DNA of 40,123 nt from a virus, in the IMG/VR virus record IMGVR_UViG_3300046515_000275, positions 1-40,123 of that record. One strand, given 5' to 3'. The notes below the pieces were generated by a model. It was not told where the DNA came from. It ran no database searches and saw only the letters and a list, made by a program, of their open reading frames with translations. Below, in pieces: positions 1 to 40,123 of this stretch. The translations under genes and the position numbers were made by a program. How positions within the stretch are numbered: position 1 is the first letter of the stretch; the number at the start of each line of letters is the position of its first letter.

Positions 1-2547
1 TTAAAAATAGGAGTATGTGTCTGCGTAATTGTCACCCTCGTCAATTATGTTTCTTAGTGCTCTCCTAGAAATATTGAGATCAAAGTCAATGAGCTTTTGC
101 TCAAGTTTTAATAGTCTTTCTCGGAAAGCAGCGCCATAGCCCTCGACCGCTGGCAGGATATGTTGTGCTACAGCGAAGTCTAGTGGCCGATTTCGCATGC
201 CACCTAGTTCGTTTGCAATGTAGCAGTAGCGCTTGATTGCATTTATTTTGCGCCGGCTGATATGGATGGAACTAGTCTTGGCTGTGTGAGATGATAGTAT
301 TGAGAGTATCTGGTCGAGAGATGCCTGTTCGTCCGGTAGGAAATCTGCCTCGCTAGACGGGATATTGAACGCATTATTTATCTGTTGGAATGGTATTGCG
401 CCGTTAAAGCTAAATGAGTTAGTTAGTGAAGAGATTCCATCTAGACTTATATCATCGCCGAGCGAAATGATAGGGGCTCGGTCGATGAGTCTTGGTGACA
501 GCTTCTCGGTAGTTGCATCGTTATTGATAGTTGCGATAAATCTAACATTTTTACCAACTTCAAGAAAGCGAAGTGATGTGTCTGGGATGCCAAGGTCAAT
601 TTTTCGACCACTTCCCTCCGGATCGCACATTCCCAAGAAATCAGACCAGTAATGCTCAACGCTTGAAAGATTTGCCTCGTCGAGTAGTACAAGTTTCATG
701 AACTCTTCGGCAGTAGGTTCTTTATGTTTGAGAAATTGATATAAGCCGCTTCTAGACGGTTGGTACACGTCCTTCAATGAATTGTAGAAGCCTAGAATGT
801 CACGACCTGCTACCCACCCCCTACCGACTGCAATGTTTAGGAAGTTACCACCCTCATCTTCGTTATTGCAGTTATTCAGGCTGAATGCATGTGCCAGCCT
901 CAGGGCTGTGGAAGTTTTACCAGTTCCAGGAGGGCCGGACAAAATTGTGAGAAATGACTGGCTTGTGCTTATTACCAGGTTGGCCATTTCATCATAAGTG
1001 AATGGTCGGCCTTCGTCTGAATGGAAGTTGTTAAGTAGGTAATGGATGTATTCTTTGCGGTTTGTTTTGTTTAGTTCGATATCGGAAGGCTTTATTTGCG
1101 GTGCTTTGTTTTCTAGCTCTGCTTCGTATCCGGGCTTTCCGTTAAGCATCTGGATTAGAAGTTTCAATTCTGTAAGTTTTTCCCCGAGTTGGGGTGAGGC
1201 AATTAATGTTTTCTGGCTTTCTAGTGTCCTTTGAAGTTCGATGATTTCTTTTTGTCGATCTTGCTGGGTTCGTTGCTGGAACTGAATTTCATCCTTCAAA
1301 CTAACTACTTTTTTAAGTTCTTGGTTTTTTTCGAGAAGCTCTTCAAGCTGCTTCTGGTTTTCCTTGATCTTCTGTTCTATCTCTGTGTTTGTGTTGGTTA
1401 GAATGGTCTGCTTCTCAAGTAGGCTTTGATGCGCTTGTTCAGCAGATTGCTCTTGGATTTTCTTAACTTCGAGTTCGGCTCTAACTCTCGCACGCTCAAC
1501 GTCTTCATCTATGGTTTCAAGCTCTTTCCTCTTTAGCTCCGCCAGGCGGGAGATTTCGTTTATTTCGCGTTGAATCTGCTCCTTCTTTTGCAAGGTTTGA
1601 GCATCAATTTCTTGAATTTTTTCCTTGATGAGGATGTCTCTGTTTTTGTCGAAGTAATTGTCTAGGTATTTTTTTCCTTCGATATTGTCCAGAAGAAAAT
1701 CTTCGATGATTGCTTTTCCGTAGCCGTCGTCTTCTAGGAACTCTGCGAGCACTTCTTCAAGGCGTTTCAAGCGTTGGTCGTTATCCATCGCTTTGTTTTT
1801 TTTCTTATACGCATCAATTATTTGTGTAAGCTTTGTTGCCTCGTTTTTTCCTAGGGTTGAACTTCCTTTTCCAAAACCCGATTTTGCATAATATTTTATC
1901 AGGCGTGAGGCGGAAATATAGTCAACTTTTTCGAAGTTTATTTTCTCAAGTTTTTTTAATGATGTTATGAATGTTTTTGTTAAGCCTCTTATTTCAAATC
2001 GAAGCAATTCGCCACTGTCTTCGAGCGCGCTTTTATCGAATTGTGCAATATGATCTGTCGGTAAGTTTAGTGGCGTTAGCCCGGTAGATGGAGTCAGAAA
2101 CCAGTCGTCTTCATCTTTCGTCGCTAAAAATGGACCGTTTACCTTTCCGCCGTCTTCTATGAAAAATAGAATGTTTCTTGGCAGATCATAACCCAGACTC
2201 ACCTTCCCTGTATCAATGTCGGGCATGGGCATTTTGATGACTGGGATTAACGTGTTGTGCTCTAATCGCTCCGCCCACTCACCTTTGGAATAGTATTTTT
2301 GCCGCCTTTTATCCTCTTTCCATTCATTATCCGTCTCGTGCCACTCTCTTAGTATAAAAAGCTCGTCATCCTTAAATGATTCATCTATTTTTATATACTC
2401 TTTGGAAATAAAAACTCCGGTGTTCGGGAAATCTGTTATGTCCGCGTTTTTGAAACCTCCATCTTCAAGTTCCAATGCAACTGGAATAACATTACCAAGG
2501 TCCGGATTGAAATTTCGTGAATCCTTAACAACCAACAAACGTCCCAT
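1..2547 (-). CDS. McrB-like AAA+ ATPase with long coiled coil
   Basis: The 848-residue protein is complete (TAA at 1-3, ATG at 2545-2547). Residues 1-190 are a mixed, probably beta-rich domain I do not recognise. Residues about 302-450 are Glu/Lys/Gln-rich with heptad character, so a coiled coil. The C-terminal part is an McrB/MoxR-type AAA+ module: Walker A GPPGTGKTS at 538-546, Walker B LVLLDEAN at 619-626, an Asn-rich sensor motif (TINNDA) near 673-678 and an arginine at 690. McrB proteins are NTP-driven motors that power an McrC-type nuclease; the partner gene, if any, would lie left of position 1. The coiled-coil plus McrB layout recalls the McrB homologues of coiled-coil nuclease tandem (CoCoNuT) systems, but this is inference. 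The gene is clearly AT-richer than the phage genes to the right, suggesting transfer. A defence role is likely but unproven. Confidence 0.8.
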   Translation of the reverse strand: MGRLLVVKDSRNFNPDLGNVIPVALELEDGGFKNADITDFPNTGVFISKEYIKIDESFKDDELFILREWHETDNEWKEDKRRQKYYSKGEWAERLEHNTLIPVIKMPMPDIDTGKVSLGYDLPRNILFFIEDGGKVNGPFLATKDEDDWFLTPSTGLTPLNLPTDHIAQFDKSALEDSGELLRFEIRGLTKTFITSLKKLEKINFEKVDYISASRLIKYYAKSGFGKGSSTLGKNEATKLTQIIDAYKKKNKAMDNDQRLKRLEEVLAEFLEDDGYGKAIIEDFLLDNIEGKKYLDNYFDKNRDILIKEKIQEIDAQTLQKKEQIQREINEISRLAELKRKELETIDEDVERARVRAELEVKKIQEQSAEQAHQSLLEKQTILTNTNTEIEQKIKENQKQLEELLEKNQELKKVVSLKDEIQFQQRTQQDRQKEIIELQRTLESQKTLIASPQLGEKLTELKLLIQMLNGKPGYEAELENKAPQIKPSDIELNKTNRKEYIHYLLNNFHSDEGRPFTYDEMANLVISTSQSFLTILSGPPGTGKTSTALRLAHAFSLNNCNNEDEGGNFLNIAVGRGWVAGRDILGFYNSLKDVYQPSRSGLYQFLKHKEPTAEEFMKLVLLDEANLSSVEHYWSDFLGMCDPEGSGRKIDLGIPDTSLRFLEVGKNVRFIATINNDATTEKLSPRLIDRAPIISLGDDISLDGISSLTNSFSFNGAIPFQQINNAFNIPSSEADFLPDEQASLDQILSILSSHTAKTSSIHISRRKINAIKRYCYIANELGGMRNRPLDFAVAQHILPAVEGYGAAFRERLLKLEQKLIDFDLNISRRALRNIIDEGDNYADTYSYF

Positions 2548-3298
2548 TGCGAAAATCCCATTTTCGGTGTAGGTGGCTTTTAGATGTGATGGCGCATTGC
2601 CTGTCGAAATTTAACGGTTCGCGGTGGACATACCAAGCTATTTTCGTCGCCTAGATCTTCAGTGATGGCTGACCTATCTCTGCATCGAGGTCATGCTTGC
2701 CGAATGGTCAAGGTAGCAGCCTTCTAAGCCGAGCGCAGATATGGGGTCCTGCCACCAATCACGCCTGGCTTTACAGTGCCGTAGTAGCCTGTACCAAATT
2801 TATCCCGCAATGCCTGAGGACCGCATAGATCATTTTGCCGAGCCACCAAACCTGCGCCCATCCCTTACTCCCATCAGTGCTCTGACCCAGCCTTCGACCC
2901 TCGAGCTATTCCCCACGTCATCCCGCCAAGAATGTTGAGTGTTATCAGGGATCGAGGCCCCTGCGACCTGTGGGGATGTCCTCTAACGCGGGACTGGCGG
3001 CTCCTTACGACCGGGAGCAAGGGCATCTCATGATCTGGCCTCCTTAACACCGTTGCCTGTGGGCGGGTGGAGGCAGCACTGGCTGACTAGACCAGCGCCT
3101 GAAGATCCTGAGCCGGGTGAACGCAGCACTGCGATGACCGGGGCGTGCCTGACTGTCAGTCAGGTGCAGTCCATTCCGTGGTCTGCGGCACCATCATCTA
3201 CATGGCTGTTGCTGGTGACATCGGCGTTTGTCACGCCGATTGTCACGACGGGGAGTGCCGCAAAGCCATGTGCGATAAGGGCTGCAGCAGTGTTAGAC

Positions 3299-3333
3299 GC
3301 GCCCGTCTCTTTCCAGCAGAAAGAGACGGGCGC
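3299..3333. repeat. perfect 14-bp inverted repeat (hairpin)
   Basis: GCGCCCGTCTCTTT at 3299-3312 is followed after a 7-base loop by its exact reverse complement at 3320-3333. The stem is GC-rich and very stable. No T-run follows on either strand, so it is not a classical intrinsic terminator. It may be a relic of a mobile element end or a transcript-stabilising structure. Confidence 0.7.
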
Positions 3334-3691
3334 AGGTTGGCGCAAGAGTCGGCCAAGCGGATAGGTTGCTGCAGGGCAGCTGAATAGGGAGGAGGTTGGC
3401 GCGCGAGGGCCATAAGCTGGAGAGGGCATCCATCACATGGGTAGTGATCGTACGTGCTGCCGGATGCTGAACATACTTGGGATGAACCACCACGATCAGT
3501 GGCTTGGCCTTCAAGGTTCGGGCCACCTGGGTGCTGTCATCGACAGCGCTTGCACGCTCTTTTCTACTCCCCAGGTCTTGCAGGGTCAAGGGGCGTTTTT
3601 GGGTTGTCCAGCGGTTTTAAGCAGCGTGATCCGTCTATGGAAGACCTTGGCATTCAGTAGCGAATTGCGGTGCTTTTTGTTTTTTAAGTGA

Positions 3692-3736
3692 GGTCCCTCC
3701 AAACAGGGCGGCTTCGCAGCCCTGTTTGGAGAGACC
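3692..3736. terminator. long hairpin downstream of P4-type integrase
   Basis: Arms at 3692-3709 and 3719-3736 are 18 bases long with a single mismatch, and the loop is GGCTTCGCA. It lies about 40 bases beyond the stop codon of the minus-strand integrase, where a terminator would be expected. No immediate T-run follows on either strand, so termination is inferred from position and stem strength only. Confidence 0.5.
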
Positions 3737-3774
3737 CGCGAGTAAAACAAAGCGCTCGCGTATTCACGGTCCTG

Positions 3775-5094
3775 TTATCGCTCAAAAGCGCCACGCTCTT
3801 CTTCCCGTTCACTGCGGTCGATTGCGCTAGCGTTGAGGCCGAGTAGCACCGTCGCCTTGTGCGACAGGAATTGATTCACGCGAGTATCGAACTGATCTCG
3901 CAGGCTCGCGGTTATCCCGTCACGAAGCGCATCAAGATAGTCGGCGTACCATTGCATCATGATTCGCCGTTGAGTTATGTATAGCGCTTGGTTGTACTCA
4001 CCGGCGATGCCACCCTCGACATGCGCCAGCTGACTTTCCACGTGATCCTTGAGCCACCCATGCTCGCGAAGCAGCGTGCTAGCCGTGTGCCTCACGCCGT
4101 GGCTGACCATTCGACCCCCGTAGCCAATCTTGATGAAGACTAGGTTGATGGTGTTCTCGCTGATCACGGGCTGCTTGTTGCCGTTCCCCGGAAACAGATA
4201 CTGGCTGCGCCCAGTGAATTGATGCAGCTTGATGAGCATCGCGATGAGTTGATGAGGTAAAGGGCTGATGTAGTCGCGGCGCATTTTCATGCGTGCGGCG
4301 GGGATGGTCCATGTGCCTTCTTCAAAATCAATATCTGCCCAAGTCGCGTAGCGCACCATGCCAGGACGGGCTGCGGTAAAAATTGCCATCCAGGCGGCGA
4401 TCCGCGCAGGTAGGCGGCTAGTAGTCGTACTCAACGCTTGAAGAAACCCTGGCAACTCGTTTTCGTGCAGGTGTGGGTAGTGCTGCGGAGGGGGAGGAGC
4501 GAGAGCTATGGCATGGAGCTCGGAAGCCGGATTGTTTTCACACAAGCCTCGCGCAATCGCCTGACTGAAAATCTGCTTTAGCCAGGTGCGGGCCTTGTCG
4601 GCCACGTTGAACGCACCGCGATTTTCGATGCTCGCCTGCAACTTCGCACAGTCTGCTCGTGTGATTTCCTCCAACTGCTTCGACCCGAGCGCAGGCAGCA
4701 AATCCTTGTCGAGGTAGTCGCGGATTTTTTTCAAAGTTGCCGGGGCGCGGCCAGAGTTTGATTTGAACTCGTACCAGTATTCAGCCGCGCGCTGGAAGGT
4801 GTTGAGTCCGGCTTCCCGTTTCTGGTGCTTGTCTAGTCGGGCCTTGGCTCCAGGATTGATGTCGTTTTTCACCTGGCGACGGCATTCGGCGGCCTTGTCG
4901 CGCGCCTCCTGCAATGACACCAATGGCCAGACGCCTAGGGACATTTTCATTGGGTGGCCGCGGTAGGTGTACCGGAAATGCCAGTACTTGCTGCCGTTCG
5001 GATGAATCAGAAGGCCAAGACCCAAACTATCACCAAGCATGTACTGCTTGTCGGTCGGCTTGGAGGCTTTGATTTGCAAGGCGGTAAGGGGCAT
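3775..5094 (-). CDS. P4-type tyrosine integrase
   Basis: A site-specific tyrosine recombinase of the P4/DUF4102 type, which inserts genomic islands into tRNA 3' ends. The frame is open to 5163, but the ATG at 5094 is chosen: GGAGGT sits 6 bases upstream (5101-5106) and the protein then begins MPLTALQIK, as is usual for the family, giving 439 residues. The N-terminal DUF4102 domain (about 1-90) is followed by a core-binding domain and a C-terminal catalytic domain. Visible active-site elements are the Arg in AARPGMVR, the HGVRHTAS box, LAHVEGG, and the tyrosine in GEYNQALY followed by the typical QRRIMMQWYADYLD stretch. The gene reads away from a candidate tRNA-like attachment core at 5258-5273, the standard arrangement for P4-like islands. 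It therefore probably belongs to the element on the left that carries the McrB-like gene. Confidence 0.93.
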   Translation of the reverse strand: MPLTALQIKASKPTDKQYMLGDSLGLGLLIHPNGSKYWHFRYTYRGHPMKMSLGVWPLVSLQEARDKAAECRRQVKNDINPGAKARLDKHQKREAGLNTFQRAAEYWYEFKSNSGRAPATLKKIRDYLDKDLLPALGSKQLEEITRADCAKLQASIENRGAFNVADKARTWLKQIFSQAIARGLCENNPASELHAIALAPPPPQHYPHLHENELPGFLQALSTTTSRLPARIAAWMAIFTAARPGMVRYATWADIDFEEGTWTIPAARMKMRRDYISPLPHQLIAMLIKLHQFTGRSQYLFPGNGNKQPVISENTINLVFIKIGYGGRMVSHGVRHTASTLLREHGWLKDHVESQLAHVEGGIAGEYNQALYITQRRIMMQWYADYLDALRDGITASLRDQFDTRVNQFLSHKATVLLGLNASAIDRSEREEERGAFER

Positions 5095-5189
5095 ATCTGT
5101 ACACCTCCAATCCTCGAACTGGAATCTGTACGGAAAATGTACCAAAAAGGGTGTGGCTGGCAAGAGGCGGGGATGGAACCCCAGAGACC

Positions 5190-5212
5190 AAAAAGCCCGC
5201 AGTTAGCGGGCT
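5190..5212 (-). terminator. intrinsic terminator upstream of integrase
   Basis: Read on the minus strand, AGCCCGC-loop-GCGGGCT (arms 5194-5200 and 5206-5212, 5-base loop) is followed by a run of T. Such hairpins commonly follow tRNA genes. Here it lies between the candidate tRNA-like 3' end at 5258-5273 and the P4-type integrase, so it may be the terminator carried with the attachment site. Confidence 0.65.
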
Positions 5213-5257
5213 CTAGGGGTATTGCTTAGCCGTCGTTGGACGTCTATGTACATCAAA

Positions 5258-5273
5258 TGGTGCCCCGAGGGGG
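5258..5273 (-). other. candidate attachment core resembling a tRNA 3' end
   Basis: On the minus strand the sequence reads CCCCC TCGGGGC A CCA. This fits the 3' half of a T-stem, a 7-base acceptor strand, a discriminator base and CCA. The sequence just before it does not continue as a T-loop, so only the 3' end would be present, as expected for an attachment core left by integration. It is followed on the minus strand by a terminator and the P4-type integrase. Against this, the stretch is also a small self-contained hairpin (TGCCCC-GAG-GGGGCA), and the matching full tRNA is not in the window. Confidence 0.35.
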
Positions 5274-5308
5274 CAACTGTGGTGGTGTGGCAAAAAGGTG
5301 CTATAGCG

Positions 5309-5418
5309 GGCGTAAGGCTTCAACCTACTGATTACGCTGGATTTTAGATGTCCCACTTAGTGCGGCTCGCGGCGATTGGCTGCATTGGCGTGATAGCCTT
5401 TACGCCACATTTACGCCA
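5309..5418. repeat. TTACGCC-type repeats upstream of integrase
   Basis: TTTACGCCA occurs twice, at 5399-5407 and 5410-5418, 11 bases apart (one helical turn). A close inverted copy (CTTACGCC on the minus strand) lies at 5309-5316 and a partial copy (ATTACGCT) at 5331-5338. Clusters like this next to a phage integrase are often arm-type binding sites for integrase or excisionase. That function is inferred only from position and spacing. Confidence 0.45.
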
Positions 5419-5438
5419 GCAAGGACAGAGGTAGGGGA

Positions 5439-6437
5439 ATGGCATCTTTTCGGAAGCGTAGCGGTGGCTGGCGAGCCGAAGTGGCTCGATTGGGAGTTCG
5501 GGACACCAGGACCTTCACAACGAAGGCCGCAGCAGTTGCATGGGCCACCACCCGTGAGGCCGAAATCCTGGCGTCTGCCGGCGGGCCTAAGTGTTCTGTT
5601 GAAATGACCGTATCCGAAGCGCTACGCCGCTACAAACGTGACGTGACCCCCACCAAGGCTGGCAAGAAATGGGAAGAGCTCCGCCTGGACAAGTTTGATG
5701 CAGAACTCGAATGGGTAGGTGAATTCCTGTCGGACATCACTAGTGACCAGGTGGCCAAGTGGCGGGACGCAAGGCTTCGAGTAGTTGCTAGTCCCACCGT
5801 TCGCCGTGAGATGACGTTACTGTCGTCAGTGTTCGAGATTTCTCGTCGGGAATGGCGCGCATGTGTCGTCAACCCTGTGCGCGATGTGAAGCGTCCCCTC
5901 AACAATCCGCCCAGGGATCGCCGCATTGACCCAGGGGAAGAAACCGCTTTGCTTAACCGGCTTGGCTATGTGGATGCCGAAGTCCCTGTGACGCTTCATC
6001 AGGAACTGGCCATGGCATTTCTCATAGCCCTGGAAACAGCTATGAGGCAAGGCGAAATTCTTGGGATCACTGCCAAGGATGTAAACCTTAAACAGCGCTT
6101 TGTGCACCTTCCAATGACTAAGAATGGATCTAGCCGAAATGTCCCTCTCAGCAAGCGGGCCGTTGCACTGATCGGGATACTACTGGCAGAGAAGAAAGGT
6201 GCTGAAAAACTTTTCAGGCTGACGTCTGCGTCGGCCGATGCGATGTTCAGGAAGGTGCGAGACGATGTAGCGATTGTGGGGCTAACGTTCCATGACACTC
6301 GACATGAGGCTATTACGCGACTGGCAAGAAAGGTCGATGTCCTCGACCTTGCCCGTATCACCGGCCACAAAGATCCTCGTTCGTTGATGGTCTATTACAA
6401 CGCCACGGCTTCAGAAATGGCATTGCGTCTGGATTAA
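5439..6437 (+). CDS. int: phage tyrosine integrase
   Basis: A 332-residue tyrosine recombinase of the XerC/D-like phage type, expected to integrate and (with an excisionase) excise the prophage to its right. It has an N-terminal Arg-rich arm-binding segment, a SAM-like core-binding domain (about 55-155) and a catalytic domain from about 165. Catalytic residues visible are Arg in ETAMRQGEILG, Lys in MTKNGSSR, the HDTRHEA box, GHKD and the nucleophile tyrosine in MVYYNATA. A GAGG ribosome site lies 7 bases before the ATG. Its stop codon overlaps the terminator of the convergent early operon. It is back-to-back with the P4-type integrase, 344 bases between start codons, so two different elements abut here. 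Confidence 0.93.
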   Translation: MASFRKRSGGWRAEVARLGVRDTRTFTTKAAAVAWATTREAEILASAGGPKCSVEMTVSEALRRYKRDVTPTKAGKKWEELRLDKFDAELEWVGEFLSDITSDQVAKWRDARLRVVASPTVRREMTLLSSVFEISRREWRACVVNPVRDVKRPLNNPPRDRRIDPGEETALLNRLGYVDAEVPVTLHQELAMAFLIALETAMRQGEILGITAKDVNLKQRFVHLPMTKNGSSRNVPLSKRAVALIGILLAEKKGAEKLFRLTSASADAMFRKVRDDVAIVGLTFHDTRHEAITRLARKVDVLDLARITGHKDPRSLMVYYNATASEMALRLD

Positions 6438-6439
6438 AA

Positions 6440-6460
6440 AAGCCTGCGCGAGGCAGGCTT
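6440..6460 (-). terminator. terminator of the early operon
   Basis: AAGCCTGC / GCAGGCTT arms (6440-6447 and 6453-6460) with a 5-base loop. Read on the minus strand the stem is followed by six T residues, a good intrinsic terminator just after the stop of the last early gene (6466). It also sits 3 bases after the integrase stop codon and may act on both strands. Confidence 0.8.
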
Positions 6461-6465
6461 AAGCT

Positions 6466-6798
6466 TTATGCACGCCTTCTGGCGCGGGGTTCTGGCAGCC
6501 TGGCTCTATTTTGCCTTGTCCAGGTGATCACTTCTCCAGCAAACCAACGTTTAGATGCCCGCTCTCCGGTAGCGCACGGCTGCATGCTCTCCGGAAAGGT
6601 GTCTTGCACCACGACACGGCGTTCGACTGTGTATTGGGCCAACTTGAGATAATCGGCAATGTCCTGCGTTGTCCACAGTTGGTCTTGGATGGACACTTGC
6701 GGCCGTTTCAGCTGATTGATCAGTTCGTTGAGCGAGCTGATGAGAGCCGCATTCTCGAGCATTAGCGCTTCGTTCGAGGGCGCATGCACATTACTCAT
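6466..6798 (-). CDS. AlpA-like HTH protein, possible excisionase
   Basis: The 110-residue protein (ATG at 6798) has an N-terminal helical stretch rich in Leu/Asn that looks like a short coiled coil, then a MerR/AlpA-type winged-helix segment: LWTTQDIADYLKLAQYTVERRV followed by KRWFAGEVITWTRQNR. AlpA/Cox-type proteins direct excision or regulate phage integrases. It is the last gene of the early operon and lies next to and convergent with the phage integrase, so an excisionase role is plausible. The frame is open upstream to 6933, but that part overlaps the preceding gene and has poor composition. The C-terminus is Arg-rich. Confidence 0.65.
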   Translation of the reverse strand: MSNVHAPSNEALMLENAALISSLNELINQLKRPQVSIQDQLWTTQDIADYLKLAQYTVERRVVVQDTFPESMQPCATGERASKRWFAGEVITWTRQNRARLPEPRARRRA

Positions 6799-6811
6799 TC
6801 CTGCTATTCCA

Positions 6812-7051
6812 TCAGCGGCCGCGCTGGGCGGTGAATTGAACGTGGGGGTCGGTGCTGCAGCGGTTGGCTGCGAACAGATCCGGCTGTGCCATGGAGGCTC
6901 CCAATTTGCTGGCCAAGGCGCGTGCTGCTTCATCGGCGCTGATGGTGCTGCTGGCGGTGGCCTTCTCGCCCCGAGCTCGGGCGGTGTAGGTGCCGGCGCT
7001 GAGTCGAACGCTGATGATCAGGTCCGGGGTCGTGGTCTGGTTAGCGAGCAT
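6812..7051 (-). CDS. hypothetical early phage protein
   Basis: A 79-residue protein beginning MLANQTTTPDL. The ATG at 7051 is preferred because the frame upstream overlaps the neighbour and a GGGG-type ribosome site lies about 11 bases before it. The start overlaps the stop of the preceding gene by 11 bases, as in translationally coupled phage operons. The sequence is Ala/Thr/Ser-rich with no domain I recognise. A beta-strand-like stretch (LIISVRLSAGTYTARARG) precedes a helix. Confidence 0.55.
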   Translation of the reverse strand: MLANQTTTPDLIISVRLSAGTYTARARGEKATASSTISADEAARALASKLGASMAQPDLFAANRCSTDPHVQFTAQRGR

Positions 7052-7244
7052 AGCGGCGCCCCTGCTGTACTTTTTTGGCTTCGACGTTGGCCATGTAGGC
7101 CTCCCATTCAACGGATTTTCGCTGCTGGCGGATTTGGCTGCAGCGCTGGTGCTTGCCGGTGGAGCGGGCCTTGTTGCAGACGTCACAGTGGTTGGGCAAG
7201 TCCAGCGAGTGGCTGGCCAGGCGTGGACGAGTTTGTTGGCTCAT
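7041..7244 (-). CDS. small Cys-containing (zinc-finger-like) protein
   Basis: A 67-residue basic protein. The motif HCDVCNKARSTGKHQRCSQIRQQR, with a CxxC pair, a third Cys 14 residues later and nearby His, suggests a small metal-binding finger. Its ATG overlaps the stop of the DUF2528 gene (ATGA). Small proteins of this kind are frequent in early regions of Pseudomonas temperate phages; the function is unknown. Confidence 0.65.
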   Translation of the reverse strand: MSQQTRPRLASHSLDLPNHCDVCNKARSTGKHQRCSQIRQQRKSVEWEAYMANVEAKKVQQGRRYAR

Positions 7245-7672
7245 GACGCCACCTCGGCTAAGCCCACATCGTCATAGCCGGGCATCGATACTTCGGCGGC
7301 GACTACCCGAATGCCACACCATCCGAAGCCATCCTCCTCAACCGGTCCCCCCCAGCCTTCCTCGTTGTGCAGATCGTCCTTTGACCAGATGGCGCCAGGG
7401 TCATCGCCGAACACCCCTTTCGTGCGCTCATAGAACTCGGTACCGCCTTGGGAGAGCATTGCGTTTATCAGCGTTTGACCGGCCAGGCGGATGACCGCTT
7501 TCACCACGTCGCCGCCTTCGTGGCGCAGGCGATACTTATCGTCACCCCAGAAGCTGTTGATCATTTCAGCCCGTTTGGGCGTCAGCCTGTCGAGGTTCAC
7601 TTCGAGCAGTACCTCGTAGTCCTTCCAGGTGTCTTTGACTTTGAAGCGCTTGATGTTTGCTGGAGTGGTCAT
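7241..7672 (-). CDS. DUF2528-family protein
   Basis: A 143-residue acidic protein. The N-terminal part (KRFKVKDTWKDYEVLLEVNLDRLTP...AEMINSFWG) resembles DUF2528, a family of unknown function found mainly in prophages of Pseudomonas and relatives. Its start overlaps the preceding stop by the ATGA arrangement and its stop overlaps the next start in the same way, so it is an integral member of the early operon. Confidence 0.7.
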   Translation of the reverse strand: MTTPANIKRFKVKDTWKDYEVLLEVNLDRLTPKRAEMINSFWGDDKYRLRHEGGDVVKAVIRLAGQTLINAMLSQGGTEFYERTKGVFGDDPGAIWSKDDLHNEEGWGGPVEEDGFGWCGIRVVAAEVSMPGYDDVGLAEVAS

Positions 7673-7947
7673 GCTCGAGCTCCTGGAGCAAAGGTATTAA
7701 TGGAGTGGCTCGCGTCGTAGCGAGCGAGTAGGGTGGCGACGAGCTGGGCTTCTGCCCCATCGAGCACGCCCAAACGCTGGGCCATGTCGGCGGCGCCCTC
7801 GAGGCGGGCACGGGTGCTGGGCGAGCGGTGCACCTGGTGATCGACCATTGCGGCGCCGATGACGCCGATGGCCAGCAGGCGCGGGCTGTGGCCAGCCTCG
7901 GTTGTGGTAGGCTTCGCGGTACCGCTGCTTTGGGTAATCGAGTTCAT
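7669..7947 (-). CDS. hypothetical early phage protein
   Basis: A 92-residue protein with an AGAGGA ribosome site before the ATG at 7947 and an ATGA overlap with the DUF2528 gene. The central helix (RLLAIGVIGAAMVDHQVHRS) and the Ala/Leu-rich remainder give no recognisable domain. Real-gene status rests on the ribosome site and operon packing. Confidence 0.6.
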   Translation of the reverse strand: MNSITQSSGTAKPTTTEAGHSPRLLAIGVIGAAMVDHQVHRSPSTRARLEGAADMAQRLGVLDGAEAQLVATLLARYDASHSINTFAPGARA

Positions 7948-8021
7948 TTCACTGTCCTCTGTGGTGGTTGGCGTCGAGGAGCTGCAACTCCTCGGCGCTT
8001 TTCTTTACTACCTGGTTCTCT

Positions 8022-8330
8022 TTATTCGTCGGCGGATTCGCCCATCGAGCGAGCGATGTCGATCAAGTCGTAAGGCTCGCTGCTCGGAATTTCTGTTACT
8101 TCCAGTGAGCCGTTCTCCTGGAAAACAAACAGCCACTGTCCGCACATGAAGCGATCAGGAAGGCGCTTGTTCACCTCTTTGGCCGCGATGCTCGCCGACT
8201 GGAAGGCCTTGGCCGCTACTTCCGTTGCCTCTTCCAAGGCGGCTTTTGATTCCGCCATGACCTCGTAGCTGCGCTGCAGGTAATACAGCGAGTCCTTGAG
8301 GTCGTAGATAGGTCTGGTGGTCGTTGTCAT
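8022..8330 (-). CDS. hypothetical early phage protein
   Basis: A 102-residue protein with a strong AAGGAG ribosome site 8 bases before the ATG. The first two thirds are predicted helical (YYLQRSYEVMAESKAALEEATEVAAKAFQSA), followed by a short beta segment (QWLFVFQENGSLEVTEIP) and an acidic tail. No family is recognised. It sits within the early operon between two other small genes. Confidence 0.65.
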   Translation of the reverse strand: MTTTTRPIYDLKDSLYYLQRSYEVMAESKAALEEATEVAAKAFQSASIAAKEVNKRLPDRFMCGQWLFVFQENGSLEVTEIPSSEPYDLIDIARSMGESADE

Positions 8331-8354
8331 GGTATTTCTCCTTTTGGGTTGGCT

Positions 8355-8669
8355 TTACGCCAGGGTGGTTGGGCGCTGTTCAGATCGGCGCACCAGGAAG
8401 ATCTCGAGGTCCTGCAGCTGGCCGTCGTCGTCGCAGCTGCTCCATTCCAGTACCGCCTGCACCTGGGCCCGAGTGCAGTCCATGACGAGGATTCCCCGCT
8501 CACCACGGGCGACGCGCACTTCCAGAATCTCCAGCAGGCCATCGGCGGCATACGCGTCGGCGTAGATGTATGGCACGGCTCCAGTTGAGGCCGGCAGCCG
8601 GGCGGTAACGAACCCCATCAGGTCCGGCGCCTCTACCTTCCAGTCGCTGTTGATTACGTGAATGTCCAT
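8355..8669 (-). CDS. hypothetical early phage protein
   Basis: A 104-residue acidic protein starting MDIHVINSDWKVEAP. The frame stays open to 8786, but the part upstream of the ATG at 8669 lies inside the primase gene and is unlike a real N-terminus. It starts 5 bases after the primase stop, so the two are probably translationally linked. The composition suggests a small alpha/beta fold; the function is unknown. Confidence 0.65.
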   Translation of the reverse strand: MDIHVINSDWKVEAPDLMGFVTARLPASTGAVPYIYADAYAADGLLEILEVRVARGERGILVMDCTRAQVQAVLEWSSCDDDGQLQDLEIFLVRRSEQRPTTLA

Positions 8670-8674
8670 GGCAG

Positions 8675-11365
8675 TTACTCCCGGAAGACAAAGCAGCGAA
8701 CGGACTGGGGGATCTTTTGGGCTGGCAGCGCGGCCTGCAGGCGAGCCCGGATGACGCTCTCGGTCCGCTTCTGCTCCGACAGGCACTGGTGTGCACGGCA
8801 GTCCTTGAGCAGCCGGCGCAGTACCGCCAGCTCCGGGATCCGCTGCCGGTGTTCCACGGCCACTTCGGCGAACTGGTTGAGGTTGATGGCGATCTGGCCA
8901 GGGGTCTTGCTGTGGTTGACCAGTGGGGCCCCCGGCAGCGACTCGAGGTAGTCGTAGACCTGCCAGAACTCGTTCACCTCTTTCGGGTCGGTGGTGATCG
9001 CCGCTTGGCGCTCGCTGGCGGCCTTCTCAACGTACTTGCGGCACGCCTTGACCATGTGGTCCGGGATCTCGATCACCAGCTGCAGGCAGTCCACCAGGGC
9101 CAGCATCATGGCGTGGTTTTTGATCACCCGGTCCGAGGTCAACTTGCGGTTGCCCCACAGTTCGGCGCGGTACTTGGGGTACAGCTCGGCGAAGCGCTTG
9201 AGGATCTTCGGCTCGGCCCGCATAGCCTTGATCATGAAGTGGCTGACGTGCTCGACCTCGGTCTGCACAATCGCGTCAGCGGCCCGGCGGCTTTCCTCGG
9301 TGATCGTTGGCTTGAGGAAGGGCAGGCGGAAGATCCGGCTGATGATCGCTTCGTGACCAACGACAATGGCGTTCTGGGCGATCACGATCGAGGCGCGGAA
9401 CGGCGGCTCATACGTGTCGTTGCTGTTGGACTTGACTCCACGGGTCCGCAGGGTGCCGCCGCCATAGAAGTCTTTGAACTGGTCCCACTCGAAGGCCTTG
9501 GTGTTGTCCTCGTTGGTGTTTCGGTCGGCCTCGAGCAGTACCAGTGGCAGGTTGGCCACCTGGCCCATGGCCCGGCTCAGGCCAGAGAACGAGCTCTTTG
9601 CCGGGTCGAAGCCCTCGTACATACGGCCGAACAGCTTCCACAGGAACTTGATCAGCGTGGTCTTACCCGAGTCGGGCTCACCTGACATTTCCAGGAACGG
9701 GAAGCTTTCATGCTCGGCACGGATCTGCTCGGCGAACAGTGAGCCGAACCAGTAGGTAAGGGCCAGCACCCCGTTTTCGCCGAAGCAGGTCCACAGGTGG
9801 CGCAACCAATCCTCGCGATAGCCTTTCGCGTCGAGGGCGTTCTTGATCTTCACCGACTTCATCAGGCACTTGACCCGCTGCTTGCCGAATTCGAAGTAGT
9901 CTTCGTCGTTGGCCTTGAAGATCGAGCCCTTGTGGATGGCAATGTCGTTGAAGATGTAAGCCTGGTGGTCGCGGCTGTAGCCCAGGAAGTCAATGGTCTC
10001 GACGGTTTTAAGGCCTTCGGTCTGCCGCAGGATGATCTGGTCCAGGTGCTTCTGCGTGCCGAGCCATGTGGCGCCGGAGTACATCAGGCGGGTTTTGAAC
10101 TCGCTGCTGGACGAGATCTGTTTGGGCGTGAAGGTGTAATTATCGCCGTCGTCGTCCTGCTTGCCGGCCACCTGGAAGTAGAACCAGGCTTCGTTGGTGA
10201 CATCGCTGACCTGCTTGTACAGTGCCTGGAAACGGCAGTTGGCCAGCAGTTTCAGAGAGCACACCTTCTTGAGCACATCACGGCGATCGTCTTCGTCGTC
10301 CTGGTCCTTGCTGCCAGCGAGTTCCTTCTGCTCCTCCTCGAGCTTGGACAGGTCGAATTTGGCCCAATAGGTCTGGTTGCCGAAGTCAAATGCGAACTCG
10401 GTGAAGCCTTCGTCCCACATGTACATCAACAGGGCCTTTTCGCGGGCGGTTGGAGCCAGTAGCAGGTCGCCCTCATGGCGGGCCGCTTCCAGATCGCGCT
10501 TGCGCTTGTGGTTGCGCGCCTGGCCTTCATCCTCGAACTGCCAGCGCTGGTGCAGGTCGTTCCAGTCGACCTTTTTGTCCCGCTGTGGAATGAGCGCGGC
10601 TCTGCACTCGAAGCCCATTTCCTTTGCCTGCCTGGCCCAGCGTTGCAGATAGCCGCGGGCTGTGGGCTCGTTGTCGAGGGCCCACACCAGCGTCGGTAGG
10701 TTGCCCGGGCGCTGCTCGGCCAGCTGCTTCAAGGCCTCGACAGGGAAATTCACGCTCGACATAGCCGACACCGCGTCGATGCCGTTTTGCACCAGGGCGA
10801 TGGCGTCGAAGATGCCTTCAACGATCCACAGCTCCTGGACGGCTTCAAGCTTGATGCTTGGCGGGCACCACCACTGGCCCTGCGCGCTGTAACCGAACTT
10901 GAAGCGGGCCTTCATCTTGCCGAAGCGGGCGGGACGATCGATCAGCCGCTCCCAGTAACCGCCGTTCGGCAGCGGGAACCGGACCGTGGCACTGGCCTCG
11001 CCGCTTTCCTGGTTGACGTAGTTTTCCTGGGAGAACCAGCCGGTCATCTGCCAAGCATCGAGGCCTCGGGAGAATTCCAGGTAGGTGCGAGCAGTCAGGT
11101 GCGGGTCGCTCTCCGTGGCCGGTGCGCGCTTGCTCCAGTCTTCAAACAGATCCTCATAGATGCCTTTGACATGCTCGATGTGGCCGCAGCGCTCAGGGCG
11201 TCCGCAGCGGATCTGCCACGGATTGTCATGGCGGGCATACAGCTCTTTCTTTCCACAGGCCGGGCAAACGCCGCCCCGCATGTAGTTCGTGCCGGCGCGC
11301 AGCTTCAGGCCGAAATCACTTTCCAGCCGTTGCAGCACTTGTGAGCGGATATCTTCATTCATCAT
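8675..11365 (-). CDS. phage primase-helicase (zinc finger, TOPRIM, helicase)
   Basis: An 896-residue replication protein. The N-terminal zinc finger (CPACG near residue 35, then RCGRPERCGH) fits a primase zinc-binding domain. The TOPRIM segment LWIVEGIFDAIALV near residue 180 supplies the Glu of the primase active site, with the WALDNEPT acidic stretch after it. The C-terminal half has a helicase-type P-loop, SGEPDSGKTTLIKF (about residue 560), and a Walker B-like LPLVLLEADRN. Such proteins make primers and unwind DNA at the phage origin. Two adjacent ATG codons (11365 and 11362) follow the preceding stop by 5 bases; the frame upstream to 11500 overlaps the neighbour and is discounted. P2 and HP1 use a rolling-circle initiator instead, so this module appears to come from another phage type. 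Confidence 0.88.
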   Translation of the reverse strand: MMNEDIRSQVLQRLESDFGLKLRAGTNYMRGGVCPACGKKELYARHDNPWQIRCGRPERCGHIEHVKGIYEDLFEDWSKRAPATESDPHLTARTYLEFSRGLDAWQMTGWFSQENYVNQESGEASATVRFPLPNGGYWERLIDRPARFGKMKARFKFGYSAQGQWWCPPSIKLEAVQELWIVEGIFDAIALVQNGIDAVSAMSSVNFPVEALKQLAEQRPGNLPTLVWALDNEPTARGYLQRWARQAKEMGFECRAALIPQRDKKVDWNDLHQRWQFEDEGQARNHKRKRDLEAARHEGDLLLAPTAREKALLMYMWDEGFTEFAFDFGNQTYWAKFDLSKLEEEQKELAGSKDQDDEDDRRDVLKKVCSLKLLANCRFQALYKQVSDVTNEAWFYFQVAGKQDDDGDNYTFTPKQISSSSEFKTRLMYSGATWLGTQKHLDQIILRQTEGLKTVETIDFLGYSRDHQAYIFNDIAIHKGSIFKANDEDYFEFGKQRVKCLMKSVKIKNALDAKGYREDWLRHLWTCFGENGVLALTYWFGSLFAEQIRAEHESFPFLEMSGEPDSGKTTLIKFLWKLFGRMYEGFDPAKSSFSGLSRAMGQVANLPLVLLEADRNTNEDNTKAFEWDQFKDFYGGGTLRTRGVKSNSNDTYEPPFRASIVIAQNAIVVGHEAIISRIFRLPFLKPTITEESRRAADAIVQTEVEHVSHFMIKAMRAEPKILKRFAELYPKYRAELWGNRKLTSDRVIKNHAMMLALVDCLQLVIEIPDHMVKACRKYVEKAASERQAAITTDPKEVNEFWQVYDYLESLPGAPLVNHSKTPGQIAINLNQFAEVAVEHRQRIPELAVLRRLLKDCRAHQCLSEQKRTESVIRARLQAALPAQKIPQSVRCFVFRE

Positions 11366-11370
11366 GACGG

Positions 11371-11604
11371 TTACTTCGCAGTTTTGAGGCTGTAGGACAG
11401 AGCGCCGATCAACCGGCGTTGCGCCCCCATGACGGGGTTTTTCAGGACGATTGCGGTGTGTCGATCTTTCTCGGCCACGTAGCGGTAGGCATCCGTCCAC
11501 CAGTGCTCAGTGAGCGCTTGGCGGTATTCGGACTTGAGCAAAGCCAACAGGGCAGCGGCCTGCTCGGGGCTCATTTCCGCCTTGATCACCATCTTGTTAT
11601 CCAT
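11371..11604 (-). CDS. hypothetical early phage protein
   Basis: A 77-residue protein with a GAGG ribosome site before the ATG at 11604 and its stop 5 bases before the primase start. It looks helical with an N-terminal segment PEQAAALLALLKSEYRQAL and a basic C-terminus (KNPVMGAQRRLIGALSYSLK). No domain is recognised. Its position suggests a small replication accessory or regulatory protein, which is inference. Confidence 0.6.
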   Translation of the reverse strand: MDNKMVIKAEMSPEQAAALLALLKSEYRQALTEHWWTDAYRYVAEKDRHTAIVLKNPVMGAQRRLIGALSYSLKTAK

Positions 11605-11670
11605 CGAAACCTCGACTTCGGACGCAGCTCACCCAAACCCACGGAAAGCGGGGCAGGGCAATGGAGTTGG

Positions 11671-11910
11671 TTAGGTACGCGCTGCGCGGGGGTGCGAGCG
11701 TTCAGCTGCGCCCAGGCCAAGGTCGGTCATGGCGAGGTGCACGGCTTTTTCAGCAGTGGGATCGGTTACGTTGTGGTCAGCGACCAGATGGCACACAGCA
11801 CGGGCGAACAAGCGGTCGTCACCGGTCAGGTGTTCGGCCTGATGGCGTTGCAGGTAATGCATCGCCGATGACTTGAGCACGTCCTGGTAGTCCGGGTGAG
11901 TAGCGCTCAT
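11671..11910 (-). CDS. hypothetical early phage protein
   Basis: A 79-residue helical protein (LKSSAMHYLQRHQAEHLTGDDRLFARAVCHLV). Its ATG overlaps the stop of the YmfL-like gene in the ATGA arrangement, showing translational coupling. About 65 bases without a gene separate it from the next one. No family is recognised. Confidence 0.6.
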   Translation of the reverse strand: MSATHPDYQDVLKSSAMHYLQRHQAEHLTGDDRLFARAVCHLVADHNVTDPTAEKAVHLAMTDLGLGAAERSHPRAART

Positions 11911-12398
11911 GCTGCAACCCCCGCACGGGAACGGTGCAGCGCGATCGCCGACAGTACTTCGGTGTGACGGGCTGACATGTGAGCCTCATGGGCACGGATG
12001 ATCTCCTCCGCCTCGGCGCTCGAGATAGAACCGTCGGCCAAGGCCTTGGCGATCTCAAGGTCAACGGCACCGCGCTTGGCAGATGTAACCATCGACATGG
12101 CGTAGAGCTCGACGTTGTCCAAGGCGTCGACATCGGCGACCTTCACGAAGATGCCGCCATACAGGGAGGCAACGAATTCGGGCAGGAACGTCGTGTGGGC
12201 GGTGGCCTCCAGCTGGCACAGCTGCAGGTCATTGAGCGGACGAGCGTTGTTATTTTCGTAGGCGTGGTTGTCGAACTTCTTGAGCTCGAGCCCGAGGTGG
12301 GCAGCTGCTTTGGCCCGACCGCCCGGGTATGCGCGGATGATCGCGCTAACCACATCCTTCCTTGTCTTGAGAACTGAGCGATTCATGTTCTGATTCAT
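11907..12398 (-). CDS. YmfL-like phage regulator (CII-like)
   Basis: A 163-residue protein resembling the YmfL family of putative phage regulatory proteins, related in role to CII activators. The N-terminus has a helix-turn-helix-like region: RKDVVSAIIRAYPGGRAKAAAHLGLELKKFDNHAYE, with the KKFDN...Y block typical of the family. Residues 60-163 are helical. It is the second gene after the Cro-like gene in the early operon, where CII-type regulators are expected. Either Met1 or Met5 could be the start. Confidence 0.75.
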   Translation of the reverse strand: MNQNMNRSVLKTRKDVVSAIIRAYPGGRAKAAAHLGLELKKFDNHAYENNNARPLNDLQLCQLEATAHTTFLPEFVASLYGGIFVKVADVDALDNVELYAMSMVTSAKRGAVDLEIAKALADGSISSAEAEEIIRAHEAHMSARHTEVLSAIALHRSRAGVAA

Positions 12399-12416
12399 CC
12401 CTAGTGGCCAGTGGCC

Positions 12417-12617
12417 TTATTCTTCAATCACGCCGTCTTTGATACCCAGCAGCACCGCTGCACGGTGTGCCTCCCCCCGGCGACCTTTTCGACGACCGTT
12501 GAGAAGGTCGCTGACCAAATTTTTGTTCAGGCCATGAACTCGACTAAATTCCGCAATGCTCATCCCCTTTCGATCAAGCGCTGCGCGGGCTTGCTCCGGT
12601 GTAACTGGCGCGGGCAT
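12417..12617 (-). CDS. Cro-like HTH repressor
   Basis: A 66-residue DNA-binding protein with a helix-turn-helix: MSIAEFSRVHGLNKNLVSDLLNGRRKGRRGEAHRAAVLLG. Small proteins of this type take the cro position in Pseudomonas prophages. It is the first gene of the leftward early operon, with AGGAGG 9 bases before the ATG, and is divergent from the CI-like gene. It probably represses the CI-like gene and tunes its own promoter during lytic growth. Confidence 0.8.
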   Translation of the reverse strand: MPAPVTPEQARAALDRKGMSIAEFSRVHGLNKNLVSDLLNGRRKGRRGEAHRAAVLLGIKDGVIEE

Positions 12618-12704
12618 AGTGTGTTGCCTCCTGTTGCAACGAGTTCTTTTGTGTTCGTTGGTGGTGATTATGCACGCGAAATTGGTCTTGTAAAGGGTGA
12701 GTGC
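12618..12704. promoter_or_regulatory. divergent early promoter/operator region
   Basis: This is the intergenic region between the Cro-like and CI-like genes. On the minus strand TTTACA (12694-12689) and CATAAT (12672-12667) are separated by 16 bases, a good sigma-70 promoter for the early operon; its -35 box lies 10 bases from the CI-like start. The 8-bp palindrome GTTGCAAC at 12633-12640 just downstream is a candidate operator. A promoter for the CI-like gene is less clear. The first gene's ribosome site (AGGAGG) is at 12627-12632. Confidence 0.65.
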
Positions 12705-13058
12705 TTGAAAAATTGTGCGTCTGAGTCAGCGCCTGAAGGATCGGTCGGGGATCGGCTACGCGAAGAAAGAGCCCGGTTGAGCCTTAGCCAAGAGGATCTT
12801 GCCCAGGCGGGCGGGGTAAATCGGAATACTCAGGGCAGCTATGAGCGCGGGGTACGGAATCCCGATAGCGCTTATTTGTTGGGCATTGCCCCCCTGGGTG
12901 TCGACGTGGGATTCGTTCTCTTTGGGAAGCGGTCTGTCGATACCGGACTTAGCTCCGATGAGGCTCAAATAATCGAGCGCTATCGCTGCATCCCAGAACA
13001 GGATCAGCAGGCGCTACGTCGCTTCTTGAAGGCGATGTTTGATGATGCTGGCCGATAA
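12705..13058 (+). CDS. CI-like XRE repressor, short form
   Basis: The likely lysogeny repressor. The frame is open from 12411, but the upstream part overlaps the Cro-like gene. The TTG at 12705 is chosen: AAAGGG lies 7 bases before it and the protein then starts MKNCASESAPEGSVGDRLREERARLSL, as is usual for this family. Residues about 15-70 form an XRE helix-turn-helix (LSQEDLAQAGGVNRNTQGSYERG). The remaining part (FVLFGKRS...) is short. At 117 residues it lacks the LexA-type peptidase domain of lambda CI, so induction by RecA-stimulated self-cleavage is not expected. Confidence 0.8.
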   Translation: MKNCASESAPEGSVGDRLREERARLSLSQEDLAQAGGVNRNTQGSYERGVRNPDSAYLLGIAPLGVDVGFVLFGKRSVDTGLSSDEAQIIERYRCIPEQDQQALRRFLKAMFDDAGR

Positions 13059-13146
13059 CCTGTAACCCACTCGTCGCGCCTCGGTTTAAAGGCGATCTTT
13101 TGCCCTGTTAACTGAAAATTCACATTGCATATCAAGGAGTTAGCAA

Positions 13147-13329
13147 ATGTTGAATTTGGCAGTAGCTGAGCAGGATTGCGTGGAGCTGGTGGACTTCCAA
13201 TGGTCCGGTCTGAGCGAAAACGAACGTCGATTGATCGGTCGGTTTCGTCAGATGCGGGAGCAGGAGCGCCACCAGGTGAGGCGCTTGATTGAGCAGTTGG
13301 CCAATAACCAGGACGATATGGAATCCTGA
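13147..13329 (+). CDS. small hypothetical protein next to repressor
   Basis: A 60-residue, highly charged, helical protein (LSENERRLIGRFRQMREQERHQVRRLIEQLANN). AAGGAG lies 8 bases before the ATG, which makes it a convincing gene. It sits downstream of the CI-like gene in the same orientation and may be expressed from the prophage. The motif resembles the C-terminal helix pair of short phage repressors, including the one encoded just upstream (AQIIERYRCIPEQDQQALRRFLKAM), so it could be a partner or a decayed paralogue; that is inference. Confidence 0.7.
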   Translation: MLNLAVAEQDCVELVDFQWSGLSENERRLIGRFRQMREQERHQVRRLIEQLANNQDDMES

Positions 13330-13343
13330 GTCATTCAAAACAA

Positions 13344-13369
13344 AACCGCCGACCAATCGGCCGGCGGTT
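13344..13369 (-). terminator. terminator after ogr-like gene
   Basis: Arms of 11 bases (13344-13354 and 13359-13369) with one mismatch and a 4-base loop. On the minus strand the stem is followed by TTTTGTTTTG. It lies 5 bases beyond the stop of the Ogr-like gene. It also lies 15 bases after the plus-strand small gene and may terminate both. Confidence 0.75.
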
Positions 13370-13373
13370 CTTA

Positions 13374-13631
13374 TCAGGCTGCAGGCCTGCTCATATGCTC
13401 GAACAGTTCCTTTTGCTTTGCAGCTGGAAGGCTCTTGAAGCGGTCCAGGAGCAGCGTGTCCAGATGCTGAGCGGATGGCCTCAAGGTGTGCGAAAACGAC
13501 AGCTCTGATACCCAGGTATGCCCGCACGTTGCGTCTAGGCATTGGCAGTAGAGCTTTGCATACGCACGGGTAACGTTATCCCGCGAACTGATCCGGCCTT
13601 TATGGCCACAAGTCGTGCAGTAGACTCGCAT
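13374..13631 (-). CDS. ogr: Ogr/Delta-type late gene activator
   Basis: An 85-residue protein of the Ogr/Delta zinc-finger family. These activate the late promoters of P2-like phages by contacting RNA polymerase alpha. The metal-binding pattern is intact: C5-X2-C8-X22-C31-X4-C36 in MRVYCTTCGH...CLDATCGHTW. The C-terminal helical part (FKSLPAAKQKELFEHMS) is unremarkable. It lies between the repressor region and the late genes. Its presence means the divergent late promoters (16558-16717 and others) are probably Ogr-dependent. Confidence 0.9.
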   Translation of the reverse strand: MRVYCTTCGHKGRISSRDNVTRAYAKLYCQCLDATCGHTWVSELSFSHTLRPSAQHLDTLLLDRFKSLPAAKQKELFEHMSRPAA

Positions 13632-13691
13632 GGTGTCCCTCCCCAGGGTTCAATGCGCCATCATTATGCCGTCATTTTCCAGTTGTTTCAC

Positions 13692-14723
13692 CTACGACGC
13701 GTTACTAGATGTAGTGTTTTGGTCGGTTGATTTCGGCTCAATCCAGTTGATTCGCCTGTCTTCGCGCAGCGTGTCGTTGACTTGGTTGAACATCTGGCAG
13801 ATGGGTCGAATCTCGTTGTTGGTGTAAACCCGGTCGATCTTTTCGATGTCACCGAACCCGGCGTTGTTTTCAGGGATGATGCCGGCCAGGGCAGGGTTCA
13901 TGCGCCAGGCCGCAATGATGTCGTTCCTGGTGATGTTCTTGACCTTCTCCAGGTCGTCCTTCGATTGGAAGTCGCCTACCGGGATGATCTGGATCGCCTT
14001 TTCTGCGCCCCCCGGGATGTTCACGAACATGCTGCGGAAGTTACCCACACCCTTACTGCCAGAGATCTGCGCCTGCAGCGCCTTCTCGTCCTCCTCGCTC
14101 ATGTTGGGGTCGTTGGAGTAGAAGATGTAGCCAACGTGCGCGCCGTTGTTGTAGTAGCGCCGGCGGAAGAGGGTGGCCGCTTCGTTGAGCAACAGCGCCT
14201 GGAGGCCGCCCAAGTAGTCCGGAACTCCGTAGATGTTCTGTTGCACGTCGTAGTTGAATATGTGCTCGACCTCGTCCTGGTCGAACTCGAGCCGGCTGCC
14301 ATCTGGCATGAGCATCACAAAGCCGCCATCCACTCTGACCCGCATGTTGATCGCTGGAAGGTGTTCAAGCTCCAAGACCTGATCGAAGACGCTGCGTTTG
14401 CGCAACAGGTAGGTTTCGCCGAACACCATGTAATCCAGTGCTGCACGGCTCATAGCCTGGTGGCTGAAGCCACGCGACGGAATGAAGTCACGCAGCAGCA
14501 GATTGCGCTTGAACGGGGGGATTGCGCCGTGGTGTGCGTTGGCTTGCAGTAGCTTGGCCAGGCCAACGCGGGAGGCCGGCGGCGTGTACAGCGTGCCGTC
14601 GTTGCTGGGGAACACCCCCAGGTAGTTGCCGATGTTGTCGCCGAGAACGGCTTCGGGCGCGCCGAACGTAAAGGCTCGCATGGGCTGTTTGGGCTGCTGC
14701 TGGACTACGTGATGTTGTGGCAT
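13692..14723 (-). CDS. Q: portal protein (P2 gpQ family)
   Basis: A 343-residue portal protein, similar in length to P2 gpQ (344). It forms the dodecameric ring through which DNA is packaged. Family-typical blocks are RAFTFGAPEAVLG, YMVFGETYLLRK, EVEHIFNYDVQQNIYGVPDYLGGLQALLLNEAATLFRRRYYNNGAHVGYIFY and NPALAGIIPENNAGFGDIEK. The ATG at 14723 gives a family-like N-terminus. It is the downstream partner of the terminase large-subunit gene on the minus strand, whose frame overlaps it by 236 bases. Confidence 0.93.
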   Translation of the reverse strand: MPQHHVVQQQPKQPMRAFTFGAPEAVLGDNIGNYLGVFPSNDGTLYTPPASRVGLAKLLQANAHHGAIPPFKRNLLLRDFIPSRGFSHQAMSRAALDYMVFGETYLLRKRSVFDQVLELEHLPAINMRVRVDGGFVMLMPDGSRLEFDQDEVEHIFNYDVQQNIYGVPDYLGGLQALLLNEAATLFRRRYYNNGAHVGYIFYSNDPNMSEEDEKALQAQISGSKGVGNFRSMFVNIPGGAEKAIQIIPVGDFQSKDDLEKVKNITRNDIIAAWRMNPALAGIIPENNAGFGDIEKIDRVYTNNEIRPICQMFNQVNDTLREDRRINWIEPKSTDQNTTSSNAS

Positions 14724-16557
14724 GGCTTTCTGATCCGCTGGTGATGTAGCGGCTGCGCCGCTGCCGGTTGTTGTTGAGGGGTTCGTTGTAGAGGGCGTGC
14801 ATGATGGCCCACGCTATATCGGCGTGGCCGGTGGCTTCTGTACGCGACGCGCTGTATGTCACCTGACCGCTGGCAGTGGTGCCGCGCTTGATCGTCAGGA
14901 AGGCCTGAGCGATGTCGCTCCAGCCGGCATCCCACTCGATACGGGAATGCTGGATCGTGTCCTGGGCCTTGAGAACCAGGGCGTTCTTCGCCTCGAGGCT
15001 GTAATGGATCGACTGGGCCCGCGGGTAGAAGTCGCGCACCATGTCGAACACGCCGTAGCCGATCCCGGTGGTATCGATGCCGATGTGCTGGACGTTGAAC
15101 CGCTCGGTGAGCTTCTTGATCTGGCTGGCCTGGTACTTGAACGACTGTCCCCGCCAGCTGTGCTTCTCCAGGATCCGGAACTTGGCGCCCGGTTCGAGTG
15201 GGGGCGCGATAACCACGCACGTTGCGTCGTCGCGGGTACGGCTGGGGTCGTAGCCGATCCAGACCGGGCTGTTGCCATACGGCCTGGGATCGTCCGGCTC
15301 GTAATCGGTCCACAGTGATAGATCGCTGTAGCACCGCTCCAGGTCAGAAAGGTGGAAGGCCCCCTGCGAACTGTCGATGAATTTGCACATGAACAGCTGC
15401 TCAAACGCATCGTCGTCGTACTCCAGCTGCAGCTGCTCGAGGTCGAACAGGCCACACCCGCCGTTGATCGCATCCAGGATGGTGATCGTTTTGCGCCACT
15501 GACCGTCAGGGCACAGGGCGCCGACACTGTATTCCGTGGCTGCTGGCCATTCCGCCACAGCAGGCGTGCCGCGCCGCTTCTTGCGGTTGCGGAAGGATTC
15601 GCCAGTCCAGAAGGGATAGGCCTGGTGCGTGACCGCGCTGGGCGTCGAGAAATAGGTTTTGCGCCACTTCTTGTGGGTGGCCATGGCCGAAGCCACCTTG
15701 TTCAGCTTCTCGAAATCCTTGATCCAGAAGTATTCGTCGACGTAAACATGGCCGTGGTGGCCCTGGGCGGTGCTGCTGTTGGTGCTGAGGAAGCGCAGCT
15801 CGGCCCACGGCTTGCCGTCCTTGCTCAGAACGATGGGGTTGCCGGTGAGCTCAAGCCCGAACCATTCCTGAGCAAACGAGATGATGTAGCTGCGGAAGAT
15901 TTCGGACTGCGCCCGGCTGGCCGACAGGAACACCTGGTTGTCACCGGTGAGCACGGCATCCATGAACGCCTCGCCGGCGAAGTAGTAGGTCAGGCCCACC
16001 TGGCGGGATTTCAGAATGTTGCGGATCCGGGCTGTGAGCGGGTTCTGCTTGGCCGCAAACAGCTCTTTCTGGTAGCCGAACATCTTGCTGATGAACTTGT
16101 CGAGGAAGTCGACCTCGGTGAGCCCGGTGACGTCGTTTTTAGGCGCCTTTTGTTTTTTGCCCTCACCACGTTCGCCCCGGCGGCGCTGTCCGCGCTCGCC
16201 CCGGTCCCGCCGAGGCTGCTCATTGTCCTGGTCTTCCGGGTTGGCGACCTGATGGGCAGGCGCGGCTGGTTTCGCGCACTGCTTGGCCAAACGTTCACGC
16301 TGAGTGATCAGGCGGTCCAGCTCGTTCTGCTCGGCTTCGGTCAAAGCCTCGGGCTTCTCATACAGCAGCGTGATCCGACGGCTGACGGCCGTCAGCGGCT
16401 CCTCGTCGGTGAGCATGTCCTCCCATAAGCCCTGCCGGATCCAGTAATAGACGATCCGGACGTTGGGCAGCCCGAGTTGCGCCTGGATTTCCTTCGCTTT
16501 GCATCGGCGTAGGAACAGACGTTTTGCGGCTTCTTTGACTTCGTTCGAGTAGTACAT
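14488..16557 (-). CDS. P: terminase large subunit (P2 gpP family)
   Basis: The DNA-packaging ATPase. The N-terminus has the family's HTH (VKEAAKRLFLRRCKAKEIQAQLGLPNVRIVYYWI), followed by a long linker with an Arg/Glu-rich low-complexity section (about 125-150). The ATPase begins near ILKSRQVGLTYYFAGEAF, a P2-type adenine/Walker A region, and HVYVDEYFWI is Walker B. A nuclease domain starts around VWIGYDPSRTRDDATCVV. Residues 1-612 match the usual length of the family (P2: 590). The last 77 residues run out of frame through the start of the portal gene and are Arg/Gln/Ala-rich with no family character, which suggests a lost stop codon or a small frameshift. The true C-terminus may be near 14724. 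Confidence 0.9.
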   Translation of the reverse strand: MYYSNEVKEAAKRLFLRRCKAKEIQAQLGLPNVRIVYYWIRQGLWEDMLTDEEPLTAVSRRITLLYEKPEALTEAEQNELDRLITQRERLAKQCAKPAAPAHQVANPEDQDNEQPRRDRGERGQRRRGERGEGKKQKAPKNDVTGLTEVDFLDKFISKMFGYQKELFAAKQNPLTARIRNILKSRQVGLTYYFAGEAFMDAVLTGDNQVFLSASRAQSEIFRSYIISFAQEWFGLELTGNPIVLSKDGKPWAELRFLSTNSSTAQGHHGHVYVDEYFWIKDFEKLNKVASAMATHKKWRKTYFSTPSAVTHQAYPFWTGESFRNRKKRRGTPAVAEWPAATEYSVGALCPDGQWRKTITILDAINGGCGLFDLEQLQLEYDDDAFEQLFMCKFIDSSQGAFHLSDLERCYSDLSLWTDYEPDDPRPYGNSPVWIGYDPSRTRDDATCVVIAPPLEPGAKFRILEKHSWRGQSFKYQASQIKKLTERFNVQHIGIDTTGIGYGVFDMVRDFYPRAQSIHYSLEAKNALVLKAQDTIQHSRIEWDAGWSDIAQAFLTIKRGTTASGQVTYSASRTEATGHADIAWAIMHALYNEPLNNNRQRRSRYITSGSESHATTSRSPAAAQTAHASLYVRRARSRSRRQHRQLPGGVPQQRRHAVHAAGLPRWPGQATASQRTPRRNPPVQAQSAAA

Positions 16558-16717
16558 GGACTGCAGTCTATGCGGCGATTGTGCAGCTAACTCCCGGTTA
16601 ATTTGCGCTTAGTTCCTAGATCGTTCAAATAGGACAGGCGCGCAGGCAAACCGTTTGTTGCTGAGGGTTCGACTTCATATGGTGGGGGCCTCAAAGCCAC
16701 GAACACAGCAGACGCTC
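16558..16717. promoter_or_regulatory. divergent late promoter region
   Basis: The 160-base gap between the divergent terminase (minus) and scaffold-protease (plus) genes is where P2-like phages place two Ogr-activated late promoters. I could not identify a clear Ogr box (dyad with TGT and ACA half-sites) by eye, so the assignment rests on gene layout. Confidence 0.5.
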
Positions 16718-17671
16718 ATGCCCCGTTCCCTCGTTTCGTTCTGGAAGCGCGTAGCCACTAGCGGTCCGACAGTCGATGGTCGCGAAATCCTTCCCCAGGA
16801 GCTACGCGACATTGCGGAGACCTATCGCCCGTCGCTCTACACCGCTGTGATCTGGTGTGAGCACGAGCGCCAGTGGGGCAGTTACGGCACCGTCTACGCG
16901 GTCCGCTTGATCGAAGAGGCGGAGGATCTAGAACCTGGTCAGGTTGCCCTAGAAGCGCAGCTCAAGCCCAACGACAAGCTGCTTCACCTCAATGACATGG
17001 GCGAGAAGTTGTTCACCAGCATCGAGATCTGGCCGAACTTCCAAGGTCGTGGAAAAGCGTACATGACCGGGATCGCGGTCACTGATGAGCCAGCCAGTGT
17101 CGGTACCCAAGAGCTCTACTTTTCCGCGCACCGCAGACAAGGCCGGTACTTCGCGGCCCCCGTCCATATGGATGGGTTCAGTAACGAACCCAAGAGCGAC
17201 GTCGGGAAGCTCCTTTCCGCGCTTACTGGGCTGTTCAAGAGATTCGCCTCGGACCAAAAGCCCGCTGGCACTCCTACCCCCCAAACCGAGAGCAAACCCC
17301 CAATGGATGAAGCAACCGCTACAGCGCTTGCTGCGCTGGTGCAGCAACTTCTGATCGTGGCCGCAGGCCTGCAGGCTGTGATTGCGCCCGCTGCCGAAGA
17401 GGCTCCTGATCCTGACCAGGAGCAGATCGATACCGTTGAAACGGCTGTCGAGGACATCGTTGCCACTGCCGAGGAACAGCGCGAGTTCAATCGTCGCCGT
17501 CCTGTAGCGCCGAAAAAACCGGCTGCAGCTGCACAACAGCCGAGCAACCAGGCGCTGGCCTCGAGCATGGCCAACATCGAGAACATGTTCAGTCAACTGC
17601 TGAACACCCCGCAGGGTCGCCAGGTGCCCCGTACCACCGGTGGCAACGCCGACAACAAGCGAGTGCTCTGA
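16718..17671 (+). CDS. O: capsid scaffolding serine protease (gpO family)
   Basis: A 317-residue scaffold and maturation protease. The frame is open from 16655, but the ATG at 16718 gives the family-like start MPRSLVSFWKRVATSGPTVDGREI. By comparison with P2 gpO the catalytic triad is the Asp in TVDGREI, the His in WCEHERQW and the Ser in LFTSIEI. VTDEPASVGT is another conserved block. The C-terminal half (about 190-317) is Ala/Pro/Gln-rich and helical, the scaffold part. It is followed after one base by the capsid gene. The ribosome site is weak. Confidence 0.9.
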   Translation: MPRSLVSFWKRVATSGPTVDGREILPQELRDIAETYRPSLYTAVIWCEHERQWGSYGTVYAVRLIEEAEDLEPGQVALEAQLKPNDKLLHLNDMGEKLFTSIEIWPNFQGRGKAYMTGIAVTDEPASVGTQELYFSAHRRQGRYFAAPVHMDGFSNEPKSDVGKLLSALTGLFKRFASDQKPAGTPTPQTESKPPMDEATATALAALVQQLLIVAAGLQAVIAPAAEEAPDPDQEQIDTVETAVEDIVATAEEQREFNRRRPVAPKKPAAAAQQPSNQALASSMANIENMFSQLLNTPQGRQVPRTTGGNADNKRVL

Positions 17672-17672
17672 C

Positions 17673-18689
17673 ATGTCCTACAACCTGAGCCGCTACGGCG
17701 CGCAGATGTACGCTTCGATGCAGCTGGCGATGGCGGAAACCTACGGCGTGGATACAGTCACCCGTATGTTCAGCGTCGAGCCGACGATTGCGCAGGAGCT
17801 TAACGACGCGATCACCGCGAAAGCTGACTTCCTGCAGCGCATCAACATTGTTCTGGTTACCGAAATCAAGGGCCAGAAGGTGTTCCTCGGCACTTCCGGC
17901 CCAGTCACTGGCCGGACCAACACCAAGACCACCGATCGCGAGGCTAAGGATGCCTCGGCGCTGGATCAGAACACCTACGAGCTGTCGTCGACTGAGTCGG
18001 ATGTCAGCCTGTCCTACGCCAAGATCGATGCCTGGGCGAAATTCCCAGACTTCCACCTCAAGTATTCCGCGGCGGTACAGAAGCAGATCGCCCTGGATCG
18101 CATCATGATCGGCTTCCACGGCACCCATACCGCCGTACAGACCGACATCGCCCTGTACCCGCTGCTGCAGGACGTCAACAAGGGCTGGTTGCAACAGGCT
18201 CGTGAGCAGATCCCGGCGCAGGTGCTGAAGGAAGGCAAGGTGGCGGGCAAGGTCACCATGGGGCCTGGCGGCGATTACGAAAACCTCGATGCCCTGGTGC
18301 ACGACACCAAGCAGATGGTTGACGAGCGGGTGCGTGACGGTGGCGACCTGGTGGCCATCATCGGCAGCGATCTGCTGGCCGCTGACAAGGCGAAGCTTTA
18401 CTCCAACCAGGGTGGCACGCCGACCGAGAAAGAGCGCATCGAGAGCCAGCAGGTCATCGCCACTTACGGCGGTTTGCCGTCGTTCAGTGTCCCGAACTTC
18501 CCGGTCAACGCGGTTCTGGTCACCAGCTTCGACAACCTGTCGATCTACGTCCAGGACAGCAGCTGGCGGAAGCAAACCGTCGACAACCCGAAACGCTCCC
18601 GCATCGAGGACTACAACAGCCGCAACGAGGGCTACGTGATCGAGCAGCTGGAGAAGTTCGCCCTGACCGAAAACGTTGAGGTGATCTGA
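17673..18689 (+). CDS. N: major capsid protein (gpN family)
   Basis: A 338-residue major capsid protein of the P2 gpN family (P2: 357). The ATG at 17673 is chosen over the in-frame 17640 because it lies just after the scaffold stop and gives MSYNLSRYGAQMYASMQLAMAETYGVD. Family blocks include FLQRINIVLVTEIKGQKVFLG, FPDFHLKYSAAVQKQIALDRIMIGFHGTH and GDLVAIIGSDLLAADKAKLY. Its stop overlaps the start of the terminase small-subunit gene (TGATG). Confidence 0.95.
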   Translation: MSYNLSRYGAQMYASMQLAMAETYGVDTVTRMFSVEPTIAQELNDAITAKADFLQRINIVLVTEIKGQKVFLGTSGPVTGRTNTKTTDREAKDASALDQNTYELSSTESDVSLSYAKIDAWAKFPDFHLKYSAAVQKQIALDRIMIGFHGTHTAVQTDIALYPLLQDVNKGWLQQAREQIPAQVLKEGKVAGKVTMGPGGDYENLDALVHDTKQMVDERVRDGGDLVAIIGSDLLAADKAKLYSNQGGTPTEKERIESQQVIATYGGLPSFSVPNFPVNAVLVTSFDNLSIYVQDSSWRKQTVDNPKRSRIEDYNSRNEGYVIEQLEKFALTENVEVI

Positions 18690-19486
18690 TGAGCCTGGCA
18701 CTGGCGCACAAGCGGCGCACCCTCGCACAAGGCTCGGCAGTTGCCGCCGCCAGTGCCGCGCCGGCGGCGTACTCGCCGGCGGCAGCACTGACCAGCCCAG
18801 CCAACGCCCAGAAGCATTACAAGCTGATGGAGGACGCCTTGACGGTCGACCTCGAGCGCTTGTCGGGCTTCAACAGCCTCGAGCAGCGGCAGGTCATCAA
18901 GCGTGACGAGTTGCTCCCCAAATACCTGGAGTACGTCGGTCGTTACCGCGATTCTGGCCTGAACTTCCCCAACCAGGTGCTGATGTACGCAATGGTCTGG
19001 CTGTTCGACACCGGGCAGTTCGAGCAGGGCCTTGAGCTGGCAGGTTTCGCCATGTCTCAAGAGCAGGAACTACCGGCCCGTTTCGAGCGTGATGTGCCCA
19101 CGTTCGTTGCTGATGAAGTGATCCAGTGGGCTGAGGCCGAGCACAAGGCGGGTCGTAGTCCGGAGCCTTACGTGTCCGATCTGCTGCCATGGGTAGACGG
19201 TCAGTGGAAGCTCTACGAGCGCATTCCAGCCCGCTATCACCGGCTGCTGGGGATCCTGGCGATGGAGCGACGCGACTGGGCTGTAGCCATCGGGCACTTC
19301 GAGCGAGCCGAAGCGCTGTATCAGGAAATCCGCGTGACGACCCGCTTGGAGGGCGCACGCAAGGCGCTGGCCAAGGCGATCGCTCAAGGCGAACAGCCAA
19401 CCGCCCAGCTTGCTACCCGGCTCGACGAAGTTCTGCAGGCAGCGGCTGAGAAAAATCCGGTCGGTGACGACACCGACGCCGAGTAA
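18689..19486 (+). CDS. M: terminase small subunit (gpM family)
   Basis: A 265-residue protein of the P2 gpM family, the terminase endonuclease/DNA-recognition subunit that cuts at cos. The N-terminus SLALAHKRRTLAQ and the MEDALTVDLERLSGFNSLEQRQVIKRDELLPKYLEYV block are typical, as is LMYAMVWLFDTGQFEQGLELAGFAM. It starts on the last base of the capsid stop codon. Its C-terminal third is helical and acidic. Confidence 0.92.
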   Translation: MSLALAHKRRTLAQGSAVAAASAAPAAYSPAAALTSPANAQKHYKLMEDALTVDLERLSGFNSLEQRQVIKRDELLPKYLEYVGRYRDSGLNFPNQVLMYAMVWLFDTGQFEQGLELAGFAMSQEQELPARFERDVPTFVADEVIQWAEAEHKAGRSPEPYVSDLLPWVDGQWKLYERIPARYHRLLGILAMERRDWAVAIGHFERAEALYQEIRVTTRLEGARKALAKAIAQGEQPTAQLATRLDEVLQAAAEKNPVGDDTDAE

Positions 19487-19533
19487 CCGTCTTCCCCCCC
19501 GCAGGGAGTTGCTACGGAAAGGCCGAGTCATTC

Positions 19534-20049
19534 ATGACCACCGACCTTCCCGCAGCAGCAACCTGCCCTATTCGAGTGGCCAGCATGAGCGGATTTTCCG
19601 GCAAGCCCAGCACCCTGGTGGATTTGAACATCGAGAACGACGGCTTCTGGCCCGATCTCTCAGTGTCCGAGTTCCAGAGGGGCTATCGCCTGCCAGGGGA
19701 GTACGCCGCAGACATGCTGGTCGCTGATCTGAGCACGGCCATGCACGAGGTAAATCTCGATTTGGCCAAACTGAAAGCGCGCTGGCAGGACGTTGGAGTG
19801 TCAAACGTTGAGTCCGCAGACAGCACCGTCCTGCCGGAGCGCACCTTTCAGGCGTCGCTGTACAAGCGCGCCGTTTACACCAGAGCCAAAGCCAGCCTAC
19901 TTACGCAGTTCGCAACCGTGACCCGCCGTGAAGTGGCCGAGAACACTGGCAAAGAGGCTCCGGAACGGGCCGAAGCGTTCCTGGTGTTCAGCCAGCAGGC
20001 GGTTCGTGCACTGCAGGGCCGTGGTCGTATGACAGCGGTGTTGCTGTGA
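19534..20049 (+). CDS. L: head completion protein (gpL family)
   Basis: A 171-residue head-completion/stabilisation protein. The family's NDGFWPDLSVSEFQRGYRLP block and the following helical part are present. Two starts are possible: the ATG at 19534 or Met18 at 19585 (MSGFSGKPSTL), which matches the shorter N-terminus of many homologues. It follows the terminase small subunit after 47 bases, and its TGA overlaps the GTG start of the tail completion gene. Confidence 0.88.
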   Translation: MTTDLPAAATCPIRVASMSGFSGKPSTLVDLNIENDGFWPDLSVSEFQRGYRLPGEYAADMLVADLSTAMHEVNLDLAKLKARWQDVGVSNVESADSTVLPERTFQASLYKRAVYTRAKASLLTQFATVTRREVAENTGKEAPERAEAFLVFSQQAVRALQGRGRMTAVLL

Positions 20050-20492
20050 ACAAGCTGCAGGCACTCACCGCGCACCTGCTCGAGCGGAAGCTGGTGCTTC
20101 CTGAGCAGTTGGACAGCTGGGTCGATCAGATGGACTCCGAGTTGATCTGGAAGGAGACCGCCCGGGGCCTGCACATGGGCGATATGACCTATCGCGCCGT
20201 GTTCGACCTGGAGCGCTTCAATGGCTCGCCGCAGCGTCTGTTAGCCCTGGTCGGCACCTGGCTGGAAGCGAACGACCCAGACCGCGAGGATCTGCCGGCC
20301 CCGGCGTTCGTGATTGAGCCGCTGGACCTGGCCAATGGCCTGTTCGACGTGGAGCTGACCCTGCAGTTCGTGGAGCCCCAATACCTGGCCGAAGACGATG
20401 ACGGCGAGTTCCAGGCGTTTGGCAAGACCTGGGCGTTCGTCCCGTATGACCTGTGGGTAGCCGAAGAAGGCGAGGCGGTGGCCCGTGGCTAG
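20046..20492 (+). CDS. R: tail completion protein (gpR family)
   Basis: A 148-residue tail completion protein of the P2 gpR family, starting at GTG 20046, which overlaps the previous stop. Family features are MNKLQALTAHLLE at the start, LIWKETARGLHMGDMTYRAVFDLERF and LPAPAFVIEPLDLANGLFDVELTLQF. In P2 the lysis genes lie between L and R; here R follows L directly, as in HP1/K139-like phages. Confidence 0.88.
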   Translation: MNKLQALTAHLLERKLVLPEQLDSWVDQMDSELIWKETARGLHMGDMTYRAVFDLERFNGSPQRLLALVGTWLEANDPDREDLPAPAFVIEPLDLANGLFDVELTLQFVEPQYLAEDDDGEFQAFGKTWAFVPYDLWVAEEGEAVARG

Positions 20493-21165
20493 CCGTCTGT
20501 TTGACTTCGACGCCCGGGGCGCCCTGGACGTGCGCGAGCAACTGGCGCTCCTGCAGCTGGAGCCACGGTTGCGCCGGCGCTTGCTCAACAACGTGTCGAA
20601 GCGCGTCCGGACCATGAGCCGCAAGCGGATCCGCAGCCAGGAGAACCTGGACGGCTCCCCCTTTGCCGCTCGCAAGAACCCCGAGCCTGGCCAGAAAAAG
20701 ATGGAGGCCGGCCTGGGCAAGCTGATGCAGGTCACCAGCGTGACGGCCGACCAGGCCATCCTGGGCTGGAAGAACAACCTGACCGCCTGGGTTGCGGCCC
20801 AGCAGCACAACGGCGCCTCTGAACGCCGCACGGCCCAGCAAATGCGCCGCTGGAACAAGGTGGACGAGGGATCGATGGCAACGGACAAGCAAGCCAAGCG
20901 GCTGCGTCGCCTCGGCTTCAAAGTCCGCCAGGCCGGCAAGAAACGGCTCTCCCGTCCGTCCGTGGCCTGGATCCTGGAGCACGTCAGCTACATGCAGGCC
21001 GGCGTCCTGATCCGCGTCCTGGACGAAACCCGGGGCGAGTCCACCGGCGCCGACAGCTGGGAAATCAAGCTGCCCAAGCGCCAGTTCCTCGGCGCGAACA
21101 GCAACACCGATACCAGCGAGCTGGTGCGCCTGGTGCTGCAACAAATCCTCAACTCTCAACGCTAA
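20485..21165 (+). CDS. S: tail completion/virion morphogenesis protein (gpS family)
   Basis: A 226-residue basic protein of the phage virion morphogenesis (P2 gpS) family. It starts at GTG 20485, overlapping the R gene by 8 bases. Typical features are RRLLNNVSKRVRTMSRKRIRSQENLDGSPFAARK and the later LSRPSVAWILEHVSYMQAGVLIRVL and WEIKLPKRQFLGAN. It is longer than P2 gpS (150), mainly through an insertion around residues 110-160. That fits the HP1/K139-type version. Confidence 0.87.
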   Translation: MASRLFDFDARGALDVREQLALLQLEPRLRRRLLNNVSKRVRTMSRKRIRSQENLDGSPFAARKNPEPGQKKMEAGLGKLMQVTSVTADQAILGWKNNLTAWVAAQQHNGASERRTAQQMRRWNKVDEGSMATDKQAKRLRRLGFKVRQAGKKRLSRPSVAWILEHVSYMQAGVLIRVLDETRGESTGADSWEIKLPKRQFLGANSNTDTSELVRLVLQQILNSQR

Positions 21166-21175
21166 GAGGCATCCC

Positions 21176-22285
21176 ATGGCACTCGGCACTGTCGGCGTAA
21201 ACAATCTCAACCTCGGCCAAGGCGCCGTGACCGAGATCGAGCGCTATTTCCTTTTCATCGGCCCAGCGGGCAAGAACGTCGGCAAGCTGCTGGCCCTCAA
21301 CACCCAGAGCGATCTGGACACCGACCTGGGCGCCACGGTGTCCGACCTGAAAACTCAAGTGCTGGCTGCCCGTCAGAACGGCGGTGACAAGTGGGCGTGC
21401 ATGGCGGCCCCGATCGCAGCCAACGGTGACTGGGCAGCTGCTGTGGATAAGGCACAGCAGGACAACGTCTCGGTCGAGGCCATCGTTATCACGGTGCCTG
21501 TGGCGGACAAGACCGTATTCGACGCCATGAACGCCAAGGCCCTGGACATCAGCGCCAAGTATGGCCGCAGGGTTTTCATCATGTCGGCGATCGCAGGCAT
21601 CACCCCTGGCCAGGACTGGGCGACCTACCTTTCCGAAGCCAAGGCCAAGGTGGCCGACGTGGCAGCGCCGCGTGTGCTGTGCGTACCGCAGTTGCACGGC
21701 AACAACCTGGGCGTGCTTGCCGGACGCCTGGCCCGGGCAGATGTCAGCATTGCTGACAGCCCCATGCGGGTGGCCACCGGTGCCCTGGTAGGCCTCGGCG
21801 CCGTGCCGGTGGACAAGGACGGCATCCCATTGCCCTCTGCGATCACCGCAGAGCTGGATAAGGCGCGCCTGTCCGTTGCGCAGACCTATCCCGACTACCC
21901 CGGCACTTTCTGGGGTGACGGCAACATGCTCGATGCCCCGGGCAGCGACTACCAGGTAGTCGAGTACCTGCGCATTGCCGACAAGGCCGCCCGCCGCGTT
22001 CGCATCCTGCTGATCCAGCGTATCGCCGACCGCAAGCTGAACAGCTCGGCCGCTTCCATGGCACAGAACAAGACCGCCCTGATGAAACCGCTGCGCGACA
22101 TGTCCCGCTCGGTCGTGTTCGCCAACGTCCAGTTCCCTGGTGATATCGAGTCACCTGCAGACGATGCCATCACCTTGGTCTGGACCAGCAAAACCGCAGT
22201 TGTCGCTTACCTCAAGTTGCGCCCCTACAACTGCCCCAAAGACCTGACCGCAAACATCGCTCTTGACCTGAGCGACGAGGAGTAA
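21176..22285 (+). CDS. tail sheath protein (DUF2586 type)
   Basis: A 369-residue protein of the DUF2586 family, which takes the place of gpFI as the contractile tail sheath in HP1/K139-type myophages. The N-terminus MALGTVGVNNLNLGQGAVTEIERYFLFIG and the C-terminal block (LMKPLRDMSRSVVFANVQFPGDIESPADDAITLVW) are characteristic. It is followed after 2 bases by the tube gene, the usual sheath-tube pair. Confidence 0.87.
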   Translation: MALGTVGVNNLNLGQGAVTEIERYFLFIGPAGKNVGKLLALNTQSDLDTDLGATVSDLKTQVLAARQNGGDKWACMAAPIAANGDWAAAVDKAQQDNVSVEAIVITVPVADKTVFDAMNAKALDISAKYGRRVFIMSAIAGITPGQDWATYLSEAKAKVADVAAPRVLCVPQLHGNNLGVLAGRLARADVSIADSPMRVATGALVGLGAVPVDKDGIPLPSAITAELDKARLSVAQTYPDYPGTFWGDGNMLDAPGSDYQVVEYLRIADKAARRVRILLIQRIADRKLNSSAASMAQNKTALMKPLRDMSRSVVFANVQFPGDIESPADDAITLVWTSKTAVVAYLKLRPYNCPKDLTANIALDLSDEE

Positions 22286-22287
22286 CC

Positions 22288-22737
22288 ATGTCCAAGATCG
22301 GCGGCAAGAACTTCGACATCAACGTGGGCGACACCAAAATCCACGTCGAGACAGTCACCCTGGACATCACCGACAACAGCGCGGTCGCCCAAACCGGCGG
22401 CGTGCCGGACGGCTACGTAGACGGCGACGTCGCTGCCAGCGGCGAATTCGAACTGGACAGTGCCAACTTCAACCTGCTGATCGAAGCGGCCCGCGCTGCC
22501 GGCAGCTTCCGCCAGTTGGAGCCGTTCGACTCGCTGTTCTACGCCAAGACCCCTACCGATGAGCTGCGCGTGGAGGCGTTCGGCTGCAAGCCGAAGATCT
22601 CCAGCCTGCTCAACATCGACGCCAAGGGCGGCGAGAAGCACAAGCACAAGGTGCCGTTCGACGTCACCAGCCCGGACTTCATCCGCATCAACGGCGTGCC
22701 GTACCTGGCTGCGTCCGAGATCGAGGGCCTGCGCTGA
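22288..22737 (+). CDS. tail tube protein (DUF2597 type)
   Basis: A 149-residue DUF2597-family protein, the presumed tail tube in HP1/K139-type phages. It begins MSKIGGKNFDINVGDTKIHVETVTLDITDNSAVAQTGGVP and is rich in predicted beta strands, as expected for a tube subunit. It directly follows the sheath gene, and its stop overlaps the next start (TGATGA). Confidence 0.86.
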   Translation: MSKIGGKNFDINVGDTKIHVETVTLDITDNSAVAQTGGVPDGYVDGDVAASGEFELDSANFNLLIEAARAAGSFRQLEPFDSLFYAKTPTDELRVEAFGCKPKISSLLNIDAKGGEKHKHKVPFDVTSPDFIRINGVPYLAASEIEGLR

Positions 22738-22946
22738 TGACCTGCCCGTTCGATCGCGCCCAGGCCCTGGAGCAGCGTCAGCGTGACCAGGCGATCACTG
22801 CCGCCTTGGCCCGTGCGCGTTCGACCGGGCCGAGCCTGACCCATTGCGAAGACTGCGGCGGCGAGATCCCCGAGGCGCGACGCGCCCTGGGCGGCATGAG
22901 CCGCTGCGTCCCGTGCCAGACCCTTTTTGAAAAAGGTTGCCGCTGA
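22737..22946 (+). CDS. TraR/DksA-type zinc finger protein
   Basis: A 69-residue protein with an N-terminal helical part and a C-terminal finger CEDCGGEIPEARRALGGMSRCVPCQ (C-X2-C-X17-C-X2-C), as in TraR/DksA proteins and P2 Orf82. TraR-like proteins bind the RNA polymerase secondary channel and alter promoter choice. It lies between tail tube and lysis genes, a usual place for this gene in P2-like phages. Confidence 0.88.
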   Translation: MTCPFDRAQALEQRQRDQAITAALARARSTGPSLTHCEDCGGEIPEARRALGGMSRCVPCQTLFEKGCR

Positions 22947-23242
22947 TGACCCTGCGCAACGCACAGAAACCCAAGCTGGAAACGCGCCTGGCCCTGATCG
23001 AGCAGCGCGTGAACGACCTGGTCGAGCGCCATGAAACTGTTCCTGGACGAGTGACCCGCCTGGAAGGCGAGTTCGAGCACATGGGGGCCCAACTGGCCGC
23101 GCTCAACGATGGCCAGCGCGAGCTGACCGCCACCGTGTCCGACATCGGTACCAAGGTCACCCGCATGCTCGCCGCCCTGACCGTGCTGGGCGTCGTCGCC
23201 CAGGCGCTCGGCCCGACCCTGTTCCGGATGCTGTTCCCATGA
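22946..23242 (+). CDS. holin candidate, single C-terminal TM segment
   Basis: A 98-residue protein starting at ATG 22946 (TGATG overlap with the previous stop; AAGG 9 bases upstream). The first two thirds form a charged coiled coil (RLALIEQRVNDLVERHE...LEGEFEHMGAQLAALNDGQRELTATVSDIG). The C-terminus is one hydrophobic segment (MLAALTVLGVVAQALGPTLF). The layout resembles XhlA-type lysis proteins. Its position directly before the endolysin makes a holin or holin partner likely. Confidence 0.68.
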   Translation: MTLRNAQKPKLETRLALIEQRVNDLVERHETVPGRVTRLEGEFEHMGAQLAALNDGQRELTATVSDIGTKVTRMLAALTVLGVVAQALGPTLFRMLFP

Positions 23243-23769
23243 GCCTGCGCAAGCGGATCCTGACCGGCGCCGTTGCTCTTGTGCTGGGCAGCAGCTCGCT
23301 GATGGCGTTCCTGGGCAAGTGGGAAGGCGATGGCCAGAACGTCGTCTACCCCGACCAGCTGGCCCGGGGCCTGCCGACCGTGTGCAAGGGCATCACCCGC
23401 TACACCAGCCCGTACCCAGTGGTGGTCGGCGACTACTGGTCGCCGGCGCGCTGTGCCGAAGTCGAGCAGCTGGTGGTCGAGCGGGGCCAACTGACCCTGG
23501 CCGACTGCCTGACCAACGACAAGATCAACCAGAACACTTTCGACGCCCTGTCGAGCCACGGCCACAACTTTGGCGAGCCAACCACCTGCGCGAGCCGTGC
23601 CGTGGGGCTCATCAACGCCGGCCGCATCGCCGAGGGCTGTCGCGCACTGGCCTGGGGCGCAGACGGCCGCCCGGTCTGGGCCTTTGTCACTGATGCCAAG
23701 GGCAAGAAGGTGTTCGTTCCTGGGCTGCACGCACGTCGGCTGGCGGAGGCGAAGTTATGCGCCTCCTAG
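23239..23769 (+). CDS. SAR endolysin (lysozyme, GH24-like)
   Basis: A 176-residue phage lysozyme that cleaves peptidoglycan. The N-terminus (KRILTGAVALVLGSSSLMAFLG) is a weakly hydrophobic, Gly/Ala/Ser-rich segment, typical of a signal-anchor-release domain that lets the enzyme wait in the inner membrane. The catalytic Glu is E29 in KWEGDGQN, followed by D39 and T47 (GLPTVCKG), an E-D-T arrangement like RrrD/R21 endolysins with slightly altered spacing. Several cysteines could form regulatory disulfides. It overlaps the holin candidate by 4 bases and Rz by 13. Confidence 0.9.
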   Translation: MSLRKRILTGAVALVLGSSSLMAFLGKWEGDGQNVVYPDQLARGLPTVCKGITRYTSPYPVVVGDYWSPARCAEVEQLVVERGQLTLADCLTNDKINQNTFDALSSHGHNFGEPTTCASRAVGLINAGRIAEGCRALAWGADGRPVWAFVTDAKGKKVFVPGLHARRLAEAKLCAS

Positions 23770-24251
23770 TCGTGCAAGTGCTGGCTGCCCTGCTAATCGC
23801 CGGCGGCACCTGGTTTCTGTTCGACCGGGTGCTGCAGGAGCGCGACACCGCTCGATCGGAGCGTGACACCGCCCAGGAAGAGGCATCAGGCCTGCGTGAG
23901 GCTGCCAGGATCATCGGCGAACGCCTGGCCACTGCTGCTGCAAATGACGCCAAACACACCGAGGAACTGAGCAATGCCCTCAAGACCAATCAGGATCTGC
24001 GCACTTCTGTCGGTACTGGCAATCAGCGGCTGTTCATCCAAGCCAGTTGCCCCGCCGCCAACGTGCACGCCGATTCCGCCGGCGCCGGCGTGGCTGATGC
24101 AGGCGCCCCCGAACTCGCAGCAGACGCTCGATCGGATTATTTCACCCTCCGAGATCAGCTCGCCGTCAGCAAGCAAATGATCCTGGGGCTGCAGGACCAC
24201 GTCCGCAGCTTTTGCACCACCCAACTCGCTACCACTGGAACCAAAAAATGA
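23757..24251 (+). CDS. Rz: i-spanin (Rz-like)
   Basis: A 164-residue inner-membrane spanin subunit. It has an N-terminal hydrophobic anchor (LLVVQVLAALLIAGGTWFLFDRVL) followed by a periplasmic coiled coil (QERDTARSERDTAQEEASGLREAARIIGERL). Together with Rz1 it fuses inner and outer membranes in the last step of lysis. Rz1 is nested in the +1 frame. The gene overlaps the endolysin upstream, and its TGA overlaps the ATG of the tail chaperone gene. Confidence 0.86.
   Translation: MRLLVVQVLAALLIAGGTWFLFDRVLQERDTARSERDTAQEEASGLREAARIIGERLATAAANDAKHTEELSNALKTNQDLRTSVGTGNQRLFIQASCPAANVHADSAGAGVADAGAPELAADARSDYFTLRDQLAVSKQMILGLQDHVRSFCTTQLATTGTKK
23974..24180 (+). CDS. Rz1: o-spanin lipoprotein (Rz1-like), nested in Rz
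   Basis: A 68-residue lipoprotein encoded entirely inside Rz in another frame. The signal peptide ends in the lipobox LAISGC (Cys20), followed by the Pro-rich mature part KPVAPPPTCTPIPPAPAW that is typical of Rz1. It would sit in the outer membrane and pair with Rz. The nested arrangement is well known for lambda Rz/Rz1, which supports both calls. Confidence 0.85.
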   Translation: MPSRPIRICALLSVLAISGCSSKPVAPPPTCTPIPPAPAWLMQAPPNSQQTLDRIISPSEISSPSASK

Positions 24252-24535
24252 CCGAACGCACCGAAATCACCCTGGACGTCGCTGGCCAAGACTTTGACTT
24301 CGTCATGGATGCGGCCCTGATGACGAAGTACATCAACAGCCTGACCCCGGCCAACAAGGTCGCCCCGGCCCACAACCTGCTGATGACCTCCGTGAACCAG
24401 GAGCAGAAAGCCAGCCTCAAGCCGCTGCTGGCCAACCCGATGACCGCCATCCAGATCGCCGGCGCGCTGATCGAGGAGTACTCGCCGACGGTTGAAGTCA
24501 CCGTAAAAAAGCGCTCGGCCACGCAGAGCGCCTAA
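24248..24535 (+). CDS. tail assembly chaperone, short form
   Basis: A 95-residue protein in the position of P2 gpE, just before the tape measure gene. It begins MTERTEITLDVAGQDFDFVMDAALMTKYINSLTPANKV and ends after the slippery site A AAA AAG at 24505-24511. Tail chaperones coat the tape measure during tail assembly and are usually made in two forms by frameshifting. The start overlaps the Rz stop (ATGA). The family assignment rests on position, size and the frameshift signal as much as on sequence. Confidence 0.8.
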   Translation: MTERTEITLDVAGQDFDFVMDAALMTKYINSLTPANKVAPAHNLLMTSVNQEQKASLKPLLANPMTAIQIAGALIEEYSPTVEVTVKKRSATQSA

Positions 24536-24702
24536 CCGAGGACGGTCTGGGCCAGCTGCTGGCCCTGGCCGACCACTGGCTACCTGGTGCTGATCGATCG
24601 CCCGAGTCCCTGGGCACAGCCAAATGGCTGGAGGACGAGCACTGGCGGCGAATGGAGATCGCCCTAGCCAACGGCATATCACGAGCTTTCAACGGTAACT
24701 GA
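24248..24702 (+). CDS. tail assembly chaperone, frameshifted long form
   Basis: A -1 shift at A AAA AAG (24505-24511) joins the first 88 codons to a frame that stays open for 63 more codons and ends at TGA 24700-24702, three bases before the tape measure ATG. The extension begins ALGHAERLTEDGLGQLLALADHWLPG and has normal protein composition, whereas otherwise these 170 bases would be noncoding in a tightly packed operon. This mirrors the E/E+E' pair of P2 and G/GT of lambda. The product is 151 residues. Confidence 0.8.
24505..24540 (+). promoter_or_regulatory. -1 programmed ribosomal frameshift signal
   Basis: The heptamer A AAA AAG lies in the right phase (codons GTA AAA AAG). Downstream, two alternative stems are visible: GCGCTC/GAGCGC (24511-24516 with 24526-24531) and CTCGG/CCGAG (24514-24518 with 24536-24540). 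The second leaves a short spacer after the slippery site, as stimulatory stems need. The zero-frame stop TAA is at 24533-24535. Confidence 0.8.
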
Positions 24703-24705
24703 CCC

Positions 24706-26643
24706 ATGAGCGCGAACGCTTCCAGCCGCCTGGACTTCATCCTGAGCCTGACCGACAAGGTCTCGGCGCCCTTGGCCAAGGTGACCAAGGGCTTCGACAA
24801 TCTGGCCACCCAGGGCGAGGCCAACATCAAGCAGATCGGTACCGGTGTCGCCGGCGTCTGGGGCGCCCTGACCGGGATCGAGGCGTCGATGGCTCCAGCG
24901 CTGGACGTGAACCGCGCCCTGGGCGACGTCCGTTCGCTCGGCGTGGCCGAGGATGCCCTGGCATCGCTCAACGCCCAGGCCCTCGACTTTTCGGTCTCCT
25001 ACGGCGGCAGCGCCGAATCCTTTGTTGCCTCCGCGTACAAGATCGAGGGCGCTATCAAAGGCCTGGCCGGCACCCAGCTGGCCACCTTTACCAACACCAG
25101 TGCCGTGCTGGCCAAGGCCACCAAGTCCGACCAGGACGTGATGAGCGAGTACGTCGGCACGCTCTACAACCTGCAGAAGCAACAGGCCGACGCCATGGGA
25201 AAAAGCCAGTGGGTCGAGAAGCTGGGCGGCCAGACCGCCCTGGCTGTGCAGCTGTTCCGCACCAGTGGCGAGCAGATGAAGGAAGGCTTCAAGGAAGCCG
25301 GGGCGATCGCCTCGGCGTCCGGCATCGACCTGGCCGAGCAGATGGCGGTGATCGGCAGCCTGTCCAGCACCATGGAAGGCGGCGACGCCGGCGGCCGCTA
25401 CAAGGCGTTCTTCGAGAACATCGGCAACGCCTCGGAAAAGCTGGGCCTCAAGTTCACCGACACCAACGGCAAGGTCATGCCGATGCTGGACATCATTGCC
25501 AAGCTGCAGGGTAAGTTCGGCGACCTGCGCAACGCTGCGGCCGATAGCAAGCTGGTCGAGGCGTTCGGTGGTGAAGGTGCCCAGGTGATCGGCGCGCTGG
25601 CCCAGGACACCGATCGACTGAGAGGTGGCATCGACCAACTGGGTAAGGTGCGAGGTCTGGAGCAGGCCGAAAAGATGGCAGCGGCCATGGTCGATCCGTG
25701 GCAGCAGTTCGGCGCCGCCGTGCAGGCACTTCGTATCGCCTTTGGCCAGGCCTTGATCCCGATGCTGCAACCGCTGATGGACAAGCTGGTAGGGATCGGC
25801 AAGACCATGACCAGGTGGACGCAACTGTTCCCCAACATCACCCGGGTAATGGGTATTGCCACGCTGGCCGTGCTCAGCATCACCACTGCTATCAGCGCTC
25901 TGACGGTGATCGTCGGCTTGAGCAAGATGGCCATGCTGGGCCTGAACGTGGTCTGGACCCTACTCACCTGGACGGGCTGGAAGAGCATCGCCATGTTCGT
26001 CGCCCATGCCGTCCAGGGCGCCCTGTTCATTGCGCGGATCCTCGGCATGGTGGCGTCGATCGCCGTGGCCAGGGCCTCGATGCTGATTTGGCAGGGAGCT
26101 ATCTGGCTGGTGAACGCGGCGCTGGCAGCCAACCCGGTCGGCCTGGTCGTCATAGGCGTGCTCGCCCTGGTGGCCGCTGTAGTCGCGGCTGTGGCGTACT
26201 GGGACCAGTGGACCACCGCCCTGACGAATACAGCAGCCTTCCAGTGGGTGATGGAGCAGCTGGGTCTGCTTAGCGCCTGGTTCAACACCATGGGCGGCTG
26301 GACAGGCATGGCCAAGGCCGCGTGGGAGGGAATCGTGGCCGTCTTCCGGTCGGCGCTGGACTCGCTCATCTCGATGCTGAACAAGATCCCCGGCGTAGAC
26401 ATCGACATGAAGCTGGGCAGCGTGCCAGACCTGCCCAGCGTCGGTGCCAATGCCGAGTACAAGCCGGTGGGCAGCCTGAGCCCGAACAAGGCCAACGCCG
26501 TGCCCGCCGGTGGCCTGATGACCAGCATCCAGAACACCCAGAACCAGAACAAAGGCACCCACGTTGAGAAGGTGGAGATTCACACCGGCAAGCAAATGAG
26601 CCCGCTGGAGCTGGAAAACATGATGGCGATGGCGGCCGGCTGA
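24706..26643 (+). CDS. tail tape measure protein
   Basis: A 645-residue tape measure protein that sets tail length and leaves with the DNA. The N-terminal part is rich in helix (SRLDFILSLTDKVSAPLAKVTKGF), and blocks such as ALDFSVSYGGSAESFVASAYKIEGAIKGLAGTQL are typical of the TP901/P2 type. Residues about 380-510 contain several long hydrophobic segments (for example MGIATLAVLSITTAISALTVIVGL), as usual. It directly follows the chaperone pair. Its TGA overlaps the next ATG. Confidence 0.93.
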   Translation: MSANASSRLDFILSLTDKVSAPLAKVTKGFDNLATQGEANIKQIGTGVAGVWGALTGIEASMAPALDVNRALGDVRSLGVAEDALASLNAQALDFSVSYGGSAESFVASAYKIEGAIKGLAGTQLATFTNTSAVLAKATKSDQDVMSEYVGTLYNLQKQQADAMGKSQWVEKLGGQTALAVQLFRTSGEQMKEGFKEAGAIASASGIDLAEQMAVIGSLSSTMEGGDAGGRYKAFFENIGNASEKLGLKFTDTNGKVMPMLDIIAKLQGKFGDLRNAAADSKLVEAFGGEGAQVIGALAQDTDRLRGGIDQLGKVRGLEQAEKMAAAMVDPWQQFGAAVQALRIAFGQALIPMLQPLMDKLVGIGKTMTRWTQLFPNITRVMGIATLAVLSITTAISALTVIVGLSKMAMLGLNVVWTLLTWTGWKSIAMFVAHAVQGALFIARILGMVASIAVARASMLIWQGAIWLVNAALAANPVGLVVIGVLALVAAVVAAVAYWDQWTTALTNTAAFQWVMEQLGLLSAWFNTMGGWTGMAKAAWEGIVAVFRSALDSLISMLNKIPGVDIDMKLGSVPDLPSVGANAEYKPVGSLSPNKANAVPAGGLMTSIQNTQNQNKGTHVEKVEIHTGKQMSPLELENMMAMAAG

Positions 26644-26960
26644 TGAGTCTCTACATCGATCTGCTCATCACCAACAACGACCTGACGCTGGACCCGTCCA
26701 ACCAGCCCGTGCTGGTGGACGATCGGGCCAGCATCGCCCAGGACATCGCCCACATGATCCGCGAGAGCGGCCTGCTGGTCACGCTTATGGCCGAGCGTGA
26801 CCGCTTCCGCCGTACCGACTGCATCAAGCAGCTGGAGCTGCTGGTGGAGGAGGACGAACGCCTTGTACCGGGCACCGTGGAAATCACTGAAACCGGCAGC
26901 GGCCAGTATCGCGTCGCTGCCAAGACCGTGGCCTTTGGGGCCGTCGAGGTAGCGCTGTGA
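26643..26960 (+). CDS. DUF2590-family baseplate-region protein
   Basis: A 105-residue protein resembling DUF2590, found between tape measure and baseplate J in HP1/K139-type phages. It contains DLLITNNDLTLDPSNQPVLVDDRASIAQDIAHMIRESGLLVTLMAERD, similar in idea to gpW/gp25-like baseplate wedge proteins (reading early order W, J, I). A wedge role is therefore likely, though inferred from position. It overlaps neighbours on both sides by 1-4 bases. Confidence 0.8.
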   Translation: MSLYIDLLITNNDLTLDPSNQPVLVDDRASIAQDIAHMIRESGLLVTLMAERDRFRRTDCIKQLELLVEEDERLVPGTVEITETGSGQYRVAAKTVAFGAVEVAL

Positions 26961-28132
26961 GTGACGTCGATTTCAAGAAGGCCCTGCAGGACGCCGGCGT
27001 CCCTACGACCGAGGCGGGCCTGCGCGCAGCCTGGGAGAAAGAGGTGGCAGCCCAGGGCAGCAAGCTGAGCAATACCAGTGCCTGGTCGCCGTTCTGGCGC
27101 CTGGTCACGGCCCTAGTGACAAAGCCGGTGCTGTGGCTGATCGACTTCATCGTGGCCACCGTGCTGCCCAACTTCTTCGTCAAGACGGCCACCGGCAGCT
27201 GGCTGGACATGCTGGCCTGGGCGGTAAACGTCACGCGCAAGGCCTCGACCAAAGCCCAGGGCCACTTGCTGTTCACCCGCAGCGGCGTAGCCGGCACCCT
27301 GGAGATCCCCGCCGGCGTGCGTGTGCAGTCTGTGGCTATTAACGGCAACGTCTACGTCCTGGTCACCACTGCCGCGACCCAGTTTATCGACGGCGACGCT
27401 CAGGTCCTGGTTCCGGTCGAGGCCACCGAGGCCGGTAGCGGCTACAACCTCGCCCCTGGTTACTATTCGATCCTGCCCGAGCCGATCGCCGGCGTGATTC
27501 AGGTGGTGAACGCTGATGGCTGGCTGAGCCAGCCCGGGGCGGATCAGGAGCATGATGACGACCTGCGCCTACGTACTCGCAACCAGTTCAGCGCCGTCAA
27601 CCAGTGGCACACCGACGCCGTGTACCGTGCCATGGTCGCCGCGTTCCCGGGTGTCGAGCCGGATGGTGTGTACTTCGAGCACAACGCGCCCCGTGGTCCG
27701 GGCAGCGCCAATGCCTTCGTGCTGTTCCAGGCGGGTTCGCCGGCGGACAGCTACCTGGGATTGATCAACAGCCATATCCGGGACCAGGGCAACCATGGCC
27801 ATGGGGATGACCTCCTGGTGGCGGAAATGCCAGCGACCCAGCACGTCATCCGAGTGACAGTGTGGTTGACACCGCAGGTCGGCGCCGAACGCCAGGACCA
27901 GCTGCTGACCGACATCGAGCTGTTCATCAGGGCAGCGTTCCGAGAAAGCACGGACAGCGACTTCCAGCCCACCCGGACCTATCCGCAATCACGGTTCTCG
28001 TTCAGCCGGCTCGGTGAGGAGCTGCATGAACAGTTTTCCGGTATTGAATCCCTGGACTTCGAGAACACAGACATCATTTCTCAGCTGAACATCCCGCGCC
28101 TCGATGGCGTCCAGGTGGTGCTGGGTGAATAA
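26957..28132 (+). CDS. J: baseplate assembly protein J family
   Basis: A 391-residue baseplate wedge protein (P2 gpJ / Mu gp47 type), starting at GTG 26957. Family features are ATGSWLDMLAWAVNVTRKAS, LFTRSGVAGTLEIPAGVRVQS and the EATEAGSGYNLAPGYYSIL block, followed by DDDLRLRTRNQF. It is longer than P2 gpJ (302), closer to the HP1/K139-type form. It overlaps the DUF2590 gene by 4 bases and gene I by 8. Confidence 0.9.
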   Translation: MSDVDFKKALQDAGVPTTEAGLRAAWEKEVAAQGSKLSNTSAWSPFWRLVTALVTKPVLWLIDFIVATVLPNFFVKTATGSWLDMLAWAVNVTRKASTKAQGHLLFTRSGVAGTLEIPAGVRVQSVAINGNVYVLVTTAATQFIDGDAQVLVPVEATEAGSGYNLAPGYYSILPEPIAGVIQVVNADGWLSQPGADQEHDDDLRLRTRNQFSAVNQWHTDAVYRAMVAAFPGVEPDGVYFEHNAPRGPGSANAFVLFQAGSPADSYLGLINSHIRDQGNHGHGDDLLVAEMPATQHVIRVTVWLTPQVGAERQDQLLTDIELFIRAAFRESTDSDFQPTRTYPQSRFSFSRLGEELHEQFSGIESLDFENTDIISQLNIPRLDGVQVVLGE

Positions 28133-28712
28133 GCTCAAGCTTCCTTTCTGGCTGGAAGGCGTCGAGCTTTCCAAGCTCCGCGACGCGGCGCAGTCCTGGT
28201 GGACAAAGGTAGAGCAGTGGGTGAGCTGGCCGCTGCTGCAGCTGGACGCCGAAACCTGCCACCTAGCGATCCTGGATTTGCTCGCCTGGCAGCGTGACAT
28301 CCAGCGCTTCCAGGGCGAGCCAGAGAATCTCTACCGCTTACGGGTGAAGTACGCCTTCATCAACGCGGTTGACGCTGGCAGCGTGGCCGGCACCGTCCGG
28401 ATCTTCCAGCGCTTGGGTGTTGGCTACCTCGAAATTGAGGAGCGCATCGATGGCGTGGATTGGGATGTGATCCGCTTGAACCTTTCCGACAGTCAGCTGA
28501 GTTCCAACCCCGTACTGCTGCGCGTGCTGATCCAGCAATACGGCCGCACCTGCCGGCGCTACGAGTTCACAACTATCACTCCGGTAACCCTGGGCATGCG
28601 CATCGCCCACTTCCATGACGACCAGGAAACCCTTGTCGCCGTCCTGGACGACACCGCCGATCGCCTCGTCGTTATCAACGAACTGGCCGTCGTGACCACC
28701 GAGAACATCTAG
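28125..28712 (+). CDS. I: tail protein I family (baseplate)
   Basis: A 195-residue baseplate protein in the gpI position. The start is taken at GTG 28125 (VNKLKLPFWLEG), 8 bases before the end of gene J; the frame is open from 28104. Typical of this tail protein family are LDLLAWQRDIQRFQGEPENLYRLRVKYAFINAVDAGSVAGTVRIFQRLG. It precedes the tail fibre gene by 8 bases, as gpI precedes gpH in P2. Confidence 0.84.
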   Translation: MNKLKLPFWLEGVELSKLRDAAQSWWTKVEQWVSWPLLQLDAETCHLAILDLLAWQRDIQRFQGEPENLYRLRVKYAFINAVDAGSVAGTVRIFQRLGVGYLEIEERIDGVDWDVIRLNLSDSQLSSNPVLLRVLIQQYGRTCRRYEFTTITPVTLGMRIAHFHDDQETLVAVLDDTADRLVVINELAVVTTENI

Positions 28713-28720
28713 GAGACCCC

Positions 28721-30322
28721 ATGGGAGCAAGCATCACCCTCGCTGGCCAGTCGCTGATCGCTCAGAAGCAGGCTACAAAACAGGTCCTGAACGTTGTGCG
28801 CTTCATTTTCGCCAACGTGCCAAACCTGAACCCTAACGCCCCGGTGAACCGTGGGGCCGGCAAGCCGCCGGTCAGCCAGCAGGTCTACACCGTGGCAGTG
28901 GATCGGGCGGGTTATGTGAACCCGAACCAGGTGATCTACAGCGTCATGGTCGATTCCAGCGTGGGTGACTGGGACTTCAACTGGATCGGCCTGGAAACCG
29001 TGGAGAACGTTCTGCTGGCCGTGGCCTACGTGCCGCTGCAGCAGAAGCGCAAGAACGTCCCACCTCTGCAGATCGGCAACAACATCACCCGCAACTTCCT
29101 GGTGGAATACGACGGCGCCCAGCAGATCACCGGCATCACCGTAGACGCGAGCACTTGGCAGCACGATTTCAGCGTGCGCCTGGCGGGCATCGATCGCCGC
29201 GAGAAGCTGAGCAACCGCGACATCTACGGTCGAGTCTGCTTCCTGGACAGCGGCCTGCAGATGGAACAGAGCTTTGGTCTGTACCAGGTCAAGGCGGGTG
29301 TGGCCTACATCGAAGGGGTGCGCCTGGCACTCAGCGAGCCCGTCCAGGTGCAACTGCCTGCGCTGCCAGCTAAGGCCTGGCTGGACGTGGCACTGCGTCG
29401 CCAGGGTAATGACGTCGGCGCTCAATGGACTGTCGCCTTCGGCAGCTCCAAAACGGACTACCAGGACGCCGACGGCACCGAGCATTACCTGATCGAGCTT
29501 GCCAGCGTGGCGGCGTCGGGTGATATCACTGACCTGCGCAAGTCGGAGCCGATCGCTACATCCGTGATCGAGCACATGGCGGCCCGGAAAGGAGACTACG
29601 AATTCCTGCGCGCCCGGGCTACGACCAAGGAAGACGTGGAGCTGGGCAACCTGCCCAATTCCAAATCGGACAACCCGAACGACGTCAGTAGCGAGATCCT
29701 GGCCACCACCAAAGCGCTCCAGAATGTCCGCGAGCAGATCGAGGGCAACCTGGTTGGCATGCTGGCCATGTTTGACCAGGATACGCCGCCAGATGGCTGG
29801 CTGCGTGCCAACGGCGCTGCTGTGTCGCGCACCGCGTTCGCCCGGCTCTTTGCAAAGATCGGTACCCGATACGGTGCCGGCGACGGGGTAACCACGTTCA
29901 ACGTCCAAGACGTCCGGGGTCGCTTCCTGCGCGCCCTGGACGACGGCAAGGGCCTCGACCCGAGCCGAATCCGGGGCAGCCTGCAGGCCGATGAATATAA
30001 GTCGCACAACCACCCCGCGACATCGGCCGCCGCCGGCGGCCACACGCCCACCGCCACAGCTACCGCAGCCGGCGAGCACGTCCACCAGGTCAAAGAAGGG
30101 CAGGTGCTCGGCCAGGTCACCACCGGCGAGGTGCTGACCTCGGGGGACGATCTGACAACGGGCATCAACGGTTACTCAACCACCAGCAGCGCCGGCAGCC
30201 ATACCCACCCCATCACCGTGGCCCCCGTCGCCGACCACCTCCACATCATCACCGTGAACGCGACCGGGGGCAGCGAAACGCGCCCGCTGAACATCGCTTT
30301 CCCGGTCTACGTCAAATACTAA
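28721..30322 (+). CDS. H: tail fibre protein (gpH-like, collar domain)
   Basis: A 533-residue tail fibre. The N-terminal part (LAGQSLIAQKQATKQVLNVVRFIFANVPNLNPNAPVNRG) is the baseplate-attachment domain of gpH-like fibres (DUF3751 type). The C-terminal third is a phage tail collar domain (GWLRANGAAVSRTAFARLFAKIGTRYGAGDGVTTFNVQDVRGRFLRALD), ending in His-rich strands (SHNHPATS, SHTHPITV, DHLHIITV) and RPLNIAFPVYVKY. It probably binds the host receptor. A dedicated assembly protein gene follows after 10 bases. Confidence 0.9.
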   Translation: MGASITLAGQSLIAQKQATKQVLNVVRFIFANVPNLNPNAPVNRGAGKPPVSQQVYTVAVDRAGYVNPNQVIYSVMVDSSVGDWDFNWIGLETVENVLLAVAYVPLQQKRKNVPPLQIGNNITRNFLVEYDGAQQITGITVDASTWQHDFSVRLAGIDRREKLSNRDIYGRVCFLDSGLQMEQSFGLYQVKAGVAYIEGVRLALSEPVQVQLPALPAKAWLDVALRRQGNDVGAQWTVAFGSSKTDYQDADGTEHYLIELASVAASGDITDLRKSEPIATSVIEHMAARKGDYEFLRARATTKEDVELGNLPNSKSDNPNDVSSEILATTKALQNVREQIEGNLVGMLAMFDQDTPPDGWLRANGAAVSRTAFARLFAKIGTRYGAGDGVTTFNVQDVRGRFLRALDDGKGLDPSRIRGSLQADEYKSHNHPATSAAAGGHTPTATATAAGEHVHQVKEGQVLGQVTTGEVLTSGDDLTTGINGYSTTSSAGSHTHPITVAPVADHLHIITVNATGGSETRPLNIAFPVYVKY

Positions 30323-30332
30323 GGGCCACGCC

Positions 30333-31043
30333 ATGCAGACCAAGATCGTGTTCCAGACCGATCACCTGGGCATTTTCGTCGGGGAGGCGATTGCCGACCC
30401 TTCACCGCTTGAAGACGGCGTCTGGCTGATCCCCGGCGGCTGCGTCGAGCTGGCCCCACCGACCATTCCAGAGCACAAGGCCGCCCACTGGGATGGCCAG
30501 CGCTGGCAGCTGATCGACTCCTATCTGGGCTTGACCGCCTACAACATCCAGACCCGCGAGCCCGTGGCGATCGATCGGCACGGCCAACTGCCGGCGGGCT
30601 TCACCCTGGAGCCACCAGGACCAGGGCAGATCTGGAAAGACGGCGACTGGATCGATGACGTGCCGGCAGCTGTGGAGCAGCTGTATCAGGCGCAGGTCGC
30701 GACCATCGACAACGCCTGTACCCGGGAGATCACCGGCGGTTTCTGGTCCAAGGCCCTGGGTGTTCGGCAGTGCTACAGCAGCGCCCTGGACGACCAGCAG
30801 AACCTGAACGGCGCCGCTGCTCTTGCCACTGTGGTGGATTATCCCTGCACCGACGAGGCCGGATTGAAGGCGTTCCGCACCCACACCGCCGCGCAGCTGC
30901 GCCAGGTGGCGGACGAATTCACAGTGTTCAAGCTGCAGCGCCTGCAGCACTCGTATGCACTCAAGGAGCGCCTGCAGCAGGCCCGCGAAGCCAAGGACCT
31001 GGACGCCCTGGGCGCGGTGACCTGGGAGGCCGACGGGCAATGA
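30333..31043 (+). CDS. tail fibre assembly protein
   Basis: A 236-residue protein in the position of a tail fibre chaperone (P2 gpG / Tfa). The N-terminal half (YLGLTAYNIQTREPVAIDRHGQLPAGFTLEPPGPGQIWKDGDWIDD) has the typical 'D..T G....... P PG ..W DG.W' look of such proteins. The C-terminal half is a helical DUF4376-like domain (CTREITGGFWSKALGVRQCYSSALDDQQNL). It likely folds or trimerises the preceding fibre. Confidence 0.85.
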   Translation: MQTKIVFQTDHLGIFVGEAIADPSPLEDGVWLIPGGCVELAPPTIPEHKAAHWDGQRWQLIDSYLGLTAYNIQTREPVAIDRHGQLPAGFTLEPPGPGQIWKDGDWIDDVPAAVEQLYQAQVATIDNACTREITGGFWSKALGVRQCYSSALDDQQNLNGAAALATVVDYPCTDEAGLKAFRTHTAAQLRQVADEFTVFKLQRLQHSYALKERLQQAREAKDLDALGAVTWEADGQ

Positions 31044-31960
31044 CCTGGACCCCCGTCACCATGCGCTGGCCCAGCGAATCGACCAACTGGCTGTCCGCCC
31101 TGGAATCGGCTAAAGACCTGGCAGCTAGCGAGCTGGCGAGCACCGGCACGCGCCTGGCTGCGCTACAGGATATGGCCACCACGGCGCCGAACCCCGTTGG
31201 CGAGATGGCCGCAGCTGCAGTGGCCGCAGGCCGGCAAGGCCTGCAGGCAGCCCTGGGTGAGGTGCCCAAGTGCCTGGTGGTGACACCGTTCCAAAGTGGA
31301 GTTGGCCAAGGTCGTGGTCTGCAGCGCTATCTGTCGGCGCCGAACATGCTCAACCACCTGGGGAGCAAGCTGGGCGACGTCACGGACCAGAACAGCCCCG
31401 CAGGCGAGCAATACGCGCTGGTGGTGATGTTCTTGGGCACCCGGTACGACCATTTTGCCTCGACCTTGGGGCGATTCAATGCCGTGCTGCCGCTGCCCGA
31501 CCTGCAGCGTGCGCAGAACCGCGCCGGGCGCTTGTTCGAGCTGGAGTCGGTGAAGTGGGAGCTGCCGAGCGCCGGCGCGCTGCCGCGCTGGGGCGAGCTG
31601 CCCTTGGAACGGGCCACCATCACCAAGGCCGCGAGCCAGGCCATGGCGGGCCAGCTGGCCGCGCTGGAGAGCTTCGCCGCCAGTTCGCCCATGACTGACC
31701 TGCAGGCGCTGGCCACCCGCAAGGCTGAGCGCAGCGCCGCCAAGGCCAAGCAGCTCGATGATCTCAAGGCCCTGTTCGACGGCGCAACGTCAGATACCAC
31801 CATCACTGCCCGCCTGATAGGCCCCGGCAACGCGGCCGAGCTGCGCCGGCAGCTGCTGGCAGGTAACGCACCAGGTCACGAATGGCCGATCTCCGCCGGC
31901 GTCATGCTTGTGGGTTCGCTGCCGGGCCTGAGCTTCGTGCGCGAACTGGTGGGCCTATGA
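31040..31960 (+). CDS. conserved tail-region protein of unknown function
   Basis: A 306-residue protein starting MTWTPVTMRWPSESTNWLSALESAKDL at ATG 31040 (ATGA overlap with the assembly gene). The N-terminal and C-terminal parts are Ala-rich helices. The middle (LVVTPFQSGVGQGRGLQRYLSAPNMLNHLG...ALVVMFLGTRYDHFASTLGRFNAVLPLPDLQRA) looks globular. Genes at this position occur in HP1/K139-type phages, which suggests a baseplate or tail role, but I do not recognise a family. Confidence 0.7.
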   Translation: MTWTPVTMRWPSESTNWLSALESAKDLAASELASTGTRLAALQDMATTAPNPVGEMAAAAVAAGRQGLQAALGEVPKCLVVTPFQSGVGQGRGLQRYLSAPNMLNHLGSKLGDVTDQNSPAGEQYALVVMFLGTRYDHFASTLGRFNAVLPLPDLQRAQNRAGRLFELESVKWELPSAGALPRWGELPLERATITKAASQAMAGQLAALESFAASSPMTDLQALATRKAERSAAKAKQLDDLKALFDGATSDTTITARLIGPGNAAELRRQLLAGNAPGHEWPISAGVMLVGSLPGLSFVRELVGL

Positions 31961-32514
31961 CTCTGCTCCTGGACGGCGAAAAGGTCCGTGGCCGCAGCAT
32001 GAAGGTCACCGGAGACATGCGGATAGAGAGCGGCGACATGTCTGGGCAGACCAGCAACACCGATACCGCGCACAAGGGGTTCAAGCCCAAAACGCTGACC
32101 GTCACGCTGATGATCCCTTTCGTGGATGCCGAGCACCTGCGCTCACTCATGCGCCTGGCCGAGGCAACGGAAAGCGGGGGCCAGCTCAAGACCTACCGCG
32201 TGGTCAACGACACGGCCACCGCGATCGGCATGCGCCAGGTGCAGTTCTCTGACGGCGTCAGCGCCCGGGAAGACGACTCGCTGCGCGGCTGGCGTATCCA
32301 GTTCACCTTGACCGAAAAGCTGTCGAACCCCGAGCGAGTGGAAAAGCGCAGGGCTGATAAAGCGGTCAAGACCCAGAGCGCCCCGGGGCAAGGCGTCACC
32401 GGTACTGGCGGCAGCGGCAACAGTGGCGCCGATGACAGCGGCACCGGCCAAGGCCTGACCGGGTTCGAGAGCACCCTGAAAAAGCTGGATGACTGGCTGG
32501 GGAGCACATCGTGA
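31957..32514 (+). CDS. baseplate complex protein (unknown family)
   Basis: A 185-residue protein beginning MTLLLDGEKVRGRSMKVTGDMRIESGDMSGQTSNTDTAHKGFKPKTLTVTLMIPF. It has beta-rich character up to about residue 130 and ends in a Gly/Ser/Thr-rich linker (TGTGGSGNSGADDSGTGQGLTG) and a short helix. Its place between the previous unknown and the hub gene, with ATGA/GTGA overlaps on both sides, points to a baseplate hub component. The start at 31957 is preferred over the open frame from 31882. Confidence 0.7.
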   Translation: MTLLLDGEKVRGRSMKVTGDMRIESGDMSGQTSNTDTAHKGFKPKTLTVTLMIPFVDAEHLRSLMRLAEATESGGQLKTYRVVNDTATAIGMRQVQFSDGVSAREDDSLRGWRIQFTLTEKLSNPERVEKRRADKAVKTQSAPGQGVTGTGGSGNSGADDSGTGQGLTGFESTLKKLDDWLGSTS

Positions 32515-33215
32515 AGCTCCATAAAGTCTTGCGCATCGCCGGCATCGAGCACGACCTGGTCAAAGATGATGTCCGCTTGGAGCTGGCCACCCCCGGCCGC
32601 GCCCAGTTCACCATCAAATCCACCGCGCCAGTGTCGGGCCTGGTCACGCTCGACATCGGCTACAACGCGCAGCCGCTGCAGCGCCACTTCATCGGGTATG
32701 TGGAGCGGTCCACCTCGGTTAACCAAGTGGAGCAGGTGCTGTACTGCCGAGAGCTCGCCGCGATCCTGGCCAAGCCCCTGCCGATGAACCTGCGCCACGC
32801 CCATCTGCGCACGGTACTGGCCGCGATCAGTGACCAGACCGGTCTTCGCTTCCGTGTGCCGGCACAGGCCTACGCGGCGGTAAAGGCGCCGTTCTTTTAC
32901 AGCCTGGCCTCGGGCTTCCAGGCCATGGACAGCCTGGCCCGGGTTTTCAGCATCCCCGACTTCATCTGGCAGCAGCAGGGCGATGGCGAGGTGTTCGTGG
33001 GTAGCTGGCAGCACAGCTTCTTCGGCCAGCGCTCGCCGCTGCAGCTGCCGATCGAGCTTTTCAACAACTACCAGGGCAACCAGAGCGCCGTGATCGCGGC
33101 GCTGCCTGGCCTGCGTCCTGGTGCAACCATCAACCAAGGCGAGCGAGTCACCTCCGTGGCCCTCGTCGGTACCGAAATGGCGATCAAATGGAAGACGCAA
33201 TCCGGCGCTGTGTAG
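32511..33215 (+). CDS. D: baseplate hub protein (gpD-like)
   Basis: A 234-residue protein in the role of P2 gpD, starting at GTG 32511. It has an N-terminal beta domain (IEHDLVKDDVRLELATPGRAQFTIKS...GLVTLDIGYNAQPLQRHFIGYVERS), then LAAILAKPLPMNLRHAHLRTVLAAISDQTGLRFRVPAQ and FSIPDFIWQQQGDGEVFVGSW, consistent with a hub fold. It is shorter than P2 gpD (387), as in HP1/K139-type phages. It overlaps the spike gene by 28 bases. Confidence 0.75.
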   Translation: MKLHKVLRIAGIEHDLVKDDVRLELATPGRAQFTIKSTAPVSGLVTLDIGYNAQPLQRHFIGYVERSTSVNQVEQVLYCRELAAILAKPLPMNLRHAHLRTVLAAISDQTGLRFRVPAQAYAAVKAPFFYSLASGFQAMDSLARVFSIPDFIWQQQGDGEVFVGSWQHSFFGQRSPLQLPIELFNNYQGNQSAVIAALPGLRPGATINQGERVTSVALVGTEMAIKWKTQSGAV

Positions 33216-34138
33216 AGCGCATGTTCCCGGAGCTGAGCGGCGGCTACCATTTGCCGCGCATGGCCCGGGTTGTCGGTGTGGCCGACGCGCCCGCCGGCGC
33301 AACGATCTGCGACGACTTCCGGCCGCGCTTTGCGGTCGACCTGCAGGTCCTGGACGAGAACGGCGAGCCGGACGAGGCCCTGCCGACGCTGGCCGGTGTG
33401 CCGCTACCCGTGCCCACGGGCGGTGATGAAATGGGCTTTTTCAGCTTCCCCGAGGAAGGCACGACCGTGGTGGTCGGCTTCACCCAGGGGCTGCCACACA
33501 AACCCTTTATCCAGTGCATCCTGCCCCACGGTCTGTCCTTGCCCCGCGTGCCCAAAGGCGACCAGGTCTGGCAGCACAGCGAGGCCTCGCAACAGCGCGT
33601 CGAGGCGGACGGCAGCTGGACACGCCAGACCGACGGCGGGATCAACGACAAATCGACCGATCGCCAGGTGGAAAGCCTGACCAACGCCGAGCGCTACCAG
33701 AGCGACACCCGCAGCATAGAAGACCATTCCACCGAGTCCGTGGGCGGGATCAAGACGATCGAGGCGCTGGGCGCGCTCAAGTTGCTTTCCGGCGGCGCGA
33801 CCAACCTGGCGTCAGTGGACGACCTCAACCTAGCCACCGGCCGGGACCTGAACCAGGTGGTCGCCCAGAAGATGAATCTGGCCGTGGGCGGAATGCTCCT
33901 GGAGCGCGTCCTGGGTGCCCGGAAAAGCATCGCCAAGACAACCTGGCTGGGCTCCGAGTCCGTAAACGTCTTGCAGATCCTGTGCGATCTGATCGACCTG
34001 GTCATGCAGATGAACACCGAGATCGCCGGACACAAGCATGGCCCAAGCCCACCGCCCGACAACGCAGCTGCCTTCACCGCTCACAGCACTGAAAGTCTTC
34101 TTCTCAATGGGCAACTGAAGCCCATCACCGGTAAATGA
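33188..34138 (+). CDS. baseplate spike protein (gpV/gp45-like)
   Basis: A 316-residue protein with an N-terminal OB-like part (ARVVGVADAPAGATICDDFRPRFAVDLQVLDENGEPDEALPTLAGVPLPVPTGGDEMGFFSFPEEGTTVVVGFTQGLPHKPFIQCIL), then a repetitive beta-helix stretch (TDRQVESLTNAERYQSDTRSIEDHSTESVGGIKTIEALGALKLLSGG). The tip has GHKHGPSPPP, which recalls the His-x-His metal site at the end of P2 gpV and Mu gp45. It would form the membrane-piercing tip. The ATG at 33188 lies within the hub gene. Confidence 0.8.
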   Translation: MEDAIRRCVERMFPELSGGYHLPRMARVVGVADAPAGATICDDFRPRFAVDLQVLDENGEPDEALPTLAGVPLPVPTGGDEMGFFSFPEEGTTVVVGFTQGLPHKPFIQCILPHGLSLPRVPKGDQVWQHSEASQQRVEADGSWTRQTDGGINDKSTDRQVESLTNAERYQSDTRSIEDHSTESVGGIKTIEALGALKLLSGGATNLASVDDLNLATGRDLNQVVAQKMNLAVGGMLLERVLGARKSIAKTTWLGSESVNVLQILCDLIDLVMQMNTEIAGHKHGPSPPPDNAAAFTAHSTESLLLNGQLKPITGK

Positions 34139-34139
34139 C

Positions 34140-36578
34140 ATGGAACTGAAAAACTTTTTCGCTCAAGACGATGAAGGGCACGTCCTGCCTGGGGCCGACT
34201 GCTTCGTGTACCTGCGCGGCACTGAAACCCAAGCGCCAGGAGTAGTCAGCGCCGGCGGCGTGGCGCTCACTAACCCGTTTACGGCAGCTAACGACGGTCT
34301 GATCCAGATCGCCGCGCCCAATGGCTTGTACGACCTGCGTGTGAAGAAGGGGGAGCGGGATCGCCGGATCCGCGTCCAGTTCAACGATGTGACCGATACG
34401 CTCCTGCAGGCCCAGCGGGCAGCTGAGCGTGCAGAGCAGGCCAGCTTGGTTACCGAGGCATCCAAAAACATCAAGCCGACGACGGCTGATGGCCTGCGTG
34501 ACACCAACGACGGGGAATATTTCAGCGTACCGAGCGCCTCGGGCGCATCGTCCTTGACGCTCTATCGCAACACTGCAGGAGTGGCCGCCGAGCAAACCAG
34601 CCTGCCAAGCGGTGCTGCCGACACTCGGACGATCAACAGAAGCAAGGCCTATCCGCTGCGAGCGATGACCCGTGGCAAAGTGCTGTCGCCGGCAAGTCTG
34701 CAGTGGAACAAGCTGCTCTTGGACGTCCAGGTGGTGGGTGAAGCTTCACTGCTGGAGGGTAAATTCTTCCGGGTAGGTTACTTCCAAAACGAGGCGAGCA
34801 TCGCCGGTGTGGCGGCTCACGGGATTGTCCTCGAAGAGTTCGACGCCGCGACCTACGCGGCAACAGGCATAGCCACTAAAATTCACAACTACACCGACGC
34901 ACCGGCACCGATCGTGCGTACTGACGGCGTCCAGACCTTCACCATCACGCCTCAGCAGCGTCCTGGGCTGAAGTTCATCATCACCATTGATGCCGCAGAA
35001 CTGAGTGCCGCCGGCACACCTCTAAACGCCCTCAATATCGAAACAAATGGCCCGTACTCCTGGATTATCGATCCAGCCTGCTACGTGGCAATCGCTGGGC
35101 TGGGCGACATGCTGGCCATGAACAAAGGCCGTGTACTGCCTTTGAAAGCAAAGGTGCGCGGCGGTAAATCAAGTGCCGCGCCCACGACCTTCATGAACGT
35201 GCTGCTGGACATCGAGGTAAACGGCGCACGCCCAGGCAAGTACTACCGCGTGGCCCACTTCAAAAACGGGACCCAACTGCTGGCAGGACCGGACGACGGC
35301 TGGATTATTGAAGAAATCGACGCGGTTAACTACGAGACGGCAGCTAACCCGCAGCTGACGGTCATCAACTATACCGACGCCTCTACTCCGGTACTGCCGC
35401 GTGGCGGTGTCCAGACCGTTAACCTGGTCAGCTCGGTAGTGCCGGGGCTGGTCATCAAGATCACGCTGGATACCGATGCTCTACCCGCTTACGGCAGCTA
35501 CATCGGTGCCAACGCGGATTCCCAGGCCGGTTACAGCTACATCATCGACCCAAGCCGCTATCGCTTGCGCTCGGACTCATCGGCTGCCGATCACCGTCCT
35601 ATTGAATGGGTGATGACTGCAGCAGGTGAATTCATTATGGCCTGGGCGAGCAACACCAGGTGCTATCGGCTGACCTGGACCCTGAACGGGATTAACAAGA
35701 TCCCGAACATCCGGACGGTTGAGTCTGCACCTGGTAACTCCCTGGCCGACGCGGTCTGGCAGCACATGAGCACTACCGGCAGTGACTGGTTGCCACCCAT
35801 GCAACTGATGGCGGCGAACAATGGTGACGGTGGTCTCGTTGCATTTACTGGCGGGGCTCATGGTTCCGACGGCGGATCGGGCGGCGCCCCAACAGCCACC
35901 AACAAGCTCTGGCAAATCCTGGCGGACGGGCTACCGGTAACCCAGGGCAGTGGCCGAGCCCAGCTCATCACCATGCAGATCATCAACCACCTGCAGGCCT
36001 ATAACACCAAAGTTTCGGGGCGCGAAGTCGGCCGCCAGGCGTTCAGCGTCGGAATCGTCCCAGGCTGTATGGAAGTGGTCGCGGCCTTTACCGCCCTTGA
36101 GGACGTCCTGGTGCGCAGGGACTACGGACTCCAGCTCATCAGCCAAGGTTTCCAAGGTACCCAGCTCGTCCTCGGCGGCGTGGATACCCAGCGGACTGAG
36201 TTCATTCCGGCCGACGGCCTGGGCTCCGGCACCAAAGGTCAGGCCCCTAATGCCTGGGCTGTGGTGCTGCAGCACCCAACCAACGGGCAGATGGCTCTCT
36301 GGATGGACAAGGAGTACGGCGCCGGTGATGGATCGCACTGCATCGACAGCGAATTCCTGGTCAGAGGTGCAAATACCGGAAAATGGTACTTGGGGGCGGT
36401 ACTCAACCCTGGCGGGGAGCACTTCGCAGCCGGCACCGGCTACCGGTACCGGGCTGGCCTGTCCTGGCAGTCTGCCGACATCACGGCCAATGGCTACGAC
36501 TCAGTCGTGACGATGCGGCGCAAGGGTATGGAGACGTTCTGCTATGCTCTTTCTGACGGTAAATCGCTAATCCTGTAG
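34140..36578 (+). CDS. second tail fibre/tailspike-like protein with duplicated module
   Basis: An 812-residue protein, the last gene of the late operon. The N-terminus (MELKNFFAQDDEGHVLPGADCFVYLRGTETQAPGVVSAGGVALTNPFTAANDGLIQIAAPNGLYDLRVKKGERDRRIRVQFNDV) is a virion-binding domain common to Pseudomonas tailspikes, followed by a helical linker (about 85-110). Residues 168-315 and 329-474 are two copies of one beta-rich module. The C-terminal 330 residues are Gly/Thr/Ser-rich and beta-strand-like (FIPADGLGSGTKGQ, MWMDKEYGAGDGSH type blocks). No depolymerase catalytic signature is obvious. It is likely a receptor- or polysaccharide-binding spike. Confidence 0.8.
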   Translation: MELKNFFAQDDEGHVLPGADCFVYLRGTETQAPGVVSAGGVALTNPFTAANDGLIQIAAPNGLYDLRVKKGERDRRIRVQFNDVTDTLLQAQRAAERAEQASLVTEASKNIKPTTADGLRDTNDGEYFSVPSASGASSLTLYRNTAGVAAEQTSLPSGAADTRTINRSKAYPLRAMTRGKVLSPASLQWNKLLLDVQVVGEASLLEGKFFRVGYFQNEASIAGVAAHGIVLEEFDAATYAATGIATKIHNYTDAPAPIVRTDGVQTFTITPQQRPGLKFIITIDAAELSAAGTPLNALNIETNGPYSWIIDPACYVAIAGLGDMLAMNKGRVLPLKAKVRGGKSSAAPTTFMNVLLDIEVNGARPGKYYRVAHFKNGTQLLAGPDDGWIIEEIDAVNYETAANPQLTVINYTDASTPVLPRGGVQTVNLVSSVVPGLVIKITLDTDALPAYGSYIGANADSQAGYSYIIDPSRYRLRSDSSAADHRPIEWVMTAAGEFIMAWASNTRCYRLTWTLNGINKIPNIRTVESAPGNSLADAVWQHMSTTGSDWLPPMQLMAANNGDGGLVAFTGGAHGSDGGSGGAPTATNKLWQILADGLPVTQGSGRAQLITMQIINHLQAYNTKVSGREVGRQAFSVGIVPGCMEVVAAFTALEDVLVRRDYGLQLISQGFQGTQLVLGGVDTQRTEFIPADGLGSGTKGQAPNAWAVVLQHPTNGQMALWMDKEYGAGDGSHCIDSEFLVRGANTGKWYLGAVLNPGGEHFAAGTGYRYRAGLSWQSADITANGYDSVVTMRRKGMETFCYALSDGKSLIL
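34641..35561 (+). repeat. duplicated protein module in spike gene
   Basis: The two copies are encoded by 34641-35084 and 35124-35561. Shared protein features in order are LLLDV/LLLDI, KFFRVGYF/KYYRVAHF, HGIVLEEFDA/DGWIIEEIDA, NYTDA/NYTDA, GVQTFTI/GVQTVNL, PGLKFIITIDA/PGLVIKITLDT and YSWIIDPACY/YSYIIDPSRY. The DNA itself has diverged, so the duplication is old rather than a recent copy. Confidence 0.85.
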
Positions 36579-36585
36579 GCCCTTT

Positions 36586-36622
36586 CTGAGAAGCCTGGAA
36601 ACATCAGGCTTCTCAGATTTTC
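36586..36622 (+). terminator. late operon terminator
   Basis: CTGAGAAGCCTG (36586-36597) and its perfect complement (36605-36616) with a 7-base loop, followed by ATTTTC. It is placed 8 bases after the stop of the last late gene and marks the end of the late transcript. Downstream, a foreign-looking gene converges on it from the other strand. Confidence 0.85.
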
Positions 36623-36635
36623 TTGCATGGTGCAC

Positions 36636-38162
36636 CTAAGGGTTTGCACGATGGAATGGTTCTAGGACTTTGTCTGTAAGATTGATGATAGGAACCGGGC
36701 CTTGATAACTGTTGGCGCGCTTTTGAACCTCGGCCACCATCACCTTTCGACTTTCTGGTTCATCCATGCAATAACTTCTAAATATTTGCCTACGGTCCAC
36801 CCCGTTGGCTTTTCCAAGAAAAACTATGATCGAGACAAGCAGTACATCCCCAAGCTTAAAGAAGTCTGGTACTAAGACCTCGGTTGCCCCGGCTTCATAG
36901 CCATTCGCTGCTGGATTGATTTGTTTTTCATCCCCCTCGATCAGGTGTAAGTACTCCTGAATTATCGCAGATCTCGTAAAAAGTTCATTGGGGGAGATGG
37001 TTATATCGTCGTAATAACCATATTCACCCTGGACCTTCTGAACGTCTTTCACGATCTTGAGCGCAGTAGCAAAGTCACCCCCCATCCCCTCTATACTAAT
37101 TCTGGCAGTTAGTTTTCGCCCCGCAGCCTCCAATGTCAGCTCGACCCCGCCAGGGTGCTGCATCATCGCCAAAAGCTGATAGAACTTCAGTATTTCCTTT
37201 AAAGTCGATTGATCTTTATCTTTTTTGTGGATCCAGAACGTGATTGCTTTCCCATCAGGTCTAATGTCGATGGTTATTCTTTCAGCGCGCATCCTCATGA
37301 GTCTATATTGATCTGGCACCCAGTCAGCTAGAGCACCCCGGGATACATCTACAACCCATTCTATGCTCGAGCCTCGACTCAAACTCTTAAAGACCATTTT
37401 GCCGAGTTCCTTCGGCCCCTCATCCATGATCGATATCTGAGCAGTTTCTCTTTGCTCGTCAGGTAGCTCATCGCGGATTCCAAATCTGGTTTGGAAAGCT
37501 TTGAAATCCTTGACCGCAATTGTGGAATGGTCACCGATTACCATTCCGACAAAACGCTTCATATCTTCTGCGTCAACCTTGAAAGTAAAGCTTGTAGCTC
37601 CGGGCCCATACCCTACCGACGAGATATGCTGCTGCTTATTGTTCACATATTCGGCTTGAGATCCACCAATACACGCAACTATCGCCGCTTTTAATCCATC
37701 CCCATTCAGCGGCTCAATCAGCGGTGCGCTCGAAAATTTTAGGCTCATTTTTTTCTCGTTGAGCTTTACATCTTTGTTCTTGGTTGTTTCTTTTCGAATT
37801 CTTTCAAGTATCCTTTCTCGGTGCGAGTCATCAATATGGATTAAGTACGCAGCTTTGGGGGCGTGCCCGTGCCCCATATCAACTAACAAATAGAATGCCG
37901 GCAAAGTTGTAGTGGCCATTGCATGCAGATTTGAAAGTTCAATTGAAATACTTTTTGGTCCTCCGTCCGTAGTTTTAACCTGAACCTTGCATTCGTAAGC
38001 CGACTTATGAAGTCCTGCTGCTGTTGATAAGTCATAACCACTGGACATTTCGAAAAAAAGATCCCAGCCGAACATGTCAATTACTGCTTTGTTCGCTGTA
38101 ATACCACCTAGACTACACCACGCCTGTACGAAAGCTTCACCTGCATTTCCCTTGTTTCTCAC
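36636..38162 (-). CDS. cargo gene, PD-(D/E)XK/DUF4365-like N-terminus; defence candidate
   Basis: A 508-residue protein with a GTG start at 38162, where GGGGAAGG lies just upstream. A TTG at 38207 is in frame but lacks a ribosome site. The N-terminus resembles DUF4365-type nucleases of the PD-(D/E)XK fold: GNAGEAFVQAW (E9), FGWDLFFE (D34) and YECKVQVKTT (E57-x-K59 and Q61-x-K63). The remaining 400 residues, with segments such as KAITFWIHKKDKDQSTLKEILKFYQLLAMMQHPGGVELTLEA, match nothing I know. It is AT-richer than the phage genes, on the opposite strand to the late operon, and lies at the variable end of a P2-like genome, a known place for antiphage genes. A single-gene defence or exclusion function is inferred, not shown. 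Confidence 0.65.
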   Translation of the reverse strand: MRNKGNAGEAFVQAWCSLGGITANKAVIDMFGWDLFFEMSSGYDLSTAAGLHKSAYECKVQVKTTDGGPKSISIELSNLHAMATTTLPAFYLLVDMGHGHAPKAAYLIHIDDSHRERILERIRKETTKNKDVKLNEKKMSLKFSSAPLIEPLNGDGLKAAIVACIGGSQAEYVNNKQQHISSVGYGPGATSFTFKVDAEDMKRFVGMVIGDHSTIAVKDFKAFQTRFGIRDELPDEQRETAQISIMDEGPKELGKMVFKSLSRGSSIEWVVDVSRGALADWVPDQYRLMRMRAERITIDIRPDGKAITFWIHKKDKDQSTLKEILKFYQLLAMMQHPGGVELTLEAAGRKLTARISIEGMGGDFATALKIVKDVQKVQGEYGYYDDITISPNELFTRSAIIQEYLHLIEGDEKQINPAANGYEAGATEVLVPDFFKLGDVLLVSIIVFLGKANGVDRRQIFRSYCMDEPESRKVMVAEVQKRANSYQGPVPIINLTDKVLEPFHRANP

Positions 38163-38611
38163 GATGCCTTCCCCGGCGATAAGATCTCGAGGTCGCAGAA
38201 TATCCAAAAAACGCTAGCGGGGAAAAAACGGCAGGGGAAAAGCACTTATCCCCCTCCCGCCGACGCGCTTTTCGTCCTGAAATCGTGCAAACCGGCCGGG
38301 TGGTGCAAACCATGCCGCAGGCCGCGCCGTATCTGGACCCGCGCAGGGCGGTGGCAATTGCACGCTGTGAAAGAAAATGAAAGGTTGTGCAACCGCGTGC
38401 GGCTTAATGGGCGCTGTGCGGGGCGAGGGCGCCCATGGCTGGAGCCCGCGGAATCCGTGAGGGAGCGGCGAAAAAATACACGATTTCAGCGATTTTCATT
38501 TTCGGACACCGTGAATTTCAAGCGTGCACAGCGGACCAGGAGCAGGGCGCCGATCCGGGTGGAACCCCCGGCGGGTGGGGGCTCAGCGATTCACCGGCAT
38601 TGCAAAGCGTT
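38163..38611. other. noncoding stretch with repeated GTGCAA motifs
   Basis: About 450 bases without a convincing gene between two minus-strand genes. It holds the cos candidate, the right inverted repeat, and several GTGCAA motifs: GTGCAAACC at 38285-38293 and 38303-38311, and GGTTG-TG-CAACC near 38391. The overlapping plus-strand frames here (38358-38834, 38435-39010) have poor composition and no ribosome site. This may be the packaging initiation region. Confidence 0.45.
38230..38247 (+). other. candidate cos site
   Basis: GGCAGGGGAAAAGCACTT resembles the right part of the P2 cohesive end sequence (…GCGGGGAAAGCAC) as I remember it. In HP1-type genomes cos lies between the tail genes and the attachment site, which is where this is. 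Repeated GTGCAA motifs nearby could be terminase binding sites. By-eye similarity only. Confidence 0.3.
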
Positions 38612-38971
38612 TCACTCGTCGGTACCGGTCGCCAGCCACATGTGTGGAAGATCGCTCAGGTTCTTCAGGCGCTCAAATTCTTTGGCCACCACCGGGATCA
38701 GGATGTGCTCGAGGCGGGCTTTGAAGCTCACTGCCTGGTCTTCGGTCAGGCGCTTCACGGTCCCAGTACGCGCACTGGCACAGGACACGTTCTTCGGGTG
38801 GATGCCGATCCCGTCCAGGCTGCCATGTATGTAGCCATCCAGGTACTCGCGGCGCTTGAACAGGACCGCGCTTTCCGGTGCTTCCTGGTAGTCCCAGTGC
38901 ACCTCCCAGGCCTCGCCATTCTTTATCAGTTCGATTTTCGGGAGGGCTGCTTGGGTGGCTGCTTTGCGCAT
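38612..38971 (-). CDS. hypothetical protein near prophage end
   Basis: A 119-residue protein with balanced composition: an N-terminal basic segment, a beta-like stretch (KIELIKNGEAWEVHWDY), then SAVLFKRREYLDGYIHGSLDGIGIHPKNVSCA and a C-terminal helix (DQAVSFKARLEHILIPVVAKEFERLKNLSD). The sense frame is more protein-like than the overlapping plus-strand frames. I do not recognise the family. GATGAG lies shortly before the ATG. It sits between the cos candidate and the TCTGACA repeat cluster, so it may be controlled by that region. Confidence 0.6.
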   Translation of the reverse strand: MRKAATQAALPKIELIKNGEAWEVHWDYQEAPESAVLFKRREYLDGYIHGSLDGIGIHPKNVSCASARTGTVKRLTEDQAVSFKARLEHILIPVVAKEFERLKNLSDLPHMWLATGTDE

Positions 38972-39063
38972 TTTCTCATCTCGATCAATTCGCTTCGTGG
39001 GGCATTTTGAAGGATAGCTTCGGGGTGCCCCATGAAAGGTTTTTCAGGCTGACCCCCAAAAGC

Positions 39064-39338
39064 CTGTCAGAACATGGATATCTGTCAGGAAATCGGCTGG
39101 AGGCCGCGTATTTACTGGGTTTGCGATCTGACAACGCAGTGTCAAAAACGATGCAGATCTGACACACCTAATAAAAAAGCCTTATAAATCAGTGACTTGA
39201 AAAGGTGCAGTCTGACAGTGTGGTTTTGTCAGGTTTTGACAGTACGTTGACACCTTTCTGACACTACATCAAAACGCTGAAAGCCTTGAGATATAAGGGC
39301 TAGACATAGGTAAGAAGAACAATCTGACAAATCTGACA
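39064..39338. repeat. cluster of TCTGACA-type repeats
   Basis: In 275 bases there are six exact TCTGACA copies on the plus strand (39127, 39158, 39211, 39257, 39323, 39332), two inverted CTGTCAG copies (39064, 39082) and at least four near-copies of either orientation (GTGTCA 39139, TTGTCAGG 39226, TTGACAG 39236, TTGACAC 39247). The last two exact copies form a tandem 9-mer AATCTGACA. The whole gene-free gap is 38972-39466. Iteron-like origin, integrase/excisionase arm sites or a multi-site operator are all possible. Confidence 0.75.
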
Positions 39339-39466
39339 AGCTTTTTAGGGGTCAACCTAAATTTTTCGTTGCCTCGTACAGGCGGTCGGGTTGTAACGCG
39401 TATGCTCACCTACGAGTGCCTAAAAAACCGGCCCTTTAAAGTGCGGGACTACCTATCAACACCTTC

Positions 39467-40102
39467 CTACTCACCGGCATTCGACGGCCGCTGTGACTCG
39501 TCCCCAGCGCCGGCTGGCTCCTGCTTTTGAGAGCGTTCATCTAGCACCAACTGGGTGGCATCTTCCAACACCTCTATGAGCCAGGCACATGACGCAGACA
39601 TAGAGACAGCGTCATCGAATGCCACCTGCCTGTCCGTTAAATGTGCCGCGTCATTCCGAACAGCTGCTAGCCGCAGGAACGTCGACTCGGTGAGGTCATT
39701 GATGTGTCCGCTGTTTTTGAGAGTCTTCAGCTTGTATTGGTAGCTGGAGTACCGAGGAGCGAACTCCCAGCCCAAGGTCACTATCAGATTATTGAGCGCT
39801 GACTCCACTTCGAACCAGGAGTGCATGATTGCTGCTCGGGGGGAGATTGAGGCCAGCTGGGCTGTTTCTGCTTGAAGAACTGGTGCGACGGGGGCTCCCG
39901 TTTTCACAACACTGGAGGAAAGGTCCTCCTCAACAGCTTTCAGCTTTTCCTCCAGATCGATCTCGAGGTCGCCGTATTTCACGCTCCGGATCTTGGGTAG
40001 CAGCTGCAATACATGCTTCTTCAAGGCAAAGACCACGATGACGATTGCAATTGGCCAGGCCACCGAGGAGACCACCGCTGCTATGAACTGCTTCCAATCC
40101 AT
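39467..40102 (-). CDS. membrane-anchored HEPN-like (DUF4145-like) protein
   Basis: A 211-residue protein with start ATG at 40102 preceded by GGGGGTG; the frame opens to the window edge by a TTG. Residues about 6-28 are one transmembrane helix (AAVVSSVAWPIAIVIVVFAL), followed by a basic stretch, so the rest is probably cytoplasmic. After a linker (about 60-85) comes a helical domain (IMHSWFEVESALNNLIVTLG ... FLRLAAVRNDAAHL). RNDAAH fits the RX4H motif of HEPN domains, as also seen in DUF4145-like proteins. Single-TM plus HEPN-like layouts occur in phage exclusion and abortive systems, but host housekeeping roles are possible too. The C-terminus is Gln/Ser-rich. Its upstream neighbour is outside the window. 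Confidence 0.7.
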   Translation of the reverse strand: MDWKQFIAAVVSSVAWPIAIVIVVFALKKHVLQLLPKIRSVKYGDLEIDLEEKLKAVEEDLSSSVVKTGAPVAPVLQAETAQLASISPRAAIMHSWFEVESALNNLIVTLGWEFAPRYSSYQYKLKTLKNSGHINDLTESTFLRLAAVRNDAAHLTDRQVAFDDAVSMSASCAWLIEVLEDATQLVLDERSQKQEPAGAGDESQRPSNAGE

Positions 40103-40123
40103 GGTGACACCCCCGAGAACCAA

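Follow-up and report, generated by a model that had tools for sequence, protein, structure and literature searches.

A probable CnuB-like half of a two-gene McrBC-derived nuclease system on a P4-type island beside a Pseudomonas P2-like prophage

The window, i.e., the whole stretch of DNA analysed here, is a complete IMG/VR virus record of 40,123 bases with a Pseudomonas P2/phi3-like prophage inside it. Portal, terminase and primase families are found in the prophage, and all eight phage records that match the window are from Pseudomonas. Outside the prophage, and read along the minus strand, there is a short core resembling the 3' end of a tRNA-Leu gene, then about 95 nt, a P4-type integrase, a further 1.2 kb, an McrB-like gene in the same direction as the integrase and, finally, the cut of the record (Table 1). 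At the left edge the stop codon of the McrB-like gene forms the first three bases, and at the right edge the final base is the start of a TTG-initiated open reading frame. Both edges thus fall on gene boundaries, as expected when a provirus is trimmed gene by gene. The gene is as AT-rich as a sequence-only reading of the locus had maintained: its GC content is 42.0%, where the prophage has 61.8% and the P4-type integrase 56.0%.

Table 1. Positions of the features in the window (residue numbers refer to the 848-aa protein)
Feature	Positions	Strand	Evidence or remark
CnuB/McrB-like gene, 848 aa, ATG start, TAA stop	1..2547	-	ORF; PADLOC PDC-M26A, E 5.7e-18
N-terminal beta-rich module, residues 1-208	1924..2547	-	DSSP of predicted model
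Long helical hairpin/coiled coil, residues 289-449	1201..1683	-	model, composition, period test
McrB-type AAA+ GTPase-like domain, residues 494-848	4..1068	-	VIA, Foldseek and Pfam matches
Walker A GPPGTGKT, residues 538-545	913..936	-	conserved
Walker B VLLDEAN, residues 620-626	670..690	-	conserved
NxD signature N675-N676-D677 (within TINND, 673-677)	517..525	-	N675 and D677 invariant in 21/21 aligned rows
P4-type tyrosine integrase, upstream of the McrB-like gene	3775..5163	-	Arm-DNA-bind_3 6e-22, Phage_integrase 1e-17
tRNA-Leu 3'-end-like core CCTCGGGGCACCA, probable att core	5258..5270	-	94-95 nt upstream of integrase start
Second integrase, belonging to the adjoining P2/phi3-like Pseudomonas prophage	5439..6437	+	outside the system; marks boundary

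The product of the McrB-like gene was modelled with AlphaFold2 from a 21-row alignment (mean pLDDT 78.4), and with a pTM of 0.48 the placement of its domains relative to each other is unsure. Along the chain the model has a beta-rich part (1-208), helices up to residue 290, two long helices (289-368 and 373-449) and an AAA+ domain (494-848). In the VIA structure search the top row is E. coli McrB (Z 16.7, rmsd 2.7 Å, 184 aligned), and Foldseek finds the McrB-containing entry 6hz4 at E 2.4e-7, which agrees with the earlier assignment of an McrB-like ATPase. AAA+ chains of the MCM, Lon, dynein and MoxR types rank close behind McrB in these searches; the Pfam family AAA_5 scores 20.2-22.6 bits, the upper value barely above its cut-off of 22, and a search of PDB by sequence only barely reaches McrB, at E 0.13. 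The motor fold is accordingly common to the window protein and to classical McrBC, which also shares with the family the DUF2357 and nuclease folds of McrC. The two differ in the signature motif, which is NTAD (NxxD) in E. coli McrB and NxD throughout the family, and NxD is described as the mark of the McrB branch that contains the CoCoNuTs (PMC11090510). They differ further in that the family has another N-terminal domain, a long hairpin and an extra beta-sandwich in the partner protein. Classical McrBC is therefore ruled out by the NxD signature; nor was its DUF3578 (ADAM) domain found, three pieces of the N-terminal module of the window protein (P0001) giving no Pfam match at E<=10. The claim that the architecture departs from classical McrB and follows a CoCoNuT-like plan is in this respect supported.

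The N-terminal module is modelled as two beta domains, at about residues 1-112 and 113-208, with a conserved GPF at 138-140. Its homologues gave nothing in Pfam at E<=10 in two of three cases, and in the third (L033) DUF1036 at E 0.095; a profile of the module (A5) had no match among PDB profiles, and alignment with the E. coli cold-shock proteins CspA/C/D/E by hhalign gave a probability of 0.2%. The fold searches were made with the whole model, so that AAA+ rows filled the lists, with matches mainly over residues 485-824, and the module was scarcely probed by them. By eye, the module has a loose CSD-like spacing, of which no claim is made. The N-terminus of CoCoNuT CnuB is described as a CSD-like OB-fold, often with a YTH-like domain (PMC11090510). 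A relation to CoCoPALM, which has an FtsB-like transmembrane N-domain, was considered and rejected from the model, where the N-terminus is formed by beta strands and the first helix spans residues 51-57.

That a long coiled coil precedes the AAA+ domain, as the sequence-only reading had it, stands in part. Residues 292-451 lack Pro and Gly, and Glu, Lys, Gln and Arg make up about half of both long helices. For the second helix a hydrophobic period of 3.5 residues is supported, with 35 of 2000 shuffles as high; for the first helix of the window protein it is unsupported, as 998 of 2000 shuffles reach the observed value; some homologues do show the period in their first long helix. On the model, then, residues 289-449 are best described as a long helical hairpin which is predicted to be coiled coil in part.

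Homologues were collected from viral contigs, from plasmids (126 records, of which 19 reach a coverage of 80% or more) and from genome contigs, where the matches listed give a lower bound. Among the matches listed, 26 loci other than the window match the family profile strongly, and in 24 of them an McrC-like gene of the DUF2357/PD-(D/E)XK type, recognised by a partner profile (A2), lies directly downstream and on the same strand. This number was obtained after duplicate fetches of a record or gene (L001, L028, L033, L039-L044) and weaker loci with other McrB families or no hit (L020-L027, L037, L038) had been dropped; it counts the near-identical loci L029 and L030 separately and leaves aside two records with the partner alone (L055 and L056). 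The two loci without partner are a contig which ends 118 bases after the stop codon (L014) and a remnant of 468 aa beside an integrase (L045/L267). The partner starts between 65 nt before and 17 nt after the stop codon of the McrB-like gene in 22 of the 24 cases, at +54 in L004 and at +313 in L017. In the closest relative among the matches listed (L002, 74% identical along its whole length), it begins 9 nt past the stop, and its match to PF09823 (DUF2357), with E 5.2e-8, exceeds the cut-off. In the records L055 and L056, base 1 is the first letter of the ATG start codon of a partner gene that is 80% identical to that of L002, and the starts of these records are hence the mirror image of the cut in the window.

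The lack of a partner gene in the record is, from the position of the cut, attributed to trimming and not to biology. Very probably, the host of the window has a CnuC-like partner of about 620 aa, with a beta-sandwich, a DUF2357 stalk and a PD-(D/E)XK domain, that begins some 10 nt beyond the left edge and was lost in this way; the case illustrates that one half of a defence operon can go unseen when a provirus is trimmed at gene boundaries. The sequence-only reading, which had placed a nuclease just outside the record and would have been weakened by homologues scattered without nuclease or defence genes, is supported, predicted partner included, as far as the relatives can show. It is highly improbable that the window copy is instead a decayed gene, carried as a passenger with no functional partner. 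Truncated copies can exist, as the remnant in L267 testifies, and the gene in L032 is split in two frames, but the open reading frame in the window has its full length and every motif, and it ends just where the record is cut. The orphan reading is rejected on the ground that this cut falls on the stop codon.

Sixteen of the 24 partners were aligned (A4), and at E<=0.001 DUF2357 is matched by nine of the 16 and PDDEXK_7 likewise by nine of the 16. A partner model (pLDDT 80.9) finds 6hz4 by Foldseek at E 6.4e-8, with the nuclease part resembling McrC at Z 10.5 (6hz4) and the DUF2357 part at Z 10.0 (6ut5). Ahead of these parts, residues 1-125 form an additional N-terminal beta-sandwich of about 12 strands, for which Ig-like rows are found at middling Z; many RhoGDI rows are among the matches, also middling at Z 5.1-5.9 and tied with other beta-sandwiches. 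The IG-like domain in CnuC of Types I-B and I-C is reported to resemble RhoGDI1 (PMC11090510). The residues E398, P491-D492, D510 and K512 are invariant in all 16 aligned partners, and from this conservation of catalytic residues the nuclease looks active. In the DUF2357 part no Arg or Lys is invariant among the 16. Since in the McrC proteins that have been studied the signature Asp is engaged by a conserved Arg/Lys (PMC11090510), this speaks slightly against a stimulation of the GTPase that is McrC-like in every respect.

The conservation of the nuclease bears also on the nature of the target. Suppose that the N-terminal module binds RNA or a component of translation, and that activation leads to dormancy or death and not to cutting of invading DNA. 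CoCoNuTs are indeed predicted to target RNA (PMC11090510), and CoCoNut_1-C is listed among systems regarded as abortive, which are correlated with how susceptible Pseudomonas strains are to phages (PMC12447246). Such an RNA-targeting abortive system is the main rival reading but is on balance unlikely, given that neither the gene nor the loci read around its relatives showed an RNA-binding domain, HEPN or RNase, and that the PD-(D/E)XK residues are all kept, as expected of a DNA-cutting McrC. The latter argument is not decisive, since PD-(D/E)XK folds can also cut RNA. With the nuclease residues present in every aligned partner, DNA is the first guess for the target.

The system was placed among the CoCoNuT types from described features, and the rows with which the tree of GTPase domains compares the family are only Type I-B-like, Type II-like and other McrB-family ones. 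With Type I, and I-C in particular, it has in common an NxD McrB-like GTPase with a long coiled coil N-terminal to the GTPase, and a two-gene operon in which the McrC homologue of the relatives has an extra beta-sandwich, DUF2357 and PD-(D/E)XK. It differs in that neither a CSD nor a YTH domain is demonstrated in the N-terminal module of the window protein, and in that the family forms a well-supported clade of its own. From Walker B to the start of NxD, the 21 rows of the family have 46-53 residues and L021 has 85, from which it follows that the family has no helical insert of the I-A type. The pair of UPF1-like helicase and HEPN protein that belongs to Types II-III is missing beside the genes in L002-L006, L029, L268 and L269. 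A ResIII helicase lies upstream of the pair in L008. As a Type II-like contrast, L020 has a kinase, an SF1 helicase, a wHTH protein with a weak HEPN match, a coiled-coil GTPase and the partner.

In the tree, which has 33 rows, the family is a group of 21 (support 100/99), within which the window protein and its five nearest relatives form a group of six (100/98). The clade stands apart from the three-gene, Type I-B-like rows of Bacillota (L257-L259) and from the Type II-like L020; the branch of E. coli McrB is very long, which leaves the root unsure. Judged by this tree, the clade could be a CoCoNuT type of its own. The PADLOC candidate model PDC-M26A matches all 21 family members, so the family is already among candidate defence proteins; in contrast, none of five partners matched a PADLOC model. 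Beyond the CoCoNuT papers, the open-access literature was found to hold, with respect to this clade or to PDC-M26, only other types or mentions of CoCoNut_1-C, which is reported from a panel of Pseudomonas strains (PMC12447246), and no functional test of the clade was found there. No McrB GTPase with NxD had been characterised as of PMC11090510.

A pair of AAA+ and DUF2357 proteins is also found in McrBC-like restriction enzymes of the PcaI/LlaJI kind, described together with their methyltransferase (PMC8989522). Were the window gene part of such a set, it would be the restriction half, and a methyltransferase elsewhere on the element would protect the host. Methyltransferase, AAA and DUF2357 genes are consecutive in L260, an N6_N4 methyltransferase follows the pair in L002, and L005 has a restriction-modification set nearby. 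However, L260 belongs to another part of the GTPase tree, the methyltransferase of L002 is 477 nt further on and inside a prophage, and beside the pairs in L003, L004, L006, L268 and L269 no methyltransferase is annotated. With no adjacent methyltransferase in the majority of the loci that were read, a plain restriction half is rejected as quite improbable.

The mobile context of the gene follows from the integrase and from the positions of the relatives. The P4-type integrase matches NCBIfam PRK09692 at E 6e-71, yet under the cut-off of that model. An island of the tRNA type had been proposed, and this is borne out only indirectly, in that the window has no whole tRNA gene; with a 3'-end-like core in place, this is not evidence against an island. 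In L057, where the integrase is 80% identical to that of the window, the same core is found 94 nt before its start; in L058 CCCTCGGGGCACCA occurs 192 nt before the integrase, and in L059 the integrase stands behind a tRNA-Leu. A pattern for this 3' end listed 80 loci, and in ten of these that were scanned for tRNA genes the match lies at a tRNA-Leu in six, at a tRNA-Arg in one and at no tRNA in three.

To see what such an island may look like when it is whole, consider L029, with the order tRNA-Leu, integrase (2155-3417), McrB-like and McrC-like genes (3533-7938), psu (8473-9321), AlpA-like gene and P4 primase. Here the pair occupies exactly the stretch from int to psu in a P4-like satellite, and the same tRNA-Leu precedes the pair in L030. 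This interval is an antiviral hotspot of P4 satellites (PMC9122126); the slot is identical in L029, whereas in the window the int side is visible and no psu was seen. Relatives of the L029 integrase occur in 706 of 5426 E. coli genomes, in none of which the pair is covered, and in three genomes that were opened the slot held three hypothetical genes, a SIR2 protein and an ABC-three-component set, respectively. The pair of L003 is 100% identical in three of the 5426 genomes, and in the two opened it lies integrase-proximal on an island adjoining tRNA-Phe. An integrase-proximal cargo position is also found in L006, as it is in the window and in L003 itself, while L002 has its pair inside a prophage, flanked by antiterminator Q and a methylase. 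Among 369 class genomes, a 16S-type pattern for Pseudomonas was found in none, the best identity to the P4-type integrase was 41%, and the McrB-like protein was matched at E<=1e-30 in two, namely the centre genome itself and a truncated remnant.

Many homologues, then, are on prophages, satellites, plasmids and islands, and a function in maintenance of the mobile element or in its interaction with the host, with no role in defence, would fit such a distribution. It is nevertheless an improbable function, in view of the L029 copy in a cargo slot which other E. coli satellites use for a SIR2 protein or an ABC-three-component system and in which antiviral cargo has been demonstrated (PMC9122126). 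The sole functional hint comes from another type than that of the window, in that CoCoNut Type II is among the systems that protected PAO1 from one phage or more (PMC12735699). The defence context assumed by the sequence-only reading is supported by the integrase-proximal cargo slots in which relatives sit.

With a probability of roughly 0.7, the gene encodes the CnuB-like half, motor and sensor in one, of a CoCoNuT nuclease system which consists of two genes and derives from McrBC, which is nearest to I-C among the types as they are described, and which is carried as P4-type cargo at tRNA-Leu, next to a P2-like prophage of Pseudomonas, with the partner trimmed off. Most likely, the system is a CoCoNuT cassette of Type I (I-C-like) that sits on an island of the P4 type. 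In operation, the beta module at the N-terminus would recognise a nucleic acid specific to infection, and the helical hairpin may join this sensor to the ring or build higher assemblies. By homology to McrBC, the AAA+ domain would form a hexamer that hydrolyses GTP, and the DUF2357 stalk would stimulate the NxD loop of this domain. The ring may then pull a strand, so that the PD-(D/E)XK domain could cut the invading nucleic acid, most likely DNA.

A bolder version would make the family a separate CoCoNuT subtype, with a two-domain beta sensor (marked by the GPF motif) that is neither CSD nor YTH, and with a pair that cuts DNA and travels mainly as integrase-proximal cargo of P4-type satellites, prophages, plasmids and islands, as a weapon between elements and not as a resident host system. 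This is speculative and rather doubtful. The words prophage, integrase and horizontal have no match in the main text of PMC11090510. One intact two-gene cassette of the family is identical in a Citrobacter plasmid and in three E. coli chromosomes, and cassettes of the NxD branch as compact as this are small enough to be cloned directly, which makes the choice between DNA and RNA as target testable.

The AAA-DUF2357 pair typified by locus L003, an McrB-like AAA+ gene followed by its McrC-like partner, has spread recently: a Citrobacter plasmid and three E. coli chromosomes share it at 100% identity (L003, L268, L269), and in the two E. coli chromosomes that were opened it lies within an island adjoining tRNA-Phe. 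In the window, back-to-back integrases flank a core that resembles the 3' end of tRNA-Leu, an arrangement suggesting that a P4-type element and a prophage accreted in tandem at a single site.

The homologues of the McrB-like protein P0001 at L012, L015, L016 and L017 have 1068-1142 aa, i.e., about 220-300 extra residues. The prophage-borne homologue at L032 is broken into two frames, but the partner gene that follows it is intact. Within the second of the two beta domains, a GPF/GPY/GPL motif (P0001 residues 138-140) is conserved in nearly all members in which this region is present, and a search for a known domain covering this motif region in P0001 and its homologues found none.

Outside the family, the three-gene sets on Bacillota plasmids (L257, L258, L259), each with an upstream hypothetical protein, an McrB-like and a DUF2357-like protein, resemble Type I-B CoCoNuTs, and the gene set of a Thalassobium MAG (L020) is Type II-like.

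The prophage carrying the pair closest to P0001 (L002) also encodes an AAA ATPase followed by a subtilase, possibly a second defence pair. On a Klebsiella plasmid (L006), a CBASS-like set lies about 7 kb from the pair.

At the far end of the window's prophage, the 523-aa gene, whose sole match is a weak one to PADLOC PDC-M02A (E 0.0017, residues 19-83), may be a second cargo gene. The record closes on the start codon of the 218-aa ORF.

Coordinates of the features, by sequence
Sequence	Feature	Position	Strand	Remark
Window	Integrases and tRNA-Leu-like core	3775-6437	one -, one +	
Window	523-aa gene	36636-38207	-	AT-rich (46% GC); prophage end opposite McrB-like gene
Window	218-aa ORF	39467-40123	-	Weak DUF4145 match, E 0.0077
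L002	AAA ATPase, subtilase	14271-17783		PF00004, PF00082
L006	SMODS nucleotidyltransferase, S-4TM effector	21036-22325		
L020	Kinase, SF1 helicase, wHTH, coiled-coil GTPase, partner	1046-11951		HEPN match of wHTH weak
L032	Two-frame P0001 homologue	8483-11067

Follow-up and report, generated by a model that had tools for sequence, protein, structure and literature searches.

The slot of a phi3-like prophage

What does the AT-rich gene do that lies between the late genes of a P2-like prophage and the end of the phage genome? The window, that is, the whole stretch of DNA analysed, is a virus record of 40,123 bases, and the gene occupies the interval between its late-operon terminator and a cos-like site, hereafter the slot (Table 1). 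The answer that we consider likely is that the gene encodes a solitary, Argonaute-independent DREN nuclease, kept as prophage defence cargo that guards lysogens against superinfection.

By PHROG matches and DNA similarity, the carrier phage belongs with two Peduoviridae of Pseudomonas, the phages phi3 and UFJF_PfPro. As judged from these comparisons it is a phi3-like P2-type Pseudomonas prophage, which agrees with the P2-like assignment of a preliminary description of this DNA. The cos-like site was so named because it matches the UFJF_PfPro terminus in all 24 positions and because its G-rich strand, GGCGGGAGGGGGATAAGTGC, is similar to GGTGAGGCGGGGTCCAAC, the cos of the P2-like phage phiRSA1 (PMC5694545). 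Past this site the window runs on into the left end of the UFJF_PfPro record.

The cargo gene starts with GTG at position 38162, behind a strong Shine-Dalgarno sequence (GGGGAAGG) and about 75 bp from the cos-like site. The mechanically called ORF begins 45 bp earlier, with a TTG. In L165, a phage copy with 56% identity, an ATG stands at the equivalent position, after the same GGGGAAGG. The gene is a real and correctly placed ORF and not a chance one, since three other phages carry relatives, 56, 44 and 34% identical, in the corresponding position and the family has about 50 more distant members. Its GC content is 45.8%, against 63.9% for the late operon (17601-34138), and the two converge over the terminator, so that the gene is AT-rich, opposite to the late operon and beyond its terminator, as had been described. 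A Pfam match to the trehalase Ca-binding family (12 residues, E 0.0013) was attributed to chance; no other family member has it.

Upstream of the gene, about 50 bp from the cos-like site, lies a conserved block that also precedes the gene in L165, L166 and L167. Each of the four phage copies of the gene has it, but just one other surveyed slot does, and it may be a promoter carried along with the cargo. The idea that it encodes a short leader peptide was dropped, since the frame in which the block stands to the start codon varies between copies.

Table 1. Position and strand of the features of the slot and its flanks (coordinates of the window).
Feature	Position	Strand	Basis
Baseplate protein gene, survey anchor	33188..34138	+	phrog_4011, E 2e-132
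Tail-fibre-type gene, last late gene before the slot	34140..36578	+	Position; N-terminal ELKNFF similarity to the fibre genes found there in relatives
Late-operon terminator, slot boundary	36585..36617	+	14-pair stem, then T run
Cargo gene (508 aa, GTG start)	36636..38162	-	ORF, Shine-Dalgarno sequence, homologues
C-terminal region without known fold, presumed sensor/regulator, codons 178-508	36639..37631	-	Model m5f761f3b0b4c; conservation
Predicted PD-(D/E)XK nuclease domain, DUF4365/DREN kind, codons 1-165	37668..38162	-	HHalign; fold match; conservation
Shine-Dalgarno sequence GGGGAAGG of the cargo gene	38167..38174	-	Sequence; identical bases in L165
5' block TTTTTTGGATATTCTGC / TTTTTGGATATNCTG, possible promoter element	38195..38211	-	Common to four phage copies (including L165)
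Conserved cos-like site, slot boundary	38238..38261	.	24/24 to right terminus of UFJF_PfPro; 0-3 mismatches in 57 related phages
119-aa phage gene, far side of cos	38612..38971	-	phrog_9349 and phrog_16042; 94-97% identical in closest phages

Farther beyond cos, at 39467-40123 on the minus strand, the window carries a gene for a 218-aa DUF4145/HEPN-like protein. Related genes stand there in UFJF_PfPro, L151, L144 and L135, and this is a second conserved accessory position.

An N-terminal nuclease domain of the DUF4365/DREN kind

The preliminary description had seen a DUF4365/PD-(D/E)XK-like N-terminus in the cargo protein. Pfam gave no DUF4365 match for the window protein itself and matched DUF4365 in 15 of 30 family members (best E 5e-4). 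By HHalign, the family N-terminus matched 23 DUF4365 proteins with a probability of 96.8 and E 2.3e-10. An AlphaFold2 model built on 30 family members had a mean pLDDT of 78.8, and among solved structures it came closest to the DREN-APAZ chains of SPARDA, with Foldseek E values of 4e-5 to 1e-3. SPARDA DREN-APAZ (DUF4365-APAZ) is the effector of short prokaryotic Argonautes and acts on invading DNA (PMC12205087). The predicted N-terminal domain aligned with SPARDA DREN at Z 10.6 over 129 residues (3.4 A), which bears out the proposed N-terminus. Hjc resolvases, with Z of 9-10 (best 10.1 over 111 residues), tied with DREN, and the fold alone does not give the function.

Conservation was counted over 52 non-redundant members. 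In the 51 sequences that reach the site, D34 and K63 were each present 51 times, that is, invariant where present, and E9 and Q61, each absent once, 50 times. The DREN active site of NbaSPARDA consists of D41, Q60 and K62 (PMC12205087), and the inactive mutant of TmuRE was made by changing the equivalent residues, Q62 and K64 (PMC10810196). The active site is thus, on alignment, D34...Q61-x-K63 with E9, as in SPARDA DREN. The nuclease residues listed earlier were therefore partly right: D34 and Q61-x-K63 stand on family conservation and on their NbaSPARDA and TmuRE counterparts, and E9 is kept as well. A catalytic E57-x-K59 was rejected, as E57 occurs in 26 and K59 in 28 of the 52 members, about half. 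We are highly confident of the nuclease fold and active site of this domain; it would be expected to act as a metal-dependent nuclease.

The C-terminal region

Of the 400 C-terminal residues said to match nothing known, the unmatched part shrinks to about 330, because the stretch that resembles a nuclease reaches about residue 165. Folded alone, the C-terminal region reached pLDDT 77.1 and pTM 0.70. Foldseek found nothing for this model at E below 0.001, its Z scores did not exceed 3.8, and a viral-library fold search gave nothing helpful. The whole-protein fold search placed the entire protein in no structural or metabolic family. Weak C-terminal fold matches included RNase H-like proteins (EndoV, UvrC, NurA) over the last ~90 residues, with Foldseek probabilities of 0.5-0.7. 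This lead was dropped because D439, the sole acidic position counted, is not conserved (17 of 52 members).

Aligned by HHalign with the C-termini of five DUF4365 proteins of 440-450 residues, one of them a verified SPARDA chain, the region had a probability of 0.1, with no APAZ similarity by sequence. The nuclease domain is therefore shared with SPARDA, and APAZ is not found by sequence. In Foldseek comparisons of the whole model with SPARDA chains the alignments were long, with an rmsd above 20 A.

Five residues, Y172, K176, G184, R226 and F227, are the same in every one of the 52 members. Compared with the three other phage copies, the C-terminal region is 47, 35 and 25% identical, against 70, 64 and 51% for the nuclease domain. 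The C-terminal half diverges faster than the nuclease half, the pattern expected of a constant effector with a changing sensor. Judged by this divergence, the chances that the C-terminal region is a sensor are about even.

Neighbours of the family

No Argonaute or other fixed partner was found beside the gene in the slots of the window, L080 and L115 or at 46 loci of the family, where no neighbour family was common to more than four. The closer relatives stand alone and in differing surroundings, the chromosomal ones mostly among ordinary genes. Of the 82 genes next to them, a few match PADLOC models (for example AbiTii, DrmC and several PDC single-gene candidates), which is a raw count. The members of a distant set, at about 16-17% identity, lie directly behind differing defence genes. 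These are Tiamat TmtA and a NERD-UvrD helicase at L040, an SMC-like relative of LmuB (Lamassu-like) with PD-Lambda-3_B at L041 and, by homology, at L042, an AddAB-like pair at L044 and L046, and an ABC-3C-type protein at L039. The distant family gene looks as if it were the fixed anchor of a defence hotspot.

As these distant relatives form the 3' end of defence operons with several genes, the cargo protein could be an effector or accessory subunit of a multi-gene system, its partner coming from the host or from a neighbouring operon. We regard this as improbable, although it is the strongest of the alternatives: the operon partners vary from locus to locus, no neighbour family is common to more than four of the 46 loci, as stated above, and the slots of the window, L080 and L115 hold no other cargo gene. 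The solitary nuclease is preferred, and because no operon partner is constant between loci the protein probably works alone.

The distant members from rhizobia and Pseudomonas (L039-L048, around positions 7000-8500) often lie beside a cassette resembling imuA-imuB-dnaE2.

A cos-adjacent slot for exchangeable cargo

To learn what lies at the same position in related phages, 58 slots between the baseplate gene and the cos-like motif were surveyed, with the baseplate protein as anchor. In 57 related viral contigs the motif recurred with 0-3 mismatches, 0.8-6.2 kb beyond the anchor, and what lies between the late genes and cos varied from phage to phage. The cargo gene family was present in three of the 58 slots (window, L080 and L115) and is thus not conserved with late functions. 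In a further phage, L165, the closest relative of the cargo gene lies at about the same distance from cos.

The L077 slot reads by sequence as a PtuB/PtuA (Septu) pair, and the PADLOC models for PtuA and PtuB match it. Other PADLOC matches among the 64 slot cargo proteins were to AbiLi, PD-T4-2_A, RmrA, PDC-M11A, PDC-M45A/C and PDC-S45. The slot of phi3 holds HicAB and that of UFJF_PfPro a glycosyltransferase, the genes of two slots resemble acyltransferases by sequence, and a UmuC-like gene is also among the cargo. The slot beside cos is a place of exchangeable cargo and rich in defence genes, a richness that is descriptive, taken from PADLOC matches. The variable phage end with exchangeable cargo, proposed beforehand, is thereby borne out.

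Validated anti-phage genes are known beside cos in P2-like phages and P4 satellites (PMC9122126); in P2 itself they stand between gpA and gpQ. The likeness to that hotspot lies in single cargo genes, a variable slot beside cos and a P2-type phage. In contrast to P2, cos and slot are found here beyond the tail-fibre gene, on the opposite side of the structural genes. The comparison with old and tin of P2, made in the preliminary description, was apt for the cargo slot but not for the old/tin neighbourhood itself; the place is a cos-adjacent counterpart on a differently arranged map, and the old and tin proteins are unrelated in architecture to the cargo protein. As phi3-like phages have a cos-adjacent slot although their cos lies elsewhere on the map than in P2, the hotspot, the comparison suggests, follows cos and not particular neighbour genes. 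The cos-adjacent slot of phi3-like phages is therefore a simple place to seek further systems.

The position beside cos, together with the close Z scores of Hjc (10.1) and DREN (10.6), might also point to a nuclease for the phage's own life cycle, acting in recombination, in Holliday-junction resolution or as a help at cos. This is very unlikely, as the other 55 of the 58 phages with the same cos lack the family and carry unrelated genes in its place, solitary copies exist in chromosomes and plasmids without a surrounding phage, and the profile homology is to DUF4365.

Spread and mobility of the family

Backbone and cargo have diverged to different degrees. Between L165 and the window, the baseplate protein is 94% and the 119-aa neighbour 96% identical, against 56% for the cargo protein; for L080 the values are 78, 94 and 34%. 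With cargo identity so far below backbone identity, the gene moves as cargo, and the exchangeable status claimed for it holds on this count as well as on its rarity in the slots. A family member was found in nine of 399 sampled Pseudomonas species, and the family occurs sporadically across Proteobacteria and in at least one cyanobacterium. A tblastn search of 50,697 phage records found no similar protein.

Relatives are common on plasmids and integrative elements, and SPARDA too acts on invading DNA (PMC12205087), so the target could be plasmids, other mobile elements or competing prophages and not infecting phages. The carrier, however, is a phage, and the validated P2/P4 genes of such a slot act on phages (PMC9122126), which leaves this target as unlikely as a life-cycle role. 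Least likely of all is that the slot picked up a useless passenger gene that is now decaying. Several chromosomal relatives that are truncated or split (L028, L035 and L175/L179) speak for this; against it, the four phage copies are all intact, have every active-site residue and, at 34-56% identity, still have a ribosome-binding site or 5' block in common.

In a Pseudomonas chromosome (L180, 6171-9300), a family copy has its start some 80 bp away from a cos-like site that carries three mismatches, beside a DUF4145-like gene, and the three adjoin an att-like repeat. This repeat returns about 22 kb farther on (L187, to about 16700) and encloses, besides an integrase and a primase-like gene, apparently SIR2-like proteins; ARAGORN found no tRNA at the att. 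Another copy, of 31% GC, lies at 9992-11569 among the structural genes of L168, a 72.8-kb viral contig of 48% GC without such a cos.

A predicted single-protein defence nuclease

A defence role against phages, quite likely in our judgement, is argued for by the DUF4365 homology, DREN fold, kept active site and defence-rich slot as in P2 and P4 (PMC9122126). It is also argued for by the difference between cargo and backbone identity, the rarity of the family (9/399) and the distant relatives beside Tiamat, PD-Lambda-3, Lamassu-like and ABC-3C genes. Counted against it were the non-defensive genes of the slot (glycosyltransferase, acyltransferases, UmuC-like), the ordinary surroundings of most close chromosomal relatives and the 16-17% identity at which the link to the distant relatives is made. 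The computed basis of the solitary nuclease reading consists of nuclease-domain homology, active-site conservation, cargo status, lack of a fixed partner and faster C-terminal divergence; nuclease activity, expression in the lysogen, trigger and outcome are what we infer.

According to this proposal, the C-terminal ~330 residues would hold the DREN nuclease silent within one chain. A superinfecting phage would be sensed by this region and the nuclease released, and the metal-dependent N-terminal domain (E9, D34, Q61, K63) would then cut nucleic acid. Either the incoming genome would be destroyed or the infected cell would be stopped through collateral cleavage, the latter being a tentative suggestion. 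Such gating can be likened to the control of DREN by APAZ-Argonaute in SPARDA, here without Argonaute.

With SPARDA DREN-APAZ the cargo protein has in common the N-terminal DUF4365/DREN domain, the D...Q-x-K site and a two-part build with the nuclease first. Unlike SPARDA, it has no Argonaute partner and is found as prophage cargo, and its ~330 C-terminal residues show no APAZ similarity by sequence profile. Membership in SPARDA was rejected because Argonaute and APAZ sequence similarity are both missing. The PADLOC candidate PDC-M02A matched residues 4-68 at E 0.0017, below any useful threshold, and two PDC-M02A models each matched three of 30 family members; the model, of 169 positions, spans only the nuclease part of the cargo protein. 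Archaeal Hjc has the PD-(D/E)XK fold in common but is about 120 residues long and lacks the C-terminal region.

In the literature consulted that names DUF4365, no description of the present family was found, and DUF4365 appears in short-Argonaute systems or in passing. DUF4365/DREN nucleases figure there mainly as effectors of Argonaute-guided SPARDA. It is an even bet that the cargo protein represents a new family of immune nucleases that work as single proteins and without Argonaute, in which DREN is joined to an undescribed, fast-diversifying C-terminal sensor with an invariant R226-F227 motif, and which travels by way of the cos-adjacent slot of P2-type Pseudomonas phages. If so, a DREN nuclease with the same active site can couple to a non-Argonaute sensor with a different C-terminus, and a compact single-gene system is added to the anti-phage repertoire.

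The left end of the window

At the other end of the window, positions 1-2547 of the minus strand hold an AT-rich gene, possibly a second one for defence; its 848-aa product has an AAA-type P-loop and partly matches the PADLOC candidate PDC-M26A (E 6e-18). An Rfam radC RNA (3426-3560, minus strand) lies beside an arm-type tyrosine integrase gene (3775-5163, minus strand), followed by a second, different integrase gene (5439-6437, plus strand). The left end of the window may thus join two integrated elements.
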